Below are positions 1-64,000 of a stretch of DNA of 64,000 nt, piece after piece. Origin of the DNA: Thermobifida alba (GTDB taxonomy: Bacteria; Actinomycetota; Actinomycetes; Streptosporangiales; Streptosporangiaceae); NCBI RefSeq assembly GCF_023208015.1, contig NZ_CP051627.1:3233501-3297500 (forward strand), given 5' to 3'. The position numbers were made by a program, and so were the translations under genes. Position 1 is the stretch's first letter; each line of letters begins with the position of its first letter. Below the pieces are notes generated by a model. It ran no database searches and was not told the origin of the DNA. It saw only the letters and a list, made by a program, of their open reading frames with translations.

Positions 1-1
1 C

Positions 2-475
2 GCGTCGAACGCCCCCAGCGCGCTGCCCGCGCGCCGCTACGCCGCCGAGTACGAGGAGCTGCGGGACCGCTCCGACGCGACCCTGGCCGCGACGGGAGCG
101 CGCCCCCGGGTCTTCCTGGCCACGTTGGGTCCGGTCGCCGTGCACACCGCGCGGGCGACCTTCGCCGCGAACCTGTTCCGCGCGGGCGGCATCGAGCCGG
201 TCAGCGGCGGCGAGGCCGGTCCCGAGGAGGCCGCGGCGGCGTTCCGGGACAGCGGGGCGCGCGTCGCCTGCGTGTGCTCCAGTGACAGGGTCTACGCCGA
301 ACAGGCCGCCGCCACCGTCGCCGCACTGCGGGAGGCGGGCGCCGAACGGGTGCTGCTGGCCGGCAGGCCCTCCGACGACCTCTCCGCCGCCGGGGTGGAC
401 GGCTTCGTGTTCACCGGCTGCGACGCACTGGCCCTGTTGACCGACCTCAGCGACTTCCTTGGAGCGGCCCGATGA
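2..475 (+). CDS. mutA: Methylmalonyl-CoA mutase small subunit, C-terminal part (partial, 5' end outside window)
   Basis: The reading frame is already open at base 2 and ends at TGA 473-475, giving 157 visible residues. These form the C-terminal cobalamin-binding-like (Rossmann) domain of the small subunit, which lacks the B12 histidine motif in this family. The motif [20 protein letters not shown] and the alternating beta/alpha pattern are typical. The TTG at 125 is internal and not a start, since the frame and homologous residues continue upstream. Its stop overlaps the mutB start (ATGA), so the two subunits are translationally coupled and form the heterodimer that interconverts succinyl-CoA and (R)-methylmalonyl-CoA. 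Identification is strong because of the coupling to an unmistakable mutB. Confidence 0.93.
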
Positions 476-2694
476 GCGCGAACATCCCGAACTTCGCGGA
501 GATCGCCGCGGGCACCCCCGTGGCGGCCTCCGGTCCGGAGCAGGCCGAGCGGTGGCGTCAGGCCCTGGCCGAGGCCACCGGCAAGGGCCCCGACGCCCTG
601 GTGTGGGAGACCCCCGAGGGGATCGGCGTCAAGCCGCTGTACACCCGGGCCGACCGCGACGGCCTGGACTTCCTCCACACCTATCCCGGGCTCGCGCCGT
701 TCCTGCGCGGCCCGTACCCGACCATGTACGTCAACCAGCCGTGGACGATCCGCCAGTACGCGGGATTCTCCACCGCCGAGGAGTCCAACGCCTTCTACCG
801 GCGCAACCTGGCCGCCGGCCAGAAGGGCCTGTCGGTCGCGTTCGACCTGGCCACCCACCGCGGCTACGACTCCGACCACCCCCGGGTGGAGGGCGACGTG
901 GGCATGGCCGGGGTGGCGATCGACTCCATCTACGACATGCGGCAGCTGTTCGACGGCATCCCGCTGGACCGCATGAGCGTGTCCATGACCATGAACGGCG
1001 CGGTGCTGCCGGTGATGGCGCTGTACATCGTGGCCGCCGAGGAGCAGGGGGTGGCGCCGGAGAAGCTGGCGGGGACCATCCAGAACGACATCCTCAAGGA
1101 GTTCATGGTCCGCAACACCTACATCTACCCGCCGCAGCCGTCGATGCGGATCATCTCCGACATCTTCGCCTACACCTCGCAGCGGATGCCGCGGTTCAAC
1201 TCCATCTCGATCTCCGGCTACCACATGCAGGAGGCGGGGGCCACCGCGGACCTGGAGCTGGCCTACACGCTGGCCGACGGCGTCGAGTACATCCGCGCCG
1301 GGCTGGACGCCGGGCTGGAGGTGGACGCCTTCGCCCCGCGCCTGTCGTTCTTCTGGGCGATCGGCATGAACTTCTTCATGGAGGTCGCCAAGCTGCGCGC
1401 GGCCCGCCTGCTCTGGGCCAAGCTGGTCAAGCAGTTCTCCCCGGCCAACCCCAAGTCGCTGAGCCTGCGCACGCACTCGCAGACCTCCGGCTGGTCGCTG
1501 ACCGCGCAGGACGTGTTCAACAACGTGGTGCGCACCTGCGTGGAGGCGATGGCCGCCACCCAGGGCCACACCCAGTCCCTGCACACCAACGCGCTGGACG
1601 AGGCGCTGGCGCTGCCCACCGACTTCTCCGCCCGCATCGCCCGCAACACCCAGCTCGTGCTGCAGCAGGAGTCCGGCACCACCCGCGTCATCGACCCGTG
1701 GGGCGGCAGCTCCTTCGTGGAGCGGCTCACCCACGAACTGGCCGTGCGCGCCTGGGGGCACATCCGCGAGGTCGAGGAGGCCGGGGGCATGGCCAAGGCC
1801 ATCGACGCGGGCATCCCCAAGATGCGCATCGAGGAGGCCGCGGCGCGCACCCAGGCGCGCATCGACTCCGGGCGCCAGCCGGTGATCGGCGTCAACAAGT
1901 ACCGGCCCGACACCCTGGACGAGATCGAGGTCCTCAAGGTCGACAACAGCCGGGTGCGCGCCGAGCAGATCGAGAAGCTGCGGCGGCTGCGCGAGGAGCG
2001 CGACGAGGACGCCGTGCAGGAGGCGCTGCGGCGGCTCACCGCCGCGGCGGCCGCGACGTCGAGCGGGGCGACGCTGGAGAACAACCTGCTCGCCCACGCG
2101 GTGGACGCGGCCCGTGCCAAGGCCACGGTCGGGGAGATCTCCGAGGCCGTGGAGAAGGTGTTCGGACGGCACTCCGGCCAGATCCGTACCATCCAGGGTG
2201 TGTACCGGGACGAGGCGCAGAACGCGGAGACGGCACGGGTGTCCATGGACGAGGTGGCCGCGAAGGTCGCGGAGTTCGAGGAGGCGGAGGGGCGCCGTCC
2301 GCGCATCCTCGTCGCCAAGATGGGCCAGGACGGCCACGACCGGGGGCAGAAGGTGATCGCGACCGCCTTCGCCGACCTCGGTTTCGACGTCGACGTGGGC
2401 CCGCTGTTCCAGACGCCCGCCGAGGTCGCCGCGCAGGCGGTGGAGGCCGACGTGCACATCGTCGGCGTGTCCTCGCTGGCCGCCGGGCACCTGACGCTGG
2501 TGCCCGCGCTGCGCGAGGAACTGGCGGCGCTGGACCGGTCCGACATCATGATCGTGGTGGGCGGTGTGATCCCGCCCGCCGACTTCGACGCCCTGTACGA
2601 GGCGGGCGCCACGGCGATCTTCCCGCCGGGCACCGTCATCGCCGAGGCCGCGCTGGGACTCCTCGACCGGCTCCGCGAGCAGCTGGGGCACTGA
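472..2694 (+). CDS. mutB: Methylmalonyl-CoA mutase large (catalytic) subunit
   Basis: 740 aa, the usual length for MutB. It catalyses adenosylcobalamin-dependent isomerisation of (R)-methylmalonyl-CoA and succinyl-CoA in the cytoplasm, linking propionate, odd-chain and branched amino-acid catabolism (or polyketide precursor supply) to the TCA cycle. Residues about 40-560 form the TIM-barrel substrate domain ([19 protein letters not shown] near the N-terminus, [15 protein letters not shown] in the middle). Residues about 600-735 are the B12-binding domain, with D620-G-H622-D-R-G625, where His622 is the lower axial cobalt ligand. The ATG at 472 overlaps the mutA stop. The meaB reactivase gene follows after 98 bases in the same direction. 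Confidence 0.98.
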
Positions 2695-2792
2695 GCGGTC
2701 CGACGGGCGCGGGGATCCCGGCGTGTCCGGGGTCCCCGCGCGTTCCGTCCCCGTCCCCGCCGCACCGGACCGATCTGGAACATCGAGGAGCC

Positions 2793-3791
2793 ATGAGCAG
2801 AACCATCGACATCGACGCCTACGCCGAGGGCGTGCTCGCCGGGCACCGGCCCACCCTGGCGCGGGCGATCACCCTGGTGGAGTCGCGCCGCGCCGACCAC
2901 GCCGAACTGGCCCAGCAGCTGCTCGTCCGGCTGCTGCCGCACAGCGGGAAGGCGCACCGGGTGGGCGTCACCGGCGTGCCGGGGGTGGGCAAGTCCACGT
3001 TCATCGACTCGCTGGGCAGCCTGCTGACCGGGCGGGGCCACCGGGTGGCGGTGCTCGCGGTGGACCCCTCCTCGGTCCGCACCGGCGGCAGCATCCTGGG
3101 GGACAAGACCCGCATGGCGCGCCTGTCGGCGGATCCGAACGCGTTCGTGCGCCCCTCCCCCTCCGCCGGCACCCTGGGCGGGGTGGCCCGCGCCACCCGC
3201 GAGACGATGGTCCTGATGGAGGCCGCCGGGTTCGACGTGGTGCTGGTGGAGACGGTGGGGGTCGGCCAGTCCGAGGTGACGGTGGCCGAGATGGTGGACT
3301 GCTTCCTGTTCCTCACCCTGGCGCGCACCGGCGACCAGCTCCAGGGCATCAAGAAGGGCGTGCTGGAACTGGTGGACGTGGTCGCGGTCAACAAGGCCGA
3401 CGGTCCGCACCAGCAGGAGGCCCGCAGGGCCGCCCGGGAGCTGTCGCGCGCGCTGCACCTGCTGCAGCCGGCCTCCCCGTCGTGGACTCCGCCGGTGCTC
3501 ACCTGCAGCGGGTTGGAGGGCACCGGCCTGGACGAGGTGTGGGAGCAGGTGCTGGCCCACCGCGCGGCCCTGGAGGAGACCGGCGAACTGGCCGAGCTCC
3601 GCAGCCGCCAGCAGGTGGACTGGATGTGGGCGCAGGTCCGGGACCGGCTGTTGGAGAGCCTGCGCACCGCCCCGCGGGTGCGGGAGCTGGCCCCGCGTCT
3701 GGAGGAGCAGGTGCGCTCGGGCGCCATCACCGCGACGCTCGCCGCGGACCGGCTGCTCTCCGCGTTCACGGAGGCCTCGCGGGACGGTTGA
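2793..3791 (+). CDS. meaB: MeaB-type G3E P-loop GTPase, chaperone of methylmalonyl-CoA mutase
   Basis: 332 aa, formerly annotated as LAO/AO transport ATPase or ArgK. The GTPase protects MutAB from inactivation and gates delivery of adenosylcobalamin. The Walker A motif GVPGVGKST lies around residue 62-70, followed by VLAVDPSS, the ETVGVGQSE switch region, and NKAD, the base-recognition motif. The ATG at 2793 is chosen because GAGGAG sits at 2785-2790 and the protein then begins as other MeaB proteins do. Position directly after mutB is the classic arrangement and supports the assignment over a general amino-acid transport role. Confidence 0.96.
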
Positions 3792-4099
3792 CGAGGTCGG
3801 GGACCTGTTTTCCTCCCGCGGCTCCGCCGTTTGCGGACCGGTTGCACTCTGTAACATGAAAATTTCTTGCTCTCAGCCATTCCCGATTGGCGTTTTGGCT
3901 AATACCGTGTGTGTCCAAAGCCTTACGAGCGACCAGGGGATCGGGGAGAGGCGCCCCCGCCGCACGGTGCGGGTGAACACCGTGGGACGGGAGTATCGGC
4001 GCGAGTAGGGACCGCGCTGAGGGCAACCGGTCTGTGACATGGCCTGAGGTCGCTGATGGGGACCCCTCATGACTTCGTGAGGCTGGGAGGAGTGACAAC
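3792..4099. other. Intergenic region, probable promoter of the STAS gene
   Basis: About 300 bases without a convincing gene. The first part is comparatively AT-rich (around 3850-3920). I see no clear intrinsic terminator after meaB and no recognisable riboswitch. A -10-like TATCGG lies near 3994 and AT-rich stretches could serve as promoters, but no element can be assigned with certainty. Confidence 0.4.
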
Positions 4100-4468
4100 G
4101 TGTACAGGCTTGGGGTGAGCACCCGGGTCGAGAACCGCAGTGTGATCGTGTCAGTGGAGGGCGATCTCGACATCGCCACGGCGGGTGACCTGCGTTCCGC
4201 GGTGCAGTCCGCGATCGACGCGCACGGACCGTGGTTGATCCTCGACTTCTCCGCGCTGGACTTCATGGACTCCAGCGGACTCAATGCCATCATCAACGCC
4301 TACCACCTGGTGCGGGAGCGTGGGGGCAGCCTCGCGCTCGCCGCGCCCAACGAGCGGGTCACCAAGGTGATCCGCCTGGTGGGCCTGCACCGTCAGCTTC
4401 CGGTGCACCGGACGGTGGCGGCGGCGGTCGCCGCCATGCAGGCGCTGGTGACCCGGCAGGCCGGCTGA
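4100..4468 (+). CDS. STAS-domain anti-sigma factor antagonist (SpoIIAA/BldG/RsbV-like)
   Basis: 122 aa, a single STAS domain. Such proteins bind an anti-sigma kinase in partner-switching pathways and are inactivated when the kinase phosphorylates the serine of the DSSGL loop. Here that loop is FMDSSGLNAI with D57-S58-S59-G60. The VEGDLDIATAGDLRSAV strand-turn-helix is also canonical. The GTG at 4100 is used because GGGAGG at 4085-4090 gives good spacing. No anti-sigma kinase or sigma factor gene is adjacent, so the partner must be encoded elsewhere. Which regulon it controls cannot be told from the window. Confidence 0.93.
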   Translation: MYRLGVSTRVENRSVIVSVEGDLDIATAGDLRSAVQSAIDAHGPWLILDFSALDFMDSSGLNAIINAYHLVRERGGSLALAAPNERVTKVIRLVGLHRQLPVHRTVAAAVAAMQALVTRQAG

Positions 4469-4677
4469 GCCGTTCCAGCACCGACCGCTGTCCGCGGGCG
4501 GGCCCGCGGGGCCGGTCGTCCGTGACCGGACCCGCGGGTCCCGTGCGGTTCCTGGGCGTGCGGGGCGGAGTTTTCCGCACTGCGCCGTGTCCCGGTCTTT
4601 TCGCGCCCCACAAAAATACTCTGAGCAATTGATAAACTACTTTCAGCAACCATTCTCGGTTGTGTGTCACTCCTCTC

Positions 4678-4710
4678 GACGGCGGCCCCGGAATCACGGG
4701 AGCCGCCGTC
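4678..4710 (-). terminator. Hairpin downstream of ptsI
   Basis: GACGGCGGC at 4678-4686 and GCCGCCGTC at 4702-4710 form a perfect 9-bp stem with additional CCC/GGG pairing inside the loop. It lies 13 bases beyond the ptsI stop on the minus strand. There is no T-run, as is common in high-GC actinobacteria. The interval 4469-4677 between the STAS gene and this hairpin holds no gene; its 4610-4660 part is notably AT-rich. Confidence 0.55.
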
Positions 4711-4723
4711 CGCCGCTCTCGGC

Positions 4724-6421
4724 TCACGGCTCCGCGGCCGCGGAGCCGACCGCGTCGCTGACGGCCGCGCGGGCCTGCCGCGGCCCGGCCGCCTCCACCG
4801 CCAGGGCGGCGAGCTCGCGGCAGTCCCGCAGGCTGTGGCGGGCCAGCGCACGGCGCACCGCGGGCAGGGCGGAGGCGGACATGGACAGACTGGTGGCGCC
4901 GAGCCCCACGAGCACCAGGGCGAGCAGCGGGTCGGCGGCGGCCTCCCCGCACACCCCCACCGGCCGCCCCAGGCTCCGGCCCGCCGCACCGACCCGGCCG
5001 ACCAGGTCCAGTACCGCGGGCTGCCAGGGGTCCAGCAGGTCGGACAGGGTGCTGCGGGTGCGGTCCGCCGCCAGGGTGTACTGGGCGAGGTCGTTGGTGC
5101 CGACGGACACGAAGTCCACGCACCGCAGGACGCGGTCGGCGAGCAGGGCCGCCGCGGGAACCTCGACCATCGCGCCGACTTCGCCGAGACCGGACTCGCG
5201 GGCCAGCTCGGCGAAGTCCGCGGCCTCCTGCGGGGTGGCGACCATCGGCGCCATCACCCGGACGTGCGCCCCGGTGTCCCGGGCGGCCCGCGCGATCGCC
5301 GCGAGCTGGCGGCGCAGCAGTCCGGGCCTGGCGCGCACGGTGCGGAACCCCCGCATCCCCAGCGCCGGGTTGGGTTCGCCCTCCTGGGGGGCGAAGGCCA
5401 GCGGCTTGTCCGCCCCCACGTCCAGGGTGCGCACGGTCACCGTGCGGTCGCCGAAGGCGCGGAACAGCCGCGTGTAGACGGCGTACTGCTCCTCGGGGGT
5501 CGGTTCGGCGGCGCGGTCCAGGAACAGGAACTCGGTGCGCAGCAGTCCCACGCCCTCGCTGTCGTACCGCGCCGCGCGCTGCGGGTCCTCCCCGCCCAGG
5601 TTGAGCAGGAGCGCCACCCCGTGCCCGTCCGCGGTACGGCCCGGCCCGGCGGCGTCCGCGGCGGTGCGGGCCGGGCGGGCCCGTCGTCCCGCGGCGTGCC
5701 GCTCCGGTGCGGGACGCACCACGACCTCGCCCCGGTCGCCGTCGACCGTGACCGGAACACCGTCGCACAGCCGGTGCGCCCCGGCGCAGGCGACCACCGC
5801 GGGGATGCCCAGGGAGCGGGCCAGGATCGCGGTGTGGTCGGTGGGACCGCCGAACCGGGTGACGATCGCCAGGACGGTCCCGGGGTCCAGGCGGGCGGTG
5901 TCCGCGGGGGCGAGGTCCTCGGCGACCAGGACGAACGGGTGTCCGGGGGCGGGGGGCCGGGGCAGGGGAAGCCCCAGCAGCAGCGCCAGCGCCCGGTTGC
6001 GGATGTCGCCGAGGTCGGCCGCGCGTTCGGCCAGCGGGCCTCCGACCGAGCGGAACAGTTCCTGGTAGGAGGCGATGGCCTCGTCCACAGCCCACTCCGC
6101 GGCGGCCCCCTCCCTGACCCGTTCGGCGACCCCCGCGGCCAGCTGCGGGTCGCCCGCCATGAGGGCCTGCGCCTCCAGGATCTCCCGTGCCGCGCCGTCG
6201 AGGGCGGCGGCCTGTCCGCGCAGCAGTCCGGCGACGCGCTCCAGGGCGTCCAGGGCACGGGCGGTCTCCGCCGCGGGGTCGGCGACCTCGGCGCGCCTTG
6301 CGGGCAGCGCAGGCGGCGGGGCCAGCACCGCGACCGGCCCGGTGGCCCTTCCGGGACTGGCCGCGACGCCGGTCAGCGTCTGCTCTCCGGTGGCGGGGGC
6401 GTGCCTGCGGTCCGGTTCCAT
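4724..6421 (-). CDS. ptsI: PTS enzyme I (phosphoenolpyruvate-protein phosphotransferase)
   Basis: 565 aa. Transfers phosphate from PEP to HPr as the first step of the sugar phosphotransferase system. It shows the N-terminal HPr-binding and phosphohistidine region (GGPTDHTAILARSLGIPAVV, active His196), a linker, and the C-terminal PEP-binding TIM barrel (GVGLLRTEFLFLDR, NPALGMRG, SVGTNDLAQYTLAADR). The ATG at 6421 is chosen because GGAGG lies 5 bases upstream. A longer reading from 6568 would overlap the divergent regulator gene and lacks a good ribosome site. No HPr gene is in the window. The nearby PfkB and GH4 genes fit a sugar-phosphate pathway. Confidence 0.96.
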   Translation of the reverse strand: MEPDRRHAPATGEQTLTGVAASPGRATGPVAVLAPPPALPARRAEVADPAAETARALDALERVAGLLRGQAAALDGAAREILEAQALMAGDPQLAAGVAERVREGAAAEWAVDEAIASYQELFRSVGGPLAERAADLGDIRNRALALLLGLPLPRPPAPGHPFVLVAEDLAPADTARLDPGTVLAIVTRFGGPTDHTAILARSLGIPAVVACAGAHRLCDGVPVTVDGDRGEVVVRPAPERHAAGRRARPARTAADAAGPGRTADGHGVALLLNLGGEDPQRAARYDSEGVGLLRTEFLFLDRAAEPTPEEQYAVYTRLFRAFGDRTVTVRTLDVGADKPLAFAPQEGEPNPALGMRGFRTVRARPGLLRRQLAAIARAARDTGAHVRVMAPMVATPQEAADFAELARESGLGEVGAMVEVPAAALLADRVLRCVDFVSVGTNDLAQYTLAADRTRSTLSDLLDPWQPAVLDLVGRVGAAGRSLGRPVGVCGEAAADPLLALVLVGLGATSLSMSASALPAVRRALARHSLRDCRELAALAVEAAGPRQARAAVSDAVGSAAAEP

Positions 6422-6551
6422 TCCGTCCTCCGTGTCCCCGTGCGGCGCCGCCGCGGTTCCCCGTCGTCCGGGGCCGCGGCGGCGCGGGTCTTCCTTCATC
6501 GTGGTGGACTCGCCGCGTCGCGGCCAACGGTTCCTGTCCGACAATGAGGAG

Positions 6552-7226
6552 ATGGGCGAAGCTGACATCGACGCGGTCGGCGCGCTGGCCGACCCGCTGC
6601 GTAGGCGACTCTACGAGTACGTGGTGAGCAGGGAGGGCGAGACCAGCCGCGCCGAGGCCGCCGACGCCGTGGGTATACGGCGCACCCTGGCAGCCTTCCA
6701 CCTCGACAAACTGGTGGATGCGGGACTGCTGACGACGAGTCGGCGCAAGCTCTCCGGACGCGAGGGGCCCGGCTCGGGGCGCCCCGCCAAGCTGTACCGG
6801 CGCGCCGACCGCCAGGTGAACGTGCACCTGCCGCCGCGCGACTACGAGACCGCGGCGCACCTGCTGGCGGAGGCGGTGCAGCACTCGGGCGCCGAGGAGT
6901 CCCTCCACGCCGCGGCCCGCGCGGAGGGCAGGCGCAGGGGCGGCGCCGCCGCTGTCGAACGGCCCGTCGACGCGGACGGGCTCTGCGAGGTCCTGACCCG
7001 GCTGGGCTACGAACCGGCGGCGGACGAGGAGGAGCCGGAGACGCTGCGGTTGCGCAACTGTCCGTTCCACACGCTCGCCCGCGACTTTCCGCCGCTGGCC
7101 TGCGGGATGAACCTGGAGTTGCTGCGCGGCCTGCTCGCGGGCGTGCAGGCGGAGGGCTTCACCGCGCGCATGGCTCCGCGGGGGCGGCACTGCTGCGTCA
7201 CCATCTCTAAAAACGAAAATTATTGA
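6552..7226 (+). CDS. ArsR/SufR-like winged-helix regulator with Cys-rich C-terminal domain
   Basis: 224 aa. Residues about 5-85 form a winged HTH (DPLRRRLYEYVV, IRRTLAAFHLDKLVDAGLL, then GSGRPAKLYR as in SufR-family regulators). The C-terminal half has a cysteine pattern NCPFHTLARDFPPLACGMN and a terminal RHCCV, resembling the metal or Fe-S sensing region of SufR relatives. It is divergent from ptsI (130 bases between starts) and 31 bases upstream of the DUF3291 gene, so it probably regulates one or both. GAGGAG precedes the ATG at 6552. The bound cofactor and target are inference. An alternative description is a generic helix-turn-helix protein of the methanogen-regulator type. Confidence 0.82.
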   Translation: MGEADIDAVGALADPLRRRLYEYVVSREGETSRAEAADAVGIRRTLAAFHLDKLVDAGLLTTSRRKLSGREGPGSGRPAKLYRRADRQVNVHLPPRDYETAAHLLAEAVQHSGAEESLHAAARAEGRRRGGAAAVERPVDADGLCEVLTRLGYEPAADEEEPETLRLRNCPFHTLARDFPPLACGMNLELLRGLLAGVQAEGFTARMAPRGRHCCVTISKNENY

Positions 7227-7257
7227 CTTAGAAACAGAGGCGTGGTGGACTCCCTCC

Positions 7258-7734
7258 ATGAGCGGTTACCACCTGGCCCAGTTGAACGTCGGCACCCTCA
7301 AGGCCCCCCAGGGCTCCCCGGAGGTCGCGGAGTTCTTCGCGCTGCTCGACCCGATCAACGCCCTGGCCGATGCCAGTCCGGGATTCGTGTGGCGCTACCG
7401 CTGCGAGGGGAGCAACGACGCCACCGGCGAGCGCTTCTTCGGCGACGACCTGCTGATCAACTTCTCGGTGTGGGAGTCGGTCGAGACGCTGTGGGAGTTC
7501 ACCTACCGCAGCGACCACCTGGACCTGCTGCGCCGCCGCGAGTGGATGGTCCCGCTGGCCGAGCGTTTCCTGGTGCTGTGGTGGGTGCCCGCCGGCCACA
7601 TCCCCACCCTGACCGAGGCGCGCGAACGCCTCGACCTGATCCGCGCGGAGGGCCCCACCGAGCAGGCGTTCGACTTCCGCACCCGTTTTCCCGCCCCGCG
7701 TGAGGAGACTCGCCCACAGGACCCCCGGCCGTAG
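7258..7734 (+). CDS. DUF3291 domain protein
   Basis: 158 aa. Begins MSGYHLAQLNVGTLKAPQGS and contains SPGFVWRYR and the pattern NFSVWESVETLWEFTYRSDH, characteristic of DUF3291, a dimeric alpha/beta-barrel fold related to antibiotic-biosynthesis monooxygenases. No enzymatic activity is established for the family. It follows the Cys-rich regulator by 31 bases and is probably co-transcribed. The ATG at 7258 has only a weak ribosome-binding site, but the protein starts where the family starts. Confidence 0.85.
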   Translation: MSGYHLAQLNVGTLKAPQGSPEVAEFFALLDPINALADASPGFVWRYRCEGSNDATGERFFGDDLLINFSVWESVETLWEFTYRSDHLDLLRRREWMVPLAERFLVLWWVPAGHIPTLTEARERLDLIRAEGPTEQAFDFRTRFPAPREETRPQDPRP

Positions 7735-7810
7735 TGCATTCACGCAGGCACTTTGAGTAATGTATGCGGCCGAGCCCGTGAACTCTGTCACCTCCTAGGA
7801 GGCACCAGCC

Positions 7811-8377
7811 ATGCGCACCCCGTCGACCACCGCCGGTGTGGCCCTGTCCCTGCTCCTGTTGGCGGGCTGCGGATCCTCCGCCGAAGAAACCGAGCCGGAC
7901 CCCTCCCACCAGGTCAAAGCGGAGTTCGAGACCTGGCGCGAGGGGGCGTCCGCCGTCACCTACGACGAGCAGAACGTCCCCGTGGGGGCCACCGTCGAGG
8001 TCACGATCACCCCGATCAACTCCGGCTCCGACATCGCCATCACCGTCAGCGGGCTGATCGGCGACCGCGACTACGGGGCCCACCTGCACACCGAGCCCTG
8101 CGGCGCGGACCCCGAGGACGCGGGAGGGCACTACCAGCACGAACCCGCCCCCGACCCGTCCACGCCCGACCCCGACTACGCCAACCCCCAGAACGAAGCC
8201 TGGCTGGACTTCCACACCGACCCCGAGGGGCGCGCCCACTCCCAGACGTCGGTGTCCTGGCAGCCCCGCGAGGGCGAGGCCAACTCGGTGGTGATCCACG
8301 CCGAACGCACCCAGACCGTTCCCGCCCTCGCCGGAACCGCCGGGGAGCGGCTGGCCTGCGTCACGATCCCGCAGTAA
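7811..8377 (+). CDS. Lipoprotein of the Cu/Zn superoxide dismutase family, zinc site apparently missing
   Basis: 188 aa with a lipobox L17-A-G-C20, so exported and lipid-anchored. The SOD-like beta barrel contains GAHLHTEPCG (His91, His93), GGHYQH (His107) and VVIHAER (His163), which match the four copper ligands. C97 and the Cys in LACVTIP could form the usual disulfide. The conserved zinc loop (His and Asp ligands after the third copper His) is replaced by a Pro/Asp-rich stretch, so it may be a copper-only SOD or a non-enzymatic relative. CTAGGAGG (7795-7802) is the ribosome site. Promoter sequences are not obvious. Confidence 0.86.
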   Translation: MRTPSTTAGVALSLLLLAGCGSSAEETEPDPSHQVKAEFETWREGASAVTYDEQNVPVGATVEVTITPINSGSDIAITVSGLIGDRDYGAHLHTEPCGADPEDAGGHYQHEPAPDPSTPDPDYANPQNEAWLDFHTDPEGRAHSQTSVSWQPREGEANSVVIHAERTQTVPALAGTAGERLACVTIPQ

Positions 8378-8407
8378 CGGCCCCGCCGGAGACCCGCCGC
8401 CGGCCGG

Positions 8408-9565
8408 TCAGGGCCGCAGACCGATCGTGGCACTGGCCCGGCGCTGCGCGGTGGGCAGCCACGGCAGCGGGACGAGCTCGCCCAGGAAACGGTACTCGCG
8501 GCTCAGCCGCTCCCGGTTCTCGTCGTGGCGGGAGGCGCACAACTGGCCCCACCACGCGGCGATGTCGGCCCACCCCGGAGCCGACAGCGAACCACCGGTG
8601 TGCTGCACCGACAGCGCCGCGCACAGGTTGGCGAACCGCAGCCGCCGCTCCAGGGGCCATCCGGCCAGGGTGCCCACGATGAACCCGGCGCCGAACACGT
8701 CGCCCGCGCCGGTGGTGTCGACCGCGTCGATGACGATGCCTTCGACCTCGGCCTCCTCACCGGTGGTCTGGTCGATCGCGATCGCTCCCCGCGGGCCGTC
8801 GGTGACCACCGCGACCGGCACGTACTCGGCCAGCGCGGCCACCGCCAGCGCCGGACTGCCGGTCCGGGTGTACGACATCGCCTCGATCGCGTTGGGCATG
8901 AACGCGTGGCAGTGCCGCAGCTGCTCCAGGACCGACCTGGACCACCGTTGGCTGTCGTCCCACCCCACGTCCGCGAAGAGCAGGGTGCCCTCCTTGGCCT
9001 GTTCCAGCGCCCACTGCGGCACCTCGCCGTCGCTGCTCAGACTGACGAAGGCGGCTCTGGCCCGGGGCAGGTCGCGGGCCATGTCGTGCAGCGGGATCGG
9101 GGACGGGTGCTCGTGGGTGACCATGCTGCGGTCCCCCCGGTAGGCCAACGAGACCGTGAACGGGGAGTGCCAGTTGGGAATCCGCCGGGACGCCGAGAGG
9201 TCCACCAGCTCCTGCGTCGCCAGCGTCTCCCAGCAGAAGTCGCCGTAGACGTCCTCACCGAACGCCGCCGCCACCGCAGTGCGCAGGCCCAGCCGGGACG
9301 CGGCCACCGCCATGTTGGCCACCCCGCCGGGACAGGAGCCCATGCCCTGGGCGCTGACCTCGGTGCCGCTGGAGGGCGGCGAGGCCAGTCCGGTCAACAC
9401 GATGTCGAAGAAGACGGTCCCGCTCAACGCCAGGTCGATGGCGGGGCCCCCGCCCCCGCGGCTCTCCCCCAGCACGTCCTTCGGCTCCCCAACGAGGGGA
9501 GTGGATTCGAGTTCCCCGTAGTCCGCCGTCAGTTCCCGGGGATCCGTCTCTCCGTCCGTGGCCAT
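8408..9565 (-). CDS. PfkB-family carbohydrate kinase
   Basis: 385 aa. The ribokinase/PfkB fold is shown by the GMGSCPGGVANMAVAASRLG signature in the N-terminal half and by DTTGAGDVFGAGF, where Asp289 onward forms the anion hole and catalytic base region. It phosphorylates a sugar, or possibly a nucleoside, at the expense of ATP. The substrate cannot be read from sequence. The N-terminus carries about 45 extra residues before the first strand. I prefer ATG 9565 because AGGGAG lies just upstream of it; an ATG at 9580 is also possible. It is transcribed divergently from the GH4 glycosidase and may act in the same sugar pathway. Confidence 0.9.
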   Translation of the reverse strand: MATDGETDPRELTADYGELESTPLVGEPKDVLGESRGGGGPAIDLALSGTVFFDIVLTGLASPPSSGTEVSAQGMGSCPGGVANMAVAASRLGLRTAVAAAFGEDVYGDFCWETLATQELVDLSASRRIPNWHSPFTVSLAYRGDRSMVTHEHPSPIPLHDMARDLPRARAAFVSLSSDGEVPQWALEQAKEGTLLFADVGWDDSQRWSRSVLEQLRHCHAFMPNAIEAMSYTRTGSPALAVAALAEYVPVAVVTDGPRGAIAIDQTTGEEAEVEGIVIDAVDTTGAGDVFGAGFIVGTLAGWPLERRLRFANLCAALSVQHTGGSLSAPGWADIAAWWGQLCASRHDENRERLSREYRFLGELVPLPWLPTAQRRASATIGLRP

Positions 9566-9598
9566 ACCGGCTCCCTGCATGTCTGGTGCTCAAACCGT

Positions 9599-9608
9599 AG
9601 GTTAACCT
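9599..9608. promoter_or_regulatory. 10-bp palindrome in the pfkB/GH4 divergent region
   Basis: AGGTTAACCT is a perfect palindrome 34 bases upstream of the PfkB kinase start and about 135 bases upstream of the GH4 start. Its position suits an operator for either gene, but there is no second copy nearby, so the call is tentative. Confidence 0.3.
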
Positions 9609-9742
9609 CTTCTGCCCGGTGACCTCGGCGCCCTGCCGCCCTCCGGGGCCGGGGAGCCGCGGCACTCCCCCGGAACCGGCCCCCTCCCCGCCGACGCGCG
9701 CTACCGTGGGGCGCGGCCGAGACGGGCGGAAGAGGAGGCGAC

Positions 9743-11125
9743 GTGCAACTGACCATCCTCGGCGGCGGCGGCTTCCGGGTACCGCTGGTGCACCGGGCGC
9801 TGCTGGCCGACACGCGGGGGCCGGACCCGGCCGTCACCGAGGTCGTGCTGTTCGACACCGCCCCCGAACGCCTGGCCGCGATCCGCGCCGTGCTGGACCG
9901 CCAGCGCGACGCGCACCGGGCCGCGTACGGCGAGCCCCCGCTGACCGTGCGCGTCGCCGACACCCTGGCCGACGCGCTCCGCGGCTGCGCCGTCGTCTTC
10001 TCCGCGATCCGCGTGGGCGGCACGGCGGGCCGGGTGCTCGACGAGCGGGTGGCCCTGGACGCCGGGGTGCTCGGCCAGGAGACGGTGGGCGCCGGCGGCA
10101 TCAGCTACGGGCTGCGCACGGTCCCGGTAGCCGTCGAGATCGCGCGGCTCGTCGAGCGGTTCGCCCCCGACGCGTGGGTGGTCAACTTCACCAATCCGGC
10201 GGGACTGATCACCGAGGCGATGACGGGGGTGCTGGGCGACCGCGTGGTGGGGATCTGCGACTCCCCGGTGGGACTGGGCCGCCGGGCGGCGCGGGCGCTC
10301 GGCCTGGACCCGGCCCGCGTCCACCTCGACTACGCGGGCCTCAACCACCTCGGCTGGCTGCGCGGCCTGTACGCCGACGGACGGGATCGGCTTCCGGACC
10401 TGCTCGCCGACGAGGCCGCGCTGACCTCCTTCGAGGAGGGCCGCCTGTTCGGCGCGCCGTGGCTGCGGGCCCTCGGTGCGCTGCCCAACGAGTACCTGCA
10501 CTACTACTACCTGGCCCGGGAGGCCCGGGAGGCGGTCGCGGGCACCCTCTCCGAGGGCGGCCGCACCCGCGGCGAGCAACTGGTGGTACAGCAGCGGGAG
10601 TTCTACCGGGCGGCCGCCCGGCGCCCCGACGAGGCCCACGACTTGTGGGAGCGGACCCGGCGGGAGCGGGAGGAGACCTACATGGCCGACAACCGCCGCG
10701 CCGCCGGAGGGGTGGAACGCGACGCGGCCGACCTCGACGGCGGCGGCTACGAGCAGGTGGCCCTGGCGGTGATGCGGGCGATCCTCCGGGACGAGCCCGC
10801 CCGGTTGATCGTCAACGTCCGCAACCGGGGCGCCCTGCCCGACCTGGACGCCGACGCGGTGGTGGAGGTGCCCTGCCTGGTCGACGCCTCCGGGGCCCGC
10901 CCCCTGGCGGTCGATCCGCTCGCACCGCACCAGGCCGCGCTGGTGCGGACGGTCAAGGCGGTGGAGCGCGAGGTCCTCGACGCCGTGCGCACCGGTTCGC
11001 GCGCCGCCGCACTGCGGGCCTTCGCCACCCATCCGCTGGTGGACTCGGTGGCCGTCGCCCACCGCCTGCTCGACGGCTACCTGCGGGCCTTCCCCGAACT
11101 GGAACAGGTCCTGCCGGGGGACTAG
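9743..11125 (+). CDS. GH4 family glycosidase (6-phospho-beta-glucosidase-like)
   Basis: 460 aa. GH4 enzymes are NAD+- and Mn2+-dependent and cleave glycosides by a redox elimination mechanism. The NAD-binding turn LGGGGFRVP is at the N-terminus. NFTNPAGLITEA, the metal-site cysteine in GICDSPVG (Cys172) and GLNHLGW (His202) are the family landmarks. Similarity in pattern favours the 6-phospho-beta-glucosidase branch, which fits the PTS enzyme I gene nearby. GTG 9743 is preceded by GAGGAGG. A long perfect hairpin follows the stop. Confidence 0.9.
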   Translation: MQLTILGGGGFRVPLVHRALLADTRGPDPAVTEVVLFDTAPERLAAIRAVLDRQRDAHRAAYGEPPLTVRVADTLADALRGCAVVFSAIRVGGTAGRVLDERVALDAGVLGQETVGAGGISYGLRTVPVAVEIARLVERFAPDAWVVNFTNPAGLITEAMTGVLGDRVVGICDSPVGLGRRAARALGLDPARVHLDYAGLNHLGWLRGLYADGRDRLPDLLADEAALTSFEEGRLFGAPWLRALGALPNEYLHYYYLAREAREAVAGTLSEGGRTRGEQLVVQQREFYRAAARRPDEAHDLWERTRREREETYMADNRRAAGGVERDAADLDGGGYEQVALAVMRAILRDEPARLIVNVRNRGALPDLDADAVVEVPCLVDASGARPLAVDPLAPHQAALVRTVKAVEREVLDAVRTGSRAAALRAFATHPLVDSVAVAHRLLDGYLRAFPELEQVLPGD

Positions 11126-11127
11126 GG

Positions 11128-11162
11128 TCCCTCCACCGATCCCGTCCCCATCGGTGGAGGGA
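11128..11162. terminator. Bidirectional terminator between GH4 and the vWA operon
   Basis: TCCCTCCACCGAT (11128-11140) and ATCGGTGGAGGGA (11150-11162) form a perfect 13-bp stem with a 9-base loop, located between the convergent ends of two transcription units. Confidence 0.85.
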
Positions 11163-11204
11163 GTACTGCACGGCCGCCCCCGCGACCGCGAAACGATCCG
11201 GGGA

Positions 11205-11891
11205 TCACAGGTCCACGTAGTCCAGCGGCACCGACCGGAATCCCTTGACCTCTTCGGCGACCTGGAGCTCCTGCGCCTTGGCCGAGGCGACCATGGAGTT
11301 GAGCAGGCTCGTCAACGCCTCACTCAACGCACCGGCGTTGTCCTGTCCCGGTTCGGCGATGTAGGCGGCGACGGTCGAGACCCGTCCCAGCACCTCGGCC
11401 TGGGCCTCACCGAAACCGTAGGAGATGATGTTGGGCCGCGGCCGCCAGGACGGATCGAGGAGTGCGTCGAGGCTCCTCGTCCACTGTTCGTCGCTGTCGG
11501 TCGGAATACCGTCGGTGAGCAGGAAGACCACGGGCCGCAGCACTTTGATCCCCCGCGCCGAGAGTGCCGGGACGTCGGACTCGATGCAGTCCCGCAGTTT
11601 CCGGAACAGCGGAGCGAAATTGGTGGTGCCCGCGCAACTGACCGTGGGAAGGGTGGTCACGTCGTCGAACTCGGTCATGTTCGTGACCACGTGCGGCTGC
11701 GTGTTGAACGACACCACCGAGAGGTGAATGAACTCCCTGACCTGCGGCGTGGTGTCGATCACCTCATAGATGGACTCCAGAGTCTCGTTGAGCAGCTCCT
11801 CGAACCTCCCCATCGACCCCGAGGTGTCGAGGACGGCGTAGACCGGCAGCCCTTTCTTGAACGGGCCTTCCACCGAGGGGGCAACAGCCAT
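11205..11891 (-). CDS. vWA-domain protein of the TerY type
   Basis: 228 aa, one von Willebrand A domain. The metal-ion-dependent adhesion site is complete: DTSGSM (D22-M27), the Thr of CAGTTNFAPLF and the Asp of FLLTDGIPTD. TerY-like vWA proteins occur in three-gene sets with a PP2C phosphatase and a kinase (TerY-P triads) and are thought to act as metal-dependent scaffolds in stress or conflict responses. It is the last gene of the seven-gene operon, 42 bases after the kinase stop. An AAAGAAAGAG purine run precedes ATG 11891. Biochemical function is not established. Confidence 0.88.
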   Translation of the reverse strand: MAVAPSVEGPFKKGLPVYAVLDTSGSMGRFEELLNETLESIYEVIDTTPQVREFIHLSVVSFNTQPHVVTNMTEFDDVTTLPTVSCAGTTNFAPLFRKLRDCIESDVPALSARGIKVLRPVVFLLTDGIPTDSDEQWTRSLDALLDPSWRPRPNIISYGFGEAQAEVLGRVSTVAAYIAEPGQDNAGALSEALTSLLNSMVASAKAQELQVAEEVKGFRSVPLDYVDL

Positions 11892-11933
11892 GTCTGACTC
11901 TTTCTTTCGAATGGCGGACTGGGCGGACAGATC

Positions 11934-13124
11934 TCAGAACAGCGGGGTGAGAAAGATCAGAGCGAGGCAGAGCGCCACGAGGACGGCCGCGACCACGACC
12001 GCCGGGTGGACGGCCCCCCGCCTGCTCTTCCGGGATGTCGGGGACGCCGTCCGACCGAAGCCGGTGACAGACGGTGTGGGCTGCGGCGCAGAACCCATCG
12101 GCCCGCGGGGCGGACCGCCCTTGACTGCACGCCGGCCGGTGCCGTTCCGGGAGGTCCCGACCGTGCGGAACCCCGTGACGTTGGCCTCCGGGGCCAGCAC
12201 AGGAGGGAAGGGCCCCTCCTCGCCGGGGACCAGGCCGGGCCAGTGCTCTTCCAGGGCCTGCAGCAACTCGGCCACCTCGGGGCGTCTGGCCGGTTCGCTC
12301 TCCTGCAAAGTCCGGTCGAGCAGCCGGGTGAACTCCGAGGAGCGGAGCCGCTTCGGCAGCCGGTCCAGGCTCGTGCTGATCCGGTCCTGGTCCCGGCAGC
12401 CGCTGAGGCCGCGCAGCGCAAGCAGTCCGATCCGGTAACGGTCGGCGTAGACGTCCAGGTCGGTCCCTCGCGGATAGTGGGGATCGTCCCAGTTGTTGGA
12501 CAGGATCCACCCTCGTCGCCCGACACCGCAGGAGTCCATGTCGATCAGGAAGACCCGCCCCTGGCCGGGTTCCCACAGGCCGTTGCTGTAGGACCAGTCC
12601 CCGTAGACCAGGTTGTGGCGGTTCAACACCGCCCCCAGACGCAGGTACCGGATGACCACGGCCGCGCGGATCTCCTCCCCGGGGGCCGGGATCCCCTGGC
12701 GTTTCATGGCCTTGTCGTCCTGGACGAGGTGGTCGACGGTGAGCAGCGCCCTCCTCGTCCTTCCCGTGCGCGGCGACCAGAGGTCGATGGTGAAGCACGC
12801 CGGGGCCCTGGCCATGACCACGCCGACGGTCGTGTCCTCGTCGACCACCCGTGCCACTGGCCAGGCCGCGCTGCGGTCGACGACGGCCCGGTCGGCCGCG
12901 CCCATCCGGTCCGGCAGGGCGATGACCTGGTCCAGCACGGAGGCCTGGGCGGGGGACAGCGGACGTTTGTAGAGCTTGACCAGCCACTCGGGCTGCGTGG
13001 CGAGTGCGTAGACGATGGTGGACTCGCCGCCGTTCTGCCCCAGGACCTCTCCTCTGGCCGACACGTCCCGCGCCGACAGCACCCGGTCGAAGGGGCTGTC
13101 CGACCAGCTCCTCACCTCTTTCAT
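11934..13124 (-). CDS. Tail-anchored protein kinase-like protein (TerY-P triad kinase)
   Basis: 396 aa. Residues about 25-290 show a divergent kinase fold: GQNGGESTIVYAL (glycine loop), WLVKLYK (beta-3 lysine), HNLVYGDWSYSNGLW (catalytic loop in the H-x4-G-D-x4-N form) and FLIDMDSCGV in place of DFG. The catalytic Asp and Asn are retained, so activity is plausible. The C-terminus (about 372-393, AVVVAAVLVALCLALIFL) is a single membrane helix, making it a tail-anchored protein with the kinase in the cytoplasm. ATG 13124 overlaps the phosphatase stop by 4 bases. Its neighbours are a phosphatase and a vWA protein, the TerY-P triad layout. Confidence 0.85.
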   Translation of the reverse strand: MKEVRSWSDSPFDRVLSARDVSARGEVLGQNGGESTIVYALATQPEWLVKLYKRPLSPAQASVLDQVIALPDRMGAADRAVVDRSAAWPVARVVDEDTTVGVVMARAPACFTIDLWSPRTGRTRRALLTVDHLVQDDKAMKRQGIPAPGEEIRAAVVIRYLRLGAVLNRHNLVYGDWSYSNGLWEPGQGRVFLIDMDSCGVGRRGWILSNNWDDPHYPRGTDLDVYADRYRIGLLALRGLSGCRDQDRISTSLDRLPKRLRSSEFTRLLDRTLQESEPARRPEVAELLQALEEHWPGLVPGEEGPFPPVLAPEANVTGFRTVGTSRNGTGRRAVKGGPPRGPMGSAPQPTPSVTGFGRTASPTSRKSRRGAVHPAVVVAAVLVALCLALIFLTPLF

Positions 13125-14476
13125 CGTGTCTCCACGGTCCGGGGCGTCCACAGCACGACCGCCGTCCGGTCGTCGTTGTACTGGGCTTCCTCGTAGCCGA
13201 CCTGCCACAGCAGACCGAGTGCGCTGACCGGGGCCGCCCACTGCTCGGCGAACCAGTGGGCGGCGGAAGGGACCCGCAGTATGTCGCCGAGACCGTCGGT
13301 GGCGAGGACCAGCACCTCTCCGTTGCGGAGCCAGACCTCCGTGGTGCGGACCTGCCGCGGGGTGTTCGGCAGGAAGTGGTGCACCCTTCCCTCGTCGTAC
13401 CCGTGCTCCTTGCCCCCCAGCAGGAGCGTCCACCTGTCCCCGCACAGCTTCCACGCGCTCGTGTCCCCGATTCCCGAGAGCAGGACCCTGCGGAAACCGT
13501 CGGCGCCGGCCCGAGTGGGGACGACGGCGGTCAAGGCCACCGACCGCACGTCGTTCTCCGGGTTCCACCCACGCTGCTGGGCAGCGTTGTACATCTGCCT
13601 CGCAGCGGCGAGAAACGCCTCCTCGGCTCCCAGGAAGTCCACTGATCCCCGCTGGTCGAGTTCCTTGCGGAACGCGCCGACCAGCGCCGCGACGGCCACC
13701 CCGGCTCCCGCATCGGAGTGCTCGCTGTCGGACATGCCGTCGGCCAGTGCCGCGATGACGTGTTCTCCGACCGAGTCACAGCCGAGACGGTAAGCGTCCT
13801 GGCGTGGTTTGCCGACTGTTCCGCCGACTCGGTGGCCCGGTCCGACGACGGAGGCTCCCCGTACCTCCAGATCCCCGATGGTGGCCTGGTCGGCGGCCAG
13901 GCCCGAGTGGGCGGGCCTGGCGGGCAGCCGCCACGGTTCGCCGCTGAGGGAGGACCGCTGACGGAAGAACGGGGGGGCGGGGATTGCCTGCCCGTTCTGC
14001 TCAGCGGGCTCTCCGCTCCCCTCCGGTGCGGCCTCCCGCTCCTCCGTCTGCTCTGCACCGGAGTCGGGAAGTCCCGACTGCCCGGGCAGGAGCGCGGGAC
14101 GTTCTGGTTTTCCTGCCGGACGGCTTGCGCCGGCTGTCCGGGGACGGCCGGGTTTCTCCGCGGCCTCCAGGGAACCTCTCACGGTCCGCTCCTCGCTCCT
14201 GTGGCCTCCTTGAAGGGCGGGAACCGCCAGAAGCACCACCCCGCAGGCGAGCACGGCCAGCAGCGCCGCAACCACGAAAGGCGTCGCCGCCGTGGGCAGG
14301 TACAGCCCGCAGACCACGATCAGCAGTGCCAGCACCACCAGCATGCCGAGCCTTCGCTGCAGGAAGAGCTGTCTTTGCGCCGCGGAGTGGTGCGGGGCCG
14401 CCAGCCACCGCCGACATTCCTTCCACCACCTCGTCCCGACGGACGGGGCAGGGGGATTCGGCCGTCGGTCAGTCAT
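13121..14476 (-). CDS. PP2C-family protein phosphatase with N-terminal membrane hairpin
   Basis: 451 aa. After about 45 residues come two membrane helices (MLVVLALLIVVCGLYL and PFVVAALLAVLACGVVLLAV), then a disordered Pro/Glu/Arg-rich linker, then a PP2C domain (about 220-445). The metal-binding motifs are kept: ALADGMSDSEHSDAGAG, SGIGDTSAW, LATDGLGDIL and NDDRTAVVLW. It probably reverses phosphorylation by the adjacent kinase at the membrane. ATG 14476 overlaps the upstream stop by 8 bases. A longer upstream reading would run through the band-7-like gene in another frame and is rejected. Confidence 0.88.
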   Translation of the reverse strand: MTDRRPNPPAPSVGTRWWKECRRWLAAPHHSAAQRQLFLQRRLGMLVVLALLIVVCGLYLPTAATPFVVAALLAVLACGVVLLAVPALQGGHRSEERTVRGSLEAAEKPGRPRTAGASRPAGKPERPALLPGQSGLPDSGAEQTEEREAAPEGSGEPAEQNGQAIPAPPFFRQRSSLSGEPWRLPARPAHSGLAADQATIGDLEVRGASVVGPGHRVGGTVGKPRQDAYRLGCDSVGEHVIAALADGMSDSEHSDAGAGVAVAALVGAFRKELDQRGSVDFLGAEEAFLAAARQMYNAAQQRGWNPENDVRSVALTAVVPTRAGADGFRRVLLSGIGDTSAWKLCGDRWTLLLGGKEHGYDEGRVHHFLPNTPRQVRTTEVWLRNGEVLVLATDGLGDILRVPSAAHWFAEQWAAPVSALGLLWQVGYEEAQYNDDRTAVVLWTPRTVETR

Positions 14477-15638
14477 CCTGTTCCTCCTGGGCCGTCTTGC
14501 GCCCCACCGACTTCCAGCCCACGACACCGTCGGGCACGGGAGAGGCGTGCTGTGCCCCCGTCCCCGTGTCGAACCGCGGCAGCCCCTGCTGACCAGCCGT
14601 TTCCTGGCCAGCTCCGCTCGGCGGCTCCGGCCGTGCCTCCGACTGCGCTTGCACCGTCTCGCTGGGAGGCAGGAAGACCGCCGGGGGAAGCGCGGAGGGG
14701 GCACCCGGCCCGTCGGACCGCTGAGCGGGCGGCAGTCCGGCACCGGGCGAACGGGTGTCCTCCATGAGCTTCTGGAGTATCGGGTCCGCATCCGCCGGCT
14801 GGATGAGTCCTTTTTCGACCAGTTCCTTGACGAGCTCGATCTTCTGCTGCTGGGTGCGTTCTCCCCGATCCATCCACTCCCGCAGAATCTCGAAAGTCTG
14901 CCCCGGGTTCTCCGCGATCGACCAGCGGAGCAGGCCGGTCTCTTCGTTGGAAGCCGCGGTCGTCAGGTTCTCGAAGCGCTGGCGGACCTGCTCGTTCTGG
15001 TAGTTGTCCCTCATCGTCTGGAGGCCCTGCTGCGTCCTGGCTTCCTGAATCGCCAGGAGTCCTACGCGCTCCTGCTCCTCGTAGGTGCGTTCCAGGCCGA
15101 GCTTCTGCTGCAGGTGGGTCTCTGTCGCCTCGTCCAGGCTGAGCCGCACGTGGCACTCGGTCACTTCGATCCCGAACGGCATTTGCTGGATGAGTGTGCG
15201 GCTGCGGGCGTTCATCTCCTTCTCGGCGTCGGCCCTCTCCTCGATCGCGAACTCCAGCGCCCACGGCCGCATGGCGGTCTGGATGTGACCGCGCAACCGC
15301 ACCTCGACATGGCTCGCGTCGATGATGTTGCGCCGAACGACCTCGATGGGGTCCCAGATACGCCAACCGACGGACAACCGCACCTGGAAGTCGAACCCCC
15401 CGGTGCTGCTGGGGAACTGGTCGTCCCAGGTGAACCCCCAGTCACTGAGGTTCACCTCGTAGCGGTACCGGTAGCGCAGCCGCTCCGACGCGGAGAGCCT
15501 GCGGTTCAGGACAACGGTGTCGCCGTTCTCCAGGGAGAAGACGAATGCCGTTCCGGGGCGCGGATTGCGGCCGCCCTCGAGCAGGGTGACGTTGAAAGGG
15601 CCGTAGACCAGTGGCCTGGACATGGGGGGGTGCGTCAT
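14469..15638 (-). CDS. SPFH/band-7-like protein
   Basis: 389 aa. Residues about 15-190 resemble an SPFH (stomatin/prohibitin) domain: FSLENGDTVVLNRRLS, VRLSVGWRIWDPIEVVRR, and a helical stretch leading to MPFGIEVTECHVRLSLDEA. Residues about 165-290 are helical and Gln/Glu-rich, likely a coiled coil for oligomerisation. The C-terminal 100 residues are Pro-rich and low in complexity. No N-terminal membrane helix is visible, unlike most SPFH proteins, so membrane contact may come through partners. It overlaps its neighbours at both ends (4 and 8 bases). Assignment is by motif pattern only. Confidence 0.7.
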   Translation of the reverse strand: MTHPPMSRPLVYGPFNVTLLEGGRNPRPGTAFVFSLENGDTVVLNRRLSASERLRYRYRYEVNLSDWGFTWDDQFPSSTGGFDFQVRLSVGWRIWDPIEVVRRNIIDASHVEVRLRGHIQTAMRPWALEFAIEERADAEKEMNARSRTLIQQMPFGIEVTECHVRLSLDEATETHLQQKLGLERTYEEQERVGLLAIQEARTQQGLQTMRDNYQNEQVRQRFENLTTAASNEETGLLRWSIAENPGQTFEILREWMDRGERTQQQKIELVKELVEKGLIQPADADPILQKLMEDTRSPGAGLPPAQRSDGPGAPSALPPAVFLPPSETVQAQSEARPEPPSGAGQETAGQQGLPRFDTGTGAQHASPVPDGVVGWKSVGRKTAQEEQDD

Positions 15639-17899
15639 CGGAGCAGCGTCCTCCCGTCAAGCAGAGACAAGACTTCACGTGCTGTGTTCTCGGGGCTGGG
15701 GTGCTCGGCCGAGGCGAACCAGTTCCGGATGAGGTAGTGGAGGATTCTGACGGTGCGGGGTTTGGTGGCGGCGTCCCGGAGGAGTCGGGCCAGCGCCCGT
15801 CGTGCGGCGGGGTTCGCGTCCACGTTCTGCGCCCACCCGGTGAGGATGCTCTGGGCCTCCCCGTACAGGTCGGCGGAGTTGAGCACGGTCTCCCACAGGG
15901 CTCCGACGTTCCTCCGACACACCGGGTCGCGCGTGCTCATGGCCAGCAGCAGCGGCCACTCCTCGGTTCCACCTCCCGGATCCGGTGCGACCAGGTCCGC
16001 TGCGGTGAAGAGGAAGGCGATCTCACCGACCAGTCGGCGCTGCGGATCGTAGGAGTGGACCCAGTGCCTCAGAAGGGTGATGACGTCGCCGCGGCGGTGG
16101 TCGGCTTCCTCGACGAGGTCGGCGACACCGGCTCGGATCGCGTCGACCACGTAGAACTCCGCGGTCCCGGCGAGTTCGTGCAGGAGGGTGAACATCTCCG
16201 CGGCCCCCTGCTCCCCCAGGGCCGCCAGAGCCACGGTCGATCGGGCTGCCGCGGCCTGGAGGAACGGGTTCTCTTCGTTCCCGGCCCACTCCTGGACCAG
16301 GCCGCGCACCTGTTCGGTGAGTCGAGGATTGGCCGCCATGGTGCGGAGGGCGGCCGCCACCGCGCTGTGCCTGCGCGAAACCTCTTCCCGCTTGTTCCGG
16401 GAGGGACGACGGGAGGCCCAGCGCTGCAGCACCGAGGTACGCATCGTGTCGAAGGCCCGGTCGGCGAGTATTCCCACGGCGACGGCAGCCCGGATCGCGA
16501 CCGTCGCCGGTTCTTCCCCCACGCACCGGTACAACCACTCGGGGAGGTGGACGCGGATCTCGTCGTACTCGTCCCAGACGGTGACGAGGACCCTGGCGGC
16601 CATCTCCTGGTCGAGGTAGCGCACCACACGTCGGGGGACTCCTCCGTGCTGTGCGGTGCCCTGCTCCTCGAAGCGTGCGGCGTGCAGGAGCGCGAGCCTC
16701 CGGGCCGCGGTGGAGCGGATCGGCGCCGACCTGGGCTTTTCCGGGTTGTCGATGCTTTCGGGAAGCTGGATCAGGTCCTGGAGTTCCCGGGCTAGGCGGA
16801 CCACGGTCTCATAGGTCTCCCCACCGAAGACGGCGACGGCCAGGGCCAGGCACTGGGTGTCGAGATCGCCCAGTTCTTCGAACCACCGGTCGAATTCGCT
16901 GGTCTCCCGGAGCGCCAGCCGACTGGTGACCTGTTCGAGAACCTTCGCCGCGGGCTCGGAGGCCTTGGCCTCCGCCAGGAGCAGCGCGGCGTCCGCGGCG
17001 CGTCCCAGCCGGGCGAGCGGCCCCTGCTCCCCCACCAGGTCCCTGATCCGGTCGGTGTGGGACAGGAACTCCGCCACCCGGCCCTCGCTGCCGGTGCCGA
17101 GCCGCCACCTCAGGTGGGCTTCCAGAACCTGCAGCGGGGCCACCGACTGGTCCACCTCGACGGCTTCCGCGGCGATCCCGGGGTCGTCCAGTCGGACCTC
17201 GGCTCCCATCGTGACCACCAGCCGGGACCCCTTGGCCTCCAGGATTCCCGCGAGCCGCTGTACCTCGAAGCGGTTGAGCTCGGCCGCCTGACCGCGGGAC
17301 AGGTCCGCCAGCAGGTAACCGGTCTCCCGCTGGAAGTCGTCCTCGCCGAGCTCGCCCAGCGCCGTTCCGGGAGCGAACTCGTACAGCGATCGCAGTCCGG
17401 CGTTGACGAGGACACGGAACGCCAGCGTGGCTTTGCCGCTGCCGGGCTTGCCCCGCAGCAGGAGAACGGGCCGGGAACGCGCGGCTTCTGCGACCACCGG
17501 GAAGCAGGACGGTGTCACGAAGGCCTGAGTGATCTGCCCGTACTTGTCGCCCGCCACCTGGGTCGACGTGACACGGTCGGGTCTAGCGCCCACGACGAAC
17601 TCGAAGTGGTCCCCGCCGTAGGCCCGACCGGCCGTGACCGTGGCCTGACCGAAGGGGGCAGACAGGCCCCGCAACGCGTCGCGTTCGGTTCTGATGCGTT
17701 TGCTGGTGTTGCCCGGTTGTGCGGCGACCGCGGTCAGGCCGTCCCACAACTCCCTGATGTCGGGCCGTTCTTCTTCGGGCGCGGGAGGCGCCTTCTCCTG
17801 CTCTTTCTGTTCTTTTTCTTTCTGTTCTTTCTGCTCTTCGATGGGTGGCTGTCCCGCTCCCGGAGGCTGTCCGGCGACGGAGGGCTCCTCCTGGGTCAC
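15635..17899 (-). CDS. STAND-like P-loop NTPase with N-terminal signalling motif
   Basis: 754 aa. Residues 1-45 are a charged Gln/Glu/Lys run, 45-80 a short helical adaptor. Residues 83-104 hold VTAGRAYGGDHFEF, which closely resembles the C-terminus of the upstream cyclase-like protein. The NTPase follows: VLLLRGKPGSGKATLAF (Walker A Lys156) and the sensor-like RLVVTMGAEVRLDD. Residues about 300-754 are an all-helical array without recognisable repeats and may sense the trigger. The start is GTG 17899, inside a GTGA overlap with the cyclase stop. STAND NTPases commonly act as signal-triggered switches in programmed death and phage defence; that role here is inference. Confidence 0.8.
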   Translation of the reverse strand: MTQEEPSVAGQPPGAGQPPIEEQKEQKEKEQKEQEKAPPAPEEERPDIRELWDGLTAVAAQPGNTSKRIRTERDALRGLSAPFGQATVTAGRAYGGDHFEFVVGARPDRVTSTQVAGDKYGQITQAFVTPSCFPVVAEAARSRPVLLLRGKPGSGKATLAFRVLVNAGLRSLYEFAPGTALGELGEDDFQRETGYLLADLSRGQAAELNRFEVQRLAGILEAKGSRLVVTMGAEVRLDDPGIAAEAVEVDQSVAPLQVLEAHLRWRLGTGSEGRVAEFLSHTDRIRDLVGEQGPLARLGRAADAALLLAEAKASEPAAKVLEQVTSRLALRETSEFDRWFEELGDLDTQCLALAVAVFGGETYETVVRLARELQDLIQLPESIDNPEKPRSAPIRSTAARRLALLHAARFEEQGTAQHGGVPRRVVRYLDQEMAARVLVTVWDEYDEIRVHLPEWLYRCVGEEPATVAIRAAVAVGILADRAFDTMRTSVLQRWASRRPSRNKREEVSRRHSAVAAALRTMAANPRLTEQVRGLVQEWAGNEENPFLQAAAARSTVALAALGEQGAAEMFTLLHELAGTAEFYVVDAIRAGVADLVEEADHRRGDVITLLRHWVHSYDPQRRLVGEIAFLFTAADLVAPDPGGGTEEWPLLLAMSTRDPVCRRNVGALWETVLNSADLYGEAQSILTGWAQNVDANPAARRALARLLRDAATKPRTVRILHYLIRNWFASAEHPSPENTAREVLSLLDGRTLLR

Positions 17900-18687
17900 C
17901 GGCCCTCACCCCGGCCGTGGCTCTCGTAGTGGTTGCCGCCGTACACCTGCTGGGCCTGGATCATCGCTCCCGAGAACGAGCTGAAGTTGGCGGTGTTGAC
18001 GGTGGCCCCGCTCCTCTTCTCGTCTCCGCCGTCTCCCCCTCCGGTCCCACCGGGACGGACGGCTTCCGGTGCGGCGGGCGTCTCCTCCCGTGGCGCGGAC
18101 GGCCCGTGGCCGGGCAGCGCGACCCAGGCCGTGGTGTCCACGGCCTTGACCCTGAAGGGGATCTGCCGGAAGTCCCGGGCGTCGATCTCCGGGTGGTTGC
18201 GGTTGACCACGCTGGAGTACCAGGTGTCGGAGACCGCCAGGACCAGTTCCGCTTCGGGAGAAGAGGCGAGGGCCTCTCGCACCACGGGAAGGTCGAGCAG
18301 GTGGCAAGCGGTGTCGAGGTCGATGCCGACCCACCCGTGGGCGTCGTGGGCGACCTCGCCGGCGTGCAGTGCGACGCGGAGCCGCAGGGCCGCCTGCGGA
18401 CTGCTGACCTGGGCGTAAGCGCGCAACCCGACACGCAGGTAGTGGATGAACCGGGACGTCAGCTCGGTCTTGGGGACGTCGCCCGACAACAGCCAGATCG
18501 CTCCGTCACCGCGGTCCTGGGGGTGGGAGACGGCGGAGGCGTCGATCCCCGCCTCGCGCATCGCGGTGTCCACGATCTCGTACAGTCGCTGACGCAGCCA
18601 TGCCTTGACGGAGTCGGGGCGTCCTCCGGAGTTCTCGGTGTCAACGGCCAGAATGGCGTGGTAACGGGGTTTGACCAGTGCGGCCAT
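17896..18687 (-). CDS. Class III nucleotide cyclase-like protein with C-terminal signalling motif
   Basis: 263 aa. Residues 8-190 match a class III adenylate/guanylate cyclase homology domain: AILAVDTENSG with Asp16, and DRGDGAIWLL with Asp61, would be the two metal ligands. The expected Asn/Arg transition-state segment reads VGIDLDTACHLLDLP, so the Arg position appears to be His. A Gly/Pro linker then leads to a terminal motif (about 230-255: NFSSFSGAMIQAQQVYGGNH). GGAGGA precedes ATG 18687, which is preferred over a longer start at 18756. A Crp/Fnr regulator, a potential cyclic-nucleotide receptor, is encoded 91 bases upstream. Catalysis is uncertain. Confidence 0.78.
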   Translation of the reverse strand: MAALVKPRYHAILAVDTENSGGRPDSVKAWLRQRLYEIVDTAMREAGIDASAVSHPQDRGDGAIWLLSGDVPKTELTSRFIHYLRVGLRAYAQVSSPQAALRLRVALHAGEVAHDAHGWVGIDLDTACHLLDLPVVREALASSPEAELVLAVSDTWYSSVVNRNHPEIDARDFRQIPFRVKAVDTTAWVALPGHGPSAPREETPAAPEAVRPGGTGGGDGGDEKRSGATVNTANFSSFSGAMIQAQQVYGGNHYESHGRGEGR

Positions 18688-18778
18688 CGATTCCTCCGTA
18701 GACGGGGGTCCGGGGAATCCATGAATAGTGGGCGTCCACCGACCGCAACAGGTCAAATGACACAGAGCACCACGGCTG

Positions 18779-19486
18779 TCAGGTCACGTAGGCGTGGAGC
18801 TTCCGGACGTTCAGCACGACGATCCGTTTCCGTCCTGTCGCGACGAGCTCCCTGCGGGTGAGCTCCCTGAGCGCACGGACCACCGACTCCCGGGAGGTAC
18901 CGGCGGCTCCGGCGAGTTCTGCCTGGGTGACGTTCACCTGCAGCACGTCGGCTCCCCAGTCCGATGCTGGTTCGCCGTACTGGAGGACGAGGTCGAGGAG
19001 GACCCGGGCGACACGGATCCCCGCCGTGTGCGCCCCGCTGGCGACACGTTGACCGTCGGAGTGCCGCAGCCGGGTGCTGATGGTGCGCATGACCGCGAAG
19101 CTCAGTTCGCTGTCGCTGTTGAGAAGGGTGAGGAACCGCTCGGCGGTGATGGCGATCCCAGCCACGTCCTGGATGGCGGTGACGGTCGCGGACCGCCTCC
19201 TGCCGTCGAGGCAGGACACCTCCCCGATCAACTCACCTGCTCCTCTGATCGCGAGAAGGCTGGTGTAACCGTTGGGTGCCTGCGCCGTGGTTTTGACCAA
19301 TCCCTTTTCCAGAAAGATGACGCTTTCAGCACGCTCACCCTCACGAATGAGGATTGTCCCCTTTGGCCATGTTTTCCGGAAACCGGATTTCCGAAGTGCC
19401 TCGATGTGCTTCTCACTGAAGGTCGTCCGCACTGCCGCAGCAGGGGTCTTCCGCAATGGTCTCCGCTGCTCCTGGGGGATACTCAC
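18779..19486 (-). CDS. Crp/Fnr-family transcriptional regulator
   Basis: About 235 aa. An N-terminal cyclic-nucleotide-binding-like beta-roll (KGTILIREGERAESVIFLEKGLVK, then GELIGEVSCLDGRRRSATVTA in the phosphate-cassette position) is joined by a long dimer helix to a winged HTH (VTQAELAGAAGTSRESVVRALRELTRRELV). No Fe-S cysteine cluster of the Fnr type is seen. GTG 19486 is chosen because GGAGAG lies 3-5 bases upstream; in-frame GTGs at 19501 and 19537 are alternatives. It heads the cyclase-STAND-band7-PP2C-kinase-vWA operon and is the obvious candidate controller. Whether it binds a nucleotide made by the cyclase-like protein is unknown. Confidence 0.9.
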   Translation of the reverse strand: MSIPQEQRRPLRKTPAAAVRTTFSEKHIEALRKSGFRKTWPKGTILIREGERAESVIFLEKGLVKTTAQAPNGYTSLLAIRGAGELIGEVSCLDGRRRSATVTAIQDVAGIAITAERFLTLLNSDSELSFAVMRTISTRLRHSDGQRVASGAHTAGIRVARVLLDLVLQYGEPASDWGADVLQVNVTQAELAGAAGTSRESVVRALRELTRRELVATGRKRIVVLNVRKLHAYVT

Positions 19487-19537
19487 AGCCTCTCCACTCA
19501 CCGCGACGCCCTCTCCCGCCACCACACGAAAGCACAC

Positions 19538-19820
19538 ATTCCAGATGCAACCGCGATGGAACGGACAGGGACCGGCCCTCCCTACTCACTCACCACCTTA
19601 GAAGACAGACCAGAAAATCGCGTGGAATCAGAAAAACAAGGCTCAGCAGTCACACCGCAACCAACACGCACAAAATGCGAAAAGAGCCGCGGATTTCTTC
19701 AGGATCTCCCCGTCCCCATGAACCCGTTCCCCCGGGCGTGGTCCCGAGGAGGAGCCGGGCCCCTCTCCCCACCATCAGGCCGTTCCCCGTGCGGGTAAGG
19801 CCCCGGCCCCGGGCCCCCGG
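19538..19820. other. Intergenic region, probable promoter of the seven-gene operon
   Basis: About 280 bases with no gene. The part 19610-19700 is markedly AT-rich compared with its surroundings. It must contain the promoter of the Crp-led operon on the minus strand. I found no convincing Crp palindrome (TGTGA-type) and no clear terminator for the L7/L12-like gene, which reads away from this side. Confidence 0.45.
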
Positions 19821-20168
19821 TCACTCCTGTGCGTTCCGCCGGACCAGGGCGACCGCCTCCCTCGCCCGGTACAGGTCCATACCGGTCGCCTCGCGGACCG
19901 CCTCGACAGCCTCGGCCTCCCGGCCCTCCCGCAGCAGGACGCGCACCCTGCCCAGGACGTGCGGCGGCAGCACCGGCTCCTGTCCGGTGGACTCCGCCGG
20001 AGGCGGCCAGTACCCGCCGACGCCGTCCGCCCCGGACAGGGAGTCCACGTCGTCCGCGTCGAACGCCCGTCCTCCCCGGTACTCCGCTCCCCAGCGCACG
20101 ACCGCCATCCCGACCGCCATCACCAGGACCGCCCCAAGCAACGCGACCAGCATCAGCAGCATGCTCAT
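19821..20168 (-). CDS. Membrane protein with L7/L12 C-terminal-like domain
   Basis: 115 aa. Residues 2-25 form one membrane helix (LLMLVALLGAVLVMAVGMAVV). After a low-complexity linker, residues 67-113 (VLGRVRVLLREGREAEAVEA, then VREATGMDLYRAREAVALV) resemble the alpha/beta C-terminal domain of ribosomal protein L7/L12, where a similar helix binds translation factors. Such membrane-tethered domains are widespread in actinobacteria without known function. The first of two near-adjacent ATGs (20168) is used. The gene stands alone, divergent from thioredoxin. Confidence 0.75.
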   Translation of the reverse strand: MSMLLMLVALLGAVLVMAVGMAVVRWGAEYRGGRAFDADDVDSLSGADGVGGYWPPPAESTGQEPVLPPHVLGRVRVLLREGREAEAVEAVREATGMDLYRAREAVALVRRNAQE

Positions 20169-20256
20169 GGTCCGACACTAAGCGCCGGGGCCCCGCCCTC
20201 CGCGGATTGGCCCCGGGGCGTCGGAACAAATCGACACGCGCACCGGTTGCCCCTGA

Positions 20257-20270
20257 TACCCCCAGGGGTA
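20257..20270. promoter_or_regulatory. CsoR/CstR-like operator upstream of thioredoxin
   Basis: TACCCCCAGGGGTA is a near-perfect palindrome 25 bases before the thioredoxin start. TACCC...GGGTA half-sites with a G/C tract are the form bound by CsoR-family copper or persulfide repressors (CsoR, RicR, CstR). No CsoR gene lies in the window, so the regulator is inferred. Confidence 0.5.
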
Positions 20271-20295
20271 CCAGAGGAAAGGAGCCGCACCAGCG

Positions 20296-20664
20296 ATGGC
20301 GACGATCGAACTGACCAAGGACAACTTCACCGAGACCGTGACCGGCTCGGACATGGTGCTGGTCGACTTCTGGGCCGGGTGGTGCGGTCCGTGCCGCATG
20401 TTCGCCCCGGTCTACGAGCGCGTCTCCCGACGTCACGAGGACATCGTCTTCGGCAAGGTCGACACCGAGTCCCAGCAGGAGCTCGCCGCCGCGTTCCGGA
20501 TCTCCTCCATCCCCACCCTCATGGTGATCCGGGAAGGCGTGGTCGTGTACACCCAGGCGGGCGCCCTGCCCGAGCAGGCGTTGGAGGCGCTCATCGCCGA
20601 CGCCCGCGCGCTGGACATGGACGAGGTGCGGCGCCGGATCGCGGAGCGCTCCCCGGCCGCCTGA
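20296..20664 (+). CDS. trxA: Thioredoxin
   Basis: 122 aa, cytoplasmic. The redox-active site is WAGWCGPCRM with Cys30 and Cys33, and the cis-proline segment is ISSIPTLMVIREG. About 12 residues beyond the usual thioredoxin length form a short charged C-terminal helix (MDEVRRRIAERS). AAAGGAG at 20278-20284 serves ATG 20296. The CsoR/CstR-like palindrome directly upstream suggests control by copper or reactive sulfur. No thioredoxin reductase gene is nearby, so this is probably an accessory thioredoxin. Confidence 0.96.
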   Translation: MATIELTKDNFTETVTGSDMVLVDFWAGWCGPCRMFAPVYERVSRRHEDIVFGKVDTESQQELAAAFRISSIPTLMVIREGVVVYTQAGALPEQALEALIADARALDMDEVRRRIAERSPAA

Positions 20665-20686
20665 CCCCGACCGCAGCGGCCTGACG

Positions 20687-20713
20687 AGGCCCGCCCGGAG
20701 CCCGGGCGGGCCT
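20687..20713 (+). terminator. Intrinsic terminator after thioredoxin
   Basis: AGGCCCGCCCGG (20687-20698) and CCGGGCGGGCCT (20702-20713) form a perfect 12-bp stem with a 3-base loop, 22 bases after the thioredoxin stop. There is no T-run. Confidence 0.85.
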
Positions 20714-20801
20714 CGCGCCGTCTCGTCCCCGGCCGCCGCATGGTGTCCTCCCGGCGGGATAGCTGACCCGGTGTCGTACCCGTTCCACGGAGGAGGAGAC
20801 C

Positions 20802-21842
20802 ATGCGCGCCGTGCAGTACCTGGAGATCGGCCAGCCGCCCCGGGTCGTCGACGTCGACGTGCCCGAGCCCGGCCCCGGACAGATCCTGCTGCGGGTCACC
20901 GCGGCGGGGGTCTGTCACTCCGACCTGACGGTGATGGGGTGGGATGCGGCGGACTTCCCGTACCAGCTCCCGCTCACCCTGGGCCACGAGGGCGCCGGGG
21001 TGGTCGAGGCCGTGGGGGAGGACGTGCACGCCGTCTCGGCGGGCGACTCCGTCATCGTCTACGGACCGTGGGGCTGCGGCACCTGCCACGCCTGTGCGCT
21101 GGGCCGGGAGAACTACTGTCCGCGCGCCGCGGGGTTGGGCATCGTGCCCCCGGGCCTGGGCCGCCCCGGCGCACTGGCGGAGTACCTGCTGGTGGACTCC
21201 GAACGGCACGTGGTGCCGATCGGGGACCTCGACCCGGTGAAGACCGTGCCGCTGACCGACGCCGGCCTCACCCCCTACCACGCGATCAAGCGCTCCCTGG
21301 CCAAGCTCCGCCCGGGAAGCGTCGCGGTGGTCATCGGCGCGGGCGGCCTGGGACACGTCGGCATCCAGCTGCTGCGCGCGATGTCCGCCGCCACCGTGGT
21401 GGCCCTGGACATCCGCGAGGAGAGCCGGGAGCTGGCACTGCGCAGCGGCGCGCACCACGCGCTGCCCTCCGACGCGGGGGCCGTGGACACGGTGCGCGAC
21501 CTCACCGGCGGCGCGGGCGCCCAGGCGGTGTTCGACTTCGTGGGCGCACAGGCCACCCTGGACCTCGCCGCGCAGATGGCGGGCATGGACTCCGACATCG
21601 ACGTGGTCGGCATCGGCGGGGGGACGCTGCCGGTGACGTTCGACTCGCCGCCGTACGCCACCCGCGTGAGCACCAGCTACTGGGGGACCCGCCCCGAGCT
21701 GATCGAACTGGTGGAGCTCGCCCGGCAGGGCGTGCTCGACGTCCACGTGGAGCGCTACGGCCTGGAGGAGGGGCCGCAGGTGTACGAGCACATGGAGGCC
21801 GGAAAGATCCAGGGCCGCGCGGTGGTGGTGCCGCAGGGCTGA
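20802..21842 (+). CDS. Zinc-dependent NAD(P)-linked alcohol dehydrogenase (MDR family)
   Basis: 346 aa. It interconverts alcohols with aldehydes or ketones. The catalytic zinc ligands are Cys38 and His62-Glu63 (GHEGAGVVEAVG), and the structural zinc site is Cys92, Cys95, Cys98 and Cys106. The Rossmann fold is marked by VIGAGGLGHVGIQLLRAM, and VVALDIREE at the end of the second strand favours NAD over NADP. GGAGGAG at 20791-20797 precedes ATG 20802. It appears monocistronic, as a terminator precedes it. The substrate is not determined from sequence. Confidence 0.92.
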   Translation: MRAVQYLEIGQPPRVVDVDVPEPGPGQILLRVTAAGVCHSDLTVMGWDAADFPYQLPLTLGHEGAGVVEAVGEDVHAVSAGDSVIVYGPWGCGTCHACALGRENYCPRAAGLGIVPPGLGRPGALAEYLLVDSERHVVPIGDLDPVKTVPLTDAGLTPYHAIKRSLAKLRPGSVAVVIGAGGLGHVGIQLLRAMSAATVVALDIREESRELALRSGAHHALPSDAGAVDTVRDLTGGAGAQAVFDFVGAQATLDLAAQMAGMDSDIDVVGIGGGTLPVTFDSPPYATRVSTSYWGTRPELIELVELARQGVLDVHVERYGLEEGPQVYEHMEAGKIQGRAVVVPQG

Positions 21843-22443
21843 CCTGGGTTCGGACGTCCGGTCCCGGGTCGGGCGCGGGTCAACGTCCCGGGCCCGGCCC
21901 GCGGCCTCCGCACCCGGTTCCGAGAGCCCCGCCGTCGAGTCCGGCGGCAAAACCCGCCGAGCCCTGACGGCCTCTCCGCCGCACGTGTCCCTTTTCCGCA
22001 ACCGCTCCCGGGCTTCCGGAACGTGAAAACGGACACGGCACGGCCGAAGCCGCTTCCGTCCGCACCTCTCGAATTCTTGACGTGGCCGGAATCGGCCACG
22101 GTCCGCGGAGGGATCCGCTTCTCCCCGCCTGCGGGACGCAGCGTCCCGGCGGCCTTTTCTCCGTGCGCAGCACGCGTGGCCGATTCACGCCATCCCCGCA
22201 ATCCCACCAGGTCAGCCGGACCGAAAGAGCGGATTCCACCGGCCCCCTTTTTTCGGCGCCGCGCAGACTTCGCGGTGAAAAAGACCGGGCGTTCGCACGT
22301 GCATCCCGTGGCGGCTTCCCGGATTTCCGGGTCTGCCGCAGGAATCCCGGTCACCGACAGGTGGTTACAATCCCACCGGCCCCACACTCAGGGCGCGGTC
22401 TTTCCGTCCTGGGACGATCTTCCCCCGAACAGAGAGGATCAGC
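21843..22443. other. 600-base region without a supported gene
   Basis: Several open frames cross this stretch but none has a ribosome site or recognisable protein. It contains a hairpin CGTGGCCG/CGGCCACG around 22080-22099 and several GC-rich inverted repeats. TACAAT near 22366 could be the -10 element of the 22444 gene, and GAGAGG at 22431-22436 is its ribosome site. Confidence 0.4.
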
Positions 22444-22776
22444 ATGTCCGACGAGGCCGGCGGAAATCCCATCGAGGGATACGAGGGCGCCGAGTTGGCC
22501 GGAGCCCTGGCCGAGTCCATGGCGGGACTGGCCGACATGTTCGATTTGATCATGGAGGACGCGGAAACCGTCGTCCACAGGGACGAGATCTCGTCCGCGC
22601 TGCGGGTGTACCGGGAGGAGTACGGTCCGGCCCTCGTCGAGGTGCAGGAACACGGTCTGCAGCTCGCGGAGAACATCCAGGCGGGCGCCTCCGAAATCGC
22701 CCTGAACGACCACGAGTCCGCCGAGGACTACAACACCCCCTGGGACCTGGGAATGGATCTGAGGATCAACTTCTGA
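22444..22776 (+). CDS. Small acidic helical protein of unknown function (WXG100-like size)
   Basis: 110 aa, acidic, predicted almost wholly helical, with no signal peptide. The size, the Gly/Ala-rich N-terminus and its place before a longer helical protein resemble WXG100-type small partners of ESX/type VII secreted proteins, but the WxG motif itself is absent (the only Trp is in NTPWDLGMD near the C-terminus). GAGAGG lies upstream of ATG 22444. It is followed after 46 bases by the next gene in the same direction and is likely co-transcribed. I do not recognise the family. Confidence 0.7.
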   Translation: MSDEAGGNPIEGYEGAELAGALAESMAGLADMFDLIMEDAETVVHRDEISSALRVYREEYGPALVEVQEHGLQLAENIQAGASEIALNDHESAEDYNTPWDLGMDLRINF

Positions 22777-22822
22777 CCCCCGCCCCCTTTCTCCTCCCGA
22801 GCACTTCCGACAGCAGAGCGCG

Positions 22823-23581
22823 ATGGCCTACTTCGACATCACTTTCCTGCCCCGCACCACAACCGCGAATCCCGAGACGATCAGAGCCCGGTCGGAGGAC
22901 CTGAACATCCTCCAGGCCCGACTCCTGGGCAGAGCGGACGACCTCGACGCCGAGTTCAACAACACGGCGACCCAGTTCACCGATCTCATGGCCTGGAATA
23001 TCCGGGACCAGTCCGCCGAGGAACTCCAACTGTGGCGGGACGCCGGAACGGCGATCGTCTACGCGTCCTCCATGATCGAACTGTGGGCGCAGCACGTGGA
23101 GGACTTCAAAAAAGAACGCTCATCCCAACTGTCCGAATGGTGGGAGTTCCTGAGAACGAAACGGTCCGAGATCCCCGACAAGTACCAGGGCCAGACCATC
23201 ACCGCCACCTACCCCGCACGGGAGGGCCTCGGCTGGTTCGGGGACGAGAACAAGTGCCGTTCCGTCTACGACGAAGTCGTGGCGAAGCTGGCGGATCTGG
23301 AGGAGCGCGAACGCGCCAACTACCGGGCCTTCGAGAACAACGCCGAGGACGTCGCCGAACGGCTGCGGCAGGGGCCGACCAAGGAGAACGTCCAGACGCT
23401 CATCGACGCGGGGATCAACTCCTGGGCCTTCTACAACCTCGACCCCAACCAGTACACGATGCTGATCGACGGTCAGGAACTGACCGCGGAGAACGCCGAG
23501 GAGTGGGCCGAGGAGCTGGGAGCCTACTGGTCCGGGGAAAACCCGTCGACAACCGCTACCACGAGCTCATGCTCATGCTGA
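22823..23581 (+). CDS. Helical protein, N-terminal half of a probable larger exported protein (frameshifted)
   Basis: 252 aa in the current frame. It is helical, Glu/Asp-rich and Trp-rich (LMAWNIRDQSAEEL, LSEWWEFLRTKRSE), reminiscent of LXG/WXG-type N-termini. The frame ends in a nonsensical Ser/Thr/Cys tail after WSGENP, whereas a -1 shift at 23539-23545 restores a sensible junction ENP-VDNRYHELM into the next frame. This suggests that the natural product is about 850 aa and includes the following CDS. Alternatively these are two coupled genes, since an ATG at 23569 overlaps this stop. No signal peptide is seen. Function unknown. Confidence 0.7.
   Translation: MAYFDITFLPRTTTANPETIRARSEDLNILQARLLGRADDLDAEFNNTATQFTDLMAWNIRDQSAEELQLWRDAGTAIVYASSMIELWAQHVEDFKKERSSQLSEWWEFLRTKRSEIPDKYQGQTITATYPAREGLGWFGDENKCRSVYDEVVAKLADLEERERANYRAFENNAEDVAERLRQGPTKENVQTLIDAGINSWAFYNLDPNQYTMLIDGQELTAENAEEWAEELGAYWSGENPSTTATTSSCSC
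23539..23545 (+). other. Possible -1 frameshift site (A AAC CCG) or single-C deletion
   Basis: The zero-frame codons are AAC CCG preceded by A, giving the X-XXY-YYZ pattern of slippery heptamers. Slipping back one base joins ...WSGENP to VDNRYHELM. A lost C in the CCC run would give the same peptide, so error or mutation cannot be separated from programmed recoding. Confidence 0.5.
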
Positions 23582-25371
23582 GCATGATCAACTCCAACGC
23601 GATGCAGGCCCAGCAGGGGGAGACGGCCTACCGCCCCGAGGAGATGGACTTCCTGCGGGCCTTCTACAACCGGCTCGAAGAGGAGAACCCGAACGGTGAC
23701 GGCGTGCTCGGCTTCCCCGCCGCGATGGAGGACCACCTGGGCGACGAGGAGCGCGAGCACGCGCTCGGCGTGCTCGGGGACGGCCTCCTCGCCCTGTCCG
23801 ACCACAGCCTCGGCGGCGGCTACGGCGATCTGCCGGAAAGCGTGCGCAGGGCGGCCGAGGGTCCGGCGCTCCAGCCTCCGGACTCCATCGAGCTCTACCG
23901 GATCGACGAATGGTCCGAGGATGCGGGCGCGCTGGCGGACCTCCTCCGCCACGCCCATTCCGACCTGCGGGGCGGCGAGGGGTTCTCCAGCACCCTCATA
24001 CTCTCCATGGGGCTCTACGCGGGCGGTTCGGAGGGAAACTTCGACGCCTGGCTGAGCCAGGAGGACGTGGGGGTCCTCCTGGAGACCGCGACCCGGAACA
24101 GGGACGCGAACCACGCCATTCTCACCGGCGACTTCGTCCACCCCAACCTCAGGGGCGAAGACGGGGAGTTCCTGCCGCAGCTGACGTACGAATCCGCCGA
24201 GGACATGCTCGACCACGCGCTGGCATCGCTGTTCACCGCGGACTGGGACGACGGCGGCGCATCGGTCCGCAGCCTGACCGACTGGATCGCCGAGGACGCC
24301 GCCGCTCCCGAGGACCGTGTGCCGGTGGACGAGAACTCGGAGATCCGGCCGGAACTCCCGCCCGAGCAGCAGCGGTCCGCCGAAGCCCTCGCCGCGCTGG
24401 TGGAGCGCATGGAGGACGAGGAGTTCAGGAACGCCGTGTTCTCCAGCGGCCACGAGGTCACCGGAGACGACGACGTCACGTGGCGCGACGTCGCCGCCGG
24501 CCACCTCAACCCGGAACTCGCCGACTCCTGGTCCGACATCTTCATCTCCTACATGGACGTCTTCGCCAGCACGGAAGGACTCGATGCGGTCAACGAGGAA
24601 CAGCGCAAAGAGAAGTACGACACACGCTGGGACGACGAGCAGAACCGCGTGTACCTGAGCCCGGACGGCCGACGGTACTTCACCGAGCTCATCATGGGCG
24701 ACCCCGACGCCGCGCAGAAGACCTACAACGAGGTCGTCTACTACGGGGCGGAGAGCATGGGGAACTTCGCCCTGGGCGACGGGGAGCGCGACCACAGCGG
24801 CGCCGACTCCTACGGCTCTCTGCTCGGGCTCGTCGACGTGGCCCTGGAGCAGGAGAGCGAGCGCCGGGCGGCCGACAACACCGCGGCCGTCAACCACGCG
24901 AACAAGGTGCGCGGCGCGGTTGTGGACACCATCGCCGGATTCGCCGCGGACCGGAACGTGTCGGCGGTCACCATCGAAGTGGCGAAGTTCCTGGCCAAGG
25001 AAGCTCTCACGATCTCGGACAACTCCTCCGCCGGTAGGACCGCCGACGCCGCGGGCAACTGGATGGCGGTGGAGGACATGCAGCACCTCTGCATCAGTGC
25101 CCTGGCGGCCAACGACCCCGCGGTCATGGACGCCCTGGAGGAACTCCACCCGGGTGCCGTCATCGGCGAGGGGGAGGACCGCTACATCCCCCTCGACCCC
25201 GAGGAGTGGGAGATCAACGGGGAGAGCCGGAGCGCCGCACGGGCCAACATGTACGACTACATCGACGAACTGCCGTGGGTCGACGGTCAGGGGACCACCA
25301 AGAGCGCGGTCGACAACTTCCTGACCACCCTGGAGACCGCTTGGGGCAGGTGGGAGACGGTGGCTTCGTGA
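23569..25371 (+). CDS. Large acidic helical protein, C-terminal part of the preceding gene or a coupled gene
   Basis: 600 aa if started at ATG 23569. It is strongly acidic and helical. Segments such as GVLGDGLLALSDHSLGGGYG and GSLLGLVDVALEQESERRA are of the kind annotated as TPR-repeat-region proteins in related actinobacteria, a memory-based association that I cannot verify. No ribosome site precedes 23569, which supports either translational coupling or frameshift read-through from 22823. The C-terminus is followed at once by a lipoprotein gene (TGATG overlap), so the set probably works together, possibly at the cell surface. No catalytic motif is visible. Confidence 0.75.
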   Translation: MLMLSMINSNAMQAQQGETAYRPEEMDFLRAFYNRLEEENPNGDGVLGFPAAMEDHLGDEEREHALGVLGDGLLALSDHSLGGGYGDLPESVRRAAEGPALQPPDSIELYRIDEWSEDAGALADLLRHAHSDLRGGEGFSSTLILSMGLYAGGSEGNFDAWLSQEDVGVLLETATRNRDANHAILTGDFVHPNLRGEDGEFLPQLTYESAEDMLDHALASLFTADWDDGGASVRSLTDWIAEDAAAPEDRVPVDENSEIRPELPPEQQRSAEALAALVERMEDEEFRNAVFSSGHEVTGDDDVTWRDVAAGHLNPELADSWSDIFISYMDVFASTEGLDAVNEEQRKEKYDTRWDDEQNRVYLSPDGRRYFTELIMGDPDAAQKTYNEVVYYGAESMGNFALGDGERDHSGADSYGSLLGLVDVALEQESERRAADNTAAVNHANKVRGAVVDTIAGFAADRNVSAVTIEVAKFLAKEALTISDNSSAGRTADAAGNWMAVEDMQHLCISALAANDPAVMDALEELHPGAVIGEGEDRYIPLDPEEWEINGESRSAARANMYDYIDELPWVDGQGTTKSAVDNFLTTLETAWGRWETVAS

Positions 25372-26633
25372 TGCGGGCGAGGAGACGGGTCCGGTTGGCG
25401 GCGGCGGTGGGCGCGGTGGTGCTGTCGGCGGCCGGCTGCGGTGTCTTCTCCGGACACCGGCACACCACGAACGACGATCCCCGCGAGCTCTCCCTGCCGC
25501 AGCGGATCGAGCAGGTCGTCTGGGACTGGGAAGCGCCGGAAGGGGTCCGGCTCGTCGCCACGGTCGCGGTGCCCGTCGGCGTGGTCGTGGTGCTGGACGA
25601 CGGCTTTGTCGCGCTGGCGGGCGACACCGGCGAGGAGGTGTGGCAGTACCGCGTCGGGGAGGACGCCCGTGCGGCCTACGCCTCACGCCGGGGCGACTAC
25701 CTGGCCATGGAGGTCGAGGACCCCGAGGACGGCGCGCTGCTGGTCGAACTCGCCCCGTCCACGGGGGAGGTGGTGAAGCAGGTCGCGATCGAGGAGACCG
25801 ACGACGAGCGCGGGATCAACGGGGCGTTCGGGCGGAACGTGTCCGACGGTGTGCTGATCCTCCGTGACCCCTTCGACGCTCCCGCGCTGGAGGGGCGCTC
25901 GTTGGAGACCGACGAAGCCCTGTGGGTGCGGGAGGATCCCCCCGAGTGCACCGCGGTGGACGGTCCCAACACCGACACCGTCGCGAGTGTCGTCCTCGGC
26001 GAAGTGGTCCTGGAGGGGTTCTCCTGCACCGGGGGTGACGACGAGGACGGCGCCGGTCTGCTCGGCCGCGACCTGTTCACGGGAGAGGAGCTGTGGCGCT
26101 TCGAGGAGGTCCTCGGCCCCTCCGTCCCCGGTCTGGGGGTGCTCCACCGCCGTTACGACCCCCTCACCGACCGGCATCTGGCCATGCGGACCCTGAACGG
26201 CCTCACCCGGGTGTTCGACGTGGTCGACGGTGAACTCCTCGGCGAGTGGGAGGAGCAGGTGATCGGGGTTCTGGAGGACGGGTCGGTCGCACTCCACTCC
26301 GCAGAGCACAACCAGTACCGCAGGGAGGACTCCTCCGGGGAGCTCCTGGCCGCGCTGTCCGTCCCCCGGGGGGTCAACCGGTCGGTGTACCCGGTGCTCG
26401 TCGACGACGGCGTGGTCAGCCACGGATACAGCACCCTGGAACCGGGGGTGCGGGTGTGGTTCCAATCCTGGGAGTGGGAGAACGACGGCGAACCCGTGGT
26501 GATCGACGTGGCCGACGAACGGCTGAGCGATCCCGAAGCCGCCGTCTCCGCCACCGCCATCCCCGGCGCCGTGCTGCTCCACTACTCCGAGGACGGCCCC
26601 GAAGCGAAAGAGGTCCTCTTCGGACTCGCCTGA
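25371..26633 (+). CDS. Lipoprotein with PQQ-like beta-propeller
   Basis: 420 aa. The N-terminus MRARRRVRLAAAVGAVVLSA leads into AGC, a weak lipobox with Cys23 as the modified residue. The remainder is rich in beta strands with repeated Trp/Gly turns of the PQQ-repeat type (FVALAGDTGEEVWQYRVG, LLGRDLFTGEELWRFEE). Such propellers usually mediate protein or ligand contacts at the cell surface and do not bind PQQ. ATG 25371 shares a base with the upstream stop (TGATG); GTG 25368 is an alternative. It completes the three- or four-frame cluster beginning at 22444. Confidence 0.85.
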   Translation: MRARRRVRLAAAVGAVVLSAAGCGVFSGHRHTTNDDPRELSLPQRIEQVVWDWEAPEGVRLVATVAVPVGVVVVLDDGFVALAGDTGEEVWQYRVGEDARAAYASRRGDYLAMEVEDPEDGALLVELAPSTGEVVKQVAIEETDDERGINGAFGRNVSDGVLILRDPFDAPALEGRSLETDEALWVREDPPECTAVDGPNTDTVASVVLGEVVLEGFSCTGGDDEDGAGLLGRDLFTGEELWRFEEVLGPSVPGLGVLHRRYDPLTDRHLAMRTLNGLTRVFDVVDGELLGEWEEQVIGVLEDGSVALHSAEHNQYRREDSSGELLAALSVPRGVNRSVYPVLVDDGVVSHGYSTLEPGVRVWFQSWEWENDGEPVVIDVADERLSDPEAAVSATAIPGAVLLHYSEDGPEAKEVLFGLA

Positions 26634-26647
26634 GGCAGCAGCCCACC

Positions 26648-26705
26648 GTGATCTTGTCCCCAGGGTCACCGAAAGCCGCCGAAATGGCCCTGGGGACAAG
26701 ATCAC
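26648..26705. terminator. Long perfect inverted repeat after the lipoprotein gene
   Basis: GTGATCTTGTCCCCAGGG (26648-26665) and its exact complement (26688-26705) form an 18-bp stem with a 22-base loop, 14 bases beyond the stop. It lies 27 bases outside attL, so it also insulates the integrated element from upstream transcription. Confidence 0.7.
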
Positions 26706-26732
26706 CGAACGCGCGAAGGGCCTCTCCCGAGA

Positions 26733-26799
26733 CTGGGAGAGGCCCTTCGACCTGGGAGCCGCCTGTGGGAATCGAACCCACGACCTACGCATTACGAGT
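26733..26799. repeat. attL, 67-bp direct repeat (tRNA-Thr 3' remnant)
   Basis: Identical to 35930-35996. Bases 26757-26799 are the 3' part of the tRNA-Thr from the anticodon loop onward. The 5' half is missing here, so this copy is not a functional tRNA. The tail of the repeat (26733-26747) is the right arm of the tRNA terminator hairpin. Confidence 0.93.
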
Positions 26800-26905
26800 C
26801 TGGCGAGAAAAGTCCAGGGATGTCCGGAGACGGTGTCTGACCTGGGTGGACGCCTTTCAGGGAGGGCGATGATTTCGGAGCTGTCCAGCCCTGTTCGGAG
26901 CCGTT

Positions 26906-26924
26906 GTTAGCAGCCGTGTTAGCA
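26906..26924. repeat. Paired GTTAGCA repeats near attL (putative integrase arm sites)
   Basis: GTTAGCA occurs at 26906-26912 and 26918-26924, 12 bases apart in the same orientation. The same pair with the same 12-base period occurs inside attR, as expected for arm-type binding sites of the integrase. Confidence 0.6.
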
Positions 26925-27450
26925 CGGGGGCGGCGACGCTGCGGGATCGGGTCAGCCCTGCGCCACCCGGGATTTCGGCAACCACAGCGGCGGGCGACCA
27001 CGGTCCTCGGTCGTGGTGCTCGATCGCGCCGGAGTGCTCAGCCACAGACGGGCAGAGTCGCGCGATCGAGTGCCACGGGAACCGAGGACGCCAGGAACCA
27101 CGGCTCGGTGACTACGGCCGGTGGGCGGTCGCCTGCGGCAAGCGGAACCAGGAGCCGTCTGGGGGTGGCCCCGGACCGGGCGGCAGCCCGCAGCCGGGGC
27201 CACCCCCAGACGCCGCGACGGCGCGCAGCGCCGACGCCTTGATCCCATACAGCCAGATTCGGCAATCTATTCCCCGTCGAGCCGATCGAAATCTTCACTG
27301 ATTTTCAGGGGTTTGAAGTTTCCACTTTCAATACCAGTCACCAAAAAGCTCACCACAAAGAAGCGCAATCCCGAGATTAAAATCTCGTCCGCATGCCACA
27401 TTCACCAAAAATCAGTCAACCAAAGTTCCAAACCCACATCGAACAGAAAA
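26925..27450. other. Non-coding left end of the AICE, rich in inverted repeats
   Basis: No gene is supported. ACCACG/CGTGGT pair around 26998-27018. CTCGATCGCG (27019-27028) pairs with CGCGATCGAG (27061-27070). A 17-bp perfect stem joins 27156-27172 to 27196-27212. The part from 27240 onward is sharply AT-rich, with a small hairpin CGAGATT/AATCTCG at 27372-27387, which may terminate the flavoprotein transcript. The cluster could be an origin or transfer (clt-like) locus; that is inference. Confidence 0.5.
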
Positions 27451-27996
27451 TCACATAAAGGATGTGCTATCGATCTGAGCCAATGCTTCCTTCCAGGGAA
27501 ATTCCCCCATTTTCACCTCTCCACCCTTTGCTTTATGAGGTTCAAACAACCCAGTTCCAATGAGAACCAGAACACCTTCCTGACGAAGGAGTTCTACACT
27601 CCTCTGGAAGGGCTTACGTGCGACATAGGCAGAGTTGACGAAGGGCAGGATGGCGACCGGGAGCCCAAGACCAATTGCCTCGTTCACGACATCAAGGGCA
27701 TAGTTGTCGGCGATCCCGTTGGCCAGTTTGTTGATGGTGTTGAAGGTGGCCGGGGCGATGATGATGGCGTCGGCCTTCGGGGAGCGGGGTTGGCCGGGTT
27801 TGCGGTGGGTGTGGCGCACTGGGCGGCCGGTCTGCTTTTCCAGAGCCTCGACGTCGATGAAACTGACTGCGGCCGGGGTGGCGATGACCTGGACGGTCCA
27901 GCCTTCCTCCTGGGCCATGCCGACGAGAATTCCGACGTCGGGGGCGGGGCCGGCGGCGCACACCACGATGTAGAGGGTTTTGGTCTGCTGGGTCAT
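27451..27996 (-). CDS. Flavoprotein-domain protein (PPC decarboxylase-like fold)
   Basis: 181 aa. The Rossmann-like flavoprotein fold is indicated by YIVVCAAGPAPDVGILVGMA, IATPAAVSFID and ADAIIIAPATFNTINKLANG; the last is the hallmark of the HFCD/flavoprotein family that includes phosphopantothenoylcysteine decarboxylase. The catalytic residues of true decarboxylases are not evident. ATG 27996 overlaps the stop of the upstream XRE regulator (ATGA). XRE-plus-flavoprotein pairs are frequent in actinobacteria, yet their role is not settled. Codon use is less GC-biased towards the C-terminus, in keeping with the mobile element. Confidence 0.83.
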   Translation of the reverse strand: MTQQTKTLYIVVCAAGPAPDVGILVGMAQEEGWTVQVIATPAAVSFIDVEALEKQTGRPVRHTHRKPGQPRSPKADAIIIAPATFNTINKLANGIADNYALDVVNEAIGLGLPVAILPFVNSAYVARKPFQRSVELLRQEGVLVLIGTGLFEPHKAKGGEVKMGEFPWKEALAQIDSTSFM

Positions 27997-29405
27997 GCGG
28001 CGATTCCGGCACGCTCTGCGAGTTCGGTCATGTTGGCGCGCAGGTGGCCGGTGGAGCGGGCATGGATGTCGGTGATGAGTTGGTGGACGGCTGGGCGGGT
28101 CCTCAGCTCCTCGGGGGCAAACCGCTCGGCGGTCATCAGCGCTTCGTAGGCGCGGTCCAGTTTGTTCCACTGGGCGTAGGCTCGGGCGGCGTCGATGAAC
28201 AAGGTGGCTTTGCGTTCGGTGACGTCGATGTTGTCCAACCGGACCTGGCGGGCATAGTCGATGGCGCTGCCCGCGTCACCCAGGGCGACGGCGATGGTGA
28301 CCCGGTGGAGGAGAACATTGGTGGGGCCGAAGGCGGTCCACTGGTAGTTGTGGTCTCCGCCGAGTCGGCGACCCGCCTCCTCGGCCTCGTCCAGCAGAGT
28401 GAGGGCCTGGGCGCGGTCCTCGTTCTTCGCGGCAGCTGCTGCTCCTCGCAACAACAGTGCGCCGTAGACCGACAGGGAGTCCGGAGACGGTTCGGCGGTG
28501 TCGTGGTCGATGCGTTCGGCCATACTGGTAGCGAGTTCGGTGGCCGGGCCGTAGTGGCGGTCCTTCATCAGAGTGTGAGTGACAATGCGGGCGCTGGCCC
28601 CGATGGTGGTGGGGTTCTCGCTGCGCTCGGCGGCCTGCATACTGCGGTCGGCGGCAAGCCAGGCCAGTCCGCGTTCCTCAGACTTGAGCAGCACGCTGGA
28701 CGCCACGTGGTACGCCTCGGCCTGGAGGATGTAGGCGGTTTGGAGGTCGTCGCCGGTGAAGGTGGCCGTGGCGGCGGCGAGCCGGTCCAGCAGGGTGGGA
28801 AGCTGTTGGGCCACCGCGCCGTAGTGGCATGCCTGGTAGCCGATCTTGGCTGAGCGCACGGCCTTGGTCAGTGCCTCGATGGTGAGACTGGGGCCGTGAG
28901 CCGTGGTCGAGGTGGTGTAGCGGGTGAGGGCGGCGGCGATACGATCTGCGCCGGTCAGTGATCCGGCGGTGGCGACGATGCCTGCTCCGGCAAGGCTGAT
29001 GAACTGGCGTCGTTTCACTCGGTCCTCCTTCTCCTCCTCCTCCACGCTAGGCGGGGAGAGTTGGGCCGTGGAGGCCGTGGCTGCTGTGCTATCCCCAGTG
29101 AGGATGGCCAGGTTCAGGGGGGCCAGACCGAACAGCATGCGGGCTTGGTCGGGCATGCCCAGGCCGTCGGCGATGCGTTCGACCACCTCGAAGGAGGTGA
29201 CGCGCTTGCGGCCGTTGAGGATTTCGCTGATGCGGCCTTGGGCGATGCCGGTGGCTGCGGCAAGCCTGGTCTGGCTGGCACCGCCGTAGCGCTGAGCGAA
29301 CCTCAGCAAACCTGCGATATCGCGTTCCTGCAAGATACGGCGTATTTCTTCACGTTTCCACGCCCAAACGGGAATGGCGATCGGCTCTGGTGCTCGTCCA
29401 GCCAT
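27993..29405 (-). CDS. XRE-family HTH regulator with TPR-like C-terminal region
   Basis: 470 aa. An N-terminal HTH (SQTRLAAATGIAQGRISEIL, then NGRKRVTSFEVVERIADGLG, residues about 42-85) is followed by an acidic linker, a hydrophobic stretch RRQFISLAGAGIVATAGSLTG that looks like a twin-arginine signal but is internal, and a helical TPR-like repeat array (about 180-460). This architecture is common in Streptomyces-type regulators encoded beside small flavoproteins. GAGAGGGG precedes ATG 29405. It is transcribed away from the small AICE genes, with about 95 bases between the divergent starts. The ligand and targets are unknown. Confidence 0.88.
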   Translation of the reverse strand: MAGRAPEPIAIPVWAWKREEIRRILQERDIAGLLRFAQRYGGASQTRLAAATGIAQGRISEILNGRKRVTSFEVVERIADGLGMPDQARMLFGLAPLNLAILTGDSTAATASTAQLSPPSVEEEEKEDRVKRRQFISLAGAGIVATAGSLTGADRIAAALTRYTTSTTAHGPSLTIEALTKAVRSAKIGYQACHYGAVAQQLPTLLDRLAAATATFTGDDLQTAYILQAEAYHVASSVLLKSEERGLAWLAADRSMQAAERSENPTTIGASARIVTHTLMKDRHYGPATELATSMAERIDHDTAEPSPDSLSVYGALLLRGAAAAAKNEDRAQALTLLDEAEEAGRRLGGDHNYQWTAFGPTNVLLHRVTIAVALGDAGSAIDYARQVRLDNIDVTERKATLFIDAARAYAQWNKLDRAYEALMTAERFAPEELRTRPAVHQLITDIHARSTGHLRANMTELAERAGIAA

Positions 29406-29500
29406 CGCGGCCCCTCTCACGGTGGTGGAGCCGCCATTATCCCTACTTGGGATAGCTCGTGGGAATGGGTTTGCGATGTCGGTCGCGAAAGCCTGAGGGC

Positions 29501-29689
29501 ATGGATGCTGACACGAGCATGACGTGCACGGCCTGTCGGGGCCGTGGATGGCGGTGGACGCGGCTGCGCCGAGGCTTCGACCGGACGACCATGGCCGAGC
29601 TGCGCGTGGAACCCCAGCGGCAGGAGTGCTGGGACTGTGCCGGATCGGGCCGGCTCACGGTTGCCTCGTTCGGGGAGACGGCGGCGTGA
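29501..29689 (+). CDS. Small AICE protein with two CxxC zinc-finger-like pairs
   Basis: 62 aa from ATG 29501 (an ATG at 29519 or 29459 is also possible). It contains MTCTACRGRGWRW and ECWDCAGSGRLT, two CxxCxGxG half-motifs like those of the DnaJ zinc domain, so a zinc-bound fold is likely. The stop overlaps the next start (GTGA). The three small genes from here to 30188 are chained by such overlaps and form one unit. Function unknown. Confidence 0.65.
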   Translation: MDADTSMTCTACRGRGWRWTRLRRGFDRTTMAELRVEPQRQECWDCAGSGRLTVASFGETAA

Positions 29690-29952
29690 CGGCTTCGACA
29701 CGGCAGGCGGGGTATCTCAACGCGCTGCGGGTCCGTCTGGACTGGCTGGGGCTTGGTGCTCGTTTCGTTCCGGTGCTGGGTGAGCTGCGGGTGGAGCATC
29801 CCGACTATGTGGGGCCGGTGTGGGTCTCGGCCACTGAACACGGGGCCTACGTGCTGCGGGACGGCTTCTACCGGCGGGCGCTGTGCGCGGACTCCCACGA
29901 GGCGGCCTACCAACTGGTGCGCTACTTCCAGGCACGGTTGGTCCTCCGGTGA
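29686..29952 (+). CDS. Small AICE protein of unknown function
   Basis: 88 aa from GTG 29686. The sequence has alternating strands and helices (ARFVPVLGELRVEHPDYVGP, then VWVSATEHGAYVLRDGFYRR) and no cysteines in motif arrangement. Overlaps both neighbours by GTGA, which supports real coding and the chosen start. I do not recognise a family. Confidence 0.65.
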   Translation: MTASTRQAGYLNALRVRLDWLGLGARFVPVLGELRVEHPDYVGPVWVSATEHGAYVLRDGFYRRALCADSHEAAYQLVRYFQARLVLR

Positions 29953-30188
29953 CGGGCGGCGACCTGGAGGCGGCGATAGCGCGGCTGCGCGGACTGGTCG
30001 CCCAAGAGTTGCAGCGGGAGTTCTCCGGTGCGATCGTGCGCCCACTCCGCGGGGGCGGGTGGGTGGCGGTCTACCACGGCATACCCGTGACGGCAGGGGA
30101 TGCGGTGCTGCTGCGCGCTCAACTGGCAGCGATGAGCAGCACCTCAGCGGAGGTCCTCGACCTGCTGTGGAGCGTCTACGGCGGTTGA
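29949..30188 (+). CDS. Small AICE protein of unknown function
   Basis: 79 aa from GTG 29949, overlapping the preceding stop by GTGA. N-terminal helix (LEAAIARLRGLVAQELQREF), a beta hairpin (IVRPLRGGGWVAVYHGIPV) and a C-terminal helix. No recognisable domain. It is the last gene before the GntR operator region. Confidence 0.62.
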   Translation: MTGGDLEAAIARLRGLVAQELQREFSGAIVRPLRGGGWVAVYHGIPVTAGDAVLLRAQLAAMSSTSAEVLDLLWSVYGG

Positions 30189-30191
30189 CTG

Positions 30192-30224
30192 TGACAGGTT
30201 CTCCTGTCAGTGTCACTTGATAGT
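30192..30224. promoter_or_regulatory. Operator-like repeats upstream of the GntR gene
   Basis: TGACAGG (30192-30198) and CCTGTCA (30203-30209) form an inverted repeat, nested inside GTGACA...TGTCAC. TGATAG follows at 30218-30223. The same TGATAG/CTATCA and CCTGTCA words recur after the gene, as expected for KorSA-type autoregulation. Confidence 0.5.
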
Positions 30225-30243
30225 TCATGTTGGTTGAGCTGGG

Positions 30244-30981
30244 ATGGAAACGACGATGGGTGGCGGCGAGCGCAAGTACGAGCGGGTGGCGCGGATCATC
30301 CGCGAACGCATCGCCTCGGGGGTCTACCGGCCGGGGGACGCTCTTCCCTCAGAAGGGAAGTTGAGCGAGGAATTTGCGGTCTCGCGGCCCACGGTGATCA
30401 ACGCCCTCAACGTGCTGCGGGATGAGGGGCTGATCTACACCCAGACCGGTTCGGGCTCCTACGTGCGCGCAACCAAACCCAAGGTCGCCGAGGAGTCGGC
30501 TCGCCCCGGCCTGGAACTGTTGGAGGGCTCTGAGGAAGAGCAGGCAGCCGAACTACTGCAAGCCGGGATCGTAGTGGCTCCTCCTAGGGTGGCCGGTCTG
30601 CTAAGCCTCCCCGCTCCGGCCAAGGCGTTCCTACGTCAGTATGTGATCAGCGATGATGACGGGCCAACCGAGCTGGTCTCCGCCTGGTTTCCGCTGGAAC
30701 TGGCTTCCGGTACGCGGTTCGCCTCCCCTGAACCTCTGGGACCGAGCATCCGCCGTCACCTCTTCGAACGCAAAAAGATCCGCTTGGACTACGCGGTGGA
30801 GCGCACCATCGCCCGTGCGGCCACGCCAGAGGAAGCCCAGGTGTTGGAGATCGCGGTCGGCGCTCCGGTGCTCAACATCGTGGTGACGGGGCACGACGTC
30901 GACGGCACGGCCCTTCAGATGATCGACGCTGTTCTTCCCGGCGATCGGCACGAACTTCGGGACGTCTACCCACTCCACTAG
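30244..30981 (+). CDS. GntR/HutC-family regulator of the AICE (KorSA-like)
   Basis: 245 aa. N-terminal winged HTH (IIRERIASGVYRPGDALPSE, then FAVSRPTVINALNVLRDEGL, residues about 14-75) and a C-terminal UTRA ligand-binding domain (about 95-240, ending with VLNIVVTGHDVDGTALQMID). In pSAM2-like elements a GntR repressor (KorSA) silences pra and transfer genes. Flanking repeats containing CTATCA/TGATAG support autorepression and control of the downstream pra gene. ATG 30244 is used; ATG 30256 is an alternative. The inducing ligand is not known. Confidence 0.9.
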   Translation: METTMGGGERKYERVARIIRERIASGVYRPGDALPSEGKLSEEFAVSRPTVINALNVLRDEGLIYTQTGSGSYVRATKPKVAEESARPGLELLEGSEEEQAAELLQAGIVVAPPRVAGLLSLPAPAKAFLRQYVISDDDGPTELVSAWFPLELASGTRFASPEPLGPSIRRHLFERKKIRLDYAVERTIARAATPEEAQVLEIAVGAPVLNIVVTGHDVDGTALQMIDAVLPGDRHELRDVYPLH

Positions 30982-31009
30982 TCCTGTCAGAAATACCATT
31001 GATCCGAAC

Positions 31010-31087
31010 TTGACCTATCAGGTCCGCACCCCTACCCTCGAACCACAACCTGACCTATCAGGTTGTGGTTCTTCTCGTTTCTGATAG
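31010..31087. promoter_or_regulatory. Operator/hairpin region between GntR and pra
   Basis: GACCTATCAGGTC near 31012-31024 is a palindrome. A second TGACCTATCAGGT sits in the loop and arms of a 12-bp hairpin, GAACCACAACCT (31040-31051) with AGGTTGTGGTTC (31060-31071). A third TGATAG lies at 31081-31086 just before pra. The hairpin can terminate the GntR transcript while the repeated half-sites form operators. Confidence 0.55.
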
Positions 31088-31102
31088 ATGGGATTTGGCC
31101 TG

Positions 31103-31504
31103 ATGGCGATTCAGGGTGCGTTGCCGGTGGCGTTTGGGACGGTGTTTCCGCATGGGGCGTTCGCGTTGGGGGTGGAGGCGGTGACGAACTTCGAGACCAA
31201 GCGGCCGGAGGTGGACCGGGAGACCGGGTTGCCGTTGTGGGCGGTGGAGGTGATCGACGCCGACCCCAACGCGCGGGGCAAGGCCAAGTCGGTGAAGGTC
31301 AAGGTGGCGGCCGAGGTCTGCCCGACCCTGCCCGATGAGGTGGCGGGGCTGCCGTTCCGGCCGGTGGAGTTCGAGGGCATGTCGGTCATGCCCTACGTGG
31401 ACGACAACGGCCGTCGCCCTCGGGTGGCCTACTCGCTGCGGGCGCGCGGCCTGAAGGCTCCCGGCGCTGGTGCGCGCCGTGGTGCGGCCAAGGACGCCGC
31501 CTAG
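31103..31504 (+). CDS. pra: Plasmid replication, integration and excision activator (Pra-like)
   Basis: 133 aa from ATG 31103 (an in-frame ATG lies at 31088). The sequence MAIQGALPVAFGTVFPHGAF, followed by ALGVEAVTNFETKRPEVDRE and PFRPVEFEGMSVMPYVDDNG, matches the pattern of Pra, the pSAM2 activator of rep, xis and int. It is probably the switch that turns on replication and excision when the GntR repressor releases. The C-terminal 25 residues are Ala/Gly/Arg-rich and variable. Operator-like repeats lie directly upstream. Confidence 0.85.
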   Translation: MAIQGALPVAFGTVFPHGAFALGVEAVTNFETKRPEVDRETGLPLWAVEVIDADPNARGKAKSVKVKVAAEVCPTLPDEVAGLPFRPVEFEGMSVMPYVDDNGRRPRVAYSLRARGLKAPGAGARRGAAKDAA

Positions 31505-31619
31505 CTCCTGACAAGCAAGCGGGGCGGCCTGGTGCTGCAACACCGAGCCGCCCCTTCAACCCCTCCGTATTTCCGTTCGGCTTGCCAACCGATGAACCAC
31601 AGAAGAGGTGTGTCTGATT

Positions 31620-31874
31620 ATGGCTGACCAGCCGCCTCCCGTCTCCCCCCGGGAGATCTCCGAGTTCCTGGCCCTGGTCCGCGAACGCTCCACGAACCGC
31701 GTCCCGTCGACTCCGGCCGAGGACGTGGTGTTCTTCGAGCGCAAGGCGGACCTGCTGTCCCGGATCGCCGTGCACTCCTTCGACCCCGAGGCGGTGGAGG
31801 TGGCGGCGATCGCCCGGGCCCAGCTCGACGCGGCCCGCTCCCGCCTGGCCGACTCGGCGGGGGGTGGGTGCTGA
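31620..31874 (+). CDS. Small AICE protein upstream of tra
   Basis: 84 aa from ATG 31620 (GTG 31608 would add four residues). Pro-rich N-terminus followed by two helices (EISEFLALVRERSTNRVPST, and VEVAAIARAQLDAARSRLAD). Small proteins of this kind regularly precede the FtsK-like gene in AICEs; no function is assigned. AGAAGAGG at 31601-31608 is the ribosome site. The stop shares a base with the tra start (TGATG), implying coupling. Confidence 0.72.
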   Translation: MADQPPPVSPREISEFLALVRERSTNRVPSTPAEDVVFFERKADLLSRIAVHSFDPEAVEVAAIARAQLDAARSRLADSAGGGC

Positions 31875-33334
31875 TGTGGTGGTCTCCTCGCCCGGCCGCC
31901 CAGCAGGTGTCGGTGACCACGCCGGTTCCGGCGCAGGCGTTCCGGTTCGCCACGCCGGTGCTGCCCACGCCGGTGGCGTTGATCGTGGCCCGCTGGCTGG
32001 CCCGACTGGTGGTCCTGGTGGTGGGGCTGCCGTTCCGCTTCCCCATCGCCACGGTGGCGGCTGTTGTCTCGTTCCTCGTCTGGCACTGGTTCGGCTGGGT
32101 GGTCGTGGCGGTGGCTTGGTCGCTGGTGGATGTGGGGTTGTTGGTGTGGTGGCGGCGCTGGCCTTCCTCGTTTCGCCGGTGGGTGGGGCTGCGGCTGCTG
32201 GCCGCTTGGCGGTGGTGGTGGGTGTATGCCCGTCAGTGGCAGCCGGTGCTCGTGGTGGCGGGGTTGGCTGAGACCTACCAAGAGCGCCAGTACCTTCCCA
32301 GGATTCGGCGGGTGACGTGTTCGGAGTGGGCCGACCGGGTGCGCGTGCGCCTGGTGGCGGGCACGACTCCCGCGGACTTCGAGAACCGGGTTGCCGAGTT
32401 GGCGCACGGGTTCGGCGCGCCCTCCTGCCGGGTGACCGTGCTGGGGCCGCGGGATGTGGTTTTGGAGTTTCCCCGCTGGGACACCCTCGCCGAACCGATT
32501 ACCGCGCTCGACGTTCCGGCCGTCCCTGACCTCGGCGCACTGCCCGTGGGGCTTCAGGAGGACGGCACACCGTGGCGGCTCAGGTTGCACGGCACGCATG
32601 TGCTGGTGGTGGGGGTGACCGGCTCGGGTAAGGGCTCGGTGATCTGGTCGGCGATCCGCGCCATGCTTCCGGCCCTGGAAGACGGAACCGCGCAGGTGTG
32701 GGCGGTGGATCCCAAGCGGATGGAACTGTCCTACGGCCGCTCCCTGTTCGCCCGGTATGCCGACACGGGGGAAGCGGCGGTGGCCCTGCTGGAAGACGCG
32801 GTGGCCGAGATGCAGAACCGGGCCGAACGCTACGCCGGACACCGACGCTCCCACACTCCCACGACCGAGGATCCGTTCGTGGTGGTGGTGTTGGATGAGG
32901 TGGCGTTCCTGACCGCCTACCACCCCGACCGGGACGTGCGGCGTCGCGCGGAGAACGCGATCGCCACGCTCACATCCCAGGGGCGTTCGGTGGGGTTTTG
33001 CGTCCTGGCGGCGTTGCAGGATCCGCGCAAGGAGGTCATGAACCTGCGCAACTTGTTCCCTGACAAGATCGCCCTGCGCCTGGACGAAGCGAGTCAGGTC
33101 GACATGGTGCTCGGCGAGGGGGCACGCGACCGCGGCGCCAATGCTCACCTGATCGATCCGGCCCTTCCTGGGGTGGCGTTCGTCCGGTTGGAGGGCTCGC
33201 CCATGCCGGTACGGGTGCGGGCGGCGTATGTGTCCGATGGCGACATTGACGCTATGGCGGCCGAGGTCGAACAGGACTCCTTGGCGGCTTCGATGGTGAC
33301 GGCGACCCTGCGCGTGGTGGAAGGGGCCGCGTAG
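31874..33334 (+). CDS. tra: FtsK/SpoIIIE-type DNA translocase for conjugal transfer (TraSA-like)
   Basis: 486 aa. Residues about 35-125 contain membrane helices (ALIVARWLARLVVLVVGLPF, TVAAVVSFLVWHWFGWVVVA). The motor domain has Walker A GVTGSGKGS (Lys253), VDPKRMELSYG and Walker B VVVVLDEVAFL, with a sensor segment SVGFCVLAALQDPRKEVM. In AICEs this single protein moves double-stranded DNA between hyphae. ATG 31874 shares a base with the upstream stop; GTG 31868 is possible. The rep-int gene starts immediately after its TAG, so the two are co-transcribed. Confidence 0.93.
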   Translation: MWWSPRPAAQQVSVTTPVPAQAFRFATPVLPTPVALIVARWLARLVVLVVGLPFRFPIATVAAVVSFLVWHWFGWVVVAVAWSLVDVGLLVWWRRWPSSFRRWVGLRLLAAWRWWWVYARQWQPVLVVAGLAETYQERQYLPRIRRVTCSEWADRVRVRLVAGTTPADFENRVAELAHGFGAPSCRVTVLGPRDVVLEFPRWDTLAEPITALDVPAVPDLGALPVGLQEDGTPWRLRLHGTHVLVVGVTGSGKGSVIWSAIRAMLPALEDGTAQVWAVDPKRMELSYGRSLFARYADTGEAAVALLEDAVAEMQNRAERYAGHRRSHTPTTEDPFVVVVLDEVAFLTAYHPDRDVRRRAENAIATLTSQGRSVGFCVLAALQDPRKEVMNLRNLFPDKIALRLDEASQVDMVLGEGARDRGANAHLIDPALPGVAFVRLEGSPMPVRVRAAYVSDGDIDAMAAEVEQDSLAASMVTATLRVVEGAA

Positions 33335-35887
33335 ATGCCCACACCGACCGGCAAGACCACCCGCGCCGAACGTTTGGCCCAACCTCTGGCGCGGGTGGTG
33401 GCCGAACAGATCGCCGCCGACCACGGGGTGTGCATCCGCCCGGTGGCCCTACGGCGCATCGACACCACCACCGGGGCCAGCGAGGTCATCGACGTCCCCT
33501 GCGGGTCCACGCTGGAATCCCGCTGCCCGGCCTGTGCGCGGCGCAAGCGGTCCCTGCGGCGCACCCAGTGTGAGGAGGGCTGGCACCTGGCCGAGGAACC
33601 GGCCGTGGTTCCCGATGATCCCTCCGAGGTGCAGCGGGCCTGGGTGGAACAACGGGCCGTGGTCACGGCTGAACGCGACCGGCTGGCCGCTCGTGGCGCT
33701 GACCCCGAGGCCCTGGCCGAACTGGATGCGGCGATCGCGGACCTTGACGAAGAGACCGCCGCCTCGGGGCTACGCGGCCGGGTCGCTCCCGCTCCCTCCT
33801 CGGCGTCGGCGTCTCGGCCTCGGCGGGTGCGCTCCACTCGGCGGCGGCAGGATGCCCCGGAGTTGCCCAAGCGTCCGATGGTGCGCCGCACCGTGGGCCG
33901 GGCCTTCACCGACCCCGACATCGGCAGGGTGTTTCGGCCGTCGCTGTTCGTCACGCTGACCTGTGACTCCTACGGGCGGGTGCGCTCCGACGGCACACCG
34001 GTGGACCCGGCCTCCTACGACTACCGGCGGGCCGCACGCGATGCCCTGCACTTTTCCAAGCTGGTGGACCGGTTCGTGCAGAACCTCCGCCGCGTCGCGG
34101 GTTTCGAGGTGCAGTACTTCGCCACCGTGGAGCCGCAGCGGCGTCTTGCTCCGCATCTGCACATGGCGATCCGCGGCACGATCCCGCGTGCGGAGCTGCG
34201 GCAGATCGCGGCGGCCACCTACCACCAGGTGTGGTGGCCTCCGACTGATCGGGTGGTCTTCGACGGCGACCACCTTCCCGTCTGGGACGAAGCAACCAGC
34301 TCCTACCTCGACCCACAGACGGGCGAAGTCCTGCCCACCTGGGACCAAGCCCTCGACGCCCTGGACGCCGACCCCCACGCCCAACCCCTGCACGTGGTCC
34401 GCTTCGGCCCCCAAGTCGACGCCAAAGGCGTGCTTGCCGGATCCCCCGACGCCGACCGGTGCATCCGCTACCTGGCCAAGTACCTGACCAAGGACATCGC
34501 CGAATGCCACACCGTCCAGACGGTGGCGCAGGAACAGCACGTCGAACGCCTCCTGGAGGCGTTGCGCTATGAGCCGTGTTCGCCGAGGTGTGCGAACTGG
34601 CTGCGCTACGGCATCCAACCCAAAGACGCCAAACCAGGACTGCGCCCGGGGTTTTGCACCTCCAAGGCGCACCGGCGTGAGCACCTGGGCTATGCGGGCC
34701 GGCGCGTCCTGGTCTCACGCAAGTGGTCCGGCAAGACCTGGTCCTACGTCATCCGCGTCCCCGCCCCGGAAACCGGAGTGAGCAAACCCAAGTGGGTCGG
34801 CGGCTTCGCCACCGAAGACGAAGCCAAAGCCGCCCGCGACGAAGCACGAGTCAAAGCCCGACGCGGCGAATACATCGAACGTTCTGACCTGACCGTGGCG
34901 GACTACCTCGCCGACTGGTTGGACGGGCACGCGATGGAGGTCAAGCCGCGTACGCTCGACGACTACCGCAACTGCATCCGGTTGTACGTGCTGCCTCGTA
35001 TCGGGTCGGTGAAGGTCCAGGCGCTGCGGCCGTCCACGTTCACCAAGCTCTACCGGGACCTGCGGGCTCGCGGTGGCAAGGGCGGCCGTCCGCTGGCGGT
35101 GAGCACGGTGACCCACCTGCATGCCGTGCTGCGCAAGGCGTTCCGCGACGCCGTGGAAGTCGACCAACTCCTACCCAGCAACCCCGTGGAGCGGGCCAAG
35201 CGGCCTCGGGACGTCTACCGGGAGGTGGGCGACGTCTGGACCAAGGCGCAACTGCGGGCCTTCCTGGAGGTGGCGCGCGGGCATCGCCTGTTCGCGTTCT
35301 TCCACCTGGCGGCCTACACCGGGGCGCGTCGGGGTGAGCTGCTGCACCTGCGGTGGCCTGACGTCGATCTCGACGGCGGGCGCATCACCATCACCGGGTC
35401 CACTGCGGTGGTCGGCGGGGTCCGGGTGGAGGGCACCACCAAGAGCGGGCGGTCCCGGGTGGTGACCATCGACGCCGGGACGGCGGGGGTGCTGCGCGCG
35501 CACCGTGTTCGGCAGTGTGAGGAGGCCGAGACTGCGGGTGAGGAGTGGCGCGGCGATCCCGACGGCTACGTGTTCACCACGGCGTGGGGTGAGCCGGTCT
35601 ACCCGGACACGGTGACCGGGCTGTTCCGCACCTTCATCAGGATGCACAACGCTCCGACCGACCGTCCGGCTCCGGCCGTCCCTCTTCCGCCTGCTCGGCT
35701 GCACGACCTGCGGCACCTGCACGCGACCACACTGCTCATGGCGGGCGTTCCGGTTCACGTGGTGGCGGCTCGGCTGGGCCACGCCGATCCGGCGATCACG
35801 TTGCGGGTCTACGCGCACGTGGTGCGTGATGCCGAGACGGCGGCGGCCGAGGTCTTCGCCCAGGCGCTCGCCGACGGCGACGGCTGA
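33335..35887 (+). CDS. RepSA-like HUH replication initiator fused to tyrosine integrase
   Basis: 850 aa. Residues 1-468 match a RepSA-type rolling-circle initiator: CPACARRKRSLRRTQCEEGW, LFVTLTCDSYG, the HUH-type PHLHMAI (His274, His276) and RYLAKYLTK (Tyr379, Tyr383). The sequence then switches at about GKTW (466-469) to the N-terminus of a tyrosine integrase (WVGGFATEDEAKAARDEARV), an arm-binding and SAM-like region, and a catalytic domain with Arg665, His790-x-x-Arg793 and Tyr826. Normal AICEs encode rep, xis and int separately, so this looks like an in-frame deletion that removed xis and the ends of its neighbours. ATG 33335 abuts the tra stop. Catalytic residues are intact in both halves. 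Confidence 0.9.
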   Translation: MPTPTGKTTRAERLAQPLARVVAEQIAADHGVCIRPVALRRIDTTTGASEVIDVPCGSTLESRCPACARRKRSLRRTQCEEGWHLAEEPAVVPDDPSEVQRAWVEQRAVVTAERDRLAARGADPEALAELDAAIADLDEETAASGLRGRVAPAPSSASASRPRRVRSTRRRQDAPELPKRPMVRRTVGRAFTDPDIGRVFRPSLFVTLTCDSYGRVRSDGTPVDPASYDYRRAARDALHFSKLVDRFVQNLRRVAGFEVQYFATVEPQRRLAPHLHMAIRGTIPRAELRQIAAATYHQVWWPPTDRVVFDGDHLPVWDEATSSYLDPQTGEVLPTWDQALDALDADPHAQPLHVVRFGPQVDAKGVLAGSPDADRCIRYLAKYLTKDIAECHTVQTVAQEQHVERLLEALRYEPCSPRCANWLRYGIQPKDAKPGLRPGFCTSKAHRREHLGYAGRRVLVSRKWSGKTWSYVIRVPAPETGVSKPKWVGGFATEDEAKAARDEARVKARRGEYIERSDLTVADYLADWLDGHAMEVKPRTLDDYRNCIRLYVLPRIGSVKVQALRPSTFTKLYRDLRARGGKGGRPLAVSTVTHLHAVLRKAFRDAVEVDQLLPSNPVERAKRPRDVYREVGDVWTKAQLRAFLEVARGHRLFAFFHLAAYTGARRGELLHLRWPDVDLDGGRITITGSTAVVGGVRVEGTTKSGRSRVVTIDAGTAGVLRAHRVRQCEEAETAGEEWRGDPDGYVFTTAWGEPVYPDTVTGLFRTFIRMHNAPTDRPAPAVPLPPARLHDLRHLHATTLLMAGVPVHVVAARLGHADPAITLRVYAHVVRDAETAAAEVFAQALADGDG

Positions 35888-35893
35888 GCGCGT

Positions 35894-35912
35894 GTTAGCA
35901 AGGGCGTTAGCA
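35894..35912. repeat. Paired GTTAGCA repeats near attR (putative integrase arm sites)
   Basis: GTTAGCA at 35894-35900 and 35906-35912, again 12 bases apart in direct orientation, just beyond the integrase stop and 18 bases before the attR repeat. Confidence 0.6.
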
Positions 35913-35929
35913 AAGGGCCTCCCCCATCG

Positions 35930-35996
35930 CTGGGAGAGGCCCTTCGACCTGGGAGCCGCCTGTGGGAATCGAACCCACGACCTACGCATTACGAGT
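35930..35996. repeat. attR, 67-bp direct repeat within tRNA-Thr
   Basis: Identical to attL at 26733-26799. This copy supplies the 3' portion of the intact tRNA-Thr gene together with part of its terminator hairpin, so integration preserved tRNA function. Confidence 0.93.
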
Positions 35997-36027
35997 GCGT
36001 CGCTCTGGCCGACTGAGCTAAGGCGGC
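35954..36027 (-). tRNA. tRNA-Thr (anticodon CGT)
   Basis: 74 nt on the minus strand. GCCGCCT at the 5' end pairs with AGGCGGC at the 3' end, discriminator T. D-arm TAGCTCAGTCGGCCAGAGC, anticodon loop ACTCGTAAT with CGT, T-arm GTGGGTTCGATTCCCAC. The CCA end is not encoded. It is the integration site of the AICE and is followed on its 3' side by a hairpin (AAGGGCCTC.../...GAGGCCCTT). Confidence 0.97.
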
Positions 36028-36096
36028 ATCGCCTCGGAGCGAGGCGCTGTCAGTCTAGCGTGTCCCCGAGCGTGCCCGAAACCGGTATCGGTCGGG

Positions 36097-37626
36097 TCAG
36101 CAGGCCAGGCGGGGCGGGAGGCCGTCGGTGTCGGGGAAGCGGTCCAGGTAGGTGGAGAGGGCGAAGTCCAGGAAGCGCGACACGTCTCCCAGGGTGCTGA
36201 CCAGGCCGACGGAGACCCGGATCGCCCCGGCCGTGGGCATGCCGATGGCGGCCAGCACCTCGTCCAGGGTGGCGGCGGTGCGCAGCTCCGGCTTCCGCAG
36301 GTCCGCGCGGTGCAGCCGGAAGGCCGCCTCCCCCGCCCCCGGGTTGCAGAAACAGCCGGTGCGCAGGGAGATGTTGGCCCGCGCGGCGTCACGTGCCACG
36401 ACGCGCTCGTCGACGACCCGCCCCGCCGGGTCGAGGAAGTTGAAGGCGATCGTGCCGCCGCGCGCCTCGGTGGTGGTGGGCCCGTAGATGCGCACCAGCG
36501 GCGTCCCGGTGGCGTGCCGGGCCGCGGCCAGGCGCTCCACCAGCCATCCGGTGAGACATCGCACCCTGGTGCGCACGGTGTCCATCCCGATCGCCGACAG
36601 CCAGCGCAGGCCCACCTCCACGTCGGGGATCGACAGGTAGTTCACGGTGCCGTCCTCGAAGGCCGCCGGGCCGTCGGCCGGATGGTACCAGTCACCCAGC
36701 ACGCTGACGGCCTGGATCGTGCCGCCCGAGAACCAGGGGCGCCGCAGCCGCGCCAACGCCTCCCGGCGCGCCACCAGGCAGCCCAGTCCGGTGGGATAGC
36801 CGAACAGCTTGTACCAGCTCACCGGCATGAAGTCGGGGTGGATCTCGGCGAGGTCGATCCGGTTGGCGGGTGCGTAGGCGGCCGCGTCCAGCAGCACGTC
36901 GAAGCCGTACCGGTGGGCGAGGTCGATCCACTCCAGCGGGTGCTGGACGCCGGAGAAGTTGCTCTGCGCGGGGTAGGCGAACAGTCCGGCGCGCGCCTCG
37001 GAGCCGTCGGGGTGGGACGGCTGCAGTGTCTCGGGCACGGGACGGGCCAGCGAGGCGCGCACCTCGGCCCCGTCCGCGCGCAGCTCCGGGGGAGCCAGGT
37101 CGACCGTGTCGATCTGCGCTCCCCGGGTCCGCGCGAACTCGCGGATCCCGTTCACCGAGTTGTGGTTGTCGGCCAGTTGCACGAACCGCGTCCCCGGCTC
37201 GAACGGGTACGCCTCCCCCACCAGGCGGCAGGCGCCCGTGGCGTTGGGCGTGAAGACGGCCGTGTACTCGTCGGGGGAGGCGTTGAAGAACCGCAGCACC
37301 GCGGCCCTGGCCTGCTCCACCAGTTCGGTCGAGGCGGTCGAGGTCGGATTGGCCGAGTGGGGGTTGCCGAAGCAGTCCCCCTCCACCCGTTCGGCGTGCG
37401 CCCTGATCTGTGCTTCGGCGGGCAGTCCGCCCCCCGTGTAGTCCAGGTAGAGGTGGTTCCTGGCGTCGAGGTACCGGTATTCGGTGGCCCGCAGCCGGTC
37501 GAGTACGGCGGTGTCGACGTAGTCGGGGTAGGCGTCGAGAAACGCGGTCTGCTCCGGGATCGCGGGCGGTCGCGCCGGAGACGTCCCGGTGGTTGCCGGA
37601 GTCGCGGGATTCCTCGTCGGCTTCAT
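36097..37626 (-). CDS. Class V aminotransferase, molybdenum cofactor sulfurase-like
   Basis: 509 aa. PLP-dependent fold with the lysine in MPVSWYKLFGYPTGLG and a cysteine loop RTGCFCNPGAGE, the two features shared with the NifS-like domain of MoCo sulfurases (Aba3/MOCOS). DVLLDAAAYAPANRIDLAEI, which precedes the lysine segment, is also characteristic. It could supply persulfide sulfur to a cofactor; the MOSC domain of full-length sulfurases is absent. GGGGGAGGG before ATG 37626 fixes the start over the longer reading at 37665. No molybdenum enzyme genes are adjacent, so the sulfur acceptor is unknown. Confidence 0.85.
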   Translation of the reverse strand: MKPTRNPATPATTGTSPARPPAIPEQTAFLDAYPDYVDTAVLDRLRATEYRYLDARNHLYLDYTGGGLPAEAQIRAHAERVEGDCFGNPHSANPTSTASTELVEQARAAVLRFFNASPDEYTAVFTPNATGACRLVGEAYPFEPGTRFVQLADNHNSVNGIREFARTRGAQIDTVDLAPPELRADGAEVRASLARPVPETLQPSHPDGSEARAGLFAYPAQSNFSGVQHPLEWIDLAHRYGFDVLLDAAAYAPANRIDLAEIHPDFMPVSWYKLFGYPTGLGCLVARREALARLRRPWFSGGTIQAVSVLGDWYHPADGPAAFEDGTVNYLSIPDVEVGLRWLSAIGMDTVRTRVRCLTGWLVERLAAARHATGTPLVRIYGPTTTEARGGTIAFNFLDPAGRVVDERVVARDAARANISLRTGCFCNPGAGEAAFRLHRADLRKPELRTAATLDEVLAAIGMPTAGAIRVSVGLVSTLGDVSRFLDFALSTYLDRFPDTDGLPPRLAC

Positions 37627-37790
37627 GTCCCTCCCCCTGCGTCGCACCGCTTCTGGGGCGGACATTCCCCCGATCGCCGGCCGTGCCCCCGTCCCCGGAT
37701 GAATTTTGGGCAGATTTTAACTAGTTCGAGCCAGTCGCCGGAGTTGTCCCTTTTGGGGGCAGCGTCCGGAGCCCTGCCCGCCCCGACGTC

Positions 37791-39326
37791 TCAGAGGGCG
37801 CAGACGGTCCCGTCCTCGGGCACCTCGCCCTCCAGCAGGTAGGCGTCGACCTCCTCGTCCACGCAGGGATCCGAGCCGTAGGCGGTGTGGCCGTCCCCCT
37901 CCCAGGTGAGCAGCACGCCCGAGTCCAGGGCCGCGGCCATCTCCTCGGCCCACTCGTACGGGGTGGCGGAGTCACGGGTGGTCCCCACGACCAGGACGGG
38001 CGGCGCGCTGTCGCCGTCGATCTCGGACAGCGCGTCCTCCTGCGCCTCCTCGGGCCAGTAGGCGCAGGTGAGCGCTCCCCATGCCAGGGAGGGGCCGAAC
38101 AGCGGCGCCGTCCGGCCGACGGTACGCGCGGCCTCCTCGTAGGCGGCGACGTCACGTGGACCGGGGCGGTCCGCGCAGTTCACCGCGATCAGCGCGGCCA
38201 GGGAGTTCTCGTAGACCCCGCCACTGTCGCGGCTGTACAGCATGTCGCCGAGCTGGAGCAGCACGGTGCCGTCGCCGTCGTGGATCGCCTCGGTGAGCCC
38301 GGCGCGCACCTGGGGCCAGAACGACTCGCTGTACAGCGCGGCGAGCACCCCCAGTTCCACGCGGGTCCGGTTGACCTCGCGGTCGTCCACCCGGTTGTCC
38401 AGCGGCTCGGCCGCGGCCCGCTCCAGCAGTTCGGCGATCCGCGCGACGCCGTCCGCCACGGTGGCGTCGTCGCCGTCCGCCAGGGGGCAGTCGGGTCGGC
38501 TCAGGCAGTCCTCGACGAAGGCGTGCAGCGCCGTGGTGAACCCGCCCGCCTGTTCGACGCTGAGCTCCAGCTGGTCGCCGTGCGGGGTGACCGCGCCGTC
38601 CAGCACCAGGGCCCGCACGTTGGCACCGAACAGCTCGGCGTAGTGGGCGCCGATGGAGGTGCCGTAGGACTTGCCGAGGTAGGTGAGTCCGTCGTCGCCG
38701 AGCACCTCCCGCAGCACGTCCAGGTCCCGGGCGACGTTGGCGGTGCCCACGTGGTGGATCAGTTCGCCGGAGCGCTCCTGGCACGCCTCGACGAAGTCGC
38801 GGTTGAGCCGGACGAACTCCTCGACGCTGGCGTCGGTGACCGCGGTGGGGTCGCCGGTGCCGTCCGCGCTCTGCAGCTGGAAGCCGAGGAACTCGTCCAG
38901 CTCCGCGCTGTCCATGCAGTACACCGGGGAGCTCTGTCCCACGCCGCGCGGGTCGAAGCCGACGATGTCGAACCGTTCGCGTACCTGCCGGCTGAAGGCG
39001 GCGGGGGCGGCGCTGACGTAGTCCAGCCCGGAACCGCCCGGTCCGCCGGGGTTGACCACCAGCGAGCCGATCCGGTCGTTCCCGGAGGCCGGCAGCCGCT
39101 TCACCGCGATCTCCAGACGCCGTCCGGACGGGTCGTCGTAGTCCATGGGGACCTCGAAGGTCCCGCACTGGAAGCGGCCGTCGCACTCCTGCCAGTCGAT
39201 GTCCTGCCCGTAGAAGACGGCCAGCGGGTCCTGCGCCTCGGACGCCTCGGTGCGGTCCGTCTCAGCGCATCCCGTCGCCAGCAGCGCCACCGCCAGCACC
39301 GCGCCGCTCCAGCCCTTCGTTCCCAC
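37791..39326 (-). CDS. Secreted lipoprotein alpha/beta-hydrolase, tripeptidyl aminopeptidase (TAP) family
   Basis: 511 aa from GTG 39326. Signal with lipobox LLATGC places it on the outside of the membrane. The hydrolase core shows VVNPGGPGGSGLDY (oxyanion region), FDIVGFDPRGVGQSSP, nucleophile GKSYGTSIG, and the late Asp and His in VVGTTRDSATPYEWA and WEGDGHTAYG. The C-terminal TAP domain is present. The family removes tripeptides from exported proteins or cleaves related amide bonds. Its start lies inside the end of ricT (65-base overlap on the same strand), an unusually long overlap, but the signal peptide makes the start credible. Confidence 0.9.
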   Translation of the reverse strand: MGTKGWSGAVLAVALLATGCAETDRTEASEAQDPLAVFYGQDIDWQECDGRFQCGTFEVPMDYDDPSGRRLEIAVKRLPASGNDRIGSLVVNPGGPGGSGLDYVSAAPAAFSRQVRERFDIVGFDPRGVGQSSPVYCMDSAELDEFLGFQLQSADGTGDPTAVTDASVEEFVRLNRDFVEACQERSGELIHHVGTANVARDLDVLREVLGDDGLTYLGKSYGTSIGAHYAELFGANVRALVLDGAVTPHGDQLELSVEQAGGFTTALHAFVEDCLSRPDCPLADGDDATVADGVARIAELLERAAAEPLDNRVDDREVNRTRVELGVLAALYSESFWPQVRAGLTEAIHDGDGTVLLQLGDMLYSRDSGGVYENSLAALIAVNCADRPGPRDVAAYEEAARTVGRTAPLFGPSLAWGALTCAYWPEEAQEDALSEIDGDSAPPVLVVGTTRDSATPYEWAEEMAAALDSGVLLTWEGDGHTAYGSDPCVDEEVDAYLLEGEVPEDGTVCAL

Positions 39327-40167
39327 TCGCTCCCGCTCTTTCCGTCCCGCCCCGGTGGGCGCTCTCGTATGCCTGTCTGGGACCGCAGACGTCCGCGCGG
39401 TCGCACGAGCAGCGCCGCCCGGTGGCGTCGAGGCGGACCACGACCCTCTCCGCCGGAACGTCGTGTCCGATGACGACCCCGTCGCCGTCGGGGACGCGCA
39501 CCCGGCTTCCCCGGGGCAGGTCCGCCCTGAACTCCTGGTACAGCTCGTGCTCGTATCTCAGGCAGCACATCAGCTTGCCGCAGGCCCCCGAGATCCGCAT
39601 GGGGTTGGGGGGCAGGTTCTGCGCCCTGGCCATGCGCATGGTCACCGGTTCGAAGCCGGTGAGGAAGGTGGCGCAGCACAGGTCGCGTCCGCACGAGCCG
39701 ATGCCGCCGCGGAGGCGGGCCTCGTCGCGTGCGGAGAGCCTGGTGAGCTGTACCCGCGCTCCCAGGGTACGGCTCAACTCCCGCAGCAGTGCGCGGAAGT
39801 CCACCCGCGAGGGCGAGGTGTAGTAGACGGTGAAGACGTCGCTGCCCGCGGCGTGGTCGACGCCGACGACCTTCATGTCCAGTCCGTGCGCGCGGACCAG
39901 CCGCCGGACGGTACGGCGCGCCTCGGCGCGGCGGCGTCGGGCCTGCTCGGCGCGGGCCAGGTCCTCCTCGGTGGCGATGCCCAGGCACACCGGGAGTCCC
40001 TCGACGTCCTCGCTGACCCACTGCGGCGCCCACACGCACTCGGCCACCTCGGGGCCCCCGTCGGTGGGGACGAGCACCTTGTCGCCCACGCGGGGGGTGG
40101 TCCGCCCGGGGTCGAGGTAGTGGAGCCGTCCGTACCGTTCGAAGGTCACCGCCATCATCATGGGCAT
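39262..40167 (-). CDS. ricT: RicT/PSP1-domain protein (YaaT family)
   Basis: 301 aa. The PSP1 core includes DVFTVYYTSPSRVDFRALLR and two cysteine-rich segments, GSCGRDLCCATF and SGACGKLMCCLRYE, matching the Fe-S-binding pattern of RicT. In Bacillus RicT acts with RicA and RicF in RNase Y-dependent mRNA processing and differentiation; a role in actinobacteria is less defined. Position next to holB is conserved between phyla and supports the name. The last 50 residues carry an extra Cys cluster (RRCSCDRADVCG) and a disordered tail. ATG 40167 is the first of several Met codons. Confidence 0.9.
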   Translation of the reverse strand: MPMMMAVTFERYGRLHYLDPGRTTPRVGDKVLVPTDGGPEVAECVWAPQWVSEDVEGLPVCLGIATEEDLARAEQARRRRAEARRTVRRLVRAHGLDMKVVGVDHAAGSDVFTVYYTSPSRVDFRALLRELSRTLGARVQLTRLSARDEARLRGGIGSCGRDLCCATFLTGFEPVTMRMARAQNLPPNPMRISGACGKLMCCLRYEHELYQEFRADLPRGSRVRVPDGDGVVIGHDVPAERVVVRLDATGRRCSCDRADVCGPRQAYESAHRGGTERAGASGNEGLERRGAGGGAAGDGMR

Positions 40168-40216
40168 AGGGGCCAGACTAGGACCGGCGGACGGCCGGCA
40201 CCAGGGCGCTGAGCTC

Positions 40217-41389
40217 TCAGCCCAGGTACAGGGCCGCGGTCATCGCCTCCATCGCGATCTGCGGGTGGACGTTGGCGCTGATGCGGCGGCGGCACTCCAT
40301 GACGGCGTCGATGCGGCGCAGGGTGGCCTCCGGGGTGCTGGAGCGCGCGACGCGGCGCAGGTCGGCGTCGTGGTCGCCGGTGGCCAGCTCCACCGACGCG
40401 CCGAGCTGGACGGCCAGCACGTCGCGGTAGAAGGCGACCAGGTCCATCAGGAAGGTGTCGTAGGCGTCGCGTTTGATCCGGGTGGCGCGGCGTTTCTGCC
40501 GCTCCTCCAGTTCCTTGAGGGCTCCGGCGGCGCCCCGCACGGCCTTGGCCACGCCCCGGCCGGTGGCGCCCTCGCCGAACGCGGCCCTGAGATCGGCCCG
40601 CTCCTGTTCGTCCAGGGCCGCGGTGCTCTCCTTGGCCTCGGCCTCGGCGATCTCGTACAGCCGCGCGGCGGCCTGCACGCAGGCGCCGAGGCTGTCGAGG
40701 CGGGCGGGGATGGCGAGGACCTCCTCGCGTCGTCGGCGGGCCGTCTCGTCGGTGGCCAGGGCGCGGGCACGCTCCAGGTGCCCGGCCGCGGCGCGCGCCG
40801 CCTCCACGGCCCGGGCCTCCTCGACGCCGTCCCGGCCGACCAGGGCCTCGACGATCGCCCGGGTGCTGGGGGTGCGCAGCGTCACCAGACGGCAGCGGGA
40901 GCGGATGGTGACGAGCAGGTCCTCGGCGGTGGGGGTGCACAGCAGCCACACCGTGCGCGCGGCGGGTTCCTCGACCGCTTTGAGCAGGGCGTTGGAGGCG
41001 GCCTCGGTGGCGCGGTCGGCGTCCTCGAACAGCACCACCCGGAAGCGGCCCCCGGTGGGACTGGAGGCGGCGCGCATGACCAGCTCGCGGGTCTGCTCCA
41101 CGCCGAAGCTGAGCCCGCTGGGACGCACGTACAGCACGTCGGGGTGGGTGCCGGCGGACACCTGGTGGCAGGAGGGGCAGTGGCCGCAGCCGCCGTGGTC
41201 GCACTGCAGGGCGGCGGCGAACGCCCAGGCCGCCCGCGACCGTCCCGATCCGGGCGGTCCGGTGAACAGCCACGCGTGGGTCATGCCCGTGCCGTCACCG
41301 CCACGGAGCAGGCGGTCGGCCGCGCTCGCGGCGGAACGCAGCTGCTGGATCACCGTGTCCTGGCCCACCAGGTCGTCGAAGACGCTCAT
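40217..41389 (-). CDS. holB: DNA polymerase III delta-prime subunit
   Basis: 390 aa. Clamp-loader subunit of the replicative polymerase. The modified P-loop WLFTGPPGSGRSRAAWAFA has Arg where active ATPases have Lys, as is usual for delta-prime. A zinc module CDHGGCGHCPSCH and SRC motif TIRSRCRLV follow, and domain III occupies the C-terminal third. ATG 41389 is preferred over the GTG directly before it. The order tmk-holB-ricT on one strand is conserved in many Gram-positive bacteria. Confidence 0.95.
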   Translation of the reverse strand: MSVFDDLVGQDTVIQQLRSAASAADRLLRGGDGTGMTHAWLFTGPPGSGRSRAAWAFAAALQCDHGGCGHCPSCHQVSAGTHPDVLYVRPSGLSFGVEQTRELVMRAASSPTGGRFRVVLFEDADRATEAASNALLKAVEEPAARTVWLLCTPTAEDLLVTIRSRCRLVTLRTPSTRAIVEALVGRDGVEEARAVEAARAAAGHLERARALATDETARRRREEVLAIPARLDSLGACVQAAARLYEIAEAEAKESTAALDEQERADLRAAFGEGATGRGVAKAVRGAAGALKELEERQKRRATRIKRDAYDTFLMDLVAFYRDVLAVQLGASVELATGDHDADLRRVARSSTPEATLRRIDAVMECRRRISANVHPQIAMEAMTAALYLG

Positions 41390-41516
41390 CACCGCCCAGC
41401 ATAGGAGGGCGCGCGGACAGCCGGGGCGGGTTCGGCCCGTCCGCCGCGGGGTGCTCCTCCGGGCCGTGTTCCAGGCCGGGTCCGGTCCCGGTGCTCCGGC
41501 GGCGCCGCCCCGCCGG

Positions 41517-43577
41517 TCACTCCTTGATGATCGGGATCATCCCGGTGATCTCCTCGGCGTCGCCGGGGACCGGGTCGGGCAGCATCCGGCGCAGGTGCCG
41601 CCGGATGGCCTTGGTGACGGCCTCCTGCGGCTCCCTGGCGTCCAGCACCAGGTAGCGTTCGGGGGCGCGGTCAGCCAGTTCCAGGAAGCCGCGGCGGACC
41701 CGCTCGTGGAACTCCAGGGACTCCGACTCCAGCCGGTCGGCGGGGCGGTCGGAGTGCCGCCGCAGCCCCTCCTCGACGGGCAGGTCCAGCAGGATGGTCA
41801 GGTCCGGCACCAGCCGCCCGGTGGCCCAGTCGTTGAGCTGGGCGACCTCGTCGGCGTCGAGCTCCCGTCCGGCGCCCTGGTAGGCGAGGGTGGAGTCGAC
41901 GTAGCGGTCGCTGACGACGATCGCGCCGCGTTCCAGCGCGGGCCGGATCACCGTCTCGACGTGCTCGGCCCGGTCCGCCGCGTACAGCAGCGCCTCGGTG
42001 CGCGCCGCCATGCCCGCGTTCGCCTTGTCCAGCAGCATCGTGCGCAGCCGCATGCCCAGTTTGGTGGCTCCCGGTTCGCGGGTGGTGAGCACGTCGAAGC
42101 CCTCCTCCCGCAGCCACACCGCGATCTCGCGGACCTGGGTGGACTTGCCGGATCCCTCGCCGCCCTCCAGCACCACGAACAGGCCGCTGTGCCGTTCGGC
42201 CCCGTCGTCCTCGGGCGCCCTGCCGCCCAGCACGGTCTTCAGTTCGGCCAGCAGCGAGGTCTCGTGGCCCTCGTTCATCTGCCAGTAGGCCACCAGCGAC
42301 ACCAGGATCAGCAGGACCGCGGCGATCAGCAGCACTCCGGCCGAGCCGTGGAACTCGTAGGCCAGTTCTCCCGCCCGGAGGGTGCGGGCCCCCATCGTGG
42401 CCGCGAGCAGCGGGGCCGCCGCGACCGACCCCAGCAGCACCACGCGGGCCATGACGTGCAGGAACGCGAAGGTGCGGCCGCGGATCTCGTCCTCGACCTC
42501 CTGTCCCAGCAGGGTCAGGCCGATCACCCAGGCGATGCCCGCGCCGACGCCCAGGACCGTGGTGAGCACCGCGGCCAGCACCATGTCGCTGACCAGTCCG
42601 ACCAGCAGCAGCGCCGCCCCGGCGCCGATCAGGGACAGGCCGAACAGGCGGCGGCGGCTGAGGTCGCGCAGCACGCGGGGGCCGAGGAGCATGCCGATCG
42701 CCATCCCGGTGAAGACCGCTCCGAACAGCACACCGAAGCCGGCGTTGCCCGCGCCGAGGTGGGTCACGTAGATCCGCGCCACGCCGATGACCGCGCCGCC
42801 CGCGGCGAACGCGCCCAGCATGCCCAGCATCAGGCCGCGCACCAGCCTGGTGGTTCCGACGAAGCGCAGGCCCTCCCAGAACGCGCGGAACGCCGACGGG
42901 CGGGTGGGGCCGTCGGCGGTGCGGGTAGCGGGAATGGGCAGGCGCCAGATGACGGCTGCGGCGACGAAGAAGGTGACGCCGTTGATGTAGAGGGCGATGT
43001 CCGCCTCGGGGGCGCGCATCGCGGGGAAGAGGGCGCCCAGCACCGTGCTGAGGGAGGCCAGCAGTGCGAAGAGTCCCGCGGCCACCGGGGCCGAACCGTA
43101 GGTGGTGAGCAGGCTGAGCTGGTTGGCCTGCTCCAGCCGGTGCCGGGGCACCAGGTTGGGCACGGTGGCGTCCTTGGCGGGCGCCCAGAACAGCGCCACG
43201 CACTCGGCCAGGAAGTTGGCGATGAGCAGCCAGTCCAGGCGGCCCACGATGGGGATCGAGAGGTAGAGCAGGCCGCGGACGACGTCGCCGACGACCATGG
43301 TGAGCCGGCGGTCGACGCGGTCGGCCAGCACCCCCGCGATGGGGCTGAGCAGCACCGAGGGGAGCACCTTGAGGACCACCACTCCGCTCACCGCGAAGTA
43401 CTGGATCACCGCTTCCTCGCCCTCGGTGAGGATCGCGGCCAGGGACATCAGGGCCAGCAGGCTCAGCCAGTCACCGAGGCTGGACAGGGACAGCGAGATC
43501 CACAGCCGCCGGAACGGCGTGATCGCGAGAACGGTGCGCGCCTCGCCGGGCGCTCCGAGGGGTGCGGGTCTGCTCAT
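41517..43577 (-). CDS. tmk: MFS-type membrane domain fused to thymidylate kinase
   Basis: 686 aa. Residues about 15-440 form a 10-12 helix major-facilitator-like domain (SPIAGVLADRVDRRL is the loop motif after helix 2; several later Gly-rich helices). Residues 465-686 are a full dTMP kinase: FVVLEGGEGSGKSTQ (P-loop), TTREPGATKLG, DRYVDSTLAYQGAG and the lid region RPADRLESESLEFH. The kinase makes dTDP for DNA synthesis. The fusion is found in other actinobacteria. Whether the membrane part transports a nucleoside or only anchors the kinase is not known. The start is ATG 43577. Confidence 0.95.
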   Translation of the reverse strand: MSRPAPLGAPGEARTVLAITPFRRLWISLSLSSLGDWLSLLALMSLAAILTEGEEAVIQYFAVSGVVVLKVLPSVLLSPIAGVLADRVDRRLTMVVGDVVRGLLYLSIPIVGRLDWLLIANFLAECVALFWAPAKDATVPNLVPRHRLEQANQLSLLTTYGSAPVAAGLFALLASLSTVLGALFPAMRAPEADIALYINGVTFFVAAAVIWRLPIPATRTADGPTRPSAFRAFWEGLRFVGTTRLVRGLMLGMLGAFAAGGAVIGVARIYVTHLGAGNAGFGVLFGAVFTGMAIGMLLGPRVLRDLSRRRLFGLSLIGAGAALLLVGLVSDMVLAAVLTTVLGVGAGIAWVIGLTLLGQEVEDEIRGRTFAFLHVMARVVLLGSVAAAPLLAATMGARTLRAGELAYEFHGSAGVLLIAAVLLILVSLVAYWQMNEGHETSLLAELKTVLGGRAPEDDGAERHSGLFVVLEGGEGSGKSTQVREIAVWLREEGFDVLTTREPGATKLGMRLRTMLLDKANAGMAARTEALLYAADRAEHVETVIRPALERGAIVVSDRYVDSTLAYQGAGRELDADEVAQLNDWATGRLVPDLTILLDLPVEEGLRRHSDRPADRLESESLEFHERVRRGFLELADRAPERYLVLDAREPQEAVTKAIRRHLRRMLPDPVPGDAEEITGMIPIIKE

Positions 43578-43792
43578 GGCGACCAGCGTAGCGATGGGGA
43601 CGAATCATGCAACGCTTACGGATCGGCCGCTATCGGTATTTTCGGACATCTTTTTCCGGCTTCTTCCGCGGCCGCGGCCTCTCTCCCGGACTTCGGGCAC
43701 CCGGTCCGGCGAGAAACGCGATCCCGGTCCGCACAGAGCGGCGGGCGCGGCCGTCCCCGGCGGCGGCCGGGAGGGGCCGCCGGGGCCCGGTC

Positions 43793-43835
43793 CCGCGCGG
43801 GGGAGGGTCCCGGTTCGCGGCCCTCCCCCGCGCGG
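43793..43835 (-). terminator. Terminator after topA
   Basis: CCGCGCGGGGGAGGG (43793-43807) and CCCTCCCCCGCGCGG (43821-43835) form a perfect 15-bp stem with a 13-base loop, 8 bases beyond the topA stop on the minus strand. The remaining 43578-43792 holds no gene; its AT-rich end probably carries the tmk promoter. Confidence 0.88.
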
Positions 43836-43842
43836 CCGCCGT

Positions 43843-46581
43843 TCAGGACTTCTTGGCGGTGCTCTTCGTCGTCGTCTTCTTGGCCGTGGTCTTCTTCGCG
43901 GTCGTGCGGGACGCCGTCTTCTTCGCCGGGGCCTTGGCCCGGCGGTCGGCCAGGAGTTCGGCGGCGCGCTCCACCGTGATCGACTCCACGTCGTCGCCCT
44001 TGCGCAGGGAGGCGTTGCTCTCCCCGTCGGTGACGTAGGGGCCGAAGCGGCCCTCCTTGATCACCATGGGCCTGCCGGTCTCCGGATCCGGGCCGAGTTC
44101 CCGCAGCGGCGGCGCCGCGGCGCGGCTGCGCCGCTTCTTCGGCTGCGCGAACAGCTCCCTGGCCTGCTCGATGGTGACCGTGAACAGCTGCTCCTCGGTC
44201 TCCAGGGAGCGGCTGTCGCTGCCCTTCTTCAGGTACGGTCCGAACCGTCCGTTCTGTGCCGTGACCTGCTCGCCGTCGATCTCCCCGACCACCCGCGGCA
44301 GCGACAGCAGCCGCAGCGCGTCCTCCAGGGTGACCGTGTCCAGCGACATGGACTTCAGCAGGGACGCGGTGCGCGGCTTGGGCGCGGCGGTCTTGCGGCG
44401 CCCCTTCGCCCTGGTCTCGGCCTCGGCAGGGTCGGGCTCCTCGATGATCTCGGTGACGTAGGGACCGAAACGGCCGCTCTTGGCCACGATGGTCCGCCCC
44501 GTCTCCGGGTCCTTGCCGAGTTCGCGGTCCCCGCTGGGCTGGGCGAACAGCTCCTCGGCCCGTTCCCTGGTCAGCTCGTCGGGGGCGAGGTCCTCGGGCA
44601 CGTTCACCCGCTGGCCGTTGCGCTCCAGGTAGGGGCCGTAGCGGCCGACCCGCAGCACGATGTCGGTGCCGGGCAGCGGGAAGGAGCTGATCTCCTTGGG
44701 GTCGATCTCCCCGAGGTGGTCGCTGACCAGTTCCTTCAGCCCGGCCTCGCCGTCGCTGCCGAAGTAGAACCGGCGCAGCCACGGCACCCGTTCGGCCTCG
44801 CCGCGGGCGATGGCGTCGAGCATGTCCTCCATGCGCGCGGTGAAGTCGTAGTCGACCAGGTGGCCGAAGTGCCGCTCCAGCAGCTGCACCACGGCGAAGG
44901 CCAGGAACGACGGCACCAGCGCCGACCCCTTCTTGAACACGTAGCCGCGTTCGAGGATGGTGCCGATGATGGTGGCGTAGGTGGAGGGACGGCCGATCTC
45001 GCGCTCCTCCAGCTCCTTGACGAGCGACGCCTCGGTGTAGCGGGCGGGCGGGCGGGTGCTGTGCCCCTCGGCCTCGACGCTCTCGGCCCGCAGCGGGTCG
45101 CCCTCCGCCAGGGGCGGCAGCCGCCGTTCCCGGTCGTCGAGTTCGGCCTGCGGGTCGTCGGAGCCCTCCACGTAGGCCTTGAGGAAGCCGTGGAAGGTGA
45201 TGATCTTTCCGGTGGCGGAGAACTCCGCGTGCTCGCCGGCGCTGGAGACGCCCTCGACGCGGACGCTCACCGACTCGCCGACGGCGTCCTTCATCTGGGA
45301 GGCGACGGTGCGCTTCCAGATGAGTTCGTAGAGGCGGAGCTCGACTCCGCTCAGCCCCGTCTCGGCGGGGGTGCGGAAGGTGTCGCCCGCCGGGCGGATC
45401 GCCTCGTGGGCCTCCTGGGCGTTCTTGACCTTGCTGGCGTAGCTGCGCGGCTTGGCGGGCAGGTAGGCGTCGCCGTACAGGCTGGCGACCTGCGCCCGGG
45501 CGGCCGCCACCGCGCTCTCCGACAGGGTGGTGCTGTCGGTGCGCATGTAGGTGATGTAGCCGTTCTCGTACAGCCGCTGCGCCACCTGCATGGTCTGCTT
45601 GGCCGACAGGCCGAGCTTGCGCGAGGACTCCTGCTGCAGGGTGGTGGTGCGGAACGGTGCGTACGGGGAGCGCCGGTAGGGTTTGCGCTCCACCGAGCGC
45701 ACCGTGTAGTCGGCCCCGCTCAGGCGGGCGGCGAGCCCCCGGGCGGCCTCCTCGTCGAGGTGGCGCACCCCCTGGGAGGAACGCAGCGTGCCCTGGGCGG
45801 TGAAGTCGCGCCCCTGGGCGACACGGGCGCCGTCGAGGACGGCCAGCGTGGCCGGGAAGACGGTCGGCTCGTCCCCGTCCCGGCCGGCGGGCGCGTCGAA
45901 GACGGCCTTGAGCCCCCAGTACTCGGCCGCGGTGAACGCGATGCGCTCCCGTTCCCGCTCGACCACCAGGCGGGTCGCCACGGACTGCACCCGGCCCGCC
46001 GAGAGGCTGGGCATGACCTTCTTCCACAGCACCGGGGAGACCTCGTAGCCGTAGAGCCGGTCGAGGATGCGGCGGGTCTCCTGGGCGTCGACCAGCCGCA
46101 GGTTGAGGTCGCGGGTGTGCTGGGCGGCATGGCGGATGGCGTCCTTGGTGATCTCGTTGAACACCATGCGCTTGACCGGGATCTTGGGCTTGAGCTCCTC
46201 GCGCAGGTGCCAGGCGATCGCCTCGCCCTCGCGGTCCTCATCGGTGGCCAGGTACAGTTCGTCGGCCTGGGCCAGCAGCTCCTTGAGCTTCTTGACCTGG
46301 GCCTTCTTGTTGGCGTTGACGACGTAGAGGGGCTCGAAGTCGTGGTCGACGTTCACCCCCAGGCGCGCCCACGGCTCGTCCTTGTAGCGGGCCGGGATCT
46401 CCGCGGCCTTGGTCGGCAGGTCCCGAATGTGGCCGATGCTGGACTCCACGACGTAGCCGCGGCCGAGGTAGCCCGCGATCGTCTTGGCCTTCGCCGGCGA
46501 CTCGACGATGACGAGCTTGTTTCCTCCGCCCCGTGCGGTGTCCTTCACGCCGTCTCCGGCACTGCCCTTCTTGGGTGGCAC
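43843..46581 (-). CDS. topA: DNA topoisomerase I
   Basis: About 912 aa from GTG 46581 (a GTG at 46611 would add ten residues). TOPRIM domain KLVIVESPAKAKTIAGYLG and LATDEDREGEAIAWHL. The active tyrosine is in GYITYMRTDST (Tyr345 with this start). The C-terminal 330 residues contain several repeated topo_C elements (RFGPYVTE, RFGPYLKKG, RFGPYVTDG) in place of zinc fingers, as in mycobacterial TopA, and end in a Lys/Thr-rich tail (AKKTTAKKTTTKS) that binds DNA non-specifically. It relaxes negative supercoils and is essential. Divergent from the small DUF5703 gene. Confidence 0.97.
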   Translation of the reverse strand: MPPKKGSAGDGVKDTARGGGNKLVIVESPAKAKTIAGYLGRGYVVESSIGHIRDLPTKAAEIPARYKDEPWARLGVNVDHDFEPLYVVNANKKAQVKKLKELLAQADELYLATDEDREGEAIAWHLREELKPKIPVKRMVFNEITKDAIRHAAQHTRDLNLRLVDAQETRRILDRLYGYEVSPVLWKKVMPSLSAGRVQSVATRLVVERERERIAFTAAEYWGLKAVFDAPAGRDGDEPTVFPATLAVLDGARVAQGRDFTAQGTLRSSQGVRHLDEEAARGLAARLSGADYTVRSVERKPYRRSPYAPFRTTTLQQESSRKLGLSAKQTMQVAQRLYENGYITYMRTDSTTLSESAVAAARAQVASLYGDAYLPAKPRSYASKVKNAQEAHEAIRPAGDTFRTPAETGLSGVELRLYELIWKRTVASQMKDAVGESVSVRVEGVSSAGEHAEFSATGKIITFHGFLKAYVEGSDDPQAELDDRERRLPPLAEGDPLRAESVEAEGHSTRPPARYTEASLVKELEEREIGRPSTYATIIGTILERGYVFKKGSALVPSFLAFAVVQLLERHFGHLVDYDFTARMEDMLDAIARGEAERVPWLRRFYFGSDGEAGLKELVSDHLGEIDPKEISSFPLPGTDIVLRVGRYGPYLERNGQRVNVPEDLAPDELTRERAEELFAQPSGDRELGKDPETGRTIVAKSGRFGPYVTEIIEEPDPAEAETRAKGRRKTAAPKPRTASLLKSMSLDTVTLEDALRLLSLPRVVGEIDGEQVTAQNGRFGPYLKKGSDSRSLETEEQLFTVTIEQARELFAQPKKRRSRAAAPPLRELGPDPETGRPMVIKEGRFGPYVTDGESNASLRKGDDVESITVERAAELLADRRAKAPAKKTASRTTAKKTTAKKTTTKSTAKKS

Positions 46582-46809
46582 GTCTTCCCCTACGTCTCGC
46601 CTCGCGTTCACGCGTCCACTCCGCGACGCGCGGTGTCAGTTGCCCAAACTTCGACGGTAACCGACTCCGCCCGGTGCCCTCTCGCACATCCGGGCCCGCG
46701 TGGTGGGCCGCGGTCCGGGCTCTCCCCTGCTGGGGGAGGAGCGCTGTCCTCAGTCCGTGCGGGTCAACGCTCTGGCGTAACACCCGTCGGCAGTCGCAGA
46801 ATAAACGCA

Positions 46810-46995
46810 ATGCTTGAGTACGAATACCAGGAACTCCGCTTCCCGCGCGGCACCTCGCGCAGCGCGGCCCGCCAGGCCCTGACCGAACACGCCGAGTACG
46901 GCCGGTGGGAGCTGGCCCGGGTACGTGTGTACCTGGACGGCAGCCGCCGTGTCACCCTACGACGCCGGATCATCCGACAACCAAGGCTGGTGTGA
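46810..46995 (+). CDS. DUF5703 small protein
   Basis: 61 aa, basic. MLEYEYQELRFPRGTSRSAA followed by RQALTEHAEYGRWELARVRV and a final basic strand pair (YLDGSRRVTLRRRIIRQ). This compact pattern is the small actinobacterial family DUF5703, commonly found near topA or tRNA genes, with no known function. No strong ribosome site precedes ATG 46810, so the transcript may be nearly leaderless. Divergent from topA; about 200 bases between them hold the promoters. Confidence 0.8.
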   Translation: MLEYEYQELRFPRGTSRSAARQALTEHAEYGRWELARVRVYLDGSRRVTLRRRIIRQPRLV

Positions 46996-47124
46996 TTTCA
47001 GACACAAACATACCGGGACCTGTCCGCGCTCCCGCGGCGGGGCGCGGACAGGCCGCCTCCGTGGCGGTGCGGGGCCGGGTCGGCGACGCGGCGCTCCACC
47101 GTCCACCGCCGCCCGGCCGCGCCG

Positions 47125-47826
47125 TCACCGGAACAGGTTCGGACGGTCGCTGCGGCCGAGACCGTATCCGACGTAGATCGCCACCCCGCCCAGCAGGACC
47201 GTGGCGACCCCCGCGGTGAGCAGCGGGGCGTCGTGGGATCCGGTGCCCGTGAGCGCGTAGGCGGCGGTCTTCGGGACCTCGGGGTACACGACCGGCTCCG
47301 GGATCCGCGGCGCCCCGGAGGGCTCCTGCGGAAGAACCCCCTCGGGAGCCGCAGCGGCGACTGCCCCCTCCCCGGAGGGCACGTCCTCCCCGGACGGCTG
47401 CTCCTCCGCGGCCGCCGGCCCCGGCTCGGCGGTCCCCACCGGCTCGGCCGGGGTCTCGTCCGCGCTGTCGGCCTCCTCGGGCTGCTCGGCGACCGGGGCC
47501 TCCTCGGCGGCCCGGTCCCGGATGGGACAGTGCTCCTCGGCTCCGCACCGGTGAGGGGCCTCCCCCGGCTCGTCCGGCAGGACGGGCCGTTCCGCGCCCG
47601 CCCTGGCCGGCGGGGCTCCGGCGGAGCAGACCGCCGAGTGCTCCAGGAGCGCGATGGAGTCACCGCAGACCCTGATCGAGGTGCCGACCAGGGGCTCCCA
47701 CTCGTTCCCGCCGACCACCGGCCCGTGGTCGTCGGAGACCGTGTCGGCGTGCGCCGCCGGACCGACCGCGAAGAGACCCGCGGTGACCAGGGCGGCGAAG
47801 GTCGTGTTCCGCACGGGTGCGTGCAT
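47125..47826 (-). CDS. Exported, sortase-anchored protein with chaplin-like segment
   Basis: 233 aa. A signal peptide (FAALVTAGLFAVGPAAHADT) is followed by GPVVGGNEWEPLVGTSIRVC and GDSIALLEHSAVC, which resembles half of a chaplin domain with its two cysteines. A long Pro/Glu/Ala-rich spacer spans about 75-190. The C-terminus has ALTGTG, a class E sortase-type LxxTG signal, then a membrane helix (LLTAGVATVLLGGVAIYVGY) and the basic tail GRSDRPNLFR. It would be covalently attached to the wall. GGGAGAA precedes ATG 47826. The chaplin relationship is weak and inferred. No sortase gene is in the window. Confidence 0.78.
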   Translation of the reverse strand: MHAPVRNTTFAALVTAGLFAVGPAAHADTVSDDHGPVVGGNEWEPLVGTSIRVCGDSIALLEHSAVCSAGAPPARAGAERPVLPDEPGEAPHRCGAEEHCPIRDRAAEEAPVAEQPEEADSADETPAEPVGTAEPGPAAAEEQPSGEDVPSGEGAVAAAAPEGVLPQEPSGAPRIPEPVVYPEVPKTAAYALTGTGSHDAPLLTAGVATVLLGGVAIYVGYGLGRSDRPNLFR

Positions 47827-48387
47827 GGGTGTTCTCCCTCTGAGCAGTAGTTGGTCTCGGCGGACGCGGCGGCGCCGGGCGTCACCCGACTGCGGGGGCA
47901 CCGTCCGCTCGCGTGCCGTGCCGGGCGGGTGCGGCCGCGTACCGGCTGATCAGGTGGGGACGGCTGCGGGGGCGTCGCCGTGGCGGTCCATGCGCCGGGA
48001 GGCCGACGGAGAAGGGGGAGACACCACCGTCCCGAGGAGGAGCGGCGGCGGTCGTGGCAGGTTCTCCCGCCGTCTTCGAGGCGTCGGGGGAGGCGGCGTC
48101 GGCGGGCCTCCCGCCGGCTCCGGCGCACGGCCCTCCGGCCGCTGCCGCAGCGCCGACGGCCGGGAGACGGACGGGAGCGGGAGGACCGGCGCGGCGGACC
48201 GCGCGACCGGGCACGCCCTGTCGTCCGCGACCCGAGCACACCATGAACAACCCCTCAGAGACGACGGCTGAGCAGGACGGATCCCACCACTACCACGGAG
48301 AGCCAACTCTCCGAACGCAAAGTAACGGTAGCACCGAGTAAGAGCTTCATCTCACCGTGCAACCGGGCGTGTCCGTCCCCGACCGGG
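47827..48387. other. Region of 560 bases without a supported gene
   Basis: GC-rich with many overlapping open frames but none with a credible start and family. It must contain the promoter of the wall protein. An inverted repeat CGGAGAG/CTCTCCG lies around 48297-48314. A 32-codon frame at 48243-48341 (MNNPSETTAEQDGSHHYHGE) lacks a ribosome site. Confidence 0.4.
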
Positions 48388-48416
48388 CCCGGGGCCGCGG
48401 CCGACGCGGCCCCGGG
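48388..48416 (-). terminator. Terminator after the M20 peptidase gene
   Basis: CCCGGGGCCGCG (48388-48399) and CGCGGCCCCGGG (48405-48416) form a perfect 12-bp stem with a 5-base loop, 9 bases beyond the stop. Confidence 0.85.
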
Positions 48417-48424
48417 GCGTCCGC

Positions 48425-49753
48425 TCAGGCGAGGTCGAGGAAGCGGTCCAGGACACGCACCCCGAACCGGAGGGCGTCCACGGGGACCCGTTCGTCCACT
48501 CCGTGGAACATGCCGGCGAAGTCCAGGTTCGGGGGCAGCCGCAGCGGCACGAAGCCGAAGTTGCGGATGCCCAGTTCGGCGAAGGCCTTGGCGTCGGTGC
48601 CGCCGGACATGCAGTACGGCACCGCCTTGGCCCCCGGGTCCTCGGCCAGCAGCGACTCGGTCATGGCGGTGACGATGCCGCCGGTGAACTCGGTCTGCAC
48701 GGCGGGCAGGTAGCGGATGAACTCGCGGGTGACCTTCGGCCCCAGCAGCCGGTCGATCTCGGCGAAGAACTCCTCCTCCAGCCCGGGCAGGAAGCGGCCG
48801 TCCACCTGCGCGGTGGCCTCACCGGGGATGACGTTGGCCTTGTAACCGCCCGACAGGACCGTGGGGTTGACCGAGTTGCGCAGGGTCGCGCCGACCATGC
48901 TGGCGACCGGACCGAGCCGGGCCACGGTGGCCTCCACGTCGTCCTCGCGGAACTCCAGGCCGAACGCCTCGCACACCTCCTCCAGGAAGCCCCGTACGGC
49001 GGGGGTGAGCCGGACCGGGAACCGGTGCCGGCCGAGCCGGGCGACGGCCTCGGCCAACTCGGTGACGGCGTTGTCCTCGTTGACCATCGAGCCGTGGCCC
49101 GCGGTGCCGCGTGCGGTCAGCCGCATCCATGCCAGGCCCTTCTCCGCGGTCTCGATGAGGTACAGCCGCCGGTTCTCACCGACCGTGACGCTGAATCCGC
49201 CGACCTCGCTGATCGCCTCGGTGCAGTCGGCGAACAGTTCGGGGTGCTTGTCGACCAGCCAGTGTGCGCCGTACGTCCCTCCCGCCTCCTCGTCGGCGAG
49301 GAAGGCGAGCACGATGTCGCGCGGCGGTCGCCGCCCCTCGCGGAGCCGCTGGCGCACCACCGCCAGCATCATCGCGTCCATGTCCTTCATGTCGACCGCG
49401 CCCCGGCCCCACACGCACCCGTCGGCGATCTCGCCGGAGAACGGGTGGTGGGTCCAGTCCGCCGCGTCCGCGGGGACGACGTCGAGGTGTCCCTGCACCA
49501 GCAGCGGCGGCCGGGACGGGTCGGTGCCCTCGATCCGCGCCACCAGGCTGCTGCGTCCGGGGTGCGGCTCGTAGATCGTCGTCTCCAGACCGACCTCGTC
49601 GAGTTTGGCGGCGACGTACTCGGCGGCCGCCCGTTCCCCCGGCCCCGAGTGGTCCCCGTAGTTGGACGTGTCGATCGCGATGAGCTCCCGGCACAGGTCC
49701 ACCACCTCGACCTCGGCCGCGCTCATCCCGTCCTGGTCCGTCATGGGTCGCAC
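48425..49753 (-). CDS. M20/M28-family dizinc peptidase
   Basis: 442 aa from GTG 49753, chosen for AGAGGA six bases upstream; an in-frame ATG at 49744 is the alternative. Zinc ligands appear in LLVQGHLDVVPAD, WGRGAVDMKDMDA and LADEEAGGTYGAHW, and the dimerisation lid domain lies at about 190-310 (GTAGHGSMVNEDNAVTELAE). The terminal SGGTDAKAFAELGI and GMFHGVDERVPV match the final ligand and closing helix of the family. It cleaves small peptides or acyl-amino acids in the cytoplasm; the exact substrate is unknown. Stands alone between a terminator and tRNA-Leu. Confidence 0.92.
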   Translation of the reverse strand: MRPMTDQDGMSAAEVEVVDLCRELIAIDTSNYGDHSGPGERAAAEYVAAKLDEVGLETTIYEPHPGRSSLVARIEGTDPSRPPLLVQGHLDVVPADAADWTHHPFSGEIADGCVWGRGAVDMKDMDAMMLAVVRQRLREGRRPPRDIVLAFLADEEAGGTYGAHWLVDKHPELFADCTEAISEVGGFSVTVGENRRLYLIETAEKGLAWMRLTARGTAGHGSMVNEDNAVTELAEAVARLGRHRFPVRLTPAVRGFLEEVCEAFGLEFREDDVEATVARLGPVASMVGATLRNSVNPTVLSGGYKANVIPGEATAQVDGRFLPGLEEEFFAEIDRLLGPKVTREFIRYLPAVQTEFTGGIVTAMTESLLAEDPGAKAVPYCMSGGTDAKAFAELGIRNFGFVPLRLPPNLDFAGMFHGVDERVPVDALRFGVRVLDRFLDLA

Positions 49754-49955
49754 ACCGTTCCTCTCCGTGCTCGGGTCTTCCCGCCATCGTCCCGTACTCC
49801 GGGCTGGACTCCGGGCCGATTCGACCTGTTCCCGCGGTCTTTTCGAGGCCCGTTCCGCGGATTCGGCCAGCCAGACCCGGATCATCGACGTACGGGCCAC
49901 GCCAGAGTTTTGCTATGGTTGTCCTTGTCCGGCGGCGAGCCGCCGAGAGCACCCC

Positions 49956-50040
49956 GTCCGGGTGGCGGAATAGGTAGACGCGCTAGCTTGAGGTGCTAGT
50001 GCCCGTTAAGGGCATGGGGGTTCAAGTCCCCCCTCGGACA
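49956..50040 (+). tRNA. tRNA-Leu (anticodon GAG)
   Basis: 85 nt with a long variable arm, as in class II tRNAs. Acceptor GTCCGGG pairs with CTCGGAC (one G-U), discriminator A. Anticodon stem-loop CTAGC-TTGAGGT-GCTAG gives GAG. Variable arm TGCCCGTTAAGGGCA, T-arm GGGGGTTCAAGTCCCCC. CCA is not encoded. Confidence 0.97.
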
Positions 50041-50253
50041 CTGAAGACACCGACTCTCCGCAGTTCGACAGGCTGCAGCAGAGCGAACCCAGGAAAGCCG
50101 CACCGTTGGTCGCACGTGCCGTGCGCACCACACGGGTGCGGCTTCTCGGTTTTTCCGGCCCCGGTGTCCGGTGTGTCGTTTCTCCGGTGTGGCGGGGCCG
50201 CCGCAGGTGTGCTGCGGCGGCCCCGTTGGTGTGTTCAGGTGGTCAGGTCACCG

Positions 50254-51363
50254 TCAGGAGCAGGTGGCTCCGTTGAGGGTGAACTGGGTGGGGGTGGAGA
50301 CGCTGCCGGTCTTGTCGGCGACGAAGCCGAGTTCGGTGCTCTGACCGGGGTTGAGGGTGGCGTTCCAGGCGGGGGCGGTCACGGTGATCTGGGAGCCGTT
50401 CTGGGTCCAGTCGCCGTTCCAGCCGTTGGAGATGTTCACGTTGGCCAGGGTGAACTGCAGGGTCCAGTTGCTGATCGGGGAGGTCCCGGTGTTGGTGACG
50501 GTCAGGGCGCCCTGCATGCCGTTGCCCCAGTCGTTGACCACGGCGTAGTCCACGTCGCAGGGACCACCCGGCGTACCCGGCTCGCCCGGCTCCTCACCCG
50601 GACCACCCGGCTCCTCACCCGGGTCACCCGGCTCCTCGCCCGGGTCACCGGGGGAGTCCGATCCGGCGGGGAGGGTGAAGGTCCACCCCTGGGCCTTCCA
50701 CTGCGGGATGACCTGGTCCACGGCCTGGACCGTCTGACTGCGGTCGCCGCCGCCGTCGTGCAGCAGGATCACCGCGCCCGGAGTGACCCGGTCGTTGAGG
50801 CGCCGGACCAGTTCGGCGGTGCCCGGCGGCTCCCAGTCGGCGATGTCCATCGCCCATCCCAGCGGCTGCATCCCCAGATCAGCTGCGACCTGCGGCGACT
50901 GTCCCCAGGAGCCGTAGGGCGCCCGGAAGTAGGGGATGGCGGCTCCCGGCACCGCCTCGCGGATCGCCGCGTTGGTCGCCACCAGGTCCGCCCGGATCTG
51001 CGCCGCCGACCAGTTGCCCAGGTCGTCGTGGCGCATCGAGTGGTTGCACAGCGTGTGCCCCTGCCGCACGATCTGCCGGACGATGTCGGGATGCTGCCGC
51101 ACGTGGTCGCCCCACAGGCAGAACACCGCCTTGACCTGGTGCCTGCTCAGCACCGAGAGCAGCGCGGGCGTGTCGTCCGGATCGGGGCCGTCGTCGAAGG
51201 TCAGCGCCACCGTCTGCCCGCTCTGACCGGTCGTGGTGACGATGTCGGCGGTGACGTCGGCCTGCGCCGGGGCGGCCATGCCGAAGACGAAGCCGAGGGC
51301 GAGGGCGGACAGTGTGGCGAGGAGGCGGCTCCCTGTCCGGGAGCTTCTGGGGGTCGTGGTCAC
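50254..51363 (-). CDS. Secreted CE4 polysaccharide deacetylase with C-terminal CBM2
   Basis: 369 aa from GTG 51363, preceded by AAGGAGAG. Signal peptide to about residue 35 (LGFVFGMAAPAQA). CE4 domain about 45-235 with VALTFDDGPD, NHSMRH (zinc His pair), YFRAPYGSWG, MDIADWE and LLHDGGG. A Pro/Gly/Glu linker of PGEEPGDPGEEPGGP type leads to a CBM2 (CDVDYAVVNDWGNGMQGALT, and NGWNGDWTQNG) that binds crystalline cellulose or xylan. In a xylan cluster it probably acts as an acetylxylan esterase removing acetyl side groups; chitin oligosaccharide deacetylation is the alternative. A TTTCGGAAATTTCCGGAA operator-like site lies upstream. Confidence 0.94.
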   Translation of the reverse strand: MTTTPRSSRTGSRLLATLSALALGFVFGMAAPAQADVTADIVTTTGQSGQTVALTFDDGPDPDDTPALLSVLSRHQVKAVFCLWGDHVRQHPDIVRQIVRQGHTLCNHSMRHDDLGNWSAAQIRADLVATNAAIREAVPGAAIPYFRAPYGSWGQSPQVAADLGMQPLGWAMDIADWEPPGTAELVRRLNDRVTPGAVILLHDGGGDRSQTVQAVDQVIPQWKAQGWTFTLPAGSDSPGDPGEEPGDPGEEPGGPGEEPGEPGTPGGPCDVDYAVVNDWGNGMQGALTVTNTGTSPISNWTLQFTLANVNISNGWNGDWTQNGSQITVTAPAWNATLNPGQSTELGFVADKTGSVSTPTQFTLNGATCS

Positions 51364-51384
51364 ACGGCTCTCCTTTACACGGCA

Positions 51385-51411
51385 CGAAACTTTCGGAAAT
51401 TTCCGGAAGTT
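51385..51411. promoter_or_regulatory. Xylan-regulator operator-like site A
   Basis: CGAAACTTTCGGAAATTTCC at 51385-51404 followed by GGAAGTT. It contains two overlapping dyads: CGAAACTTTCG, the form reported for streptomycete xylanase control, and CGGAAATTTCCG. It lies 22 bases upstream of the CE4-CBM2 start. Related sites B and C precede the second CE4 gene and the GH10 gene. Confidence 0.7.
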
Positions 51412-51921
51412 AAGGGGAAACTAAGGAGAATCACGCCTCCCTGTCAATATGCGCACACTTACCGTGAGGCGAACGCGTCTTCGGGCCGCGCCGGGCCCCT
51501 CCCCCGGCTCCACCCGACGGGGACGTGCGCTCGGCCGACTCGCGGGAGCCCCTTCCTCCGCACCTCCGGCGGCAGCCGTGGCACAGGTTCCGGCCCGTGA
51601 CGACCGGTCCGGGCCCCTCCGGCGAAGAGCGCTCCCCGGATGTTCTTCCTGCTGGTCCCCCGTCCGGATGTTGCACGCCGGCACGGGAAGCGGCGTGTCC
51701 GCGGTCACCGTGTGGTACTCCGCCGTGGCCGACGTGAGCAGCGCGTCCACCGCCCCGTGCCCCCGGTCGGGCCGGTCACCGCGCTCGCGGCCGCCGTCGT
51801 GGTCCTGCCGCGGGGGCCGTGAATGCTGCCCCGACGCCCTTCCCCCGGCCGGCTCCGGCGGTCACCGCCGCGGTCCGCCTCCCGCTCGGTGCTCCGACGC
51901 CGGACCGGCGCGTCACCGCGG
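51412..51921. other. 500-base gap between the two deacetylase genes
   Basis: No supported gene. The end near 51412-51440 is AT-rich and probably holds the CE4-CBM2 promoter. The rest is GC-rich with shadow frames only. I see no remnant of a binding module, and no strong terminator for the second deacetylase gene. Confidence 0.4.
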
Positions 51922-52659
51922 TCAGCCCCTCCGGGGGTGGTCGGAGCCGCTGTGCCGTCCCGGTCCGGCGGGGAGGGTGAAGGTCCACCCCCGGGCCTTC
52001 CACTGCGGGATGACCTGGTCCACGGCCTGGACCGTCTGACTGCGGTCGCCGAGCCCGTCGTGCAGCAGGATCACCGCCCCCGGGGTGACCCCCTCGTTGA
52101 GGCGCCGGACCAGTTCGGCGGTGCCCGGCGACTCCCAGTCGGCGATGTCCATCGTCCACCCCAGCGGCTGCATCCCCAGTTCGGCCGCCACTTCGGGGCT
52201 TCGCCCCCAGGAGCCGTAGGGCGCCCGGAAGTACGGGATGGCGGCTCCCGGCACCGCCTCGCGGATCGCCGCGTTGGTCGCCACCAGGTCCGCCCGGATC
52301 TGCGCCACTGGCCGGTCCTCCAGGTCGTCGTGGTGCATCGAGTGGTTGCACAGCGTGTGCCCCTGCCGCACGATCTGCCGGACGATGTCGGGATGCTGCC
52401 GCACCTGCTCGCCCCACAGGCAGAACACCGCCTCGACACGATGTTCACGCAGTACGGAGAGCAGCGCGGGCGTGTCGTCCGGATCGGGGCCGTCGTCGAA
52501 GGTCAGTGACACCGTCTGACCGCTCCGACCGGTCGTGGTGACGATGTCGGCGGTGGCCTCGGCCTGCGCCGGTGCCGCGGTACCGAGTACGAGTCCGGCG
52601 GCGAGCAGGATGACGAGGAGGCCGCTCCACCTCTCGGAGCGTCCACGGATGGTCGCCAC
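51922..52659 (-). CDS. Secreted CE4 polysaccharide deacetylase, catalytic domain only
   Basis: 245 aa from GTG 52659, where GGAGGGG gives a good ribosome site. The longer reading to 52704 would place coding over operator site B and is rejected. Signal peptide ends near PAQAEAT. The CE4 motifs equal those of the neighbouring paralogue: SLTFDDGPD, NHSMHH, YFRAPYGSWG, LLHDGLG. The two proteins are nearly identical over long segments, showing a recent tandem duplication, but this copy ends shortly after the CE4 domain (LPAGPGRHSGSDHPRRG) and has no CBM2. Expected to act on soluble acetylated xylan. Confidence 0.92.
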   Translation of the reverse strand: MATIRGRSERWSGLLVILLAAGLVLGTAAPAQAEATADIVTTTGRSGQTVSLTFDDGPDPDDTPALLSVLREHRVEAVFCLWGEQVRQHPDIVRQIVRQGHTLCNHSMHHDDLEDRPVAQIRADLVATNAAIREAVPGAAIPYFRAPYGSWGRSPEVAAELGMQPLGWTMDIADWESPGTAELVRRLNEGVTPGAVILLHDGLGDRSQTVQAVDQVIPQWKARGWTFTLPAGPGRHSGSDHPRRG

Positions 52660-52677
52660 GGGGCCCCTCCACAGGGG

Positions 52678-52698
52678 TTTTCCGGAAAATTTCCGGAA
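52678..52698. promoter_or_regulatory. Xylan-regulator operator-like site B
   Basis: TTCCGGAAAATTTCCGGAA (core 52680-52698) is a near-perfect dyad 20-40 bases upstream of the second CE4 start. Confidence 0.68.
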
Positions 52699-52760
52699 CA
52701 TCAAAGGGACACCGAAGAAAGCCGTTCCCCGACGTCAACGGGAACACGTATACCGTAGCG

Positions 52761-53810
52761 TCATTTCTTCGCCACGCTGAGTAAGGGAGCGGTGCTGTCG
52801 CGGACGACGAGTTCGGTGGCCAACTCCACCCGGGGGCTCTCGATCTCCTCGCTGTCCATGAGCCGACGCAGCGTGCGCACCGCGAGTCGGCCCATGTCGT
52901 CCAAGGGCTGGCGCACCGTCGTCAGCGGCGGCGAGGACCACCGCGCCTGCGGCAGGTCGTCGAAGCCGACCACGCTGACGTCGTCGGGCACCCGCAGGCC
53001 GCGCTGGCGCAGCGCCTCGTAGACGCCGAGGGCCATCTGGTCGCTGGCCGCGAACACCGCGGTCGGCGGCTCGGCCAGGTCGAAGAGGCGTTCGCCCGCA
53101 CGGAAGCCGGACTCGTAGTCGAACTGGCCGGGGACCACCAGCTCGGGGTCGACGTCGAGCCCCGCGGTCTCCATGCCGGCCCGGTAGCCGTCGAGACGGG
53201 CGCGGCTGCACCACAGTTCGGGCCGCCCGGCGACGAAGGCGATGCGCCGGTGGCCGAGGTCGATCAGGTGGCTGGTGGCGCTGAGCCCGCCGGCCCAGTT
53301 GGTGCAGCCGATTGTGGGCACGGTCAGGTCGGAGAGGCCGACCGGATCGATGACCACGACGGGGATGTGCAGTTCGTCCAGTTCCGTACGGAGGTCGGAG
53401 TCCAGGTCGGTGGTCACCAGCACGGCGCCGTCGCTGGCTCGGGAGCGCACGTTCTGCAGCCACTGCCGGGTCGAACTCGCCTGGCGGTGGATGGCCGACA
53501 CCGCGATGCCGCTGCCCATGCTGTGGGCGGCGTCCTCGACGCCGCGGATGATCTCCACCGCCCACGGGCTGTCCAGGTCGTTGAAGACGAGGTCGAACAG
53601 GCCGATCCGCTCGCCCCCGCGCCGTTCGCCGCCGGCCCGGCTGCCGCGGCGGCGGTAGCCGCGGGCGCGCAGCAGGTTCTCGATGCGTTCGCGGGTCTCG
53701 GGAGCCACGTCGCCCCGCCCGTTGAGGACACGTGAGACCGTCGGCGCGGACACGCCCGCTTCCGCCGCGATGGCGGAGATGGTCACGGATCGGCTCGGGG
53801 TCTCGGCCAC
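52761..53810 (-). CDS. LacI-family transcriptional regulator of the xylan cluster
   Basis: 349 aa from GTG 53810 with AGGAGG just upstream. The LacI HTH (VTISAIAAEAGVSAPTVSRV, then LNGRGDVAPETRERIENLL) occupies residues 8-50, followed by a periplasmic-binding-protein-like effector domain (IGLFDLVFNDLDSPWAVEII, PVVVIDPVG, FAASDQMALGVYEALRQRGL, VSVVGFDDLPQARWSSPPLT). The repressor presumably binds the TTYCGGAA-type dyads upstream of both CE4 genes and the GH10 gene and is released by xylo-oligosaccharides. That effector is inference from context. Divergent from the GH10 gene, sharing a 169-base control region that contains site C. Confidence 0.92.
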   Translation of the reverse strand: MAETPSRSVTISAIAAEAGVSAPTVSRVLNGRGDVAPETRERIENLLRARGYRRRGSRAGGERRGGERIGLFDLVFNDLDSPWAVEIIRGVEDAAHSMGSGIAVSAIHRQASSTRQWLQNVRSRASDGAVLVTTDLDSDLRTELDELHIPVVVIDPVGLSDLTVPTIGCTNWAGGLSATSHLIDLGHRRIAFVAGRPELWCSRARLDGYRAGMETAGLDVDPELVVPGQFDYESGFRAGERLFDLAEPPTAVFAASDQMALGVYEALRQRGLRVPDDVSVVGFDDLPQARWSSPPLTTVRQPLDDMGRLAVRTLRRLMDSEEIESPRVELATELVVRDSTAPLLSVAKK

Positions 53811-53932
53811 GCATCCTCCTCTTTGCTCTGTCCCTACTCAGAGTATGAGCGCCGAAGGCCGCGGACGCCCCCGGAGCGGAGAGCGGGGATTGACGACCTG
53901 CCCCATTGCCCTCTAGTGTCCTTCGTCACAAT

Positions 53933-53954
53933 ATTCCGGAAGTTTTCGGAAAAA
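53933..53954. promoter_or_regulatory. Xylan-regulator operator-like site C
   Basis: TTCCGGAAGTTTTCGGAA (core 53934-53951) lies 26 bases upstream of the GH10 start in the LacI/GH10 divergent region. It matches sites A and B in the TTYCGGAA-N2-TTYCGGAA arrangement. Confidence 0.7.
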
Positions 53955-53979
53955 TAGCGGCAACAAAGCTGGGAGTCTG

Positions 53980-55248
53980 ATGAAACCCCTCCGCCCCTTC
54001 ACCGCCGCGCTCACCGCGGCGGTCCTGTCCCTTCCGCTGATGGCGGCGCCCGCCATCGCGCGACCCTCCCCCGACCACCAGGCCGCGCCCCACTCCAACG
54101 CCAGGTTCGACCGGCTGCGCTGGGCCGCCCCCGAGGGCTTCTTCGTCGGTACCGCCGTCGCGGGCGGCGGCCACCACCTGGAGCAGGACTACCCCGACCC
54201 GTTCACCTCGGACCACAAGTACCGCAAGGTCCTGGCCCAGCAGTTCAGTTCGGTCTCCCCCGAGAACCAGATGAAGTGGGAGTACATCCACCCCGAACCG
54301 GACCGCTACGACTTCGAGATGGCCGACGCCATCGTCGACTTCGCCGAGCACAACGGCCAGGTCGTGCGCGGGCACACGCTGCTGTGGCACAGCCAGAACC
54401 CGGCCTGGCTGGAGGAGGGCGACTACTCCCCCGAGGAGCTGCGCGAGATCCTGCACGACCACATCATGACCGTCGTCGGCCGCTACGCCGGGCGGATCCA
54501 GCAGTGGGACGTGGCCAACGAGATCTTCGACGAACAGGGCAACCTGCGCACCCAGGAGAACATCTGGATCCGCGAACTCGGCCCGGAGATCATCGCCGAC
54601 GCCTTCCGCTGGGCGCACGAGGCCGACCCCGAAGCGGAGCTGTTCTTCAACGACTACAACGTGGATGGCGTCAACGCCAAGAGCGACGCCTACTACGAGC
54701 TCATCCAGGACCTGCTCGACCAGGGCGTGCCGGTGCACGGGTTCTCCACCCAGGGGCACCTGAGCACCCGGTACGGCTTCCCCGGCGACCTGGAGGAGAA
54801 CCTGCAGAGGTTCGACGCGCTCGGCCTGAGCACGGCCATCACCGAACTGGACGTGCGCATGGACCTGCCGGAGAGCGGCGAACCGACCGAGGAGCAGCTG
54901 GAGCAGCAGGCCGACTACTACCAGCAGGCGCTGGAGGCGTGCCTGGCCGTGGAGGGCTGCAACTCCTTCACGATCTGGGGCTTCACCGACAAGTACTCCT
55001 GGGTCCCGGTGTTCTTCGCCGGTGAGGGCGCGGCGACGATCATGACCGAGGACTTCGAACGCAAGCCCGCCTTCTTCGCCCTGCAGTCGACCCTGAAGGA
55101 GGCTCGGGGCGAGGAGCACCACGGTCCCGGCCACGGACACGGCCCCGGCCACGGACACGGCCCCGGCCACGGACACGGCCCCGGACACGGACACGGCCCC
55201 GGCCACGATCATGGTCCCGGCCACGGACACGGCCCCGGACGGCACTGA
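53980..55248 (+). CDS. Secreted GH10 endo-beta-1,4-xylanase with His/Gly/Pro-rich tail
   Basis: 422 aa. Signal peptide to about residue 28 (LMAAPAIARP). GH10 barrel about 45-375: SVSPENQMKWEYIHPEPDRY, VVRGHTLLWHSQNPAWL, acid/base Glu181 in WDVANEIFDE and nucleophile Glu289 in AITELDVRMD. It hydrolyses the xylan backbone outside the cell. No carbohydrate-binding module follows. Instead the last about 40 residues are repeats of HGPGHGHGPGHG, rich in His, which could bind metal ions or tether the enzyme. GGGAG precedes ATG 53980. Operator site C lies upstream and a terminator downstream. Confidence 0.96.
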   Translation: MKPLRPFTAALTAAVLSLPLMAAPAIARPSPDHQAAPHSNARFDRLRWAAPEGFFVGTAVAGGGHHLEQDYPDPFTSDHKYRKVLAQQFSSVSPENQMKWEYIHPEPDRYDFEMADAIVDFAEHNGQVVRGHTLLWHSQNPAWLEEGDYSPEELREILHDHIMTVVGRYAGRIQQWDVANEIFDEQGNLRTQENIWIRELGPEIIADAFRWAHEADPEAELFFNDYNVDGVNAKSDAYYELIQDLLDQGVPVHGFSTQGHLSTRYGFPGDLEENLQRFDALGLSTAITELDVRMDLPESGEPTEEQLEQQADYYQQALEACLAVEGCNSFTIWGFTDKYSWVPVFFAGEGAATIMTEDFERKPAFFALQSTLKEARGEEHHGPGHGHGPGHGHGPGHGHGPGHGHGPGHDHGPGHGHGPGRH

Positions 55249-55317
55249 TCCGTTCCGCCCCGTCGGGGCCCTTCCGGCCGCGACGGGCTCCTCGCCCGTC
55301 GTCCAAGGCCCCTTCGA

Positions 55318-55350
55318 GCCGGCGGTCCGGGAGTCTCCCGGGCCGCCGGC
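55318..55350 (+). terminator. Intrinsic terminator after the xylanase gene
   Basis: GCCGGCGGTCCGGGA (55318-55332) and TCCCGGGCCGCCGGC (55336-55350), 15-bp stem with one G-T pair, followed by CTTTTTCC. One of few hairpins here with a real T-run. Confidence 0.92.
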
Positions 55351-55493
55351 CTTTTTCCGTTCCCGCCGCCCGGGGCCGGCGGGAACGGCCCGCCTCCGGT
55401 TCCTCCGCCCCGCGCCCCACCGAGCGAACTTTGCTCTGGACGATTCGCCCAAAAAGTGTGACATTTACTACCTGAAACTGTTCTCCCTCTCTA

Positions 55494-55507
55494 TGGGAGC
55501 GCTCCCA
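55494..55507. promoter_or_regulatory. CelR operator (perfect 14-bp palindrome) upstream of the SARP gene
   Basis: TGGGAGCGCTCCCA is the exact inverted repeat known as the CelR target before Thermobifida fusca cellulase genes, where cellobiose releases the repressor. It lies 95 bases upstream of the SARP/AfsR start. No celR gene is in the window. Confidence 0.88.
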
Positions 55508-55602
55508 AAAGGAGGTTCGACCACTTCTCACCGCTGAGCGTCCCGACCCGAGGCGCACCGACACCTGTTCTCACGACGAAGAACGATTCTCCGGAAAGGT
55601 CT

Positions 55603-57573
55603 ATGGGACTGGAATTCGGTCTCCTCGGTCCGACGCAGGTCCTCCACGACGGAAGCGATCTCTGCCTCGGCCCGCTCAAACAACGCACCCTGCTGACCGC
55701 GCTGCTCCTCCAGCCCAACCGAGTGGTCCCCCTCCACCGCCTGGCCGCCGCTCTGTGGGACGACACACCTCCCCCGTCCGCGACGGCCAACCTGCGCACC
55801 TATGTGAACCGGTTGCGCAAACGCCTCCACCTCTCCCCCGGCCCCGAACGCATCGTCGCCCGCCGCCCCGGCTACCTGATCCGCGTCCGTCCCGACGAAC
55901 TCGACGCATCCGTCTTCACCGAGAAGCAGCGGCTCGGCCGCGAAGCCCTCCGCAACGGGGACCCCGCCGCGGCCGAGGCCGCGCTCACCGCGGGCCTGGC
56001 CCTGTGGCGGGGCGCCGCCGCCGAGGAGATCCCCCGCACCCCCGAACTCGCGCCCCGTCTGGAAGCGCTCGACGAACAGCGGTGCAGCGCCGTCGAGGAC
56101 CTCATGCGCGCCCGGCTCATGCTCGGCTCCGACCCGGGCCTCATCGGCGACCTGCGCCGCCTGGTGGCGGACACCCCCGTGCGGGAGAGCATGTGGGGCC
56201 TGCTGATGCTCGCGCTGTACCGCGCCGGCTCCCCGGCCGCGGCCCTGGAGACCTACCAGGCGGCGCGGCGCGCGCTGCGCGAACACCTCGGCATCGAACC
56301 CGGCGCCGAACTGGTCCGGCTCCAGCAGGGCATCCTGCACCGCGACCCCCGGCTGCTGGAACAGGAACCGCCGACCGTCCGGCTCACCCCGGGCCGCACC
56401 GCGCCCCGACTGCTCCCGGCCGCCCCCGCCACGTTCGTGGGCAGGACCGCCGAACTGCACGTCCTGGAGCAGGCGCTGCGCCCCGGGGCGCACCCCGGCG
56501 CACACCCCGCCGTCGTCGCCGTGCACGGTTCCGGCGGCAGCGGCAAGTCGGCGCTGGCCCTCAAGGCCGCCGCCTCGCTCACCGAGCACTATCCGGACGG
56601 GCAGCTCTACGTCGACCTCGGCGGCGGAAGCGGCAGCAGACCCCGCTCCCCCGCCGACGCTCTGGGCCGCCTGCTCCGCGGACTCGGCCTGACCGCCGAG
56701 GAGATCTCCGCCGACCCCGAGGAGCGCGCCTACCGGTTCCGGGAACTCACCGAACGACGTCGCCTGCTGGTCGTCCTGGACAACGCCGTGGACGAGGCGC
56801 AGGTCCGTCCGCTGCTCACCCCCTGGCCGGAGTCGGCGACGCTGATCACCAGCCGCATGCGGGGAAGCGCCCTGGACGGCGTCCGACACGTCGGCCTCGG
56901 CCCGCTGCCGCCGCCCGAGGCGGTCGAACTGCTGGCCGCGCTCTGCGGCCCCGAACGGGTCCGCGCCGAACCCGAGGCCGCGGAGCAGATCGCGCGGCTG
57001 TGCGACCACCAGCCGCTGCCCCTGTGGATCGCGGGCACCCGACTGTTCACCCGCCGCGAGTGGTCCCTGTCCGCCTTCGCCAGACTGCTCGGCGACGAAC
57101 ACCACAGACTGGACACCCTGCGCTGCGGGGACCGCTCGGTGCGCGCCAGCATCGAGGCCGACTACCTCCCCCTGTGCGCCAGCGACAGCCCCACCGACCG
57201 GCGGGCCGCCGCGCTGTTCCGCAGACTCGGCCTGGTCCGGGCCGGGGAGTTCCACGCGGCGGTGGCGTCGACACTGCTGGCCTGCGACACCACCGCCGCG
57301 ACCGCCGCGCTGGGCCGTCTGGCCGACACCCGGCTGATCGACCCGATCGGTGCCGACCGCTACCAGCTCACCGGCCTGCTCCGCGTCTACGCGGCGGAGC
57401 AGGCCGAGGCGGCCGAGAACACCGAGACGCGGCTGTGCCTGCTGCGGCGCGTGCGCTCCCTGGGAGTACGCGGCGGCCCCAATCACCCGCACATCCTGCC
57501 GGGGCCGACGGCCGACGAGCGGGAGTCGGGCCGCCGCCCCCTCGTGCCGAGGATCCGGTCCGCCTGGAGGTAG
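55603..57573 (+). CDS. SARP/AfsR-type transcriptional regulator with NB-ARC domain
   Basis: 656 aa. OmpR-like DNA-binding domain about 1-95 (PLKQRTLLTALLLQPNRVVP, then ATANLRTYVNRLRKRLHL), bacterial transcriptional activation domain about 100-245 (MLALYRAGSPAAALETYQAA), and an NB-ARC STAND ATPase about 270-550 with VAVHGSGGSGKSALALK (Walker A Lys315) and LLVVLDNAVDEAQV. It stops soon after the winged-helix part and lacks the TPR array of AfsR, so it is intermediate in length. Such proteins activate secondary-metabolite or developmental genes. The CelR box upstream suggests its expression follows cellobiose availability. A hairpin terminator follows. Confidence 0.93.
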   Translation: MGLEFGLLGPTQVLHDGSDLCLGPLKQRTLLTALLLQPNRVVPLHRLAAALWDDTPPPSATANLRTYVNRLRKRLHLSPGPERIVARRPGYLIRVRPDELDASVFTEKQRLGREALRNGDPAAAEAALTAGLALWRGAAAEEIPRTPELAPRLEALDEQRCSAVEDLMRARLMLGSDPGLIGDLRRLVADTPVRESMWGLLMLALYRAGSPAAALETYQAARRALREHLGIEPGAELVRLQQGILHRDPRLLEQEPPTVRLTPGRTAPRLLPAAPATFVGRTAELHVLEQALRPGAHPGAHPAVVAVHGSGGSGKSALALKAAASLTEHYPDGQLYVDLGGGSGSRPRSPADALGRLLRGLGLTAEEISADPEERAYRFRELTERRRLLVVLDNAVDEAQVRPLLTPWPESATLITSRMRGSALDGVRHVGLGPLPPPEAVELLAALCGPERVRAEPEAAEQIARLCDHQPLPLWIAGTRLFTRREWSLSAFARLLGDEHHRLDTLRCGDRSVRASIEADYLPLCASDSPTDRRAAALFRRLGLVRAGEFHAAVASTLLACDTTAATAALGRLADTRLIDPIGADRYQLTGLLRVYAAEQAEAAENTETRLCLLRRVRSLGVRGGPNHPHILPGPTADERESGRRPLVPRIRSAWR

Positions 57574-57611
57574 CCCCGGGAGTGGGGCGGTCCCGGGGAC
57601 CAGGACGTCCG

Positions 57612-57642
57612 CGGGGGCGGGCCCGGCCGGGTCCCGCCCCCG
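57612..57642. terminator. Bidirectional terminator between SARP and the pseudokinase operon
   Basis: CGGGGGCGGG (57612-57621) pairs with CCCGCCCCCG (57633-57642), a perfect 10-bp stem between two convergent genes. Confidence 0.82.
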
Positions 57643-57661
57643 TCTGCGGTGCGGCAGCCGC

Positions 57662-59848
57662 TCAGACGCTCCTGAAGCGGTCGGTGCACACGTTCTCGGA
57701 CGGAGCCACCTCGTCCACGCTGACGACGGCCACCACGGTGAAGCAGTAGTCGAACGACGGGTTCAGTCCGGTGATCTCCACCCGGGTCGTCATCGGCTCT
57801 CCCTCGGCCACGGTCCCCGGCGCCGCGCCGACCGGGCCGCCCACCACGTGGTAGGAGGCCCGCCCCTGGGAGTTGTCGGTCCAGGCCAGGGTGACGGTGT
57901 CCTGGGTGTCGGCGACGATCCGCACGTCCGTGGGCGTCCACCGCGGATTCCGGGAGGCGTCCGGAAGCAGTGACGCGGCCGGGGGCGCCCCGTCCCCCGC
58001 AGAAGGTGCGACGGCCTGTTGCCCGGCCGTTCCCGGCCCCAACCACCAGGCCGCGACCAGCGCCACCGCGCCGACCACGGCGATCACGATGCTCGCCGCC
58101 AGCGTCGCGGTGACCAGCATGCGGCCGAACTCGACACGGCCGGCCGCCCCGGGGGAACCACGGGAGGGCTCTGTGTCGCCCGCCGTCGGGACGTCGGTTC
58201 CGGCGGACGTCCCTGCGCCGTCCGGCGCCGCTGCCGACGGTTCGCCGCCGGACGGGCCGGCGTGGTCGGCGTCGGCTCCCCGGGGCTCGGGGGGCCGGGC
58301 GGCCCGGGCCTCCCCGACCGACGCGACCGGCCGCGGTGCGATGTCGGCCGGAACCGCGCCGCCGTCGGTCGCGGGACCGCTCCGGACGCTCCCCTCCTCC
58401 TGTTCCGGTCCGGTGGGCGTCTCGGCGGTTCCGGGGGAGAGCGCCGACTGCTCCGAAACCACCGGTGCCGGGGAGTCCGGCGCGGCAACGGTCTCCTCCG
58501 CACCGGCCGGGGCGCCGTCCCGAACCGGCTCCCCGACGACCGATCCCACAGACCCGACCGGCTCGGCCTCGGCCTCCGCGGGAAGCGGGGCATCCTCCAG
58601 CGCCCCGGCCCCCTCCGCAGCAGCCTCCACCGTCCCAGGCTCCTCCGGGACGGACTCCACCGCCCCAGGCCTCGAAAGGTCCGGGACAGGCTCCACCACC
58701 TCGGGCCCGGCCCCCTCCAGGACAGACTCCACCGTCCCGGCCTCCGAAGGAACCCGGGCATCCTCCAGCGCCCCGGCCCCCTCCGCAGCAGCCTCCACCG
58801 TCCCAGGCTCCTCCGGGGCGGACTCCACCGCCCCAGGCCTCGAAAGGTCCGGGACAGGCTCCACCACCTCGGGCCCGGCCCCCTCCAGGACAGACTCCAC
58901 CGTCCCGGCCTCCGAAGGAACCCGGGCATCCTCCAGCGCCCCGGCCCCCTCCGCAGCAGCCTCCACCGTCCCAGGCTCCTCCGGGGCGGACTCCACCGCC
59001 CCGGACTCCGGAAGGCCCGAAGCCGTCTCCCGCTCCTCCGGCCGTTCCGGGTCTTCCGGAATTTCCGGTGCGCGACGCCGCGGTTCGGAGGGGGTCGCCG
59101 TGTCGTCCTCCACGGTGCCGTCCCGGACCGCGGCCAGCGCCCGGGCGAACGCCCGGGCGTCGGGATAGCGGTCCCGCGGTGCCCGCGACATGGCGACCCG
59201 CAGCACCCGGTCGAGCCCGGGCGGCAGGTCCTCCCGGGGCGCGCCGGGCTCTCCCGGGCCGGTCACCCGCTCCCGGTAGGTCTCGAAGTCGACCTCCTGT
59301 CCGGGCCCGTCGGCGTGGGGACTGCGCCCCGCGAGCAGGGTCCACAGGGTCGACGCCAGGCGGTAGACGTCCGCTCGCGGGGAGACCCGGCCGCCGTCGA
59401 ACGCCTCGGGCGGCAGGTGCGCCACGGTGTCCCGGTCGAGGACCAGCGGGGGGAACGCCTCCCCCGTGGCCAGCGCCGGGGCGCGGGTGGCCGCGAGTTC
59501 GGCTCCGGGACCGCGCAGCAGCAGCGTTCGGGGGCTGATGAAGTTGTGCACCATGCCCGCCTCGTGCAGGGGCTCCAGTTCCGCGGCCACCGCCAGTCCG
59601 ACCGCCACGACGTGGTCCGCGTCCAGTCGGCCCTCGCGCTCCAGCAGCGCCGCGTAGGAGTCGGGCGCCTCCTCCCGGACGACCGAGTACGGCGCCTCCG
59701 TGTCCGGGGCGCCGCGCACCACGCGGATCAGCACCGCCTCCCCGGTCCGCTCCGCCCTGGCGTGGAACAGGTCCGCCCCCTCCATCGAGCGCAGCATCCC
59801 GGTGATCCGGTAGCCCGGCACTTCCGGGGTGTCCCCACCGGCCGTCAT
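57662..59848 (-). CDS. Membrane pseudokinase with repeat linker and extracellular FN3 domain
   Basis: 728 aa. Residues about 10-255 are a protein-kinase-like fold whose catalytic parts are lost: the catalytic loop is HNFISPRTLLL (no Asp), no DFG motif is present, and the beta-3 Lys region reads VLIRVVRG. Residues about 260-590 are an acidic Pro/Glu/Ala linker with a 56-residue tandem repeat. A membrane helix follows (MLVTATLAASIVIAVVGAVA, about 592-620), and an FN3-like domain outside (TVTLAWTDNSQGRASYHVVG). It probably serves as a scaffold or receptor in the MoxR-DUF58-TgpA set. ATG 59848 follows 18 bases after the TgpA-like stop. Confidence 0.9.
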   Translation of the reverse strand: MTAGGDTPEVPGYRITGMLRSMEGADLFHARAERTGEAVLIRVVRGAPDTEAPYSVVREEAPDSYAALLEREGRLDADHVVAVGLAVAAELEPLHEAGMVHNFISPRTLLLRGPGAELAATRAPALATGEAFPPLVLDRDTVAHLPPEAFDGGRVSPRADVYRLASTLWTLLAGRSPHADGPGQEVDFETYRERVTGPGEPGAPREDLPPGLDRVLRVAMSRAPRDRYPDARAFARALAAVRDGTVEDDTATPSEPRRRAPEIPEDPERPEERETASGLPESGAVESAPEEPGTVEAAAEGAGALEDARVPSEAGTVESVLEGAGPEVVEPVPDLSRPGAVESAPEEPGTVEAAAEGAGALEDARVPSEAGTVESVLEGAGPEVVEPVPDLSRPGAVESVPEEPGTVEAAAEGAGALEDAPLPAEAEAEPVGSVGSVVGEPVRDGAPAGAEETVAAPDSPAPVVSEQSALSPGTAETPTGPEQEEGSVRSGPATDGGAVPADIAPRPVASVGEARAARPPEPRGADADHAGPSGGEPSAAAPDGAGTSAGTDVPTAGDTEPSRGSPGAAGRVEFGRMLVTATLAASIVIAVVGAVALVAAWWLGPGTAGQQAVAPSAGDGAPPAASLLPDASRNPRWTPTDVRIVADTQDTVTLAWTDNSQGRASYHVVGGPVGAAPGTVAEGEPMTTRVEITGLNPSFDYCFTVVAVVSVDEVAPSENVCTDRFRSV
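58588..58998. repeat. 168-bp tandem repeat within the pseudokinase linker
   Basis: Two full copies and a partial third of a 168-bp unit (GCATCCTCCAG recurs at 58590, 58758 and 58926). The copies are nearly identical in DNA, which indicates recent expansion, and keep the frame as 56 residues. Confidence 0.88.
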
Positions 59849-59866
59849 CGTGCTCCCTCCGAAGTT

Positions 59867-62092
59867 CTACGGTGTCCGCCAGAACAGCGGACGCGGATCG
59901 AGCCACCAACTCCACCTCCGGAGGCGGCCCTGTCCCCCGCGCAGGTCCCGCACGTAGGCGCGGACCTCCTCCGCGGCGCGCTCCGCCCCCCGGGGCGTGA
60001 CGCTCCCGGGCGTCCCGAAGGCCAACGCGTTGACGGACCGGTGCAGGTAGCGCAGGCGCCGTGTCCCCTCGCCGGTCGGGTCCGCCTGCGCCGCCGCCCT
60101 GATCACCTCGGTCACCGTGGCTCCGTGGCGGGGTCGCACCCCGGCCAGCCGCAGCGCCTCCCGGATCTCCCGCCAGGCGTCCAGCACCGTGTCGGCCTCC
60201 GGACGTCCCGCGGCCAACCGCCGCCTGGAGCGGCCCGTCCGCAGCAGGACGACGAGCAGTGCCGCGGCGGCAACGCCTCCCAGGGCCACCGCCGCGGTCC
60301 GGACCGGTGCCGTTCCGGCGGCCGGGGCCGGCGCGGGGGCGGCGATCTCGTGCGGCGTCCCGTCCGGCCGTTCGGCCCCGGGCTCCGCTCCGGCGCCCGG
60401 GGTTCCGCTCGCGGACGTCTCCTCCGGGTCTCCGCCCGGCTCCCGTCCCCCGGGGGTGACGTCGAAGGGCACCCAGCCCGCGCCCTCGAAGTAGACCTCG
60501 CCCCAGGCGATGGCGTCGCCAGCGGTGACGGTGAAGTCGCCGTCGTCGTCCCGCATGCCGGGGGCGAACCCGACGACGACCCGGCTCGGCAGCCCGGCGG
60601 CTCGGGCGAGCACCGCGAACGCGCTGGCGAACTGCTCGGAGGTGCCGCCGCCGCCCTGCTGTCCCGGTTCGACCAGGAACCGGTCGAGGTCGGCCAGGCC
60701 GTGCCCGCCGGGCGCCCCCGGGTCGAAGGTGTAGCTGGTCCGCAGGTAGCGGGCCAGGCGCACCGCGTGCTCGTAGGGGGTGCCTTCGGCCGTCGCGTGC
60801 CTGACGATCACGTCGACCTGCGGCGGTGTGGGCCCGGGCAGGACGCGGTAGCGGTCGAACCGGGGGTCGGTGGGCGGCCGCAGGCCGGCCAGTTCCTCCG
60901 GTCTCCAGCGCGCCACGTCGCCGCTCACCGTGTAGCTCGCCCCCGAGGCCGCGCCGTCGACGGCGATGGCGGTGCCCGACTCCGCGTCGAAGCCCGCTCC
61001 CGCGGCGTCGAGCGACCGCGGCGCACCGATGACGGGCAGCCAGGGGCCCGGCAGCTCCTCGACCGTCACCGTGGCCTCCTGCCGGGTGGCGTTGGGGGGC
61101 TCGGGGTCGGGGGGCGGCAGCAGACGCCCCGCGACGCGGTACCGGCCCTCGGGCAGCCAGGTGGTCCCGGTGAACTCCGCCAGGGCCACCCACCGGAGCT
61201 GGTTCACCCGGTTGCTGCGCACCGTCATCAGCACGGTGTCGGGGTTGGCCGCCCACGTCGACAGGTAGCCGAGGGGGTTGGCCGCCGGTTGCACGGCGGT
61301 CTGCGGCCCGCCGCCGCGCAGTCCGACGGGCTCCGCCCGCCATCCCGCGAGGGCGACCGGCGCGACCACCGCGGCGGCGGCGCAGACCGCGACGCAGCCC
61401 AGCACCCGGACGGTCCAGCGGCGTGCGCTTCCCGGCCTCCCGGCGTCACCGCCCGTCTCCTCGACCCGTGCCCCGCCGACGACGACGGGTTTCGCGGCTC
61501 CGCTTCCGGAAGGCAGGGCGAGCAGGACCGCGGCCGAGCACGCCAGCAGGCAGGCGGGCCACACGGCCGTGGTCCCGCTCGTCGCGGTGGCACCGACCAG
61601 CAGCACCGTCCCGGGCGCCAGGGCACCGAGAGCGCGGCCGGACCGCCACGCCAGGACGCCGGCCGTACCGCCCAGCCACACCGCCAGGGCCGGGAACAGC
61701 AGGGTGTCCACCGTGAGCGGGACCGGTGGGGCTCCGTCCAGGAAGCGGCTGCCCGCCCGGGGCAGCGCGGCCAGCGTGTCGGTCAGCGGGTCGCCGTGCC
61801 CTCCCGGCGCCCACACGGCGAGCGCGACCGCTCCGGCGAACGCCGCCGGGAGACCGGCGAGCAGCGTGGCGGCCGGGGACAGCCGTCCGCTCAGGAACAC
61901 GGCCAGCGCCACGCCGCCCACCGCCCACAGCGTCAGGACCGCGCCGGCGCCGAACGGCGAGGTGTAGCCGGGGGCCGCCGCGAGTCCGCCCGCCGCGGTC
62001 GCCGCCGTCACCGCGATCACGGCGGGCACCCGGGAGGCGGCCGCGGGGCCGCTCCCCGCGGTCGCGGTGCGTCGCAGGGTCAACGTGTCCAC
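59867..62092 (-). CDS. TgpA-like multi-pass membrane protein with degenerate transglutaminase domain
   Basis: 741 aa from GTG 62092, overlapping the DUF58 stop. Residues 15-240 hold about six membrane helices. The transglutaminase-like domain lies outside at about 350-560. The usual catalytic Cys is replaced: GGGTSEQFASAFAVLARAAG has Ser where Cys is expected, and DAIAWGEVYFEGAGWVPFDV has Ile where the His should be; only the Asp remains. A further membrane helix is near 605-625 and a DUF4129-like C-terminal cytoplasmic helix region follows (AWREIREALRLAG). Likely a structural relative, not an active enzyme. Part of the MoxR operon. Confidence 0.9.
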   Translation of the reverse strand: MDTLTLRRTATAGSGPAAASRVPAVIAVTAATAAGGLAAAPGYTSPFGAGAVLTLWAVGGVALAVFLSGRLSPAATLLAGLPAAFAGAVALAVWAPGGHGDPLTDTLAALPRAGSRFLDGAPPVPLTVDTLLFPALAVWLGGTAGVLAWRSGRALGALAPGTVLLVGATATSGTTAVWPACLLACSAAVLLALPSGSGAAKPVVVGGARVEETGGDAGRPGSARRWTVRVLGCVAVCAAAAVVAPVALAGWRAEPVGLRGGGPQTAVQPAANPLGYLSTWAANPDTVLMTVRSNRVNQLRWVALAEFTGTTWLPEGRYRVAGRLLPPPDPEPPNATRQEATVTVEELPGPWLPVIGAPRSLDAAGAGFDAESGTAIAVDGAASGASYTVSGDVARWRPEELAGLRPPTDPRFDRYRVLPGPTPPQVDVIVRHATAEGTPYEHAVRLARYLRTSYTFDPGAPGGHGLADLDRFLVEPGQQGGGGTSEQFASAFAVLARAAGLPSRVVVGFAPGMRDDDGDFTVTAGDAIAWGEVYFEGAGWVPFDVTPGGREPGGDPEETSASGTPGAGAEPGAERPDGTPHEIAAPAPAPAAGTAPVRTAAVALGGVAAAALLVVLLRTGRSRRRLAAGRPEADTVLDAWREIREALRLAGVRPRHGATVTEVIRAAAQADPTGEGTRRLRYLHRSVNALAFGTPGSVTPRGAERAAEEVRAYVRDLRGGQGRLRRWSWWLDPRPLFWRTP

Positions 62093-63222
62093 GGGGCCCC
62101 GTCCCACACCTCGCCGAACTCCGCGGCGTCGCGCGCCGCCACCAGGGTGACCCCCGCCACCTCGTCGGGGCGGGACGGTCCCACGACCGCCGCCACCAGC
62201 CTCGGGAACCGGTCGCGCAGCGCCGCGAACTCCCGCAGGTCGGACTCGTGCGGGGCGTCGCTGACGAGCACCACCGCCCCGCCGCCGGTCCCCGCCCGCA
62301 GGGTCCGCAGCGCCGCCGCGAGGTCGGCGTCCGGCGCGGGCACGGCCGCGGCCAGCAGGTCGAGCGCGGCCGGCAGCCCGGCGTGCCCGTCCACGCCGGG
62401 GCCGCTGGCCAGCACGAGGTCGCAGGGCAGCCGGGACAGGGCCGCGGTCGCCACGACGCAGGCCGCGGCCTCGGCGGTCGCGTCGAGCCGCTCCCGTCCG
62501 TCGGCGGCCCGGTCGTCGAGCAGCACGGTCAGCCGCGTGTCGGAGGTGTCGGAGTACTCGCGCACCAGCAGCCGACCGCTGCGCGCCGTGCTGCGCCAGT
62601 GCACGTGGCGGACGTCGTCGCCCGGGACGTAGTCGCGCAGGGAGCGGAAGGCGAGCCCGCCGGGGCGGCTGCCGCCGCGCACGCTGTCGGGGGTGCTGGC
62701 CTGCCCGGTCGGCAGCGTGCGCAACCGCCGCCAGCGGGGGTGCACCAGGACGCGGTCCACGGTTCCGCTGGGCCTGCCCGCGGCGGCCAGGCCCAGGACG
62801 TCGGTCCGTTCCACGTGCAGCGGACCGAGTTCCACGACGCCGCGCCGGGACGGCTCCAACCGGTAGGCCGCTTCCCACCGTCCGGCCTCCGACGGGGCGG
62901 GGGCGGCCGGGGCGAGGGTGATCCCGCCCTCCTCCCCCGCCGCGGCCACGCGCTCGCGCAGCCGGAGCGGACCGCCCCGTCCGGCGTCCGCCACGGTCAG
63001 ACGCACCGTGACGGCGCGCCCCGGTGCGGTGCGCGCCAGCGGGACCCTGCGGCGCACCCCGGCCCGGGTGGGGCGGCCGGCCAGGACGGACAGGGACGCC
63101 CCCGCCACGGCGAGCAGCGCGAGCGCGCCCAGCAGGAGGACCCCCCGGTAGCCGAGGAGCGCTCCGGCGACGCAGAGCACCAGTCCGCCGCCCGCGACCA
63201 GGAGGCCCCGCGCGGTCGGCAT
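62080..63222 (-). CDS. DUF58 membrane protein (MoxR operon)
   Basis: 380 aa. Two N-terminal membrane helices (GLLVAGGGLVLCVAGALLGY and VLLLGALALLAVAGASLSV) precede a beta-rich segment and the DUF58 signature FRSLRDYVPGDDVRHVHWRS, followed by a vWA-like region with LTVLLDDRAAD. DUF58 proteins occur with MoxR ATPases and act in assembly or maturation of envelope or metal-containing complexes; the client here is unknown. ATG 63222 is preferred (GGAGG five bases upstream) over GTG 63225. The stop overlaps the TgpA-like start by 13 bases. Confidence 0.92.
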   Translation of the reverse strand: MPTARGLLVAGGGLVLCVAGALLGYRGVLLLGALALLAVAGASLSVLAGRPTRAGVRRRVPLARTAPGRAVTVRLTVADAGRGGPLRLRERVAAAGEEGGITLAPAAPAPSEAGRWEAAYRLEPSRRGVVELGPLHVERTDVLGLAAAGRPSGTVDRVLVHPRWRRLRTLPTGQASTPDSVRGGSRPGGLAFRSLRDYVPGDDVRHVHWRSTARSGRLLVREYSDTSDTRLTVLLDDRAADGRERLDATAEAAACVVATAALSRLPCDLVLASGPGVDGHAGLPAALDLLAAAVPAPDADLAAALRTLRAGTGGGAVVLVSDAPHESDLREFAALRDRFPRLVAAVVGPSRPDEVAGVTLVAARDAAEFGEVWDGAPWTR

Positions 63223-63265
63223 CACGGCCTCCCCTCGGCGGGGGTCCGCTCGGGCACGGTGCGCA

Positions 63266-64000
63266 TCAGCGGCTCACCGCCTGCTCGGGCTGCGGCGCCG
63301 CGATGCTGGCGAGGACCTCGCCGAGCACGTCGGTCTCCGTCTGTCCGCTCACCAGGGCCTCGGGGGTGAGCACCAGGCGGTGCGCCCAGACCGGGACGGC
63401 GAGGCGCTGCACGTCCTCGGGGATGACGTAGGTCCGTCCGCGGATGAGCGCGTACGTGCGTGCCGCGCCGACGAGCGCCGCGGTCGCCCGGGGGGACAGG
63501 CCCAGCCGCAGCCGGGGGTGGCTGCGGGTGGCCTCCGCGATGTCGCGGACGTAGCCGTAGACCGTGTCGGCCGTGTGGACCCGGGCGGCGGCCTCCCGGA
63601 CACGGACGATCGTCTCCATGTCGGCGGTGCCCTTCAGGCTGCGGGGCTCCGCCAGGCCGTCGCCCCGCATGATCGCGAACTCGGCCTCCCTGCCGGGGTA
63701 GCCGAGGGACAGCCGCATCAGGAACCGGTCGAGCTGCGCCTCCGGCAGCCGGTACGTCCCGTCCAGCTCCACCGGGTTCTGGGTGGCGACGACGATGAAG
63801 GGGTCGGGGACCGCGTAGCGCACGCCGTCGACGGTGACGCGCCCCTCCTCCATCACCTCCAGGAGGGCCGCCTGCGTCTTGGGGGAGGCGCGGTTGATCT
63901 CGTCGGCGACCACGACGTTGGCGAAGAGCGGGCCGGCGTGGAACTCGAACTCCCGGGTCTCCTGGTTGAAGACGTTCACCCCGGTGAGGTCCGAGGGCAG
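63266..64000 (-). CDS. MoxR-family AAA+ ATPase (partial, 5' end beyond window)
   Basis: 245 codons are visible including the stop, and the frame is open at base 64000. The segment shows ANVVVADEINRASPKTQAAL (Walker B and the MoxR signature), VDGVRYAVPDPFIVVATQNP, LDRFLMRLSLGYPG (sensor/arginine finger region), and the C-terminal lid domain (GLSPRATAALVGAARTYALI). The Walker A is outside the window. MoxR ATPases act as chaperones for vWA/DUF58 partners, encoded just downstream here. Its stop overlaps a 14-codon frame that reaches to the DUF58 start. Confidence 0.94.
   Translation of the reverse strand: MPSDLTGVNVFNQETREFEFHAGPLFANVVVADEINRASPKTQAALLEVMEEGRVTVDGVRYAVPDPFIVVATQNPVELDGTYRLPEAQLDRFLMRLSLGYPGREAEFAIMRGDGLAEPRSLKGTADMETIVRVREAAARVHTADTVYGYVRDIAEATRSHPRLRLGLSPRATAALVGAARTYALIRGRTYVIPEDVQRLAVPVWAHRLVLTPEALVSGQTETDVLGEVLASIAAPQPEQAVSR

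Follow-up and report, generated by a model that had tools for sequence, protein, structure and literature searches.

Bacterial NLR–effector pairs of the BASS (bacterial amyloid signaling sequence) type, as presented in portions of PMC7889193 and PMC12261475, are encoded by adjacent genes and use the effector C-terminus together with the NLR N-terminus. The section of PMC7159879 on the third theme of GAP1-N2 DO-GTPase systems describes an actinobacterial kinase (with zinc ribbon or TM helices), a PP2C phosphatase, and a stand-alone vWA protein; STAND, cyclase, and SPFH proteins go unmentioned in that section. TerY-P triads, in the definition given in part of PMC11090510, consist of vWA, PP2C, and Ser/Thr kinase. 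Among the literature matches listed, in which subscription journals are thinly covered so that absence is unproven, no description of the present gene combination appeared, in agreement with the earlier note that it is not a named system. The features of the locus in the window (the whole 64,000-nucleotide stretch of Thermobifida alba DNA that was analyzed) are as follows.

18779..19537, minus strand: Crp/Fnr-type regulator, cNMP-binding domain and HTH (Pfam cNMP_binding 2e-18, HTH_Crp_2 4.4e-16); start codon uncertain
17896..18687, minus strand: protein of 263 aa resembling class III nucleotidyl cyclases; linker disordered, motif at the C-terminus (profile and predicted fold)
17923..17976, minus strand: cyclase C-terminal motif FSGAMIQAQQVYGGNHYE, residues 238-255, matching the STAND N-terminal motif
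15635..17899, minus strand: STAND-like protein, degenerate P-loop, possibly HEAT-like C-terminal half (sub-threshold NACHT 0.012 / nSTAND3 0.04)
17600..17653, minus strand: STAND N-terminal motif FGQATVTAGRAYGGDHFE, residues 83-100, matching the cyclase tail
17429..17452, minus strand: degenerate P-loop GKPGSGKA (A in place of S/T; aligned homologues)
14469..15638, minus strand: SPFH/band-7 protein without a hydrophobic segment of its own (AF2, Foldseek, hydropathy)
13121..14476, minus strand: PP2C phosphatase, hydrophobic N-terminal region (PP2C_2 1.1e-16)
11934..13124, minus strand: divergent Ser/Thr-type kinase, C-terminal hydrophobic anchor, no zinc ribbon (alignment, hydropathy)
11205..11891, minus strand: stand-alone vWA protein (VWA 1.4e-6; DTSGSM/TDG motifs read in sequence)
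11129..11161, no strand: possible terminator, 12-bp inverted repeat 3' of vWA (spotted by eye in sequence)
11116..19831, no strand: 8.7-kb insertion with the operon as its sole content, between two convergent genes (same-genus genome comparison)

As in BASS NLR–effector pairs, adjacent or overlapping actinobacterial genes encode a partner with a C-terminal motif and an NLR-like protein with an N-terminal one. Unlike BASS, the partner in the window is cyclase-like rather than Bell, the STAND P-loop is degenerate, SPFH and kinase/PP2C/vWA genes are added, and the motif is unmatched to a known family in a comparison with Pfam rather than with BASS models. The stand-alone vWA gene beside kinase and PP2C likewise recalls the GAP1-N2 theme, but no DO-GTPase lies beside the window block. 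GAP1-N2 membership was rejected: the insertion contains no DO-GTPase or GAP1 gene, and the genome's one DO-GTPase2 match, at 2344843, is far from 3233501-3297500 (the genome was scanned for DO-GTPase2 only; GAP1 was judged from the insertion contents). Among relatives, the block lies downstream of a DO-GTPase2-type gene in L017, L020, L021, and L027 (recognized by Pfam in L021 and by similarity in the other three), sub-cut-off DO-GTPase2 matches lie upstream at a distance of ~7 kb in G151 (L014) and G090 (L018), and G039 and G023 contain the block without a DO-GTPase2 match at E 0.001. Some of these DO-GTPase-linked loci may be among those counted in PMC7159879. The locus resembles Pycsar in its cyclase-like gene, its cNMP-binding Crp, and the PycTM effector of its relatives; it differs in a partly degenerate cyclase that is not PycC-like by PADLOC and in the addition of STAND and SPFH. 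Pycsar membership was rejected on the lack of a PADLOC match for the window cyclase up to E 0.1 and on 0 PycTM matches in the window's genome.

The main new result, beyond the earlier note, is a matched motif at the cyclase tail and the STAND N-terminus. Cyclase C-terminus and STAND N-terminus share a short, Gly/His/Asn-rich motif of ~18–25 residues that is alike within a locus and different between loci. The window's pair has an own score of 48, reached by 0/200 shuffles. Across 50 loci with any partner (51 less L059, whose upstream gene is on the opposite strand), the own score was 53.1 vs 28.0 for other loci (0/10,000 permutations), whereas control segments gave no signal in any case (1062, 8437, and 2315 of 10,000 permutations). 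In the 23 loci where first-round profiles placed a cyclase ORF shortly before the STAND ORF, the corresponding values were 52.9 vs 29.4 (0/20,000 permutations), with STAND segments that may contain slight out-of-gene translation, reduced in the 50-locus test. Matching persisted after thinning to STAND identity <35% (8 loci; 7/20,000 permutations). The motif is thereby laid out as in NLR–effector amyloid-signaling pairs.

Individual loci varied in how well the motif matched. At most 1/200 shuffles reached the own score in 12 of the 13 loci with a kinase/PP2C/vWA triad, and the tail match was unconvincing in 15/50 loci (>1/200 shuffles reach the score), the triad locus L058 among these. Loci with other partners matched in one of four cases for TIR, three of four for SARP, and none of three for small proteins. 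The window tail scores higher against STAND proteins of other loci, its own ranking 2 in the 23-locus test and 3 in the 50-locus test. Ten motif segments (one mistyped) found no match in Pfam, amyloid motifs included, in a search whose HMMER filters drop weak matches.

Gene content identifies a STAND–SPFH pair as the constant core of a locus family, with SPFH next after STAND in 47/51 loci. These 51 loci, window included, were drawn from 54 (L015, L070, and L071 were left out, no STAND gene having been called), and L022, L023, L025, and L028, with contigs of equal length, were removed as duplicates of L017, L013, L014, and L016. The upstream partner varies—a cyclase, usually with Crp, a TIR protein (Pfam-confirmed in L064), or a SARP (BTAD; Pfam-confirmed in L085 and L093). 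The triad, present in 13/51 related STAND loci including the window (the L012 kinase, absent from gene calls, was counted from other searches), is one of several interchangeable outputs, the others being PycTM (which exceeds its Pfam cut-off behind the core in L057, L060, L063, L065, and L066), DUF4407, and OmpA.

Within the window, the seven minus-strand genes previously listed at 11205–19537 are all genuine, and the reported 42 bases between kinase and vWA genes were recovered. Between the cyclase and kinase genes there are four overlaps (4, 4, 8, and 4 bases), where five had been counted. The description as a seven-gene overlapping operon survives as one conserved operon, but the Crp gene does not overlap, its end lying 91 bases from the cyclase ATG at 18687, or 22 bases if the cyclase begins at TTG 18756. 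The order cyclase-like, STAND, SPFH/band-7, PP2C, kinase, vWA is identical in 13/13 triad loci (window included), whose proteins share 22–51% identity with those of the window over the aligned parts. This conservation is far above chance, and it bears out the proposal that the genes form one unit rather than being regularly separated. Crp belongs to the set in the window, as had been proposed, but is nearby in just 7/13 triad loci; it is nearby in 23/24 non-triad loci with a cyclase adjoining STAND. Automated gene calling truncated the Crp gene of the window.

The operon's site is empty in 3/3 same-genus genomes, the flanks being separated by 25 bp in G001 and G002 and by ~139 bp in G003. This speaks against a housekeeping operon common to all relatives, the case that the earlier note would have taken as a refutation. 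The insertion ends were inspected for direct repeats by eye only. Close homologues of the SPFH protein are patchy, occurring in 9/150 genomes of the order (own included), and the wider STAND family is commoner (66/150); tblastn found no plasmid-borne copies of the SPFH protein. The six core window proteins matched no PADLOC model up to E 0.1, and the relatives' core proteins that were tried gave only a weak PycC match, to the L012 cyclase (E 0.0022). By analogy, the operon looks like bacterial innate immunity and may have a role in defense.

Several of the individual protein assignments were likewise borne out, some with qualifications. The cyclase fold is supported by its profile (PDB 3mr7, E 1.8e-4) and by an AF2 model (pLDDT 82.6; Foldseek to Cya2/3mr7, E 2e-8) whose tail is low-confidence and disordered-looking. 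Class III enzymes require two metal Asp and transition-state Asn/Arg; the window cyclase retains D16 and D61 but carries D125 and H129 in place of the Asn and Arg. All four residues are present in 5/25 cyclases, the L060 type among them, and the metal Asp residues are gone in L017, L020, L021, and L027, with one gone in L014. The STAND NTPase proposed earlier is supported as STAND-like but has a degenerate P-loop: GK[ST] occurs in 1/32 aligned proteins, window included. The Pfam scores lie below cut-offs, HEAT matches are weak (2/7 homologues), and the alignment profile found no match in PDB. Because two cyclase catalytic residues are lost and the STAND P-loop is degenerate, signaling by assembly appears likelier for this operon than signaling by cNMP synthesis. 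The Crp protein contains GELIGEVSCLDGRRRSA, read from the sequence, which we take to resemble the cNMP pocket signature; a loose pocket pattern is present in 26/33 called Crp genes. Its cNMP-binding domain matches PADLOC PycTIR models (E 1.7e-11), with an HTH and no TIR domain.

The band-7-like protein has, as predicted by AF2 (pLDDT 75.8), an SPFH fold followed by a long helix. Foldseek matched HflK/C (2.2e-7) and, at E 1.2e-3, the SPFH domain of stomatin (4fvj_B; TMt 0.72 across 113 columns). The domain alone fits well; TM-scores for the whole chain are low (TMq 0.26-0.38, ranks 1-34). The fold is thus supported at the level of the model; 0/14 SPFH proteins matched Pfam up to E 0.01, and the alignment profile found no match in PDB. 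PP2C metal-binding motifs are intact in 13/13 homologues, the vWA motifs are intact and the vWA domain passes the Pfam cut-off, and the kinase keeps its catalytic Asp/Asn, all as the earlier note had read them: K50, D176, N181, and D195/D197 are invariant in 12 aligned sequences (L012 left out), and the kinase profile weakly matches PKC iota (E 0.04). By simple hydropathy, the proposed kinase tail anchor is present in 13/13 homologues and, with the SPFH fold, agrees with a membrane-associated set; the two-helix phosphatase is found in 5/13 homologues and is not general, 8/13 having no hydrophobic helices. The triad is TerY-P-like in placing vWA, PP2C, and Ser/Thr kinase side by side, but its kinase has a hydrophobic anchor and no zinc ribbon (CxxC in 0/12 aligned kinases), and standard TerY-P is excluded on that ground.

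We regard it as slightly more probable than its negation that the operon is an accessory, membrane-associated signaling module of NLR-like design. This reading draws on the fixed six-gene order, the empty site, the motif pairing, the position of SPFH after STAND, the PycTM, TIR, and SARP parts of relatives, the disordered-looking cyclase tail, and the BASS layout. Counted against it are the 15 unmatched loci, the window tail's rank of 2 or 3, the lack of a Pfam amyloid match, the PADLOC silence, the helix-free PP2C homologues (8/13), and STAND scores below Pfam cut-offs. In such a module, the STAND-like protein would sense a trigger and assemble, and its N-terminal motif would template or capture the cyclase-like tail in a homotypic, probably amyloid-like manner as in BASS. 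The SPFH protein would gather this assembly at the membrane, which would flip the antagonistic kinase/PP2C pair, with vWA as a putative metal-dependent adaptor; the resulting change in membrane or cell activity could mean growth arrest or death under phage or other attack. Crp would tune expression, perhaps also reading a cyclic nucleotide. In related loci the same core precedes the pore-type effector PycTM, DUF4407, or OmpA-type proteins instead.

A second-messenger circuit of the Pycsar kind, with a cyclase product read by Crp and an effector and with STAND controlling the cyclase allosterically, would account for PycTM after the core in five loci, for Crp near the cyclase in nearly all non-triad cyclase loci, for the pocket pattern, for the PycTIR match of a Crp without TIR domain, and for the retained D16 and D61 and the five cyclases with all four residues. 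We consider it unlikely, given Asp and His at the window's transition-state positions, metal Asp losses in L017, L020, L021, L027, and (one) L014, the absence of PycTM from the window's genome, and no PADLOC match for the window cyclase, that of L012 being weak. Rather unlikely, too, is an envelope-stress or developmental operon outside defense, in which an SPFH scaffold and the kinase/phosphatase adjust membrane or cell-wall enzymes. Eukaryote-like kinases control growth in actinomycetes, and the SPFH fold, the kinase anchor, and DUF4407/OmpA genes behind the core in relatives fit such a role; close SPFH homologues in just 9/150 genomes and the clean insertion are unlike a core stress operon, and the TIR and PycTM parts suggest conflict.

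A motif match that mediates nothing, and merely reflects gene conversion or a common origin of the two disordered tails, seems very improbable. The motif's shortness and Gly/His/Asn richness and its unmatched loci would agree with this, but matching persists at <35% STAND identity, and some unrelated partners (TIR, SARP) match while control segments do not. That this is a genuine TerY-P triad, of the tellurite/DNA-processing kind, is barely credible: the adjoining vWA, PP2C, and kinase genes fit it, but the anchored kinase without zinc ribbon mostly refutes it, and no ter or restriction gene is among the seven operon genes.

Beyond the window, we give an even chance to a combinatorial signalosome family. 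Here a STAND protein with degenerate P-loop, accompanied almost everywhere by an SPFH membrane scaffold, would recruit one of several unrelated inputs (pseudo-cyclase, TIR, SARP transcription factor) via a locus-specific prion-like homotypic motif and drive interchangeable membrane outputs (PycTM, the pore of Pycsar; DUF4407; or a switch of anchored kinase, PP2C, and vWA), and the window cyclase would be an NLR scaffold partner and no enzyme. If true, this would bring together four themes that have been studied separately (amyloid NLR signaling, TerY-P-like phospho-switches, Pycsar effectors, and SPFH microdomains) within a single modular system. It would also allow a direct test of whether prion-like templating in bacteria controls pores and kinases at a scaffold on the membrane. 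Within-locus motif matching would be a natural specificity code, open to peptide and swap tests.

A sigma-70 promoter scan gave no match, and Crp sites (TGTGA-N6-TCACA with ≤2 mismatches) numbered 7 in the window vs 11.5 expected, no signal. The inverted repeat behind the vWA gene is absent from the sites of a terminator scan that demands a T tract; terminator-like sites numbered 6, vs 3.4 expected.

The seven genes described in the earlier note are all present on the minus strand, encoding Crp, cyclase-like, STAND, SPFH (band-7-like), PP2C, kinase and vWA proteins.

11205-19537, minus strand: seven-gene operon
11116-19831: inserted DNA, with the operon as its sole called gene content

Four junctions overlap (by 4, 4, 8 and 4 bases) rather than the five counted earlier, and the kinase and vWA genes lie 42 bases apart, as claimed. 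Pfam identifies Crp, PP2C and vWA; it gives sub-threshold NACHT and nSTAND3 matches for STAND, a single sub-threshold match to an unrelated model for the band-7-like protein, and none for the cyclase-like protein or the kinase. NCBIfam returned nothing for these last four, and none of the six core proteins (all but Crp) had a PADLOC match up to E 0.1. The Crp protein matched PADLOC PycTIR models (E 1.7e-11) within its cNMP-binding domain only.

The operon is an accessory insertion. In a DNA search with its flanks, left and right flanks were nearly contiguous in 3/3 same-genus genomes, with 25 bp between them in G001 and G002 and about 139 bp in G003; by alignment, the insertion point falls where two convergent genes meet, between their stop codons. 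No recombinase gene was seen in the insertion, nor, by eye, a clear direct repeat. Single-sequence searches, which detect close homologues, found the band-7-like protein in the window's genome but not in any of 20 relatives; across the order, 9 of 150 genomes gave a hit (the window's own counted). The STAND profile found relatives in 66/150 genomes of the order and 22/197 of the class.

The six core genes kept identical order in 6 of the 8 loci first examined. Adding the related-locus and class-wide searches gave 13 loci with the PP2C-kinase-vWA triad, the window counted, and all 13 read cyclase-STAND-SPFH-PP2C-kinase-vWA; related-locus matches include Nonomuraea, Herbidospora, Planomonospora, Actinomadura and Sphaerisporangium. 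Identity to the window's proteins is 31–46% for STAND (6 aligned), 23–31% for SPFH (13 aligned) and 33–47% for the kinase (11 aligned). STAND-profile matches above 900 bits occur in 7/150 genomes of the order, all seven with the triad. Crp lies immediately upstream of the cyclase in three triad loci (window, L012, L016). In four others (L017, L020, L021, L027) it comes downstream, separated from vWA by a further cyclase-like gene; it was not seen in the remaining six, including L013, which stops at a contig edge. Those four loci carry two more cyclase-like genes and a Crp gene after the triad, and in the last of these cyclases the second metal aspartate is conserved (3/3 aligned: L017, L021, L027).

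A common motif occurs within the C-terminal ~40 residues of the cyclase-like protein and in a STAND region (residues 83–100 in the window); it differs among loci and agrees between both proteins of one locus (cyclase tail / STAND: window, FSGAMIQAQQVYGGNHYE / FGQATVTAGRAYGGDHFE; L016, HFANAHVRADKVVGGDEITYL / NLTGARVRAQKVVGGDEITYI; L057, GGGTVHGTQNNISGNRISGGFHLGG / GGGTVRGDQNNIAGNQISGDVFLGG). Across 23 cyclase loci, own pairs scored a mean of 52.9 versus 29.4 for other pairs (0/20,000 permutations). With loci thinned to STAND identities below 60, 45 and 35% (18, 14 and 8 loci), 0, 0 and 7 of 20,000 permutations reached the observed value, and the own partner was top-scoring in 9/18, 7/14 and 6/8. 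For 50 loci with any gene preceding STAND, the means were 53.1 versus 28.0 (0/10,000 permutations); in 25 loci the own partner ranked first of the 50, and in 35, including 12/13 triad loci, at most one of 200 shuffles reached the match score. Controls in this test gave 1062, 8437 and 2315 of 10,000 permutations for the tail of the gene after STAND, the gene two upstream of STAND and the middle of STAND's partner, respectively. In the window, some 250–300 bases separate the STAND motif from the 4 bases that the two genes share, which rules out the overlap as the source of the match. A clear match is absent in 15/50 loci, among them the triad locus L058, 3/4 TIR, 1/4 SARP and 3/3 small-protein loci; the window's cyclase tail also scores higher with other loci's STAND (own rank 2 in 23 loci, 3 in 50). 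Both the unmatched loci and these foreign scores weaken the pairing reading.

A profile of the cyclase-like family hits class III cyclases of solved structure (3mr7, E 1.8e-4), and the window protein has a predicted cyclase fold (AF2 pLDDT 82.6; Cya2 and 3mr7 at E 2e-8) with a low-confidence C-terminal tail, like disordered segments. It retains the two metal aspartates of class III cyclases (D16, D61); D125 and H129 replace the transition-state Asn and Arg. All four catalytic residues are retained in 5/25 homologues; both metal aspartates are gone in L017, L020, L021 and L027, and one in L014. In STAND, the P-loop is degenerate: 1/32 aligned proteins have GK[ST], and the window has GKA. The band-7-like model (pLDDT 75.8) matches HflK/C, prohibitin, QmcA, flotillin and stomatin chains (best E 2.2e-7) with low whole-chain TM-scores, and its predicted SPFH domain alone fits stomatin well (4fvj_B, TMt 0.72, rmsd 2.8, E 1.2e-3). 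PP2C motifs are intact in 13/13 homologues, and the kinase keeps its catalytic Asp/Asn, together with Lys and the metal Asp, in 12/12 aligned; CxxC is absent in 12/12. A C-terminal hydrophobic segment in 13/13 homologues agrees with the proposed tail-anchored kinase, judged from sequence. The proposed two-helix phosphatase holds for 5/13, with hydrophobic helices before the PP2C domain, and fails for the remaining homologues.

We interpret the operon as an NLR-like amyloid-signalling conflict system, putative in function, whose role may be defence or regulated arrest. The STAND and cyclase-tail motifs would bind or template each other, SPFH would concentrate the STAND/cyclase assembly at the membrane, and the output would be the kinase and PP2C, with vWA as adaptor. 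A signal carried by a cyclic nucleotide would fit the Crp gene in the operon and the relatives whose cyclases keep their catalytic residues, but it seems unlikely for the window, where the cyclase has lost catalytic residues and the P-loop is degenerate; because of these same losses, an assembly signal is the more economical reading. The operon shares its layout with NLR-effector pairs that have bacterial amyloid signalling sequences, as portrayed in excerpts of PMC7889193, PMC8086366 and PMC12261475.

The operon is real, conserved and accessory, and its combination is, as far as searches show, unnamed: the literature matches listed include no paper describing it, in agreement with the earlier note. 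In the excerpt of PMC7159879, an actinobacterial theme of GAP1-N2 systems joins PP2C and a stand-alone vWA to a kinase that has a zinc ribbon or TM helices. In relatives L017, L020, L021 and L027, the block of six core genes lies behind a DO-GTPase2-type gene (Pfam slightly above cut-off in L021, by similarity in the others). In L021 Pfam also finds Tubulin_2 and, below cut-off, a kinase. Genomes G151 (L014) and G090 (L018) have sub-cut-off DO-GTPase2 matches ~7 kb before the block. Some of these loci may be among the neighbourhoods counted in that paper. The window block has no DO-GTPase2 nearby, its genome's single match being far away, and genomes G039 and G023 carry the block with no match; the block is therefore independent of DO-GTPase2. 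Conserved genes with weak AAA_16 matches (Pfam on L018 only) precede the cyclase in L014, L018, L024 and L026. TerY-P and Pycsar systems have similar parts (excerpts of PMC11090510 and PMC11224242); the window lacks the kinase zinc ribbon of the former and the PycC-type cyclase and PycTM or PycTIR effector of the latter.

STAND loci form a modular family. Of 54 loci picked by STAND/SPFH similarity, 51 had a called STAND gene; gene counts rest on similarity to seeds taken from these loci themselves, and they describe this sample, not a census. SPFH follows STAND in 47/51. The preceding gene is a cyclase in 37, SARP-like in 4, TIR-like in 4, a small protein in 3 and other in 3 (Pfam confirms BTAD in L085 and L093, TIR in L064), and Crp lies two genes upstream in 23. 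The second gene after STAND is the triad PP2C in 13 loci, a second kinase triad in 5, DUF4407 in 6, PycTM in 4, OmpA-type in 3, and other or none in the rest. Pfam recognises the kinase and vWA, not the PP2C-like member, of the second triad in L079, DUF4407 in L067 and L069, and OmpA-type in L087; PycTM exceeds the cut-off in L057, L060, L063, L065 and L066, and in L013 behind the triad locus.

Further observations concern individual loci:

L060, 6144-18039: Crp-cyclase-STAND-SPFH version between rpsL and rpoC (Pfam-confirmed)
L059, 1587-7634: 2016-aa protein after STAND-SPFH, its start TIR-like by eye
L063, 395-4012: 1205-aa gene, similar to the L021 tubulin-like gene, downstream of a PycTM-type locus

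Judged from gene sizes, L057 and L061 likewise place Crp-cyclase-STAND-SPFH between rpsL and rpoC, an interval that may be an insertion hotspot for that version; PycTM accompanies it in L057 and L060, with none called in L061. In the window itself, a pSAM2-like integrative element (30244-36027) lies beside tRNA-Thr, with a GntR/UTRA regulator, an FtsK-like gene and an 837-aa ORF in which a RepSA replication initiator domain precedes a phage-type integrase domain.
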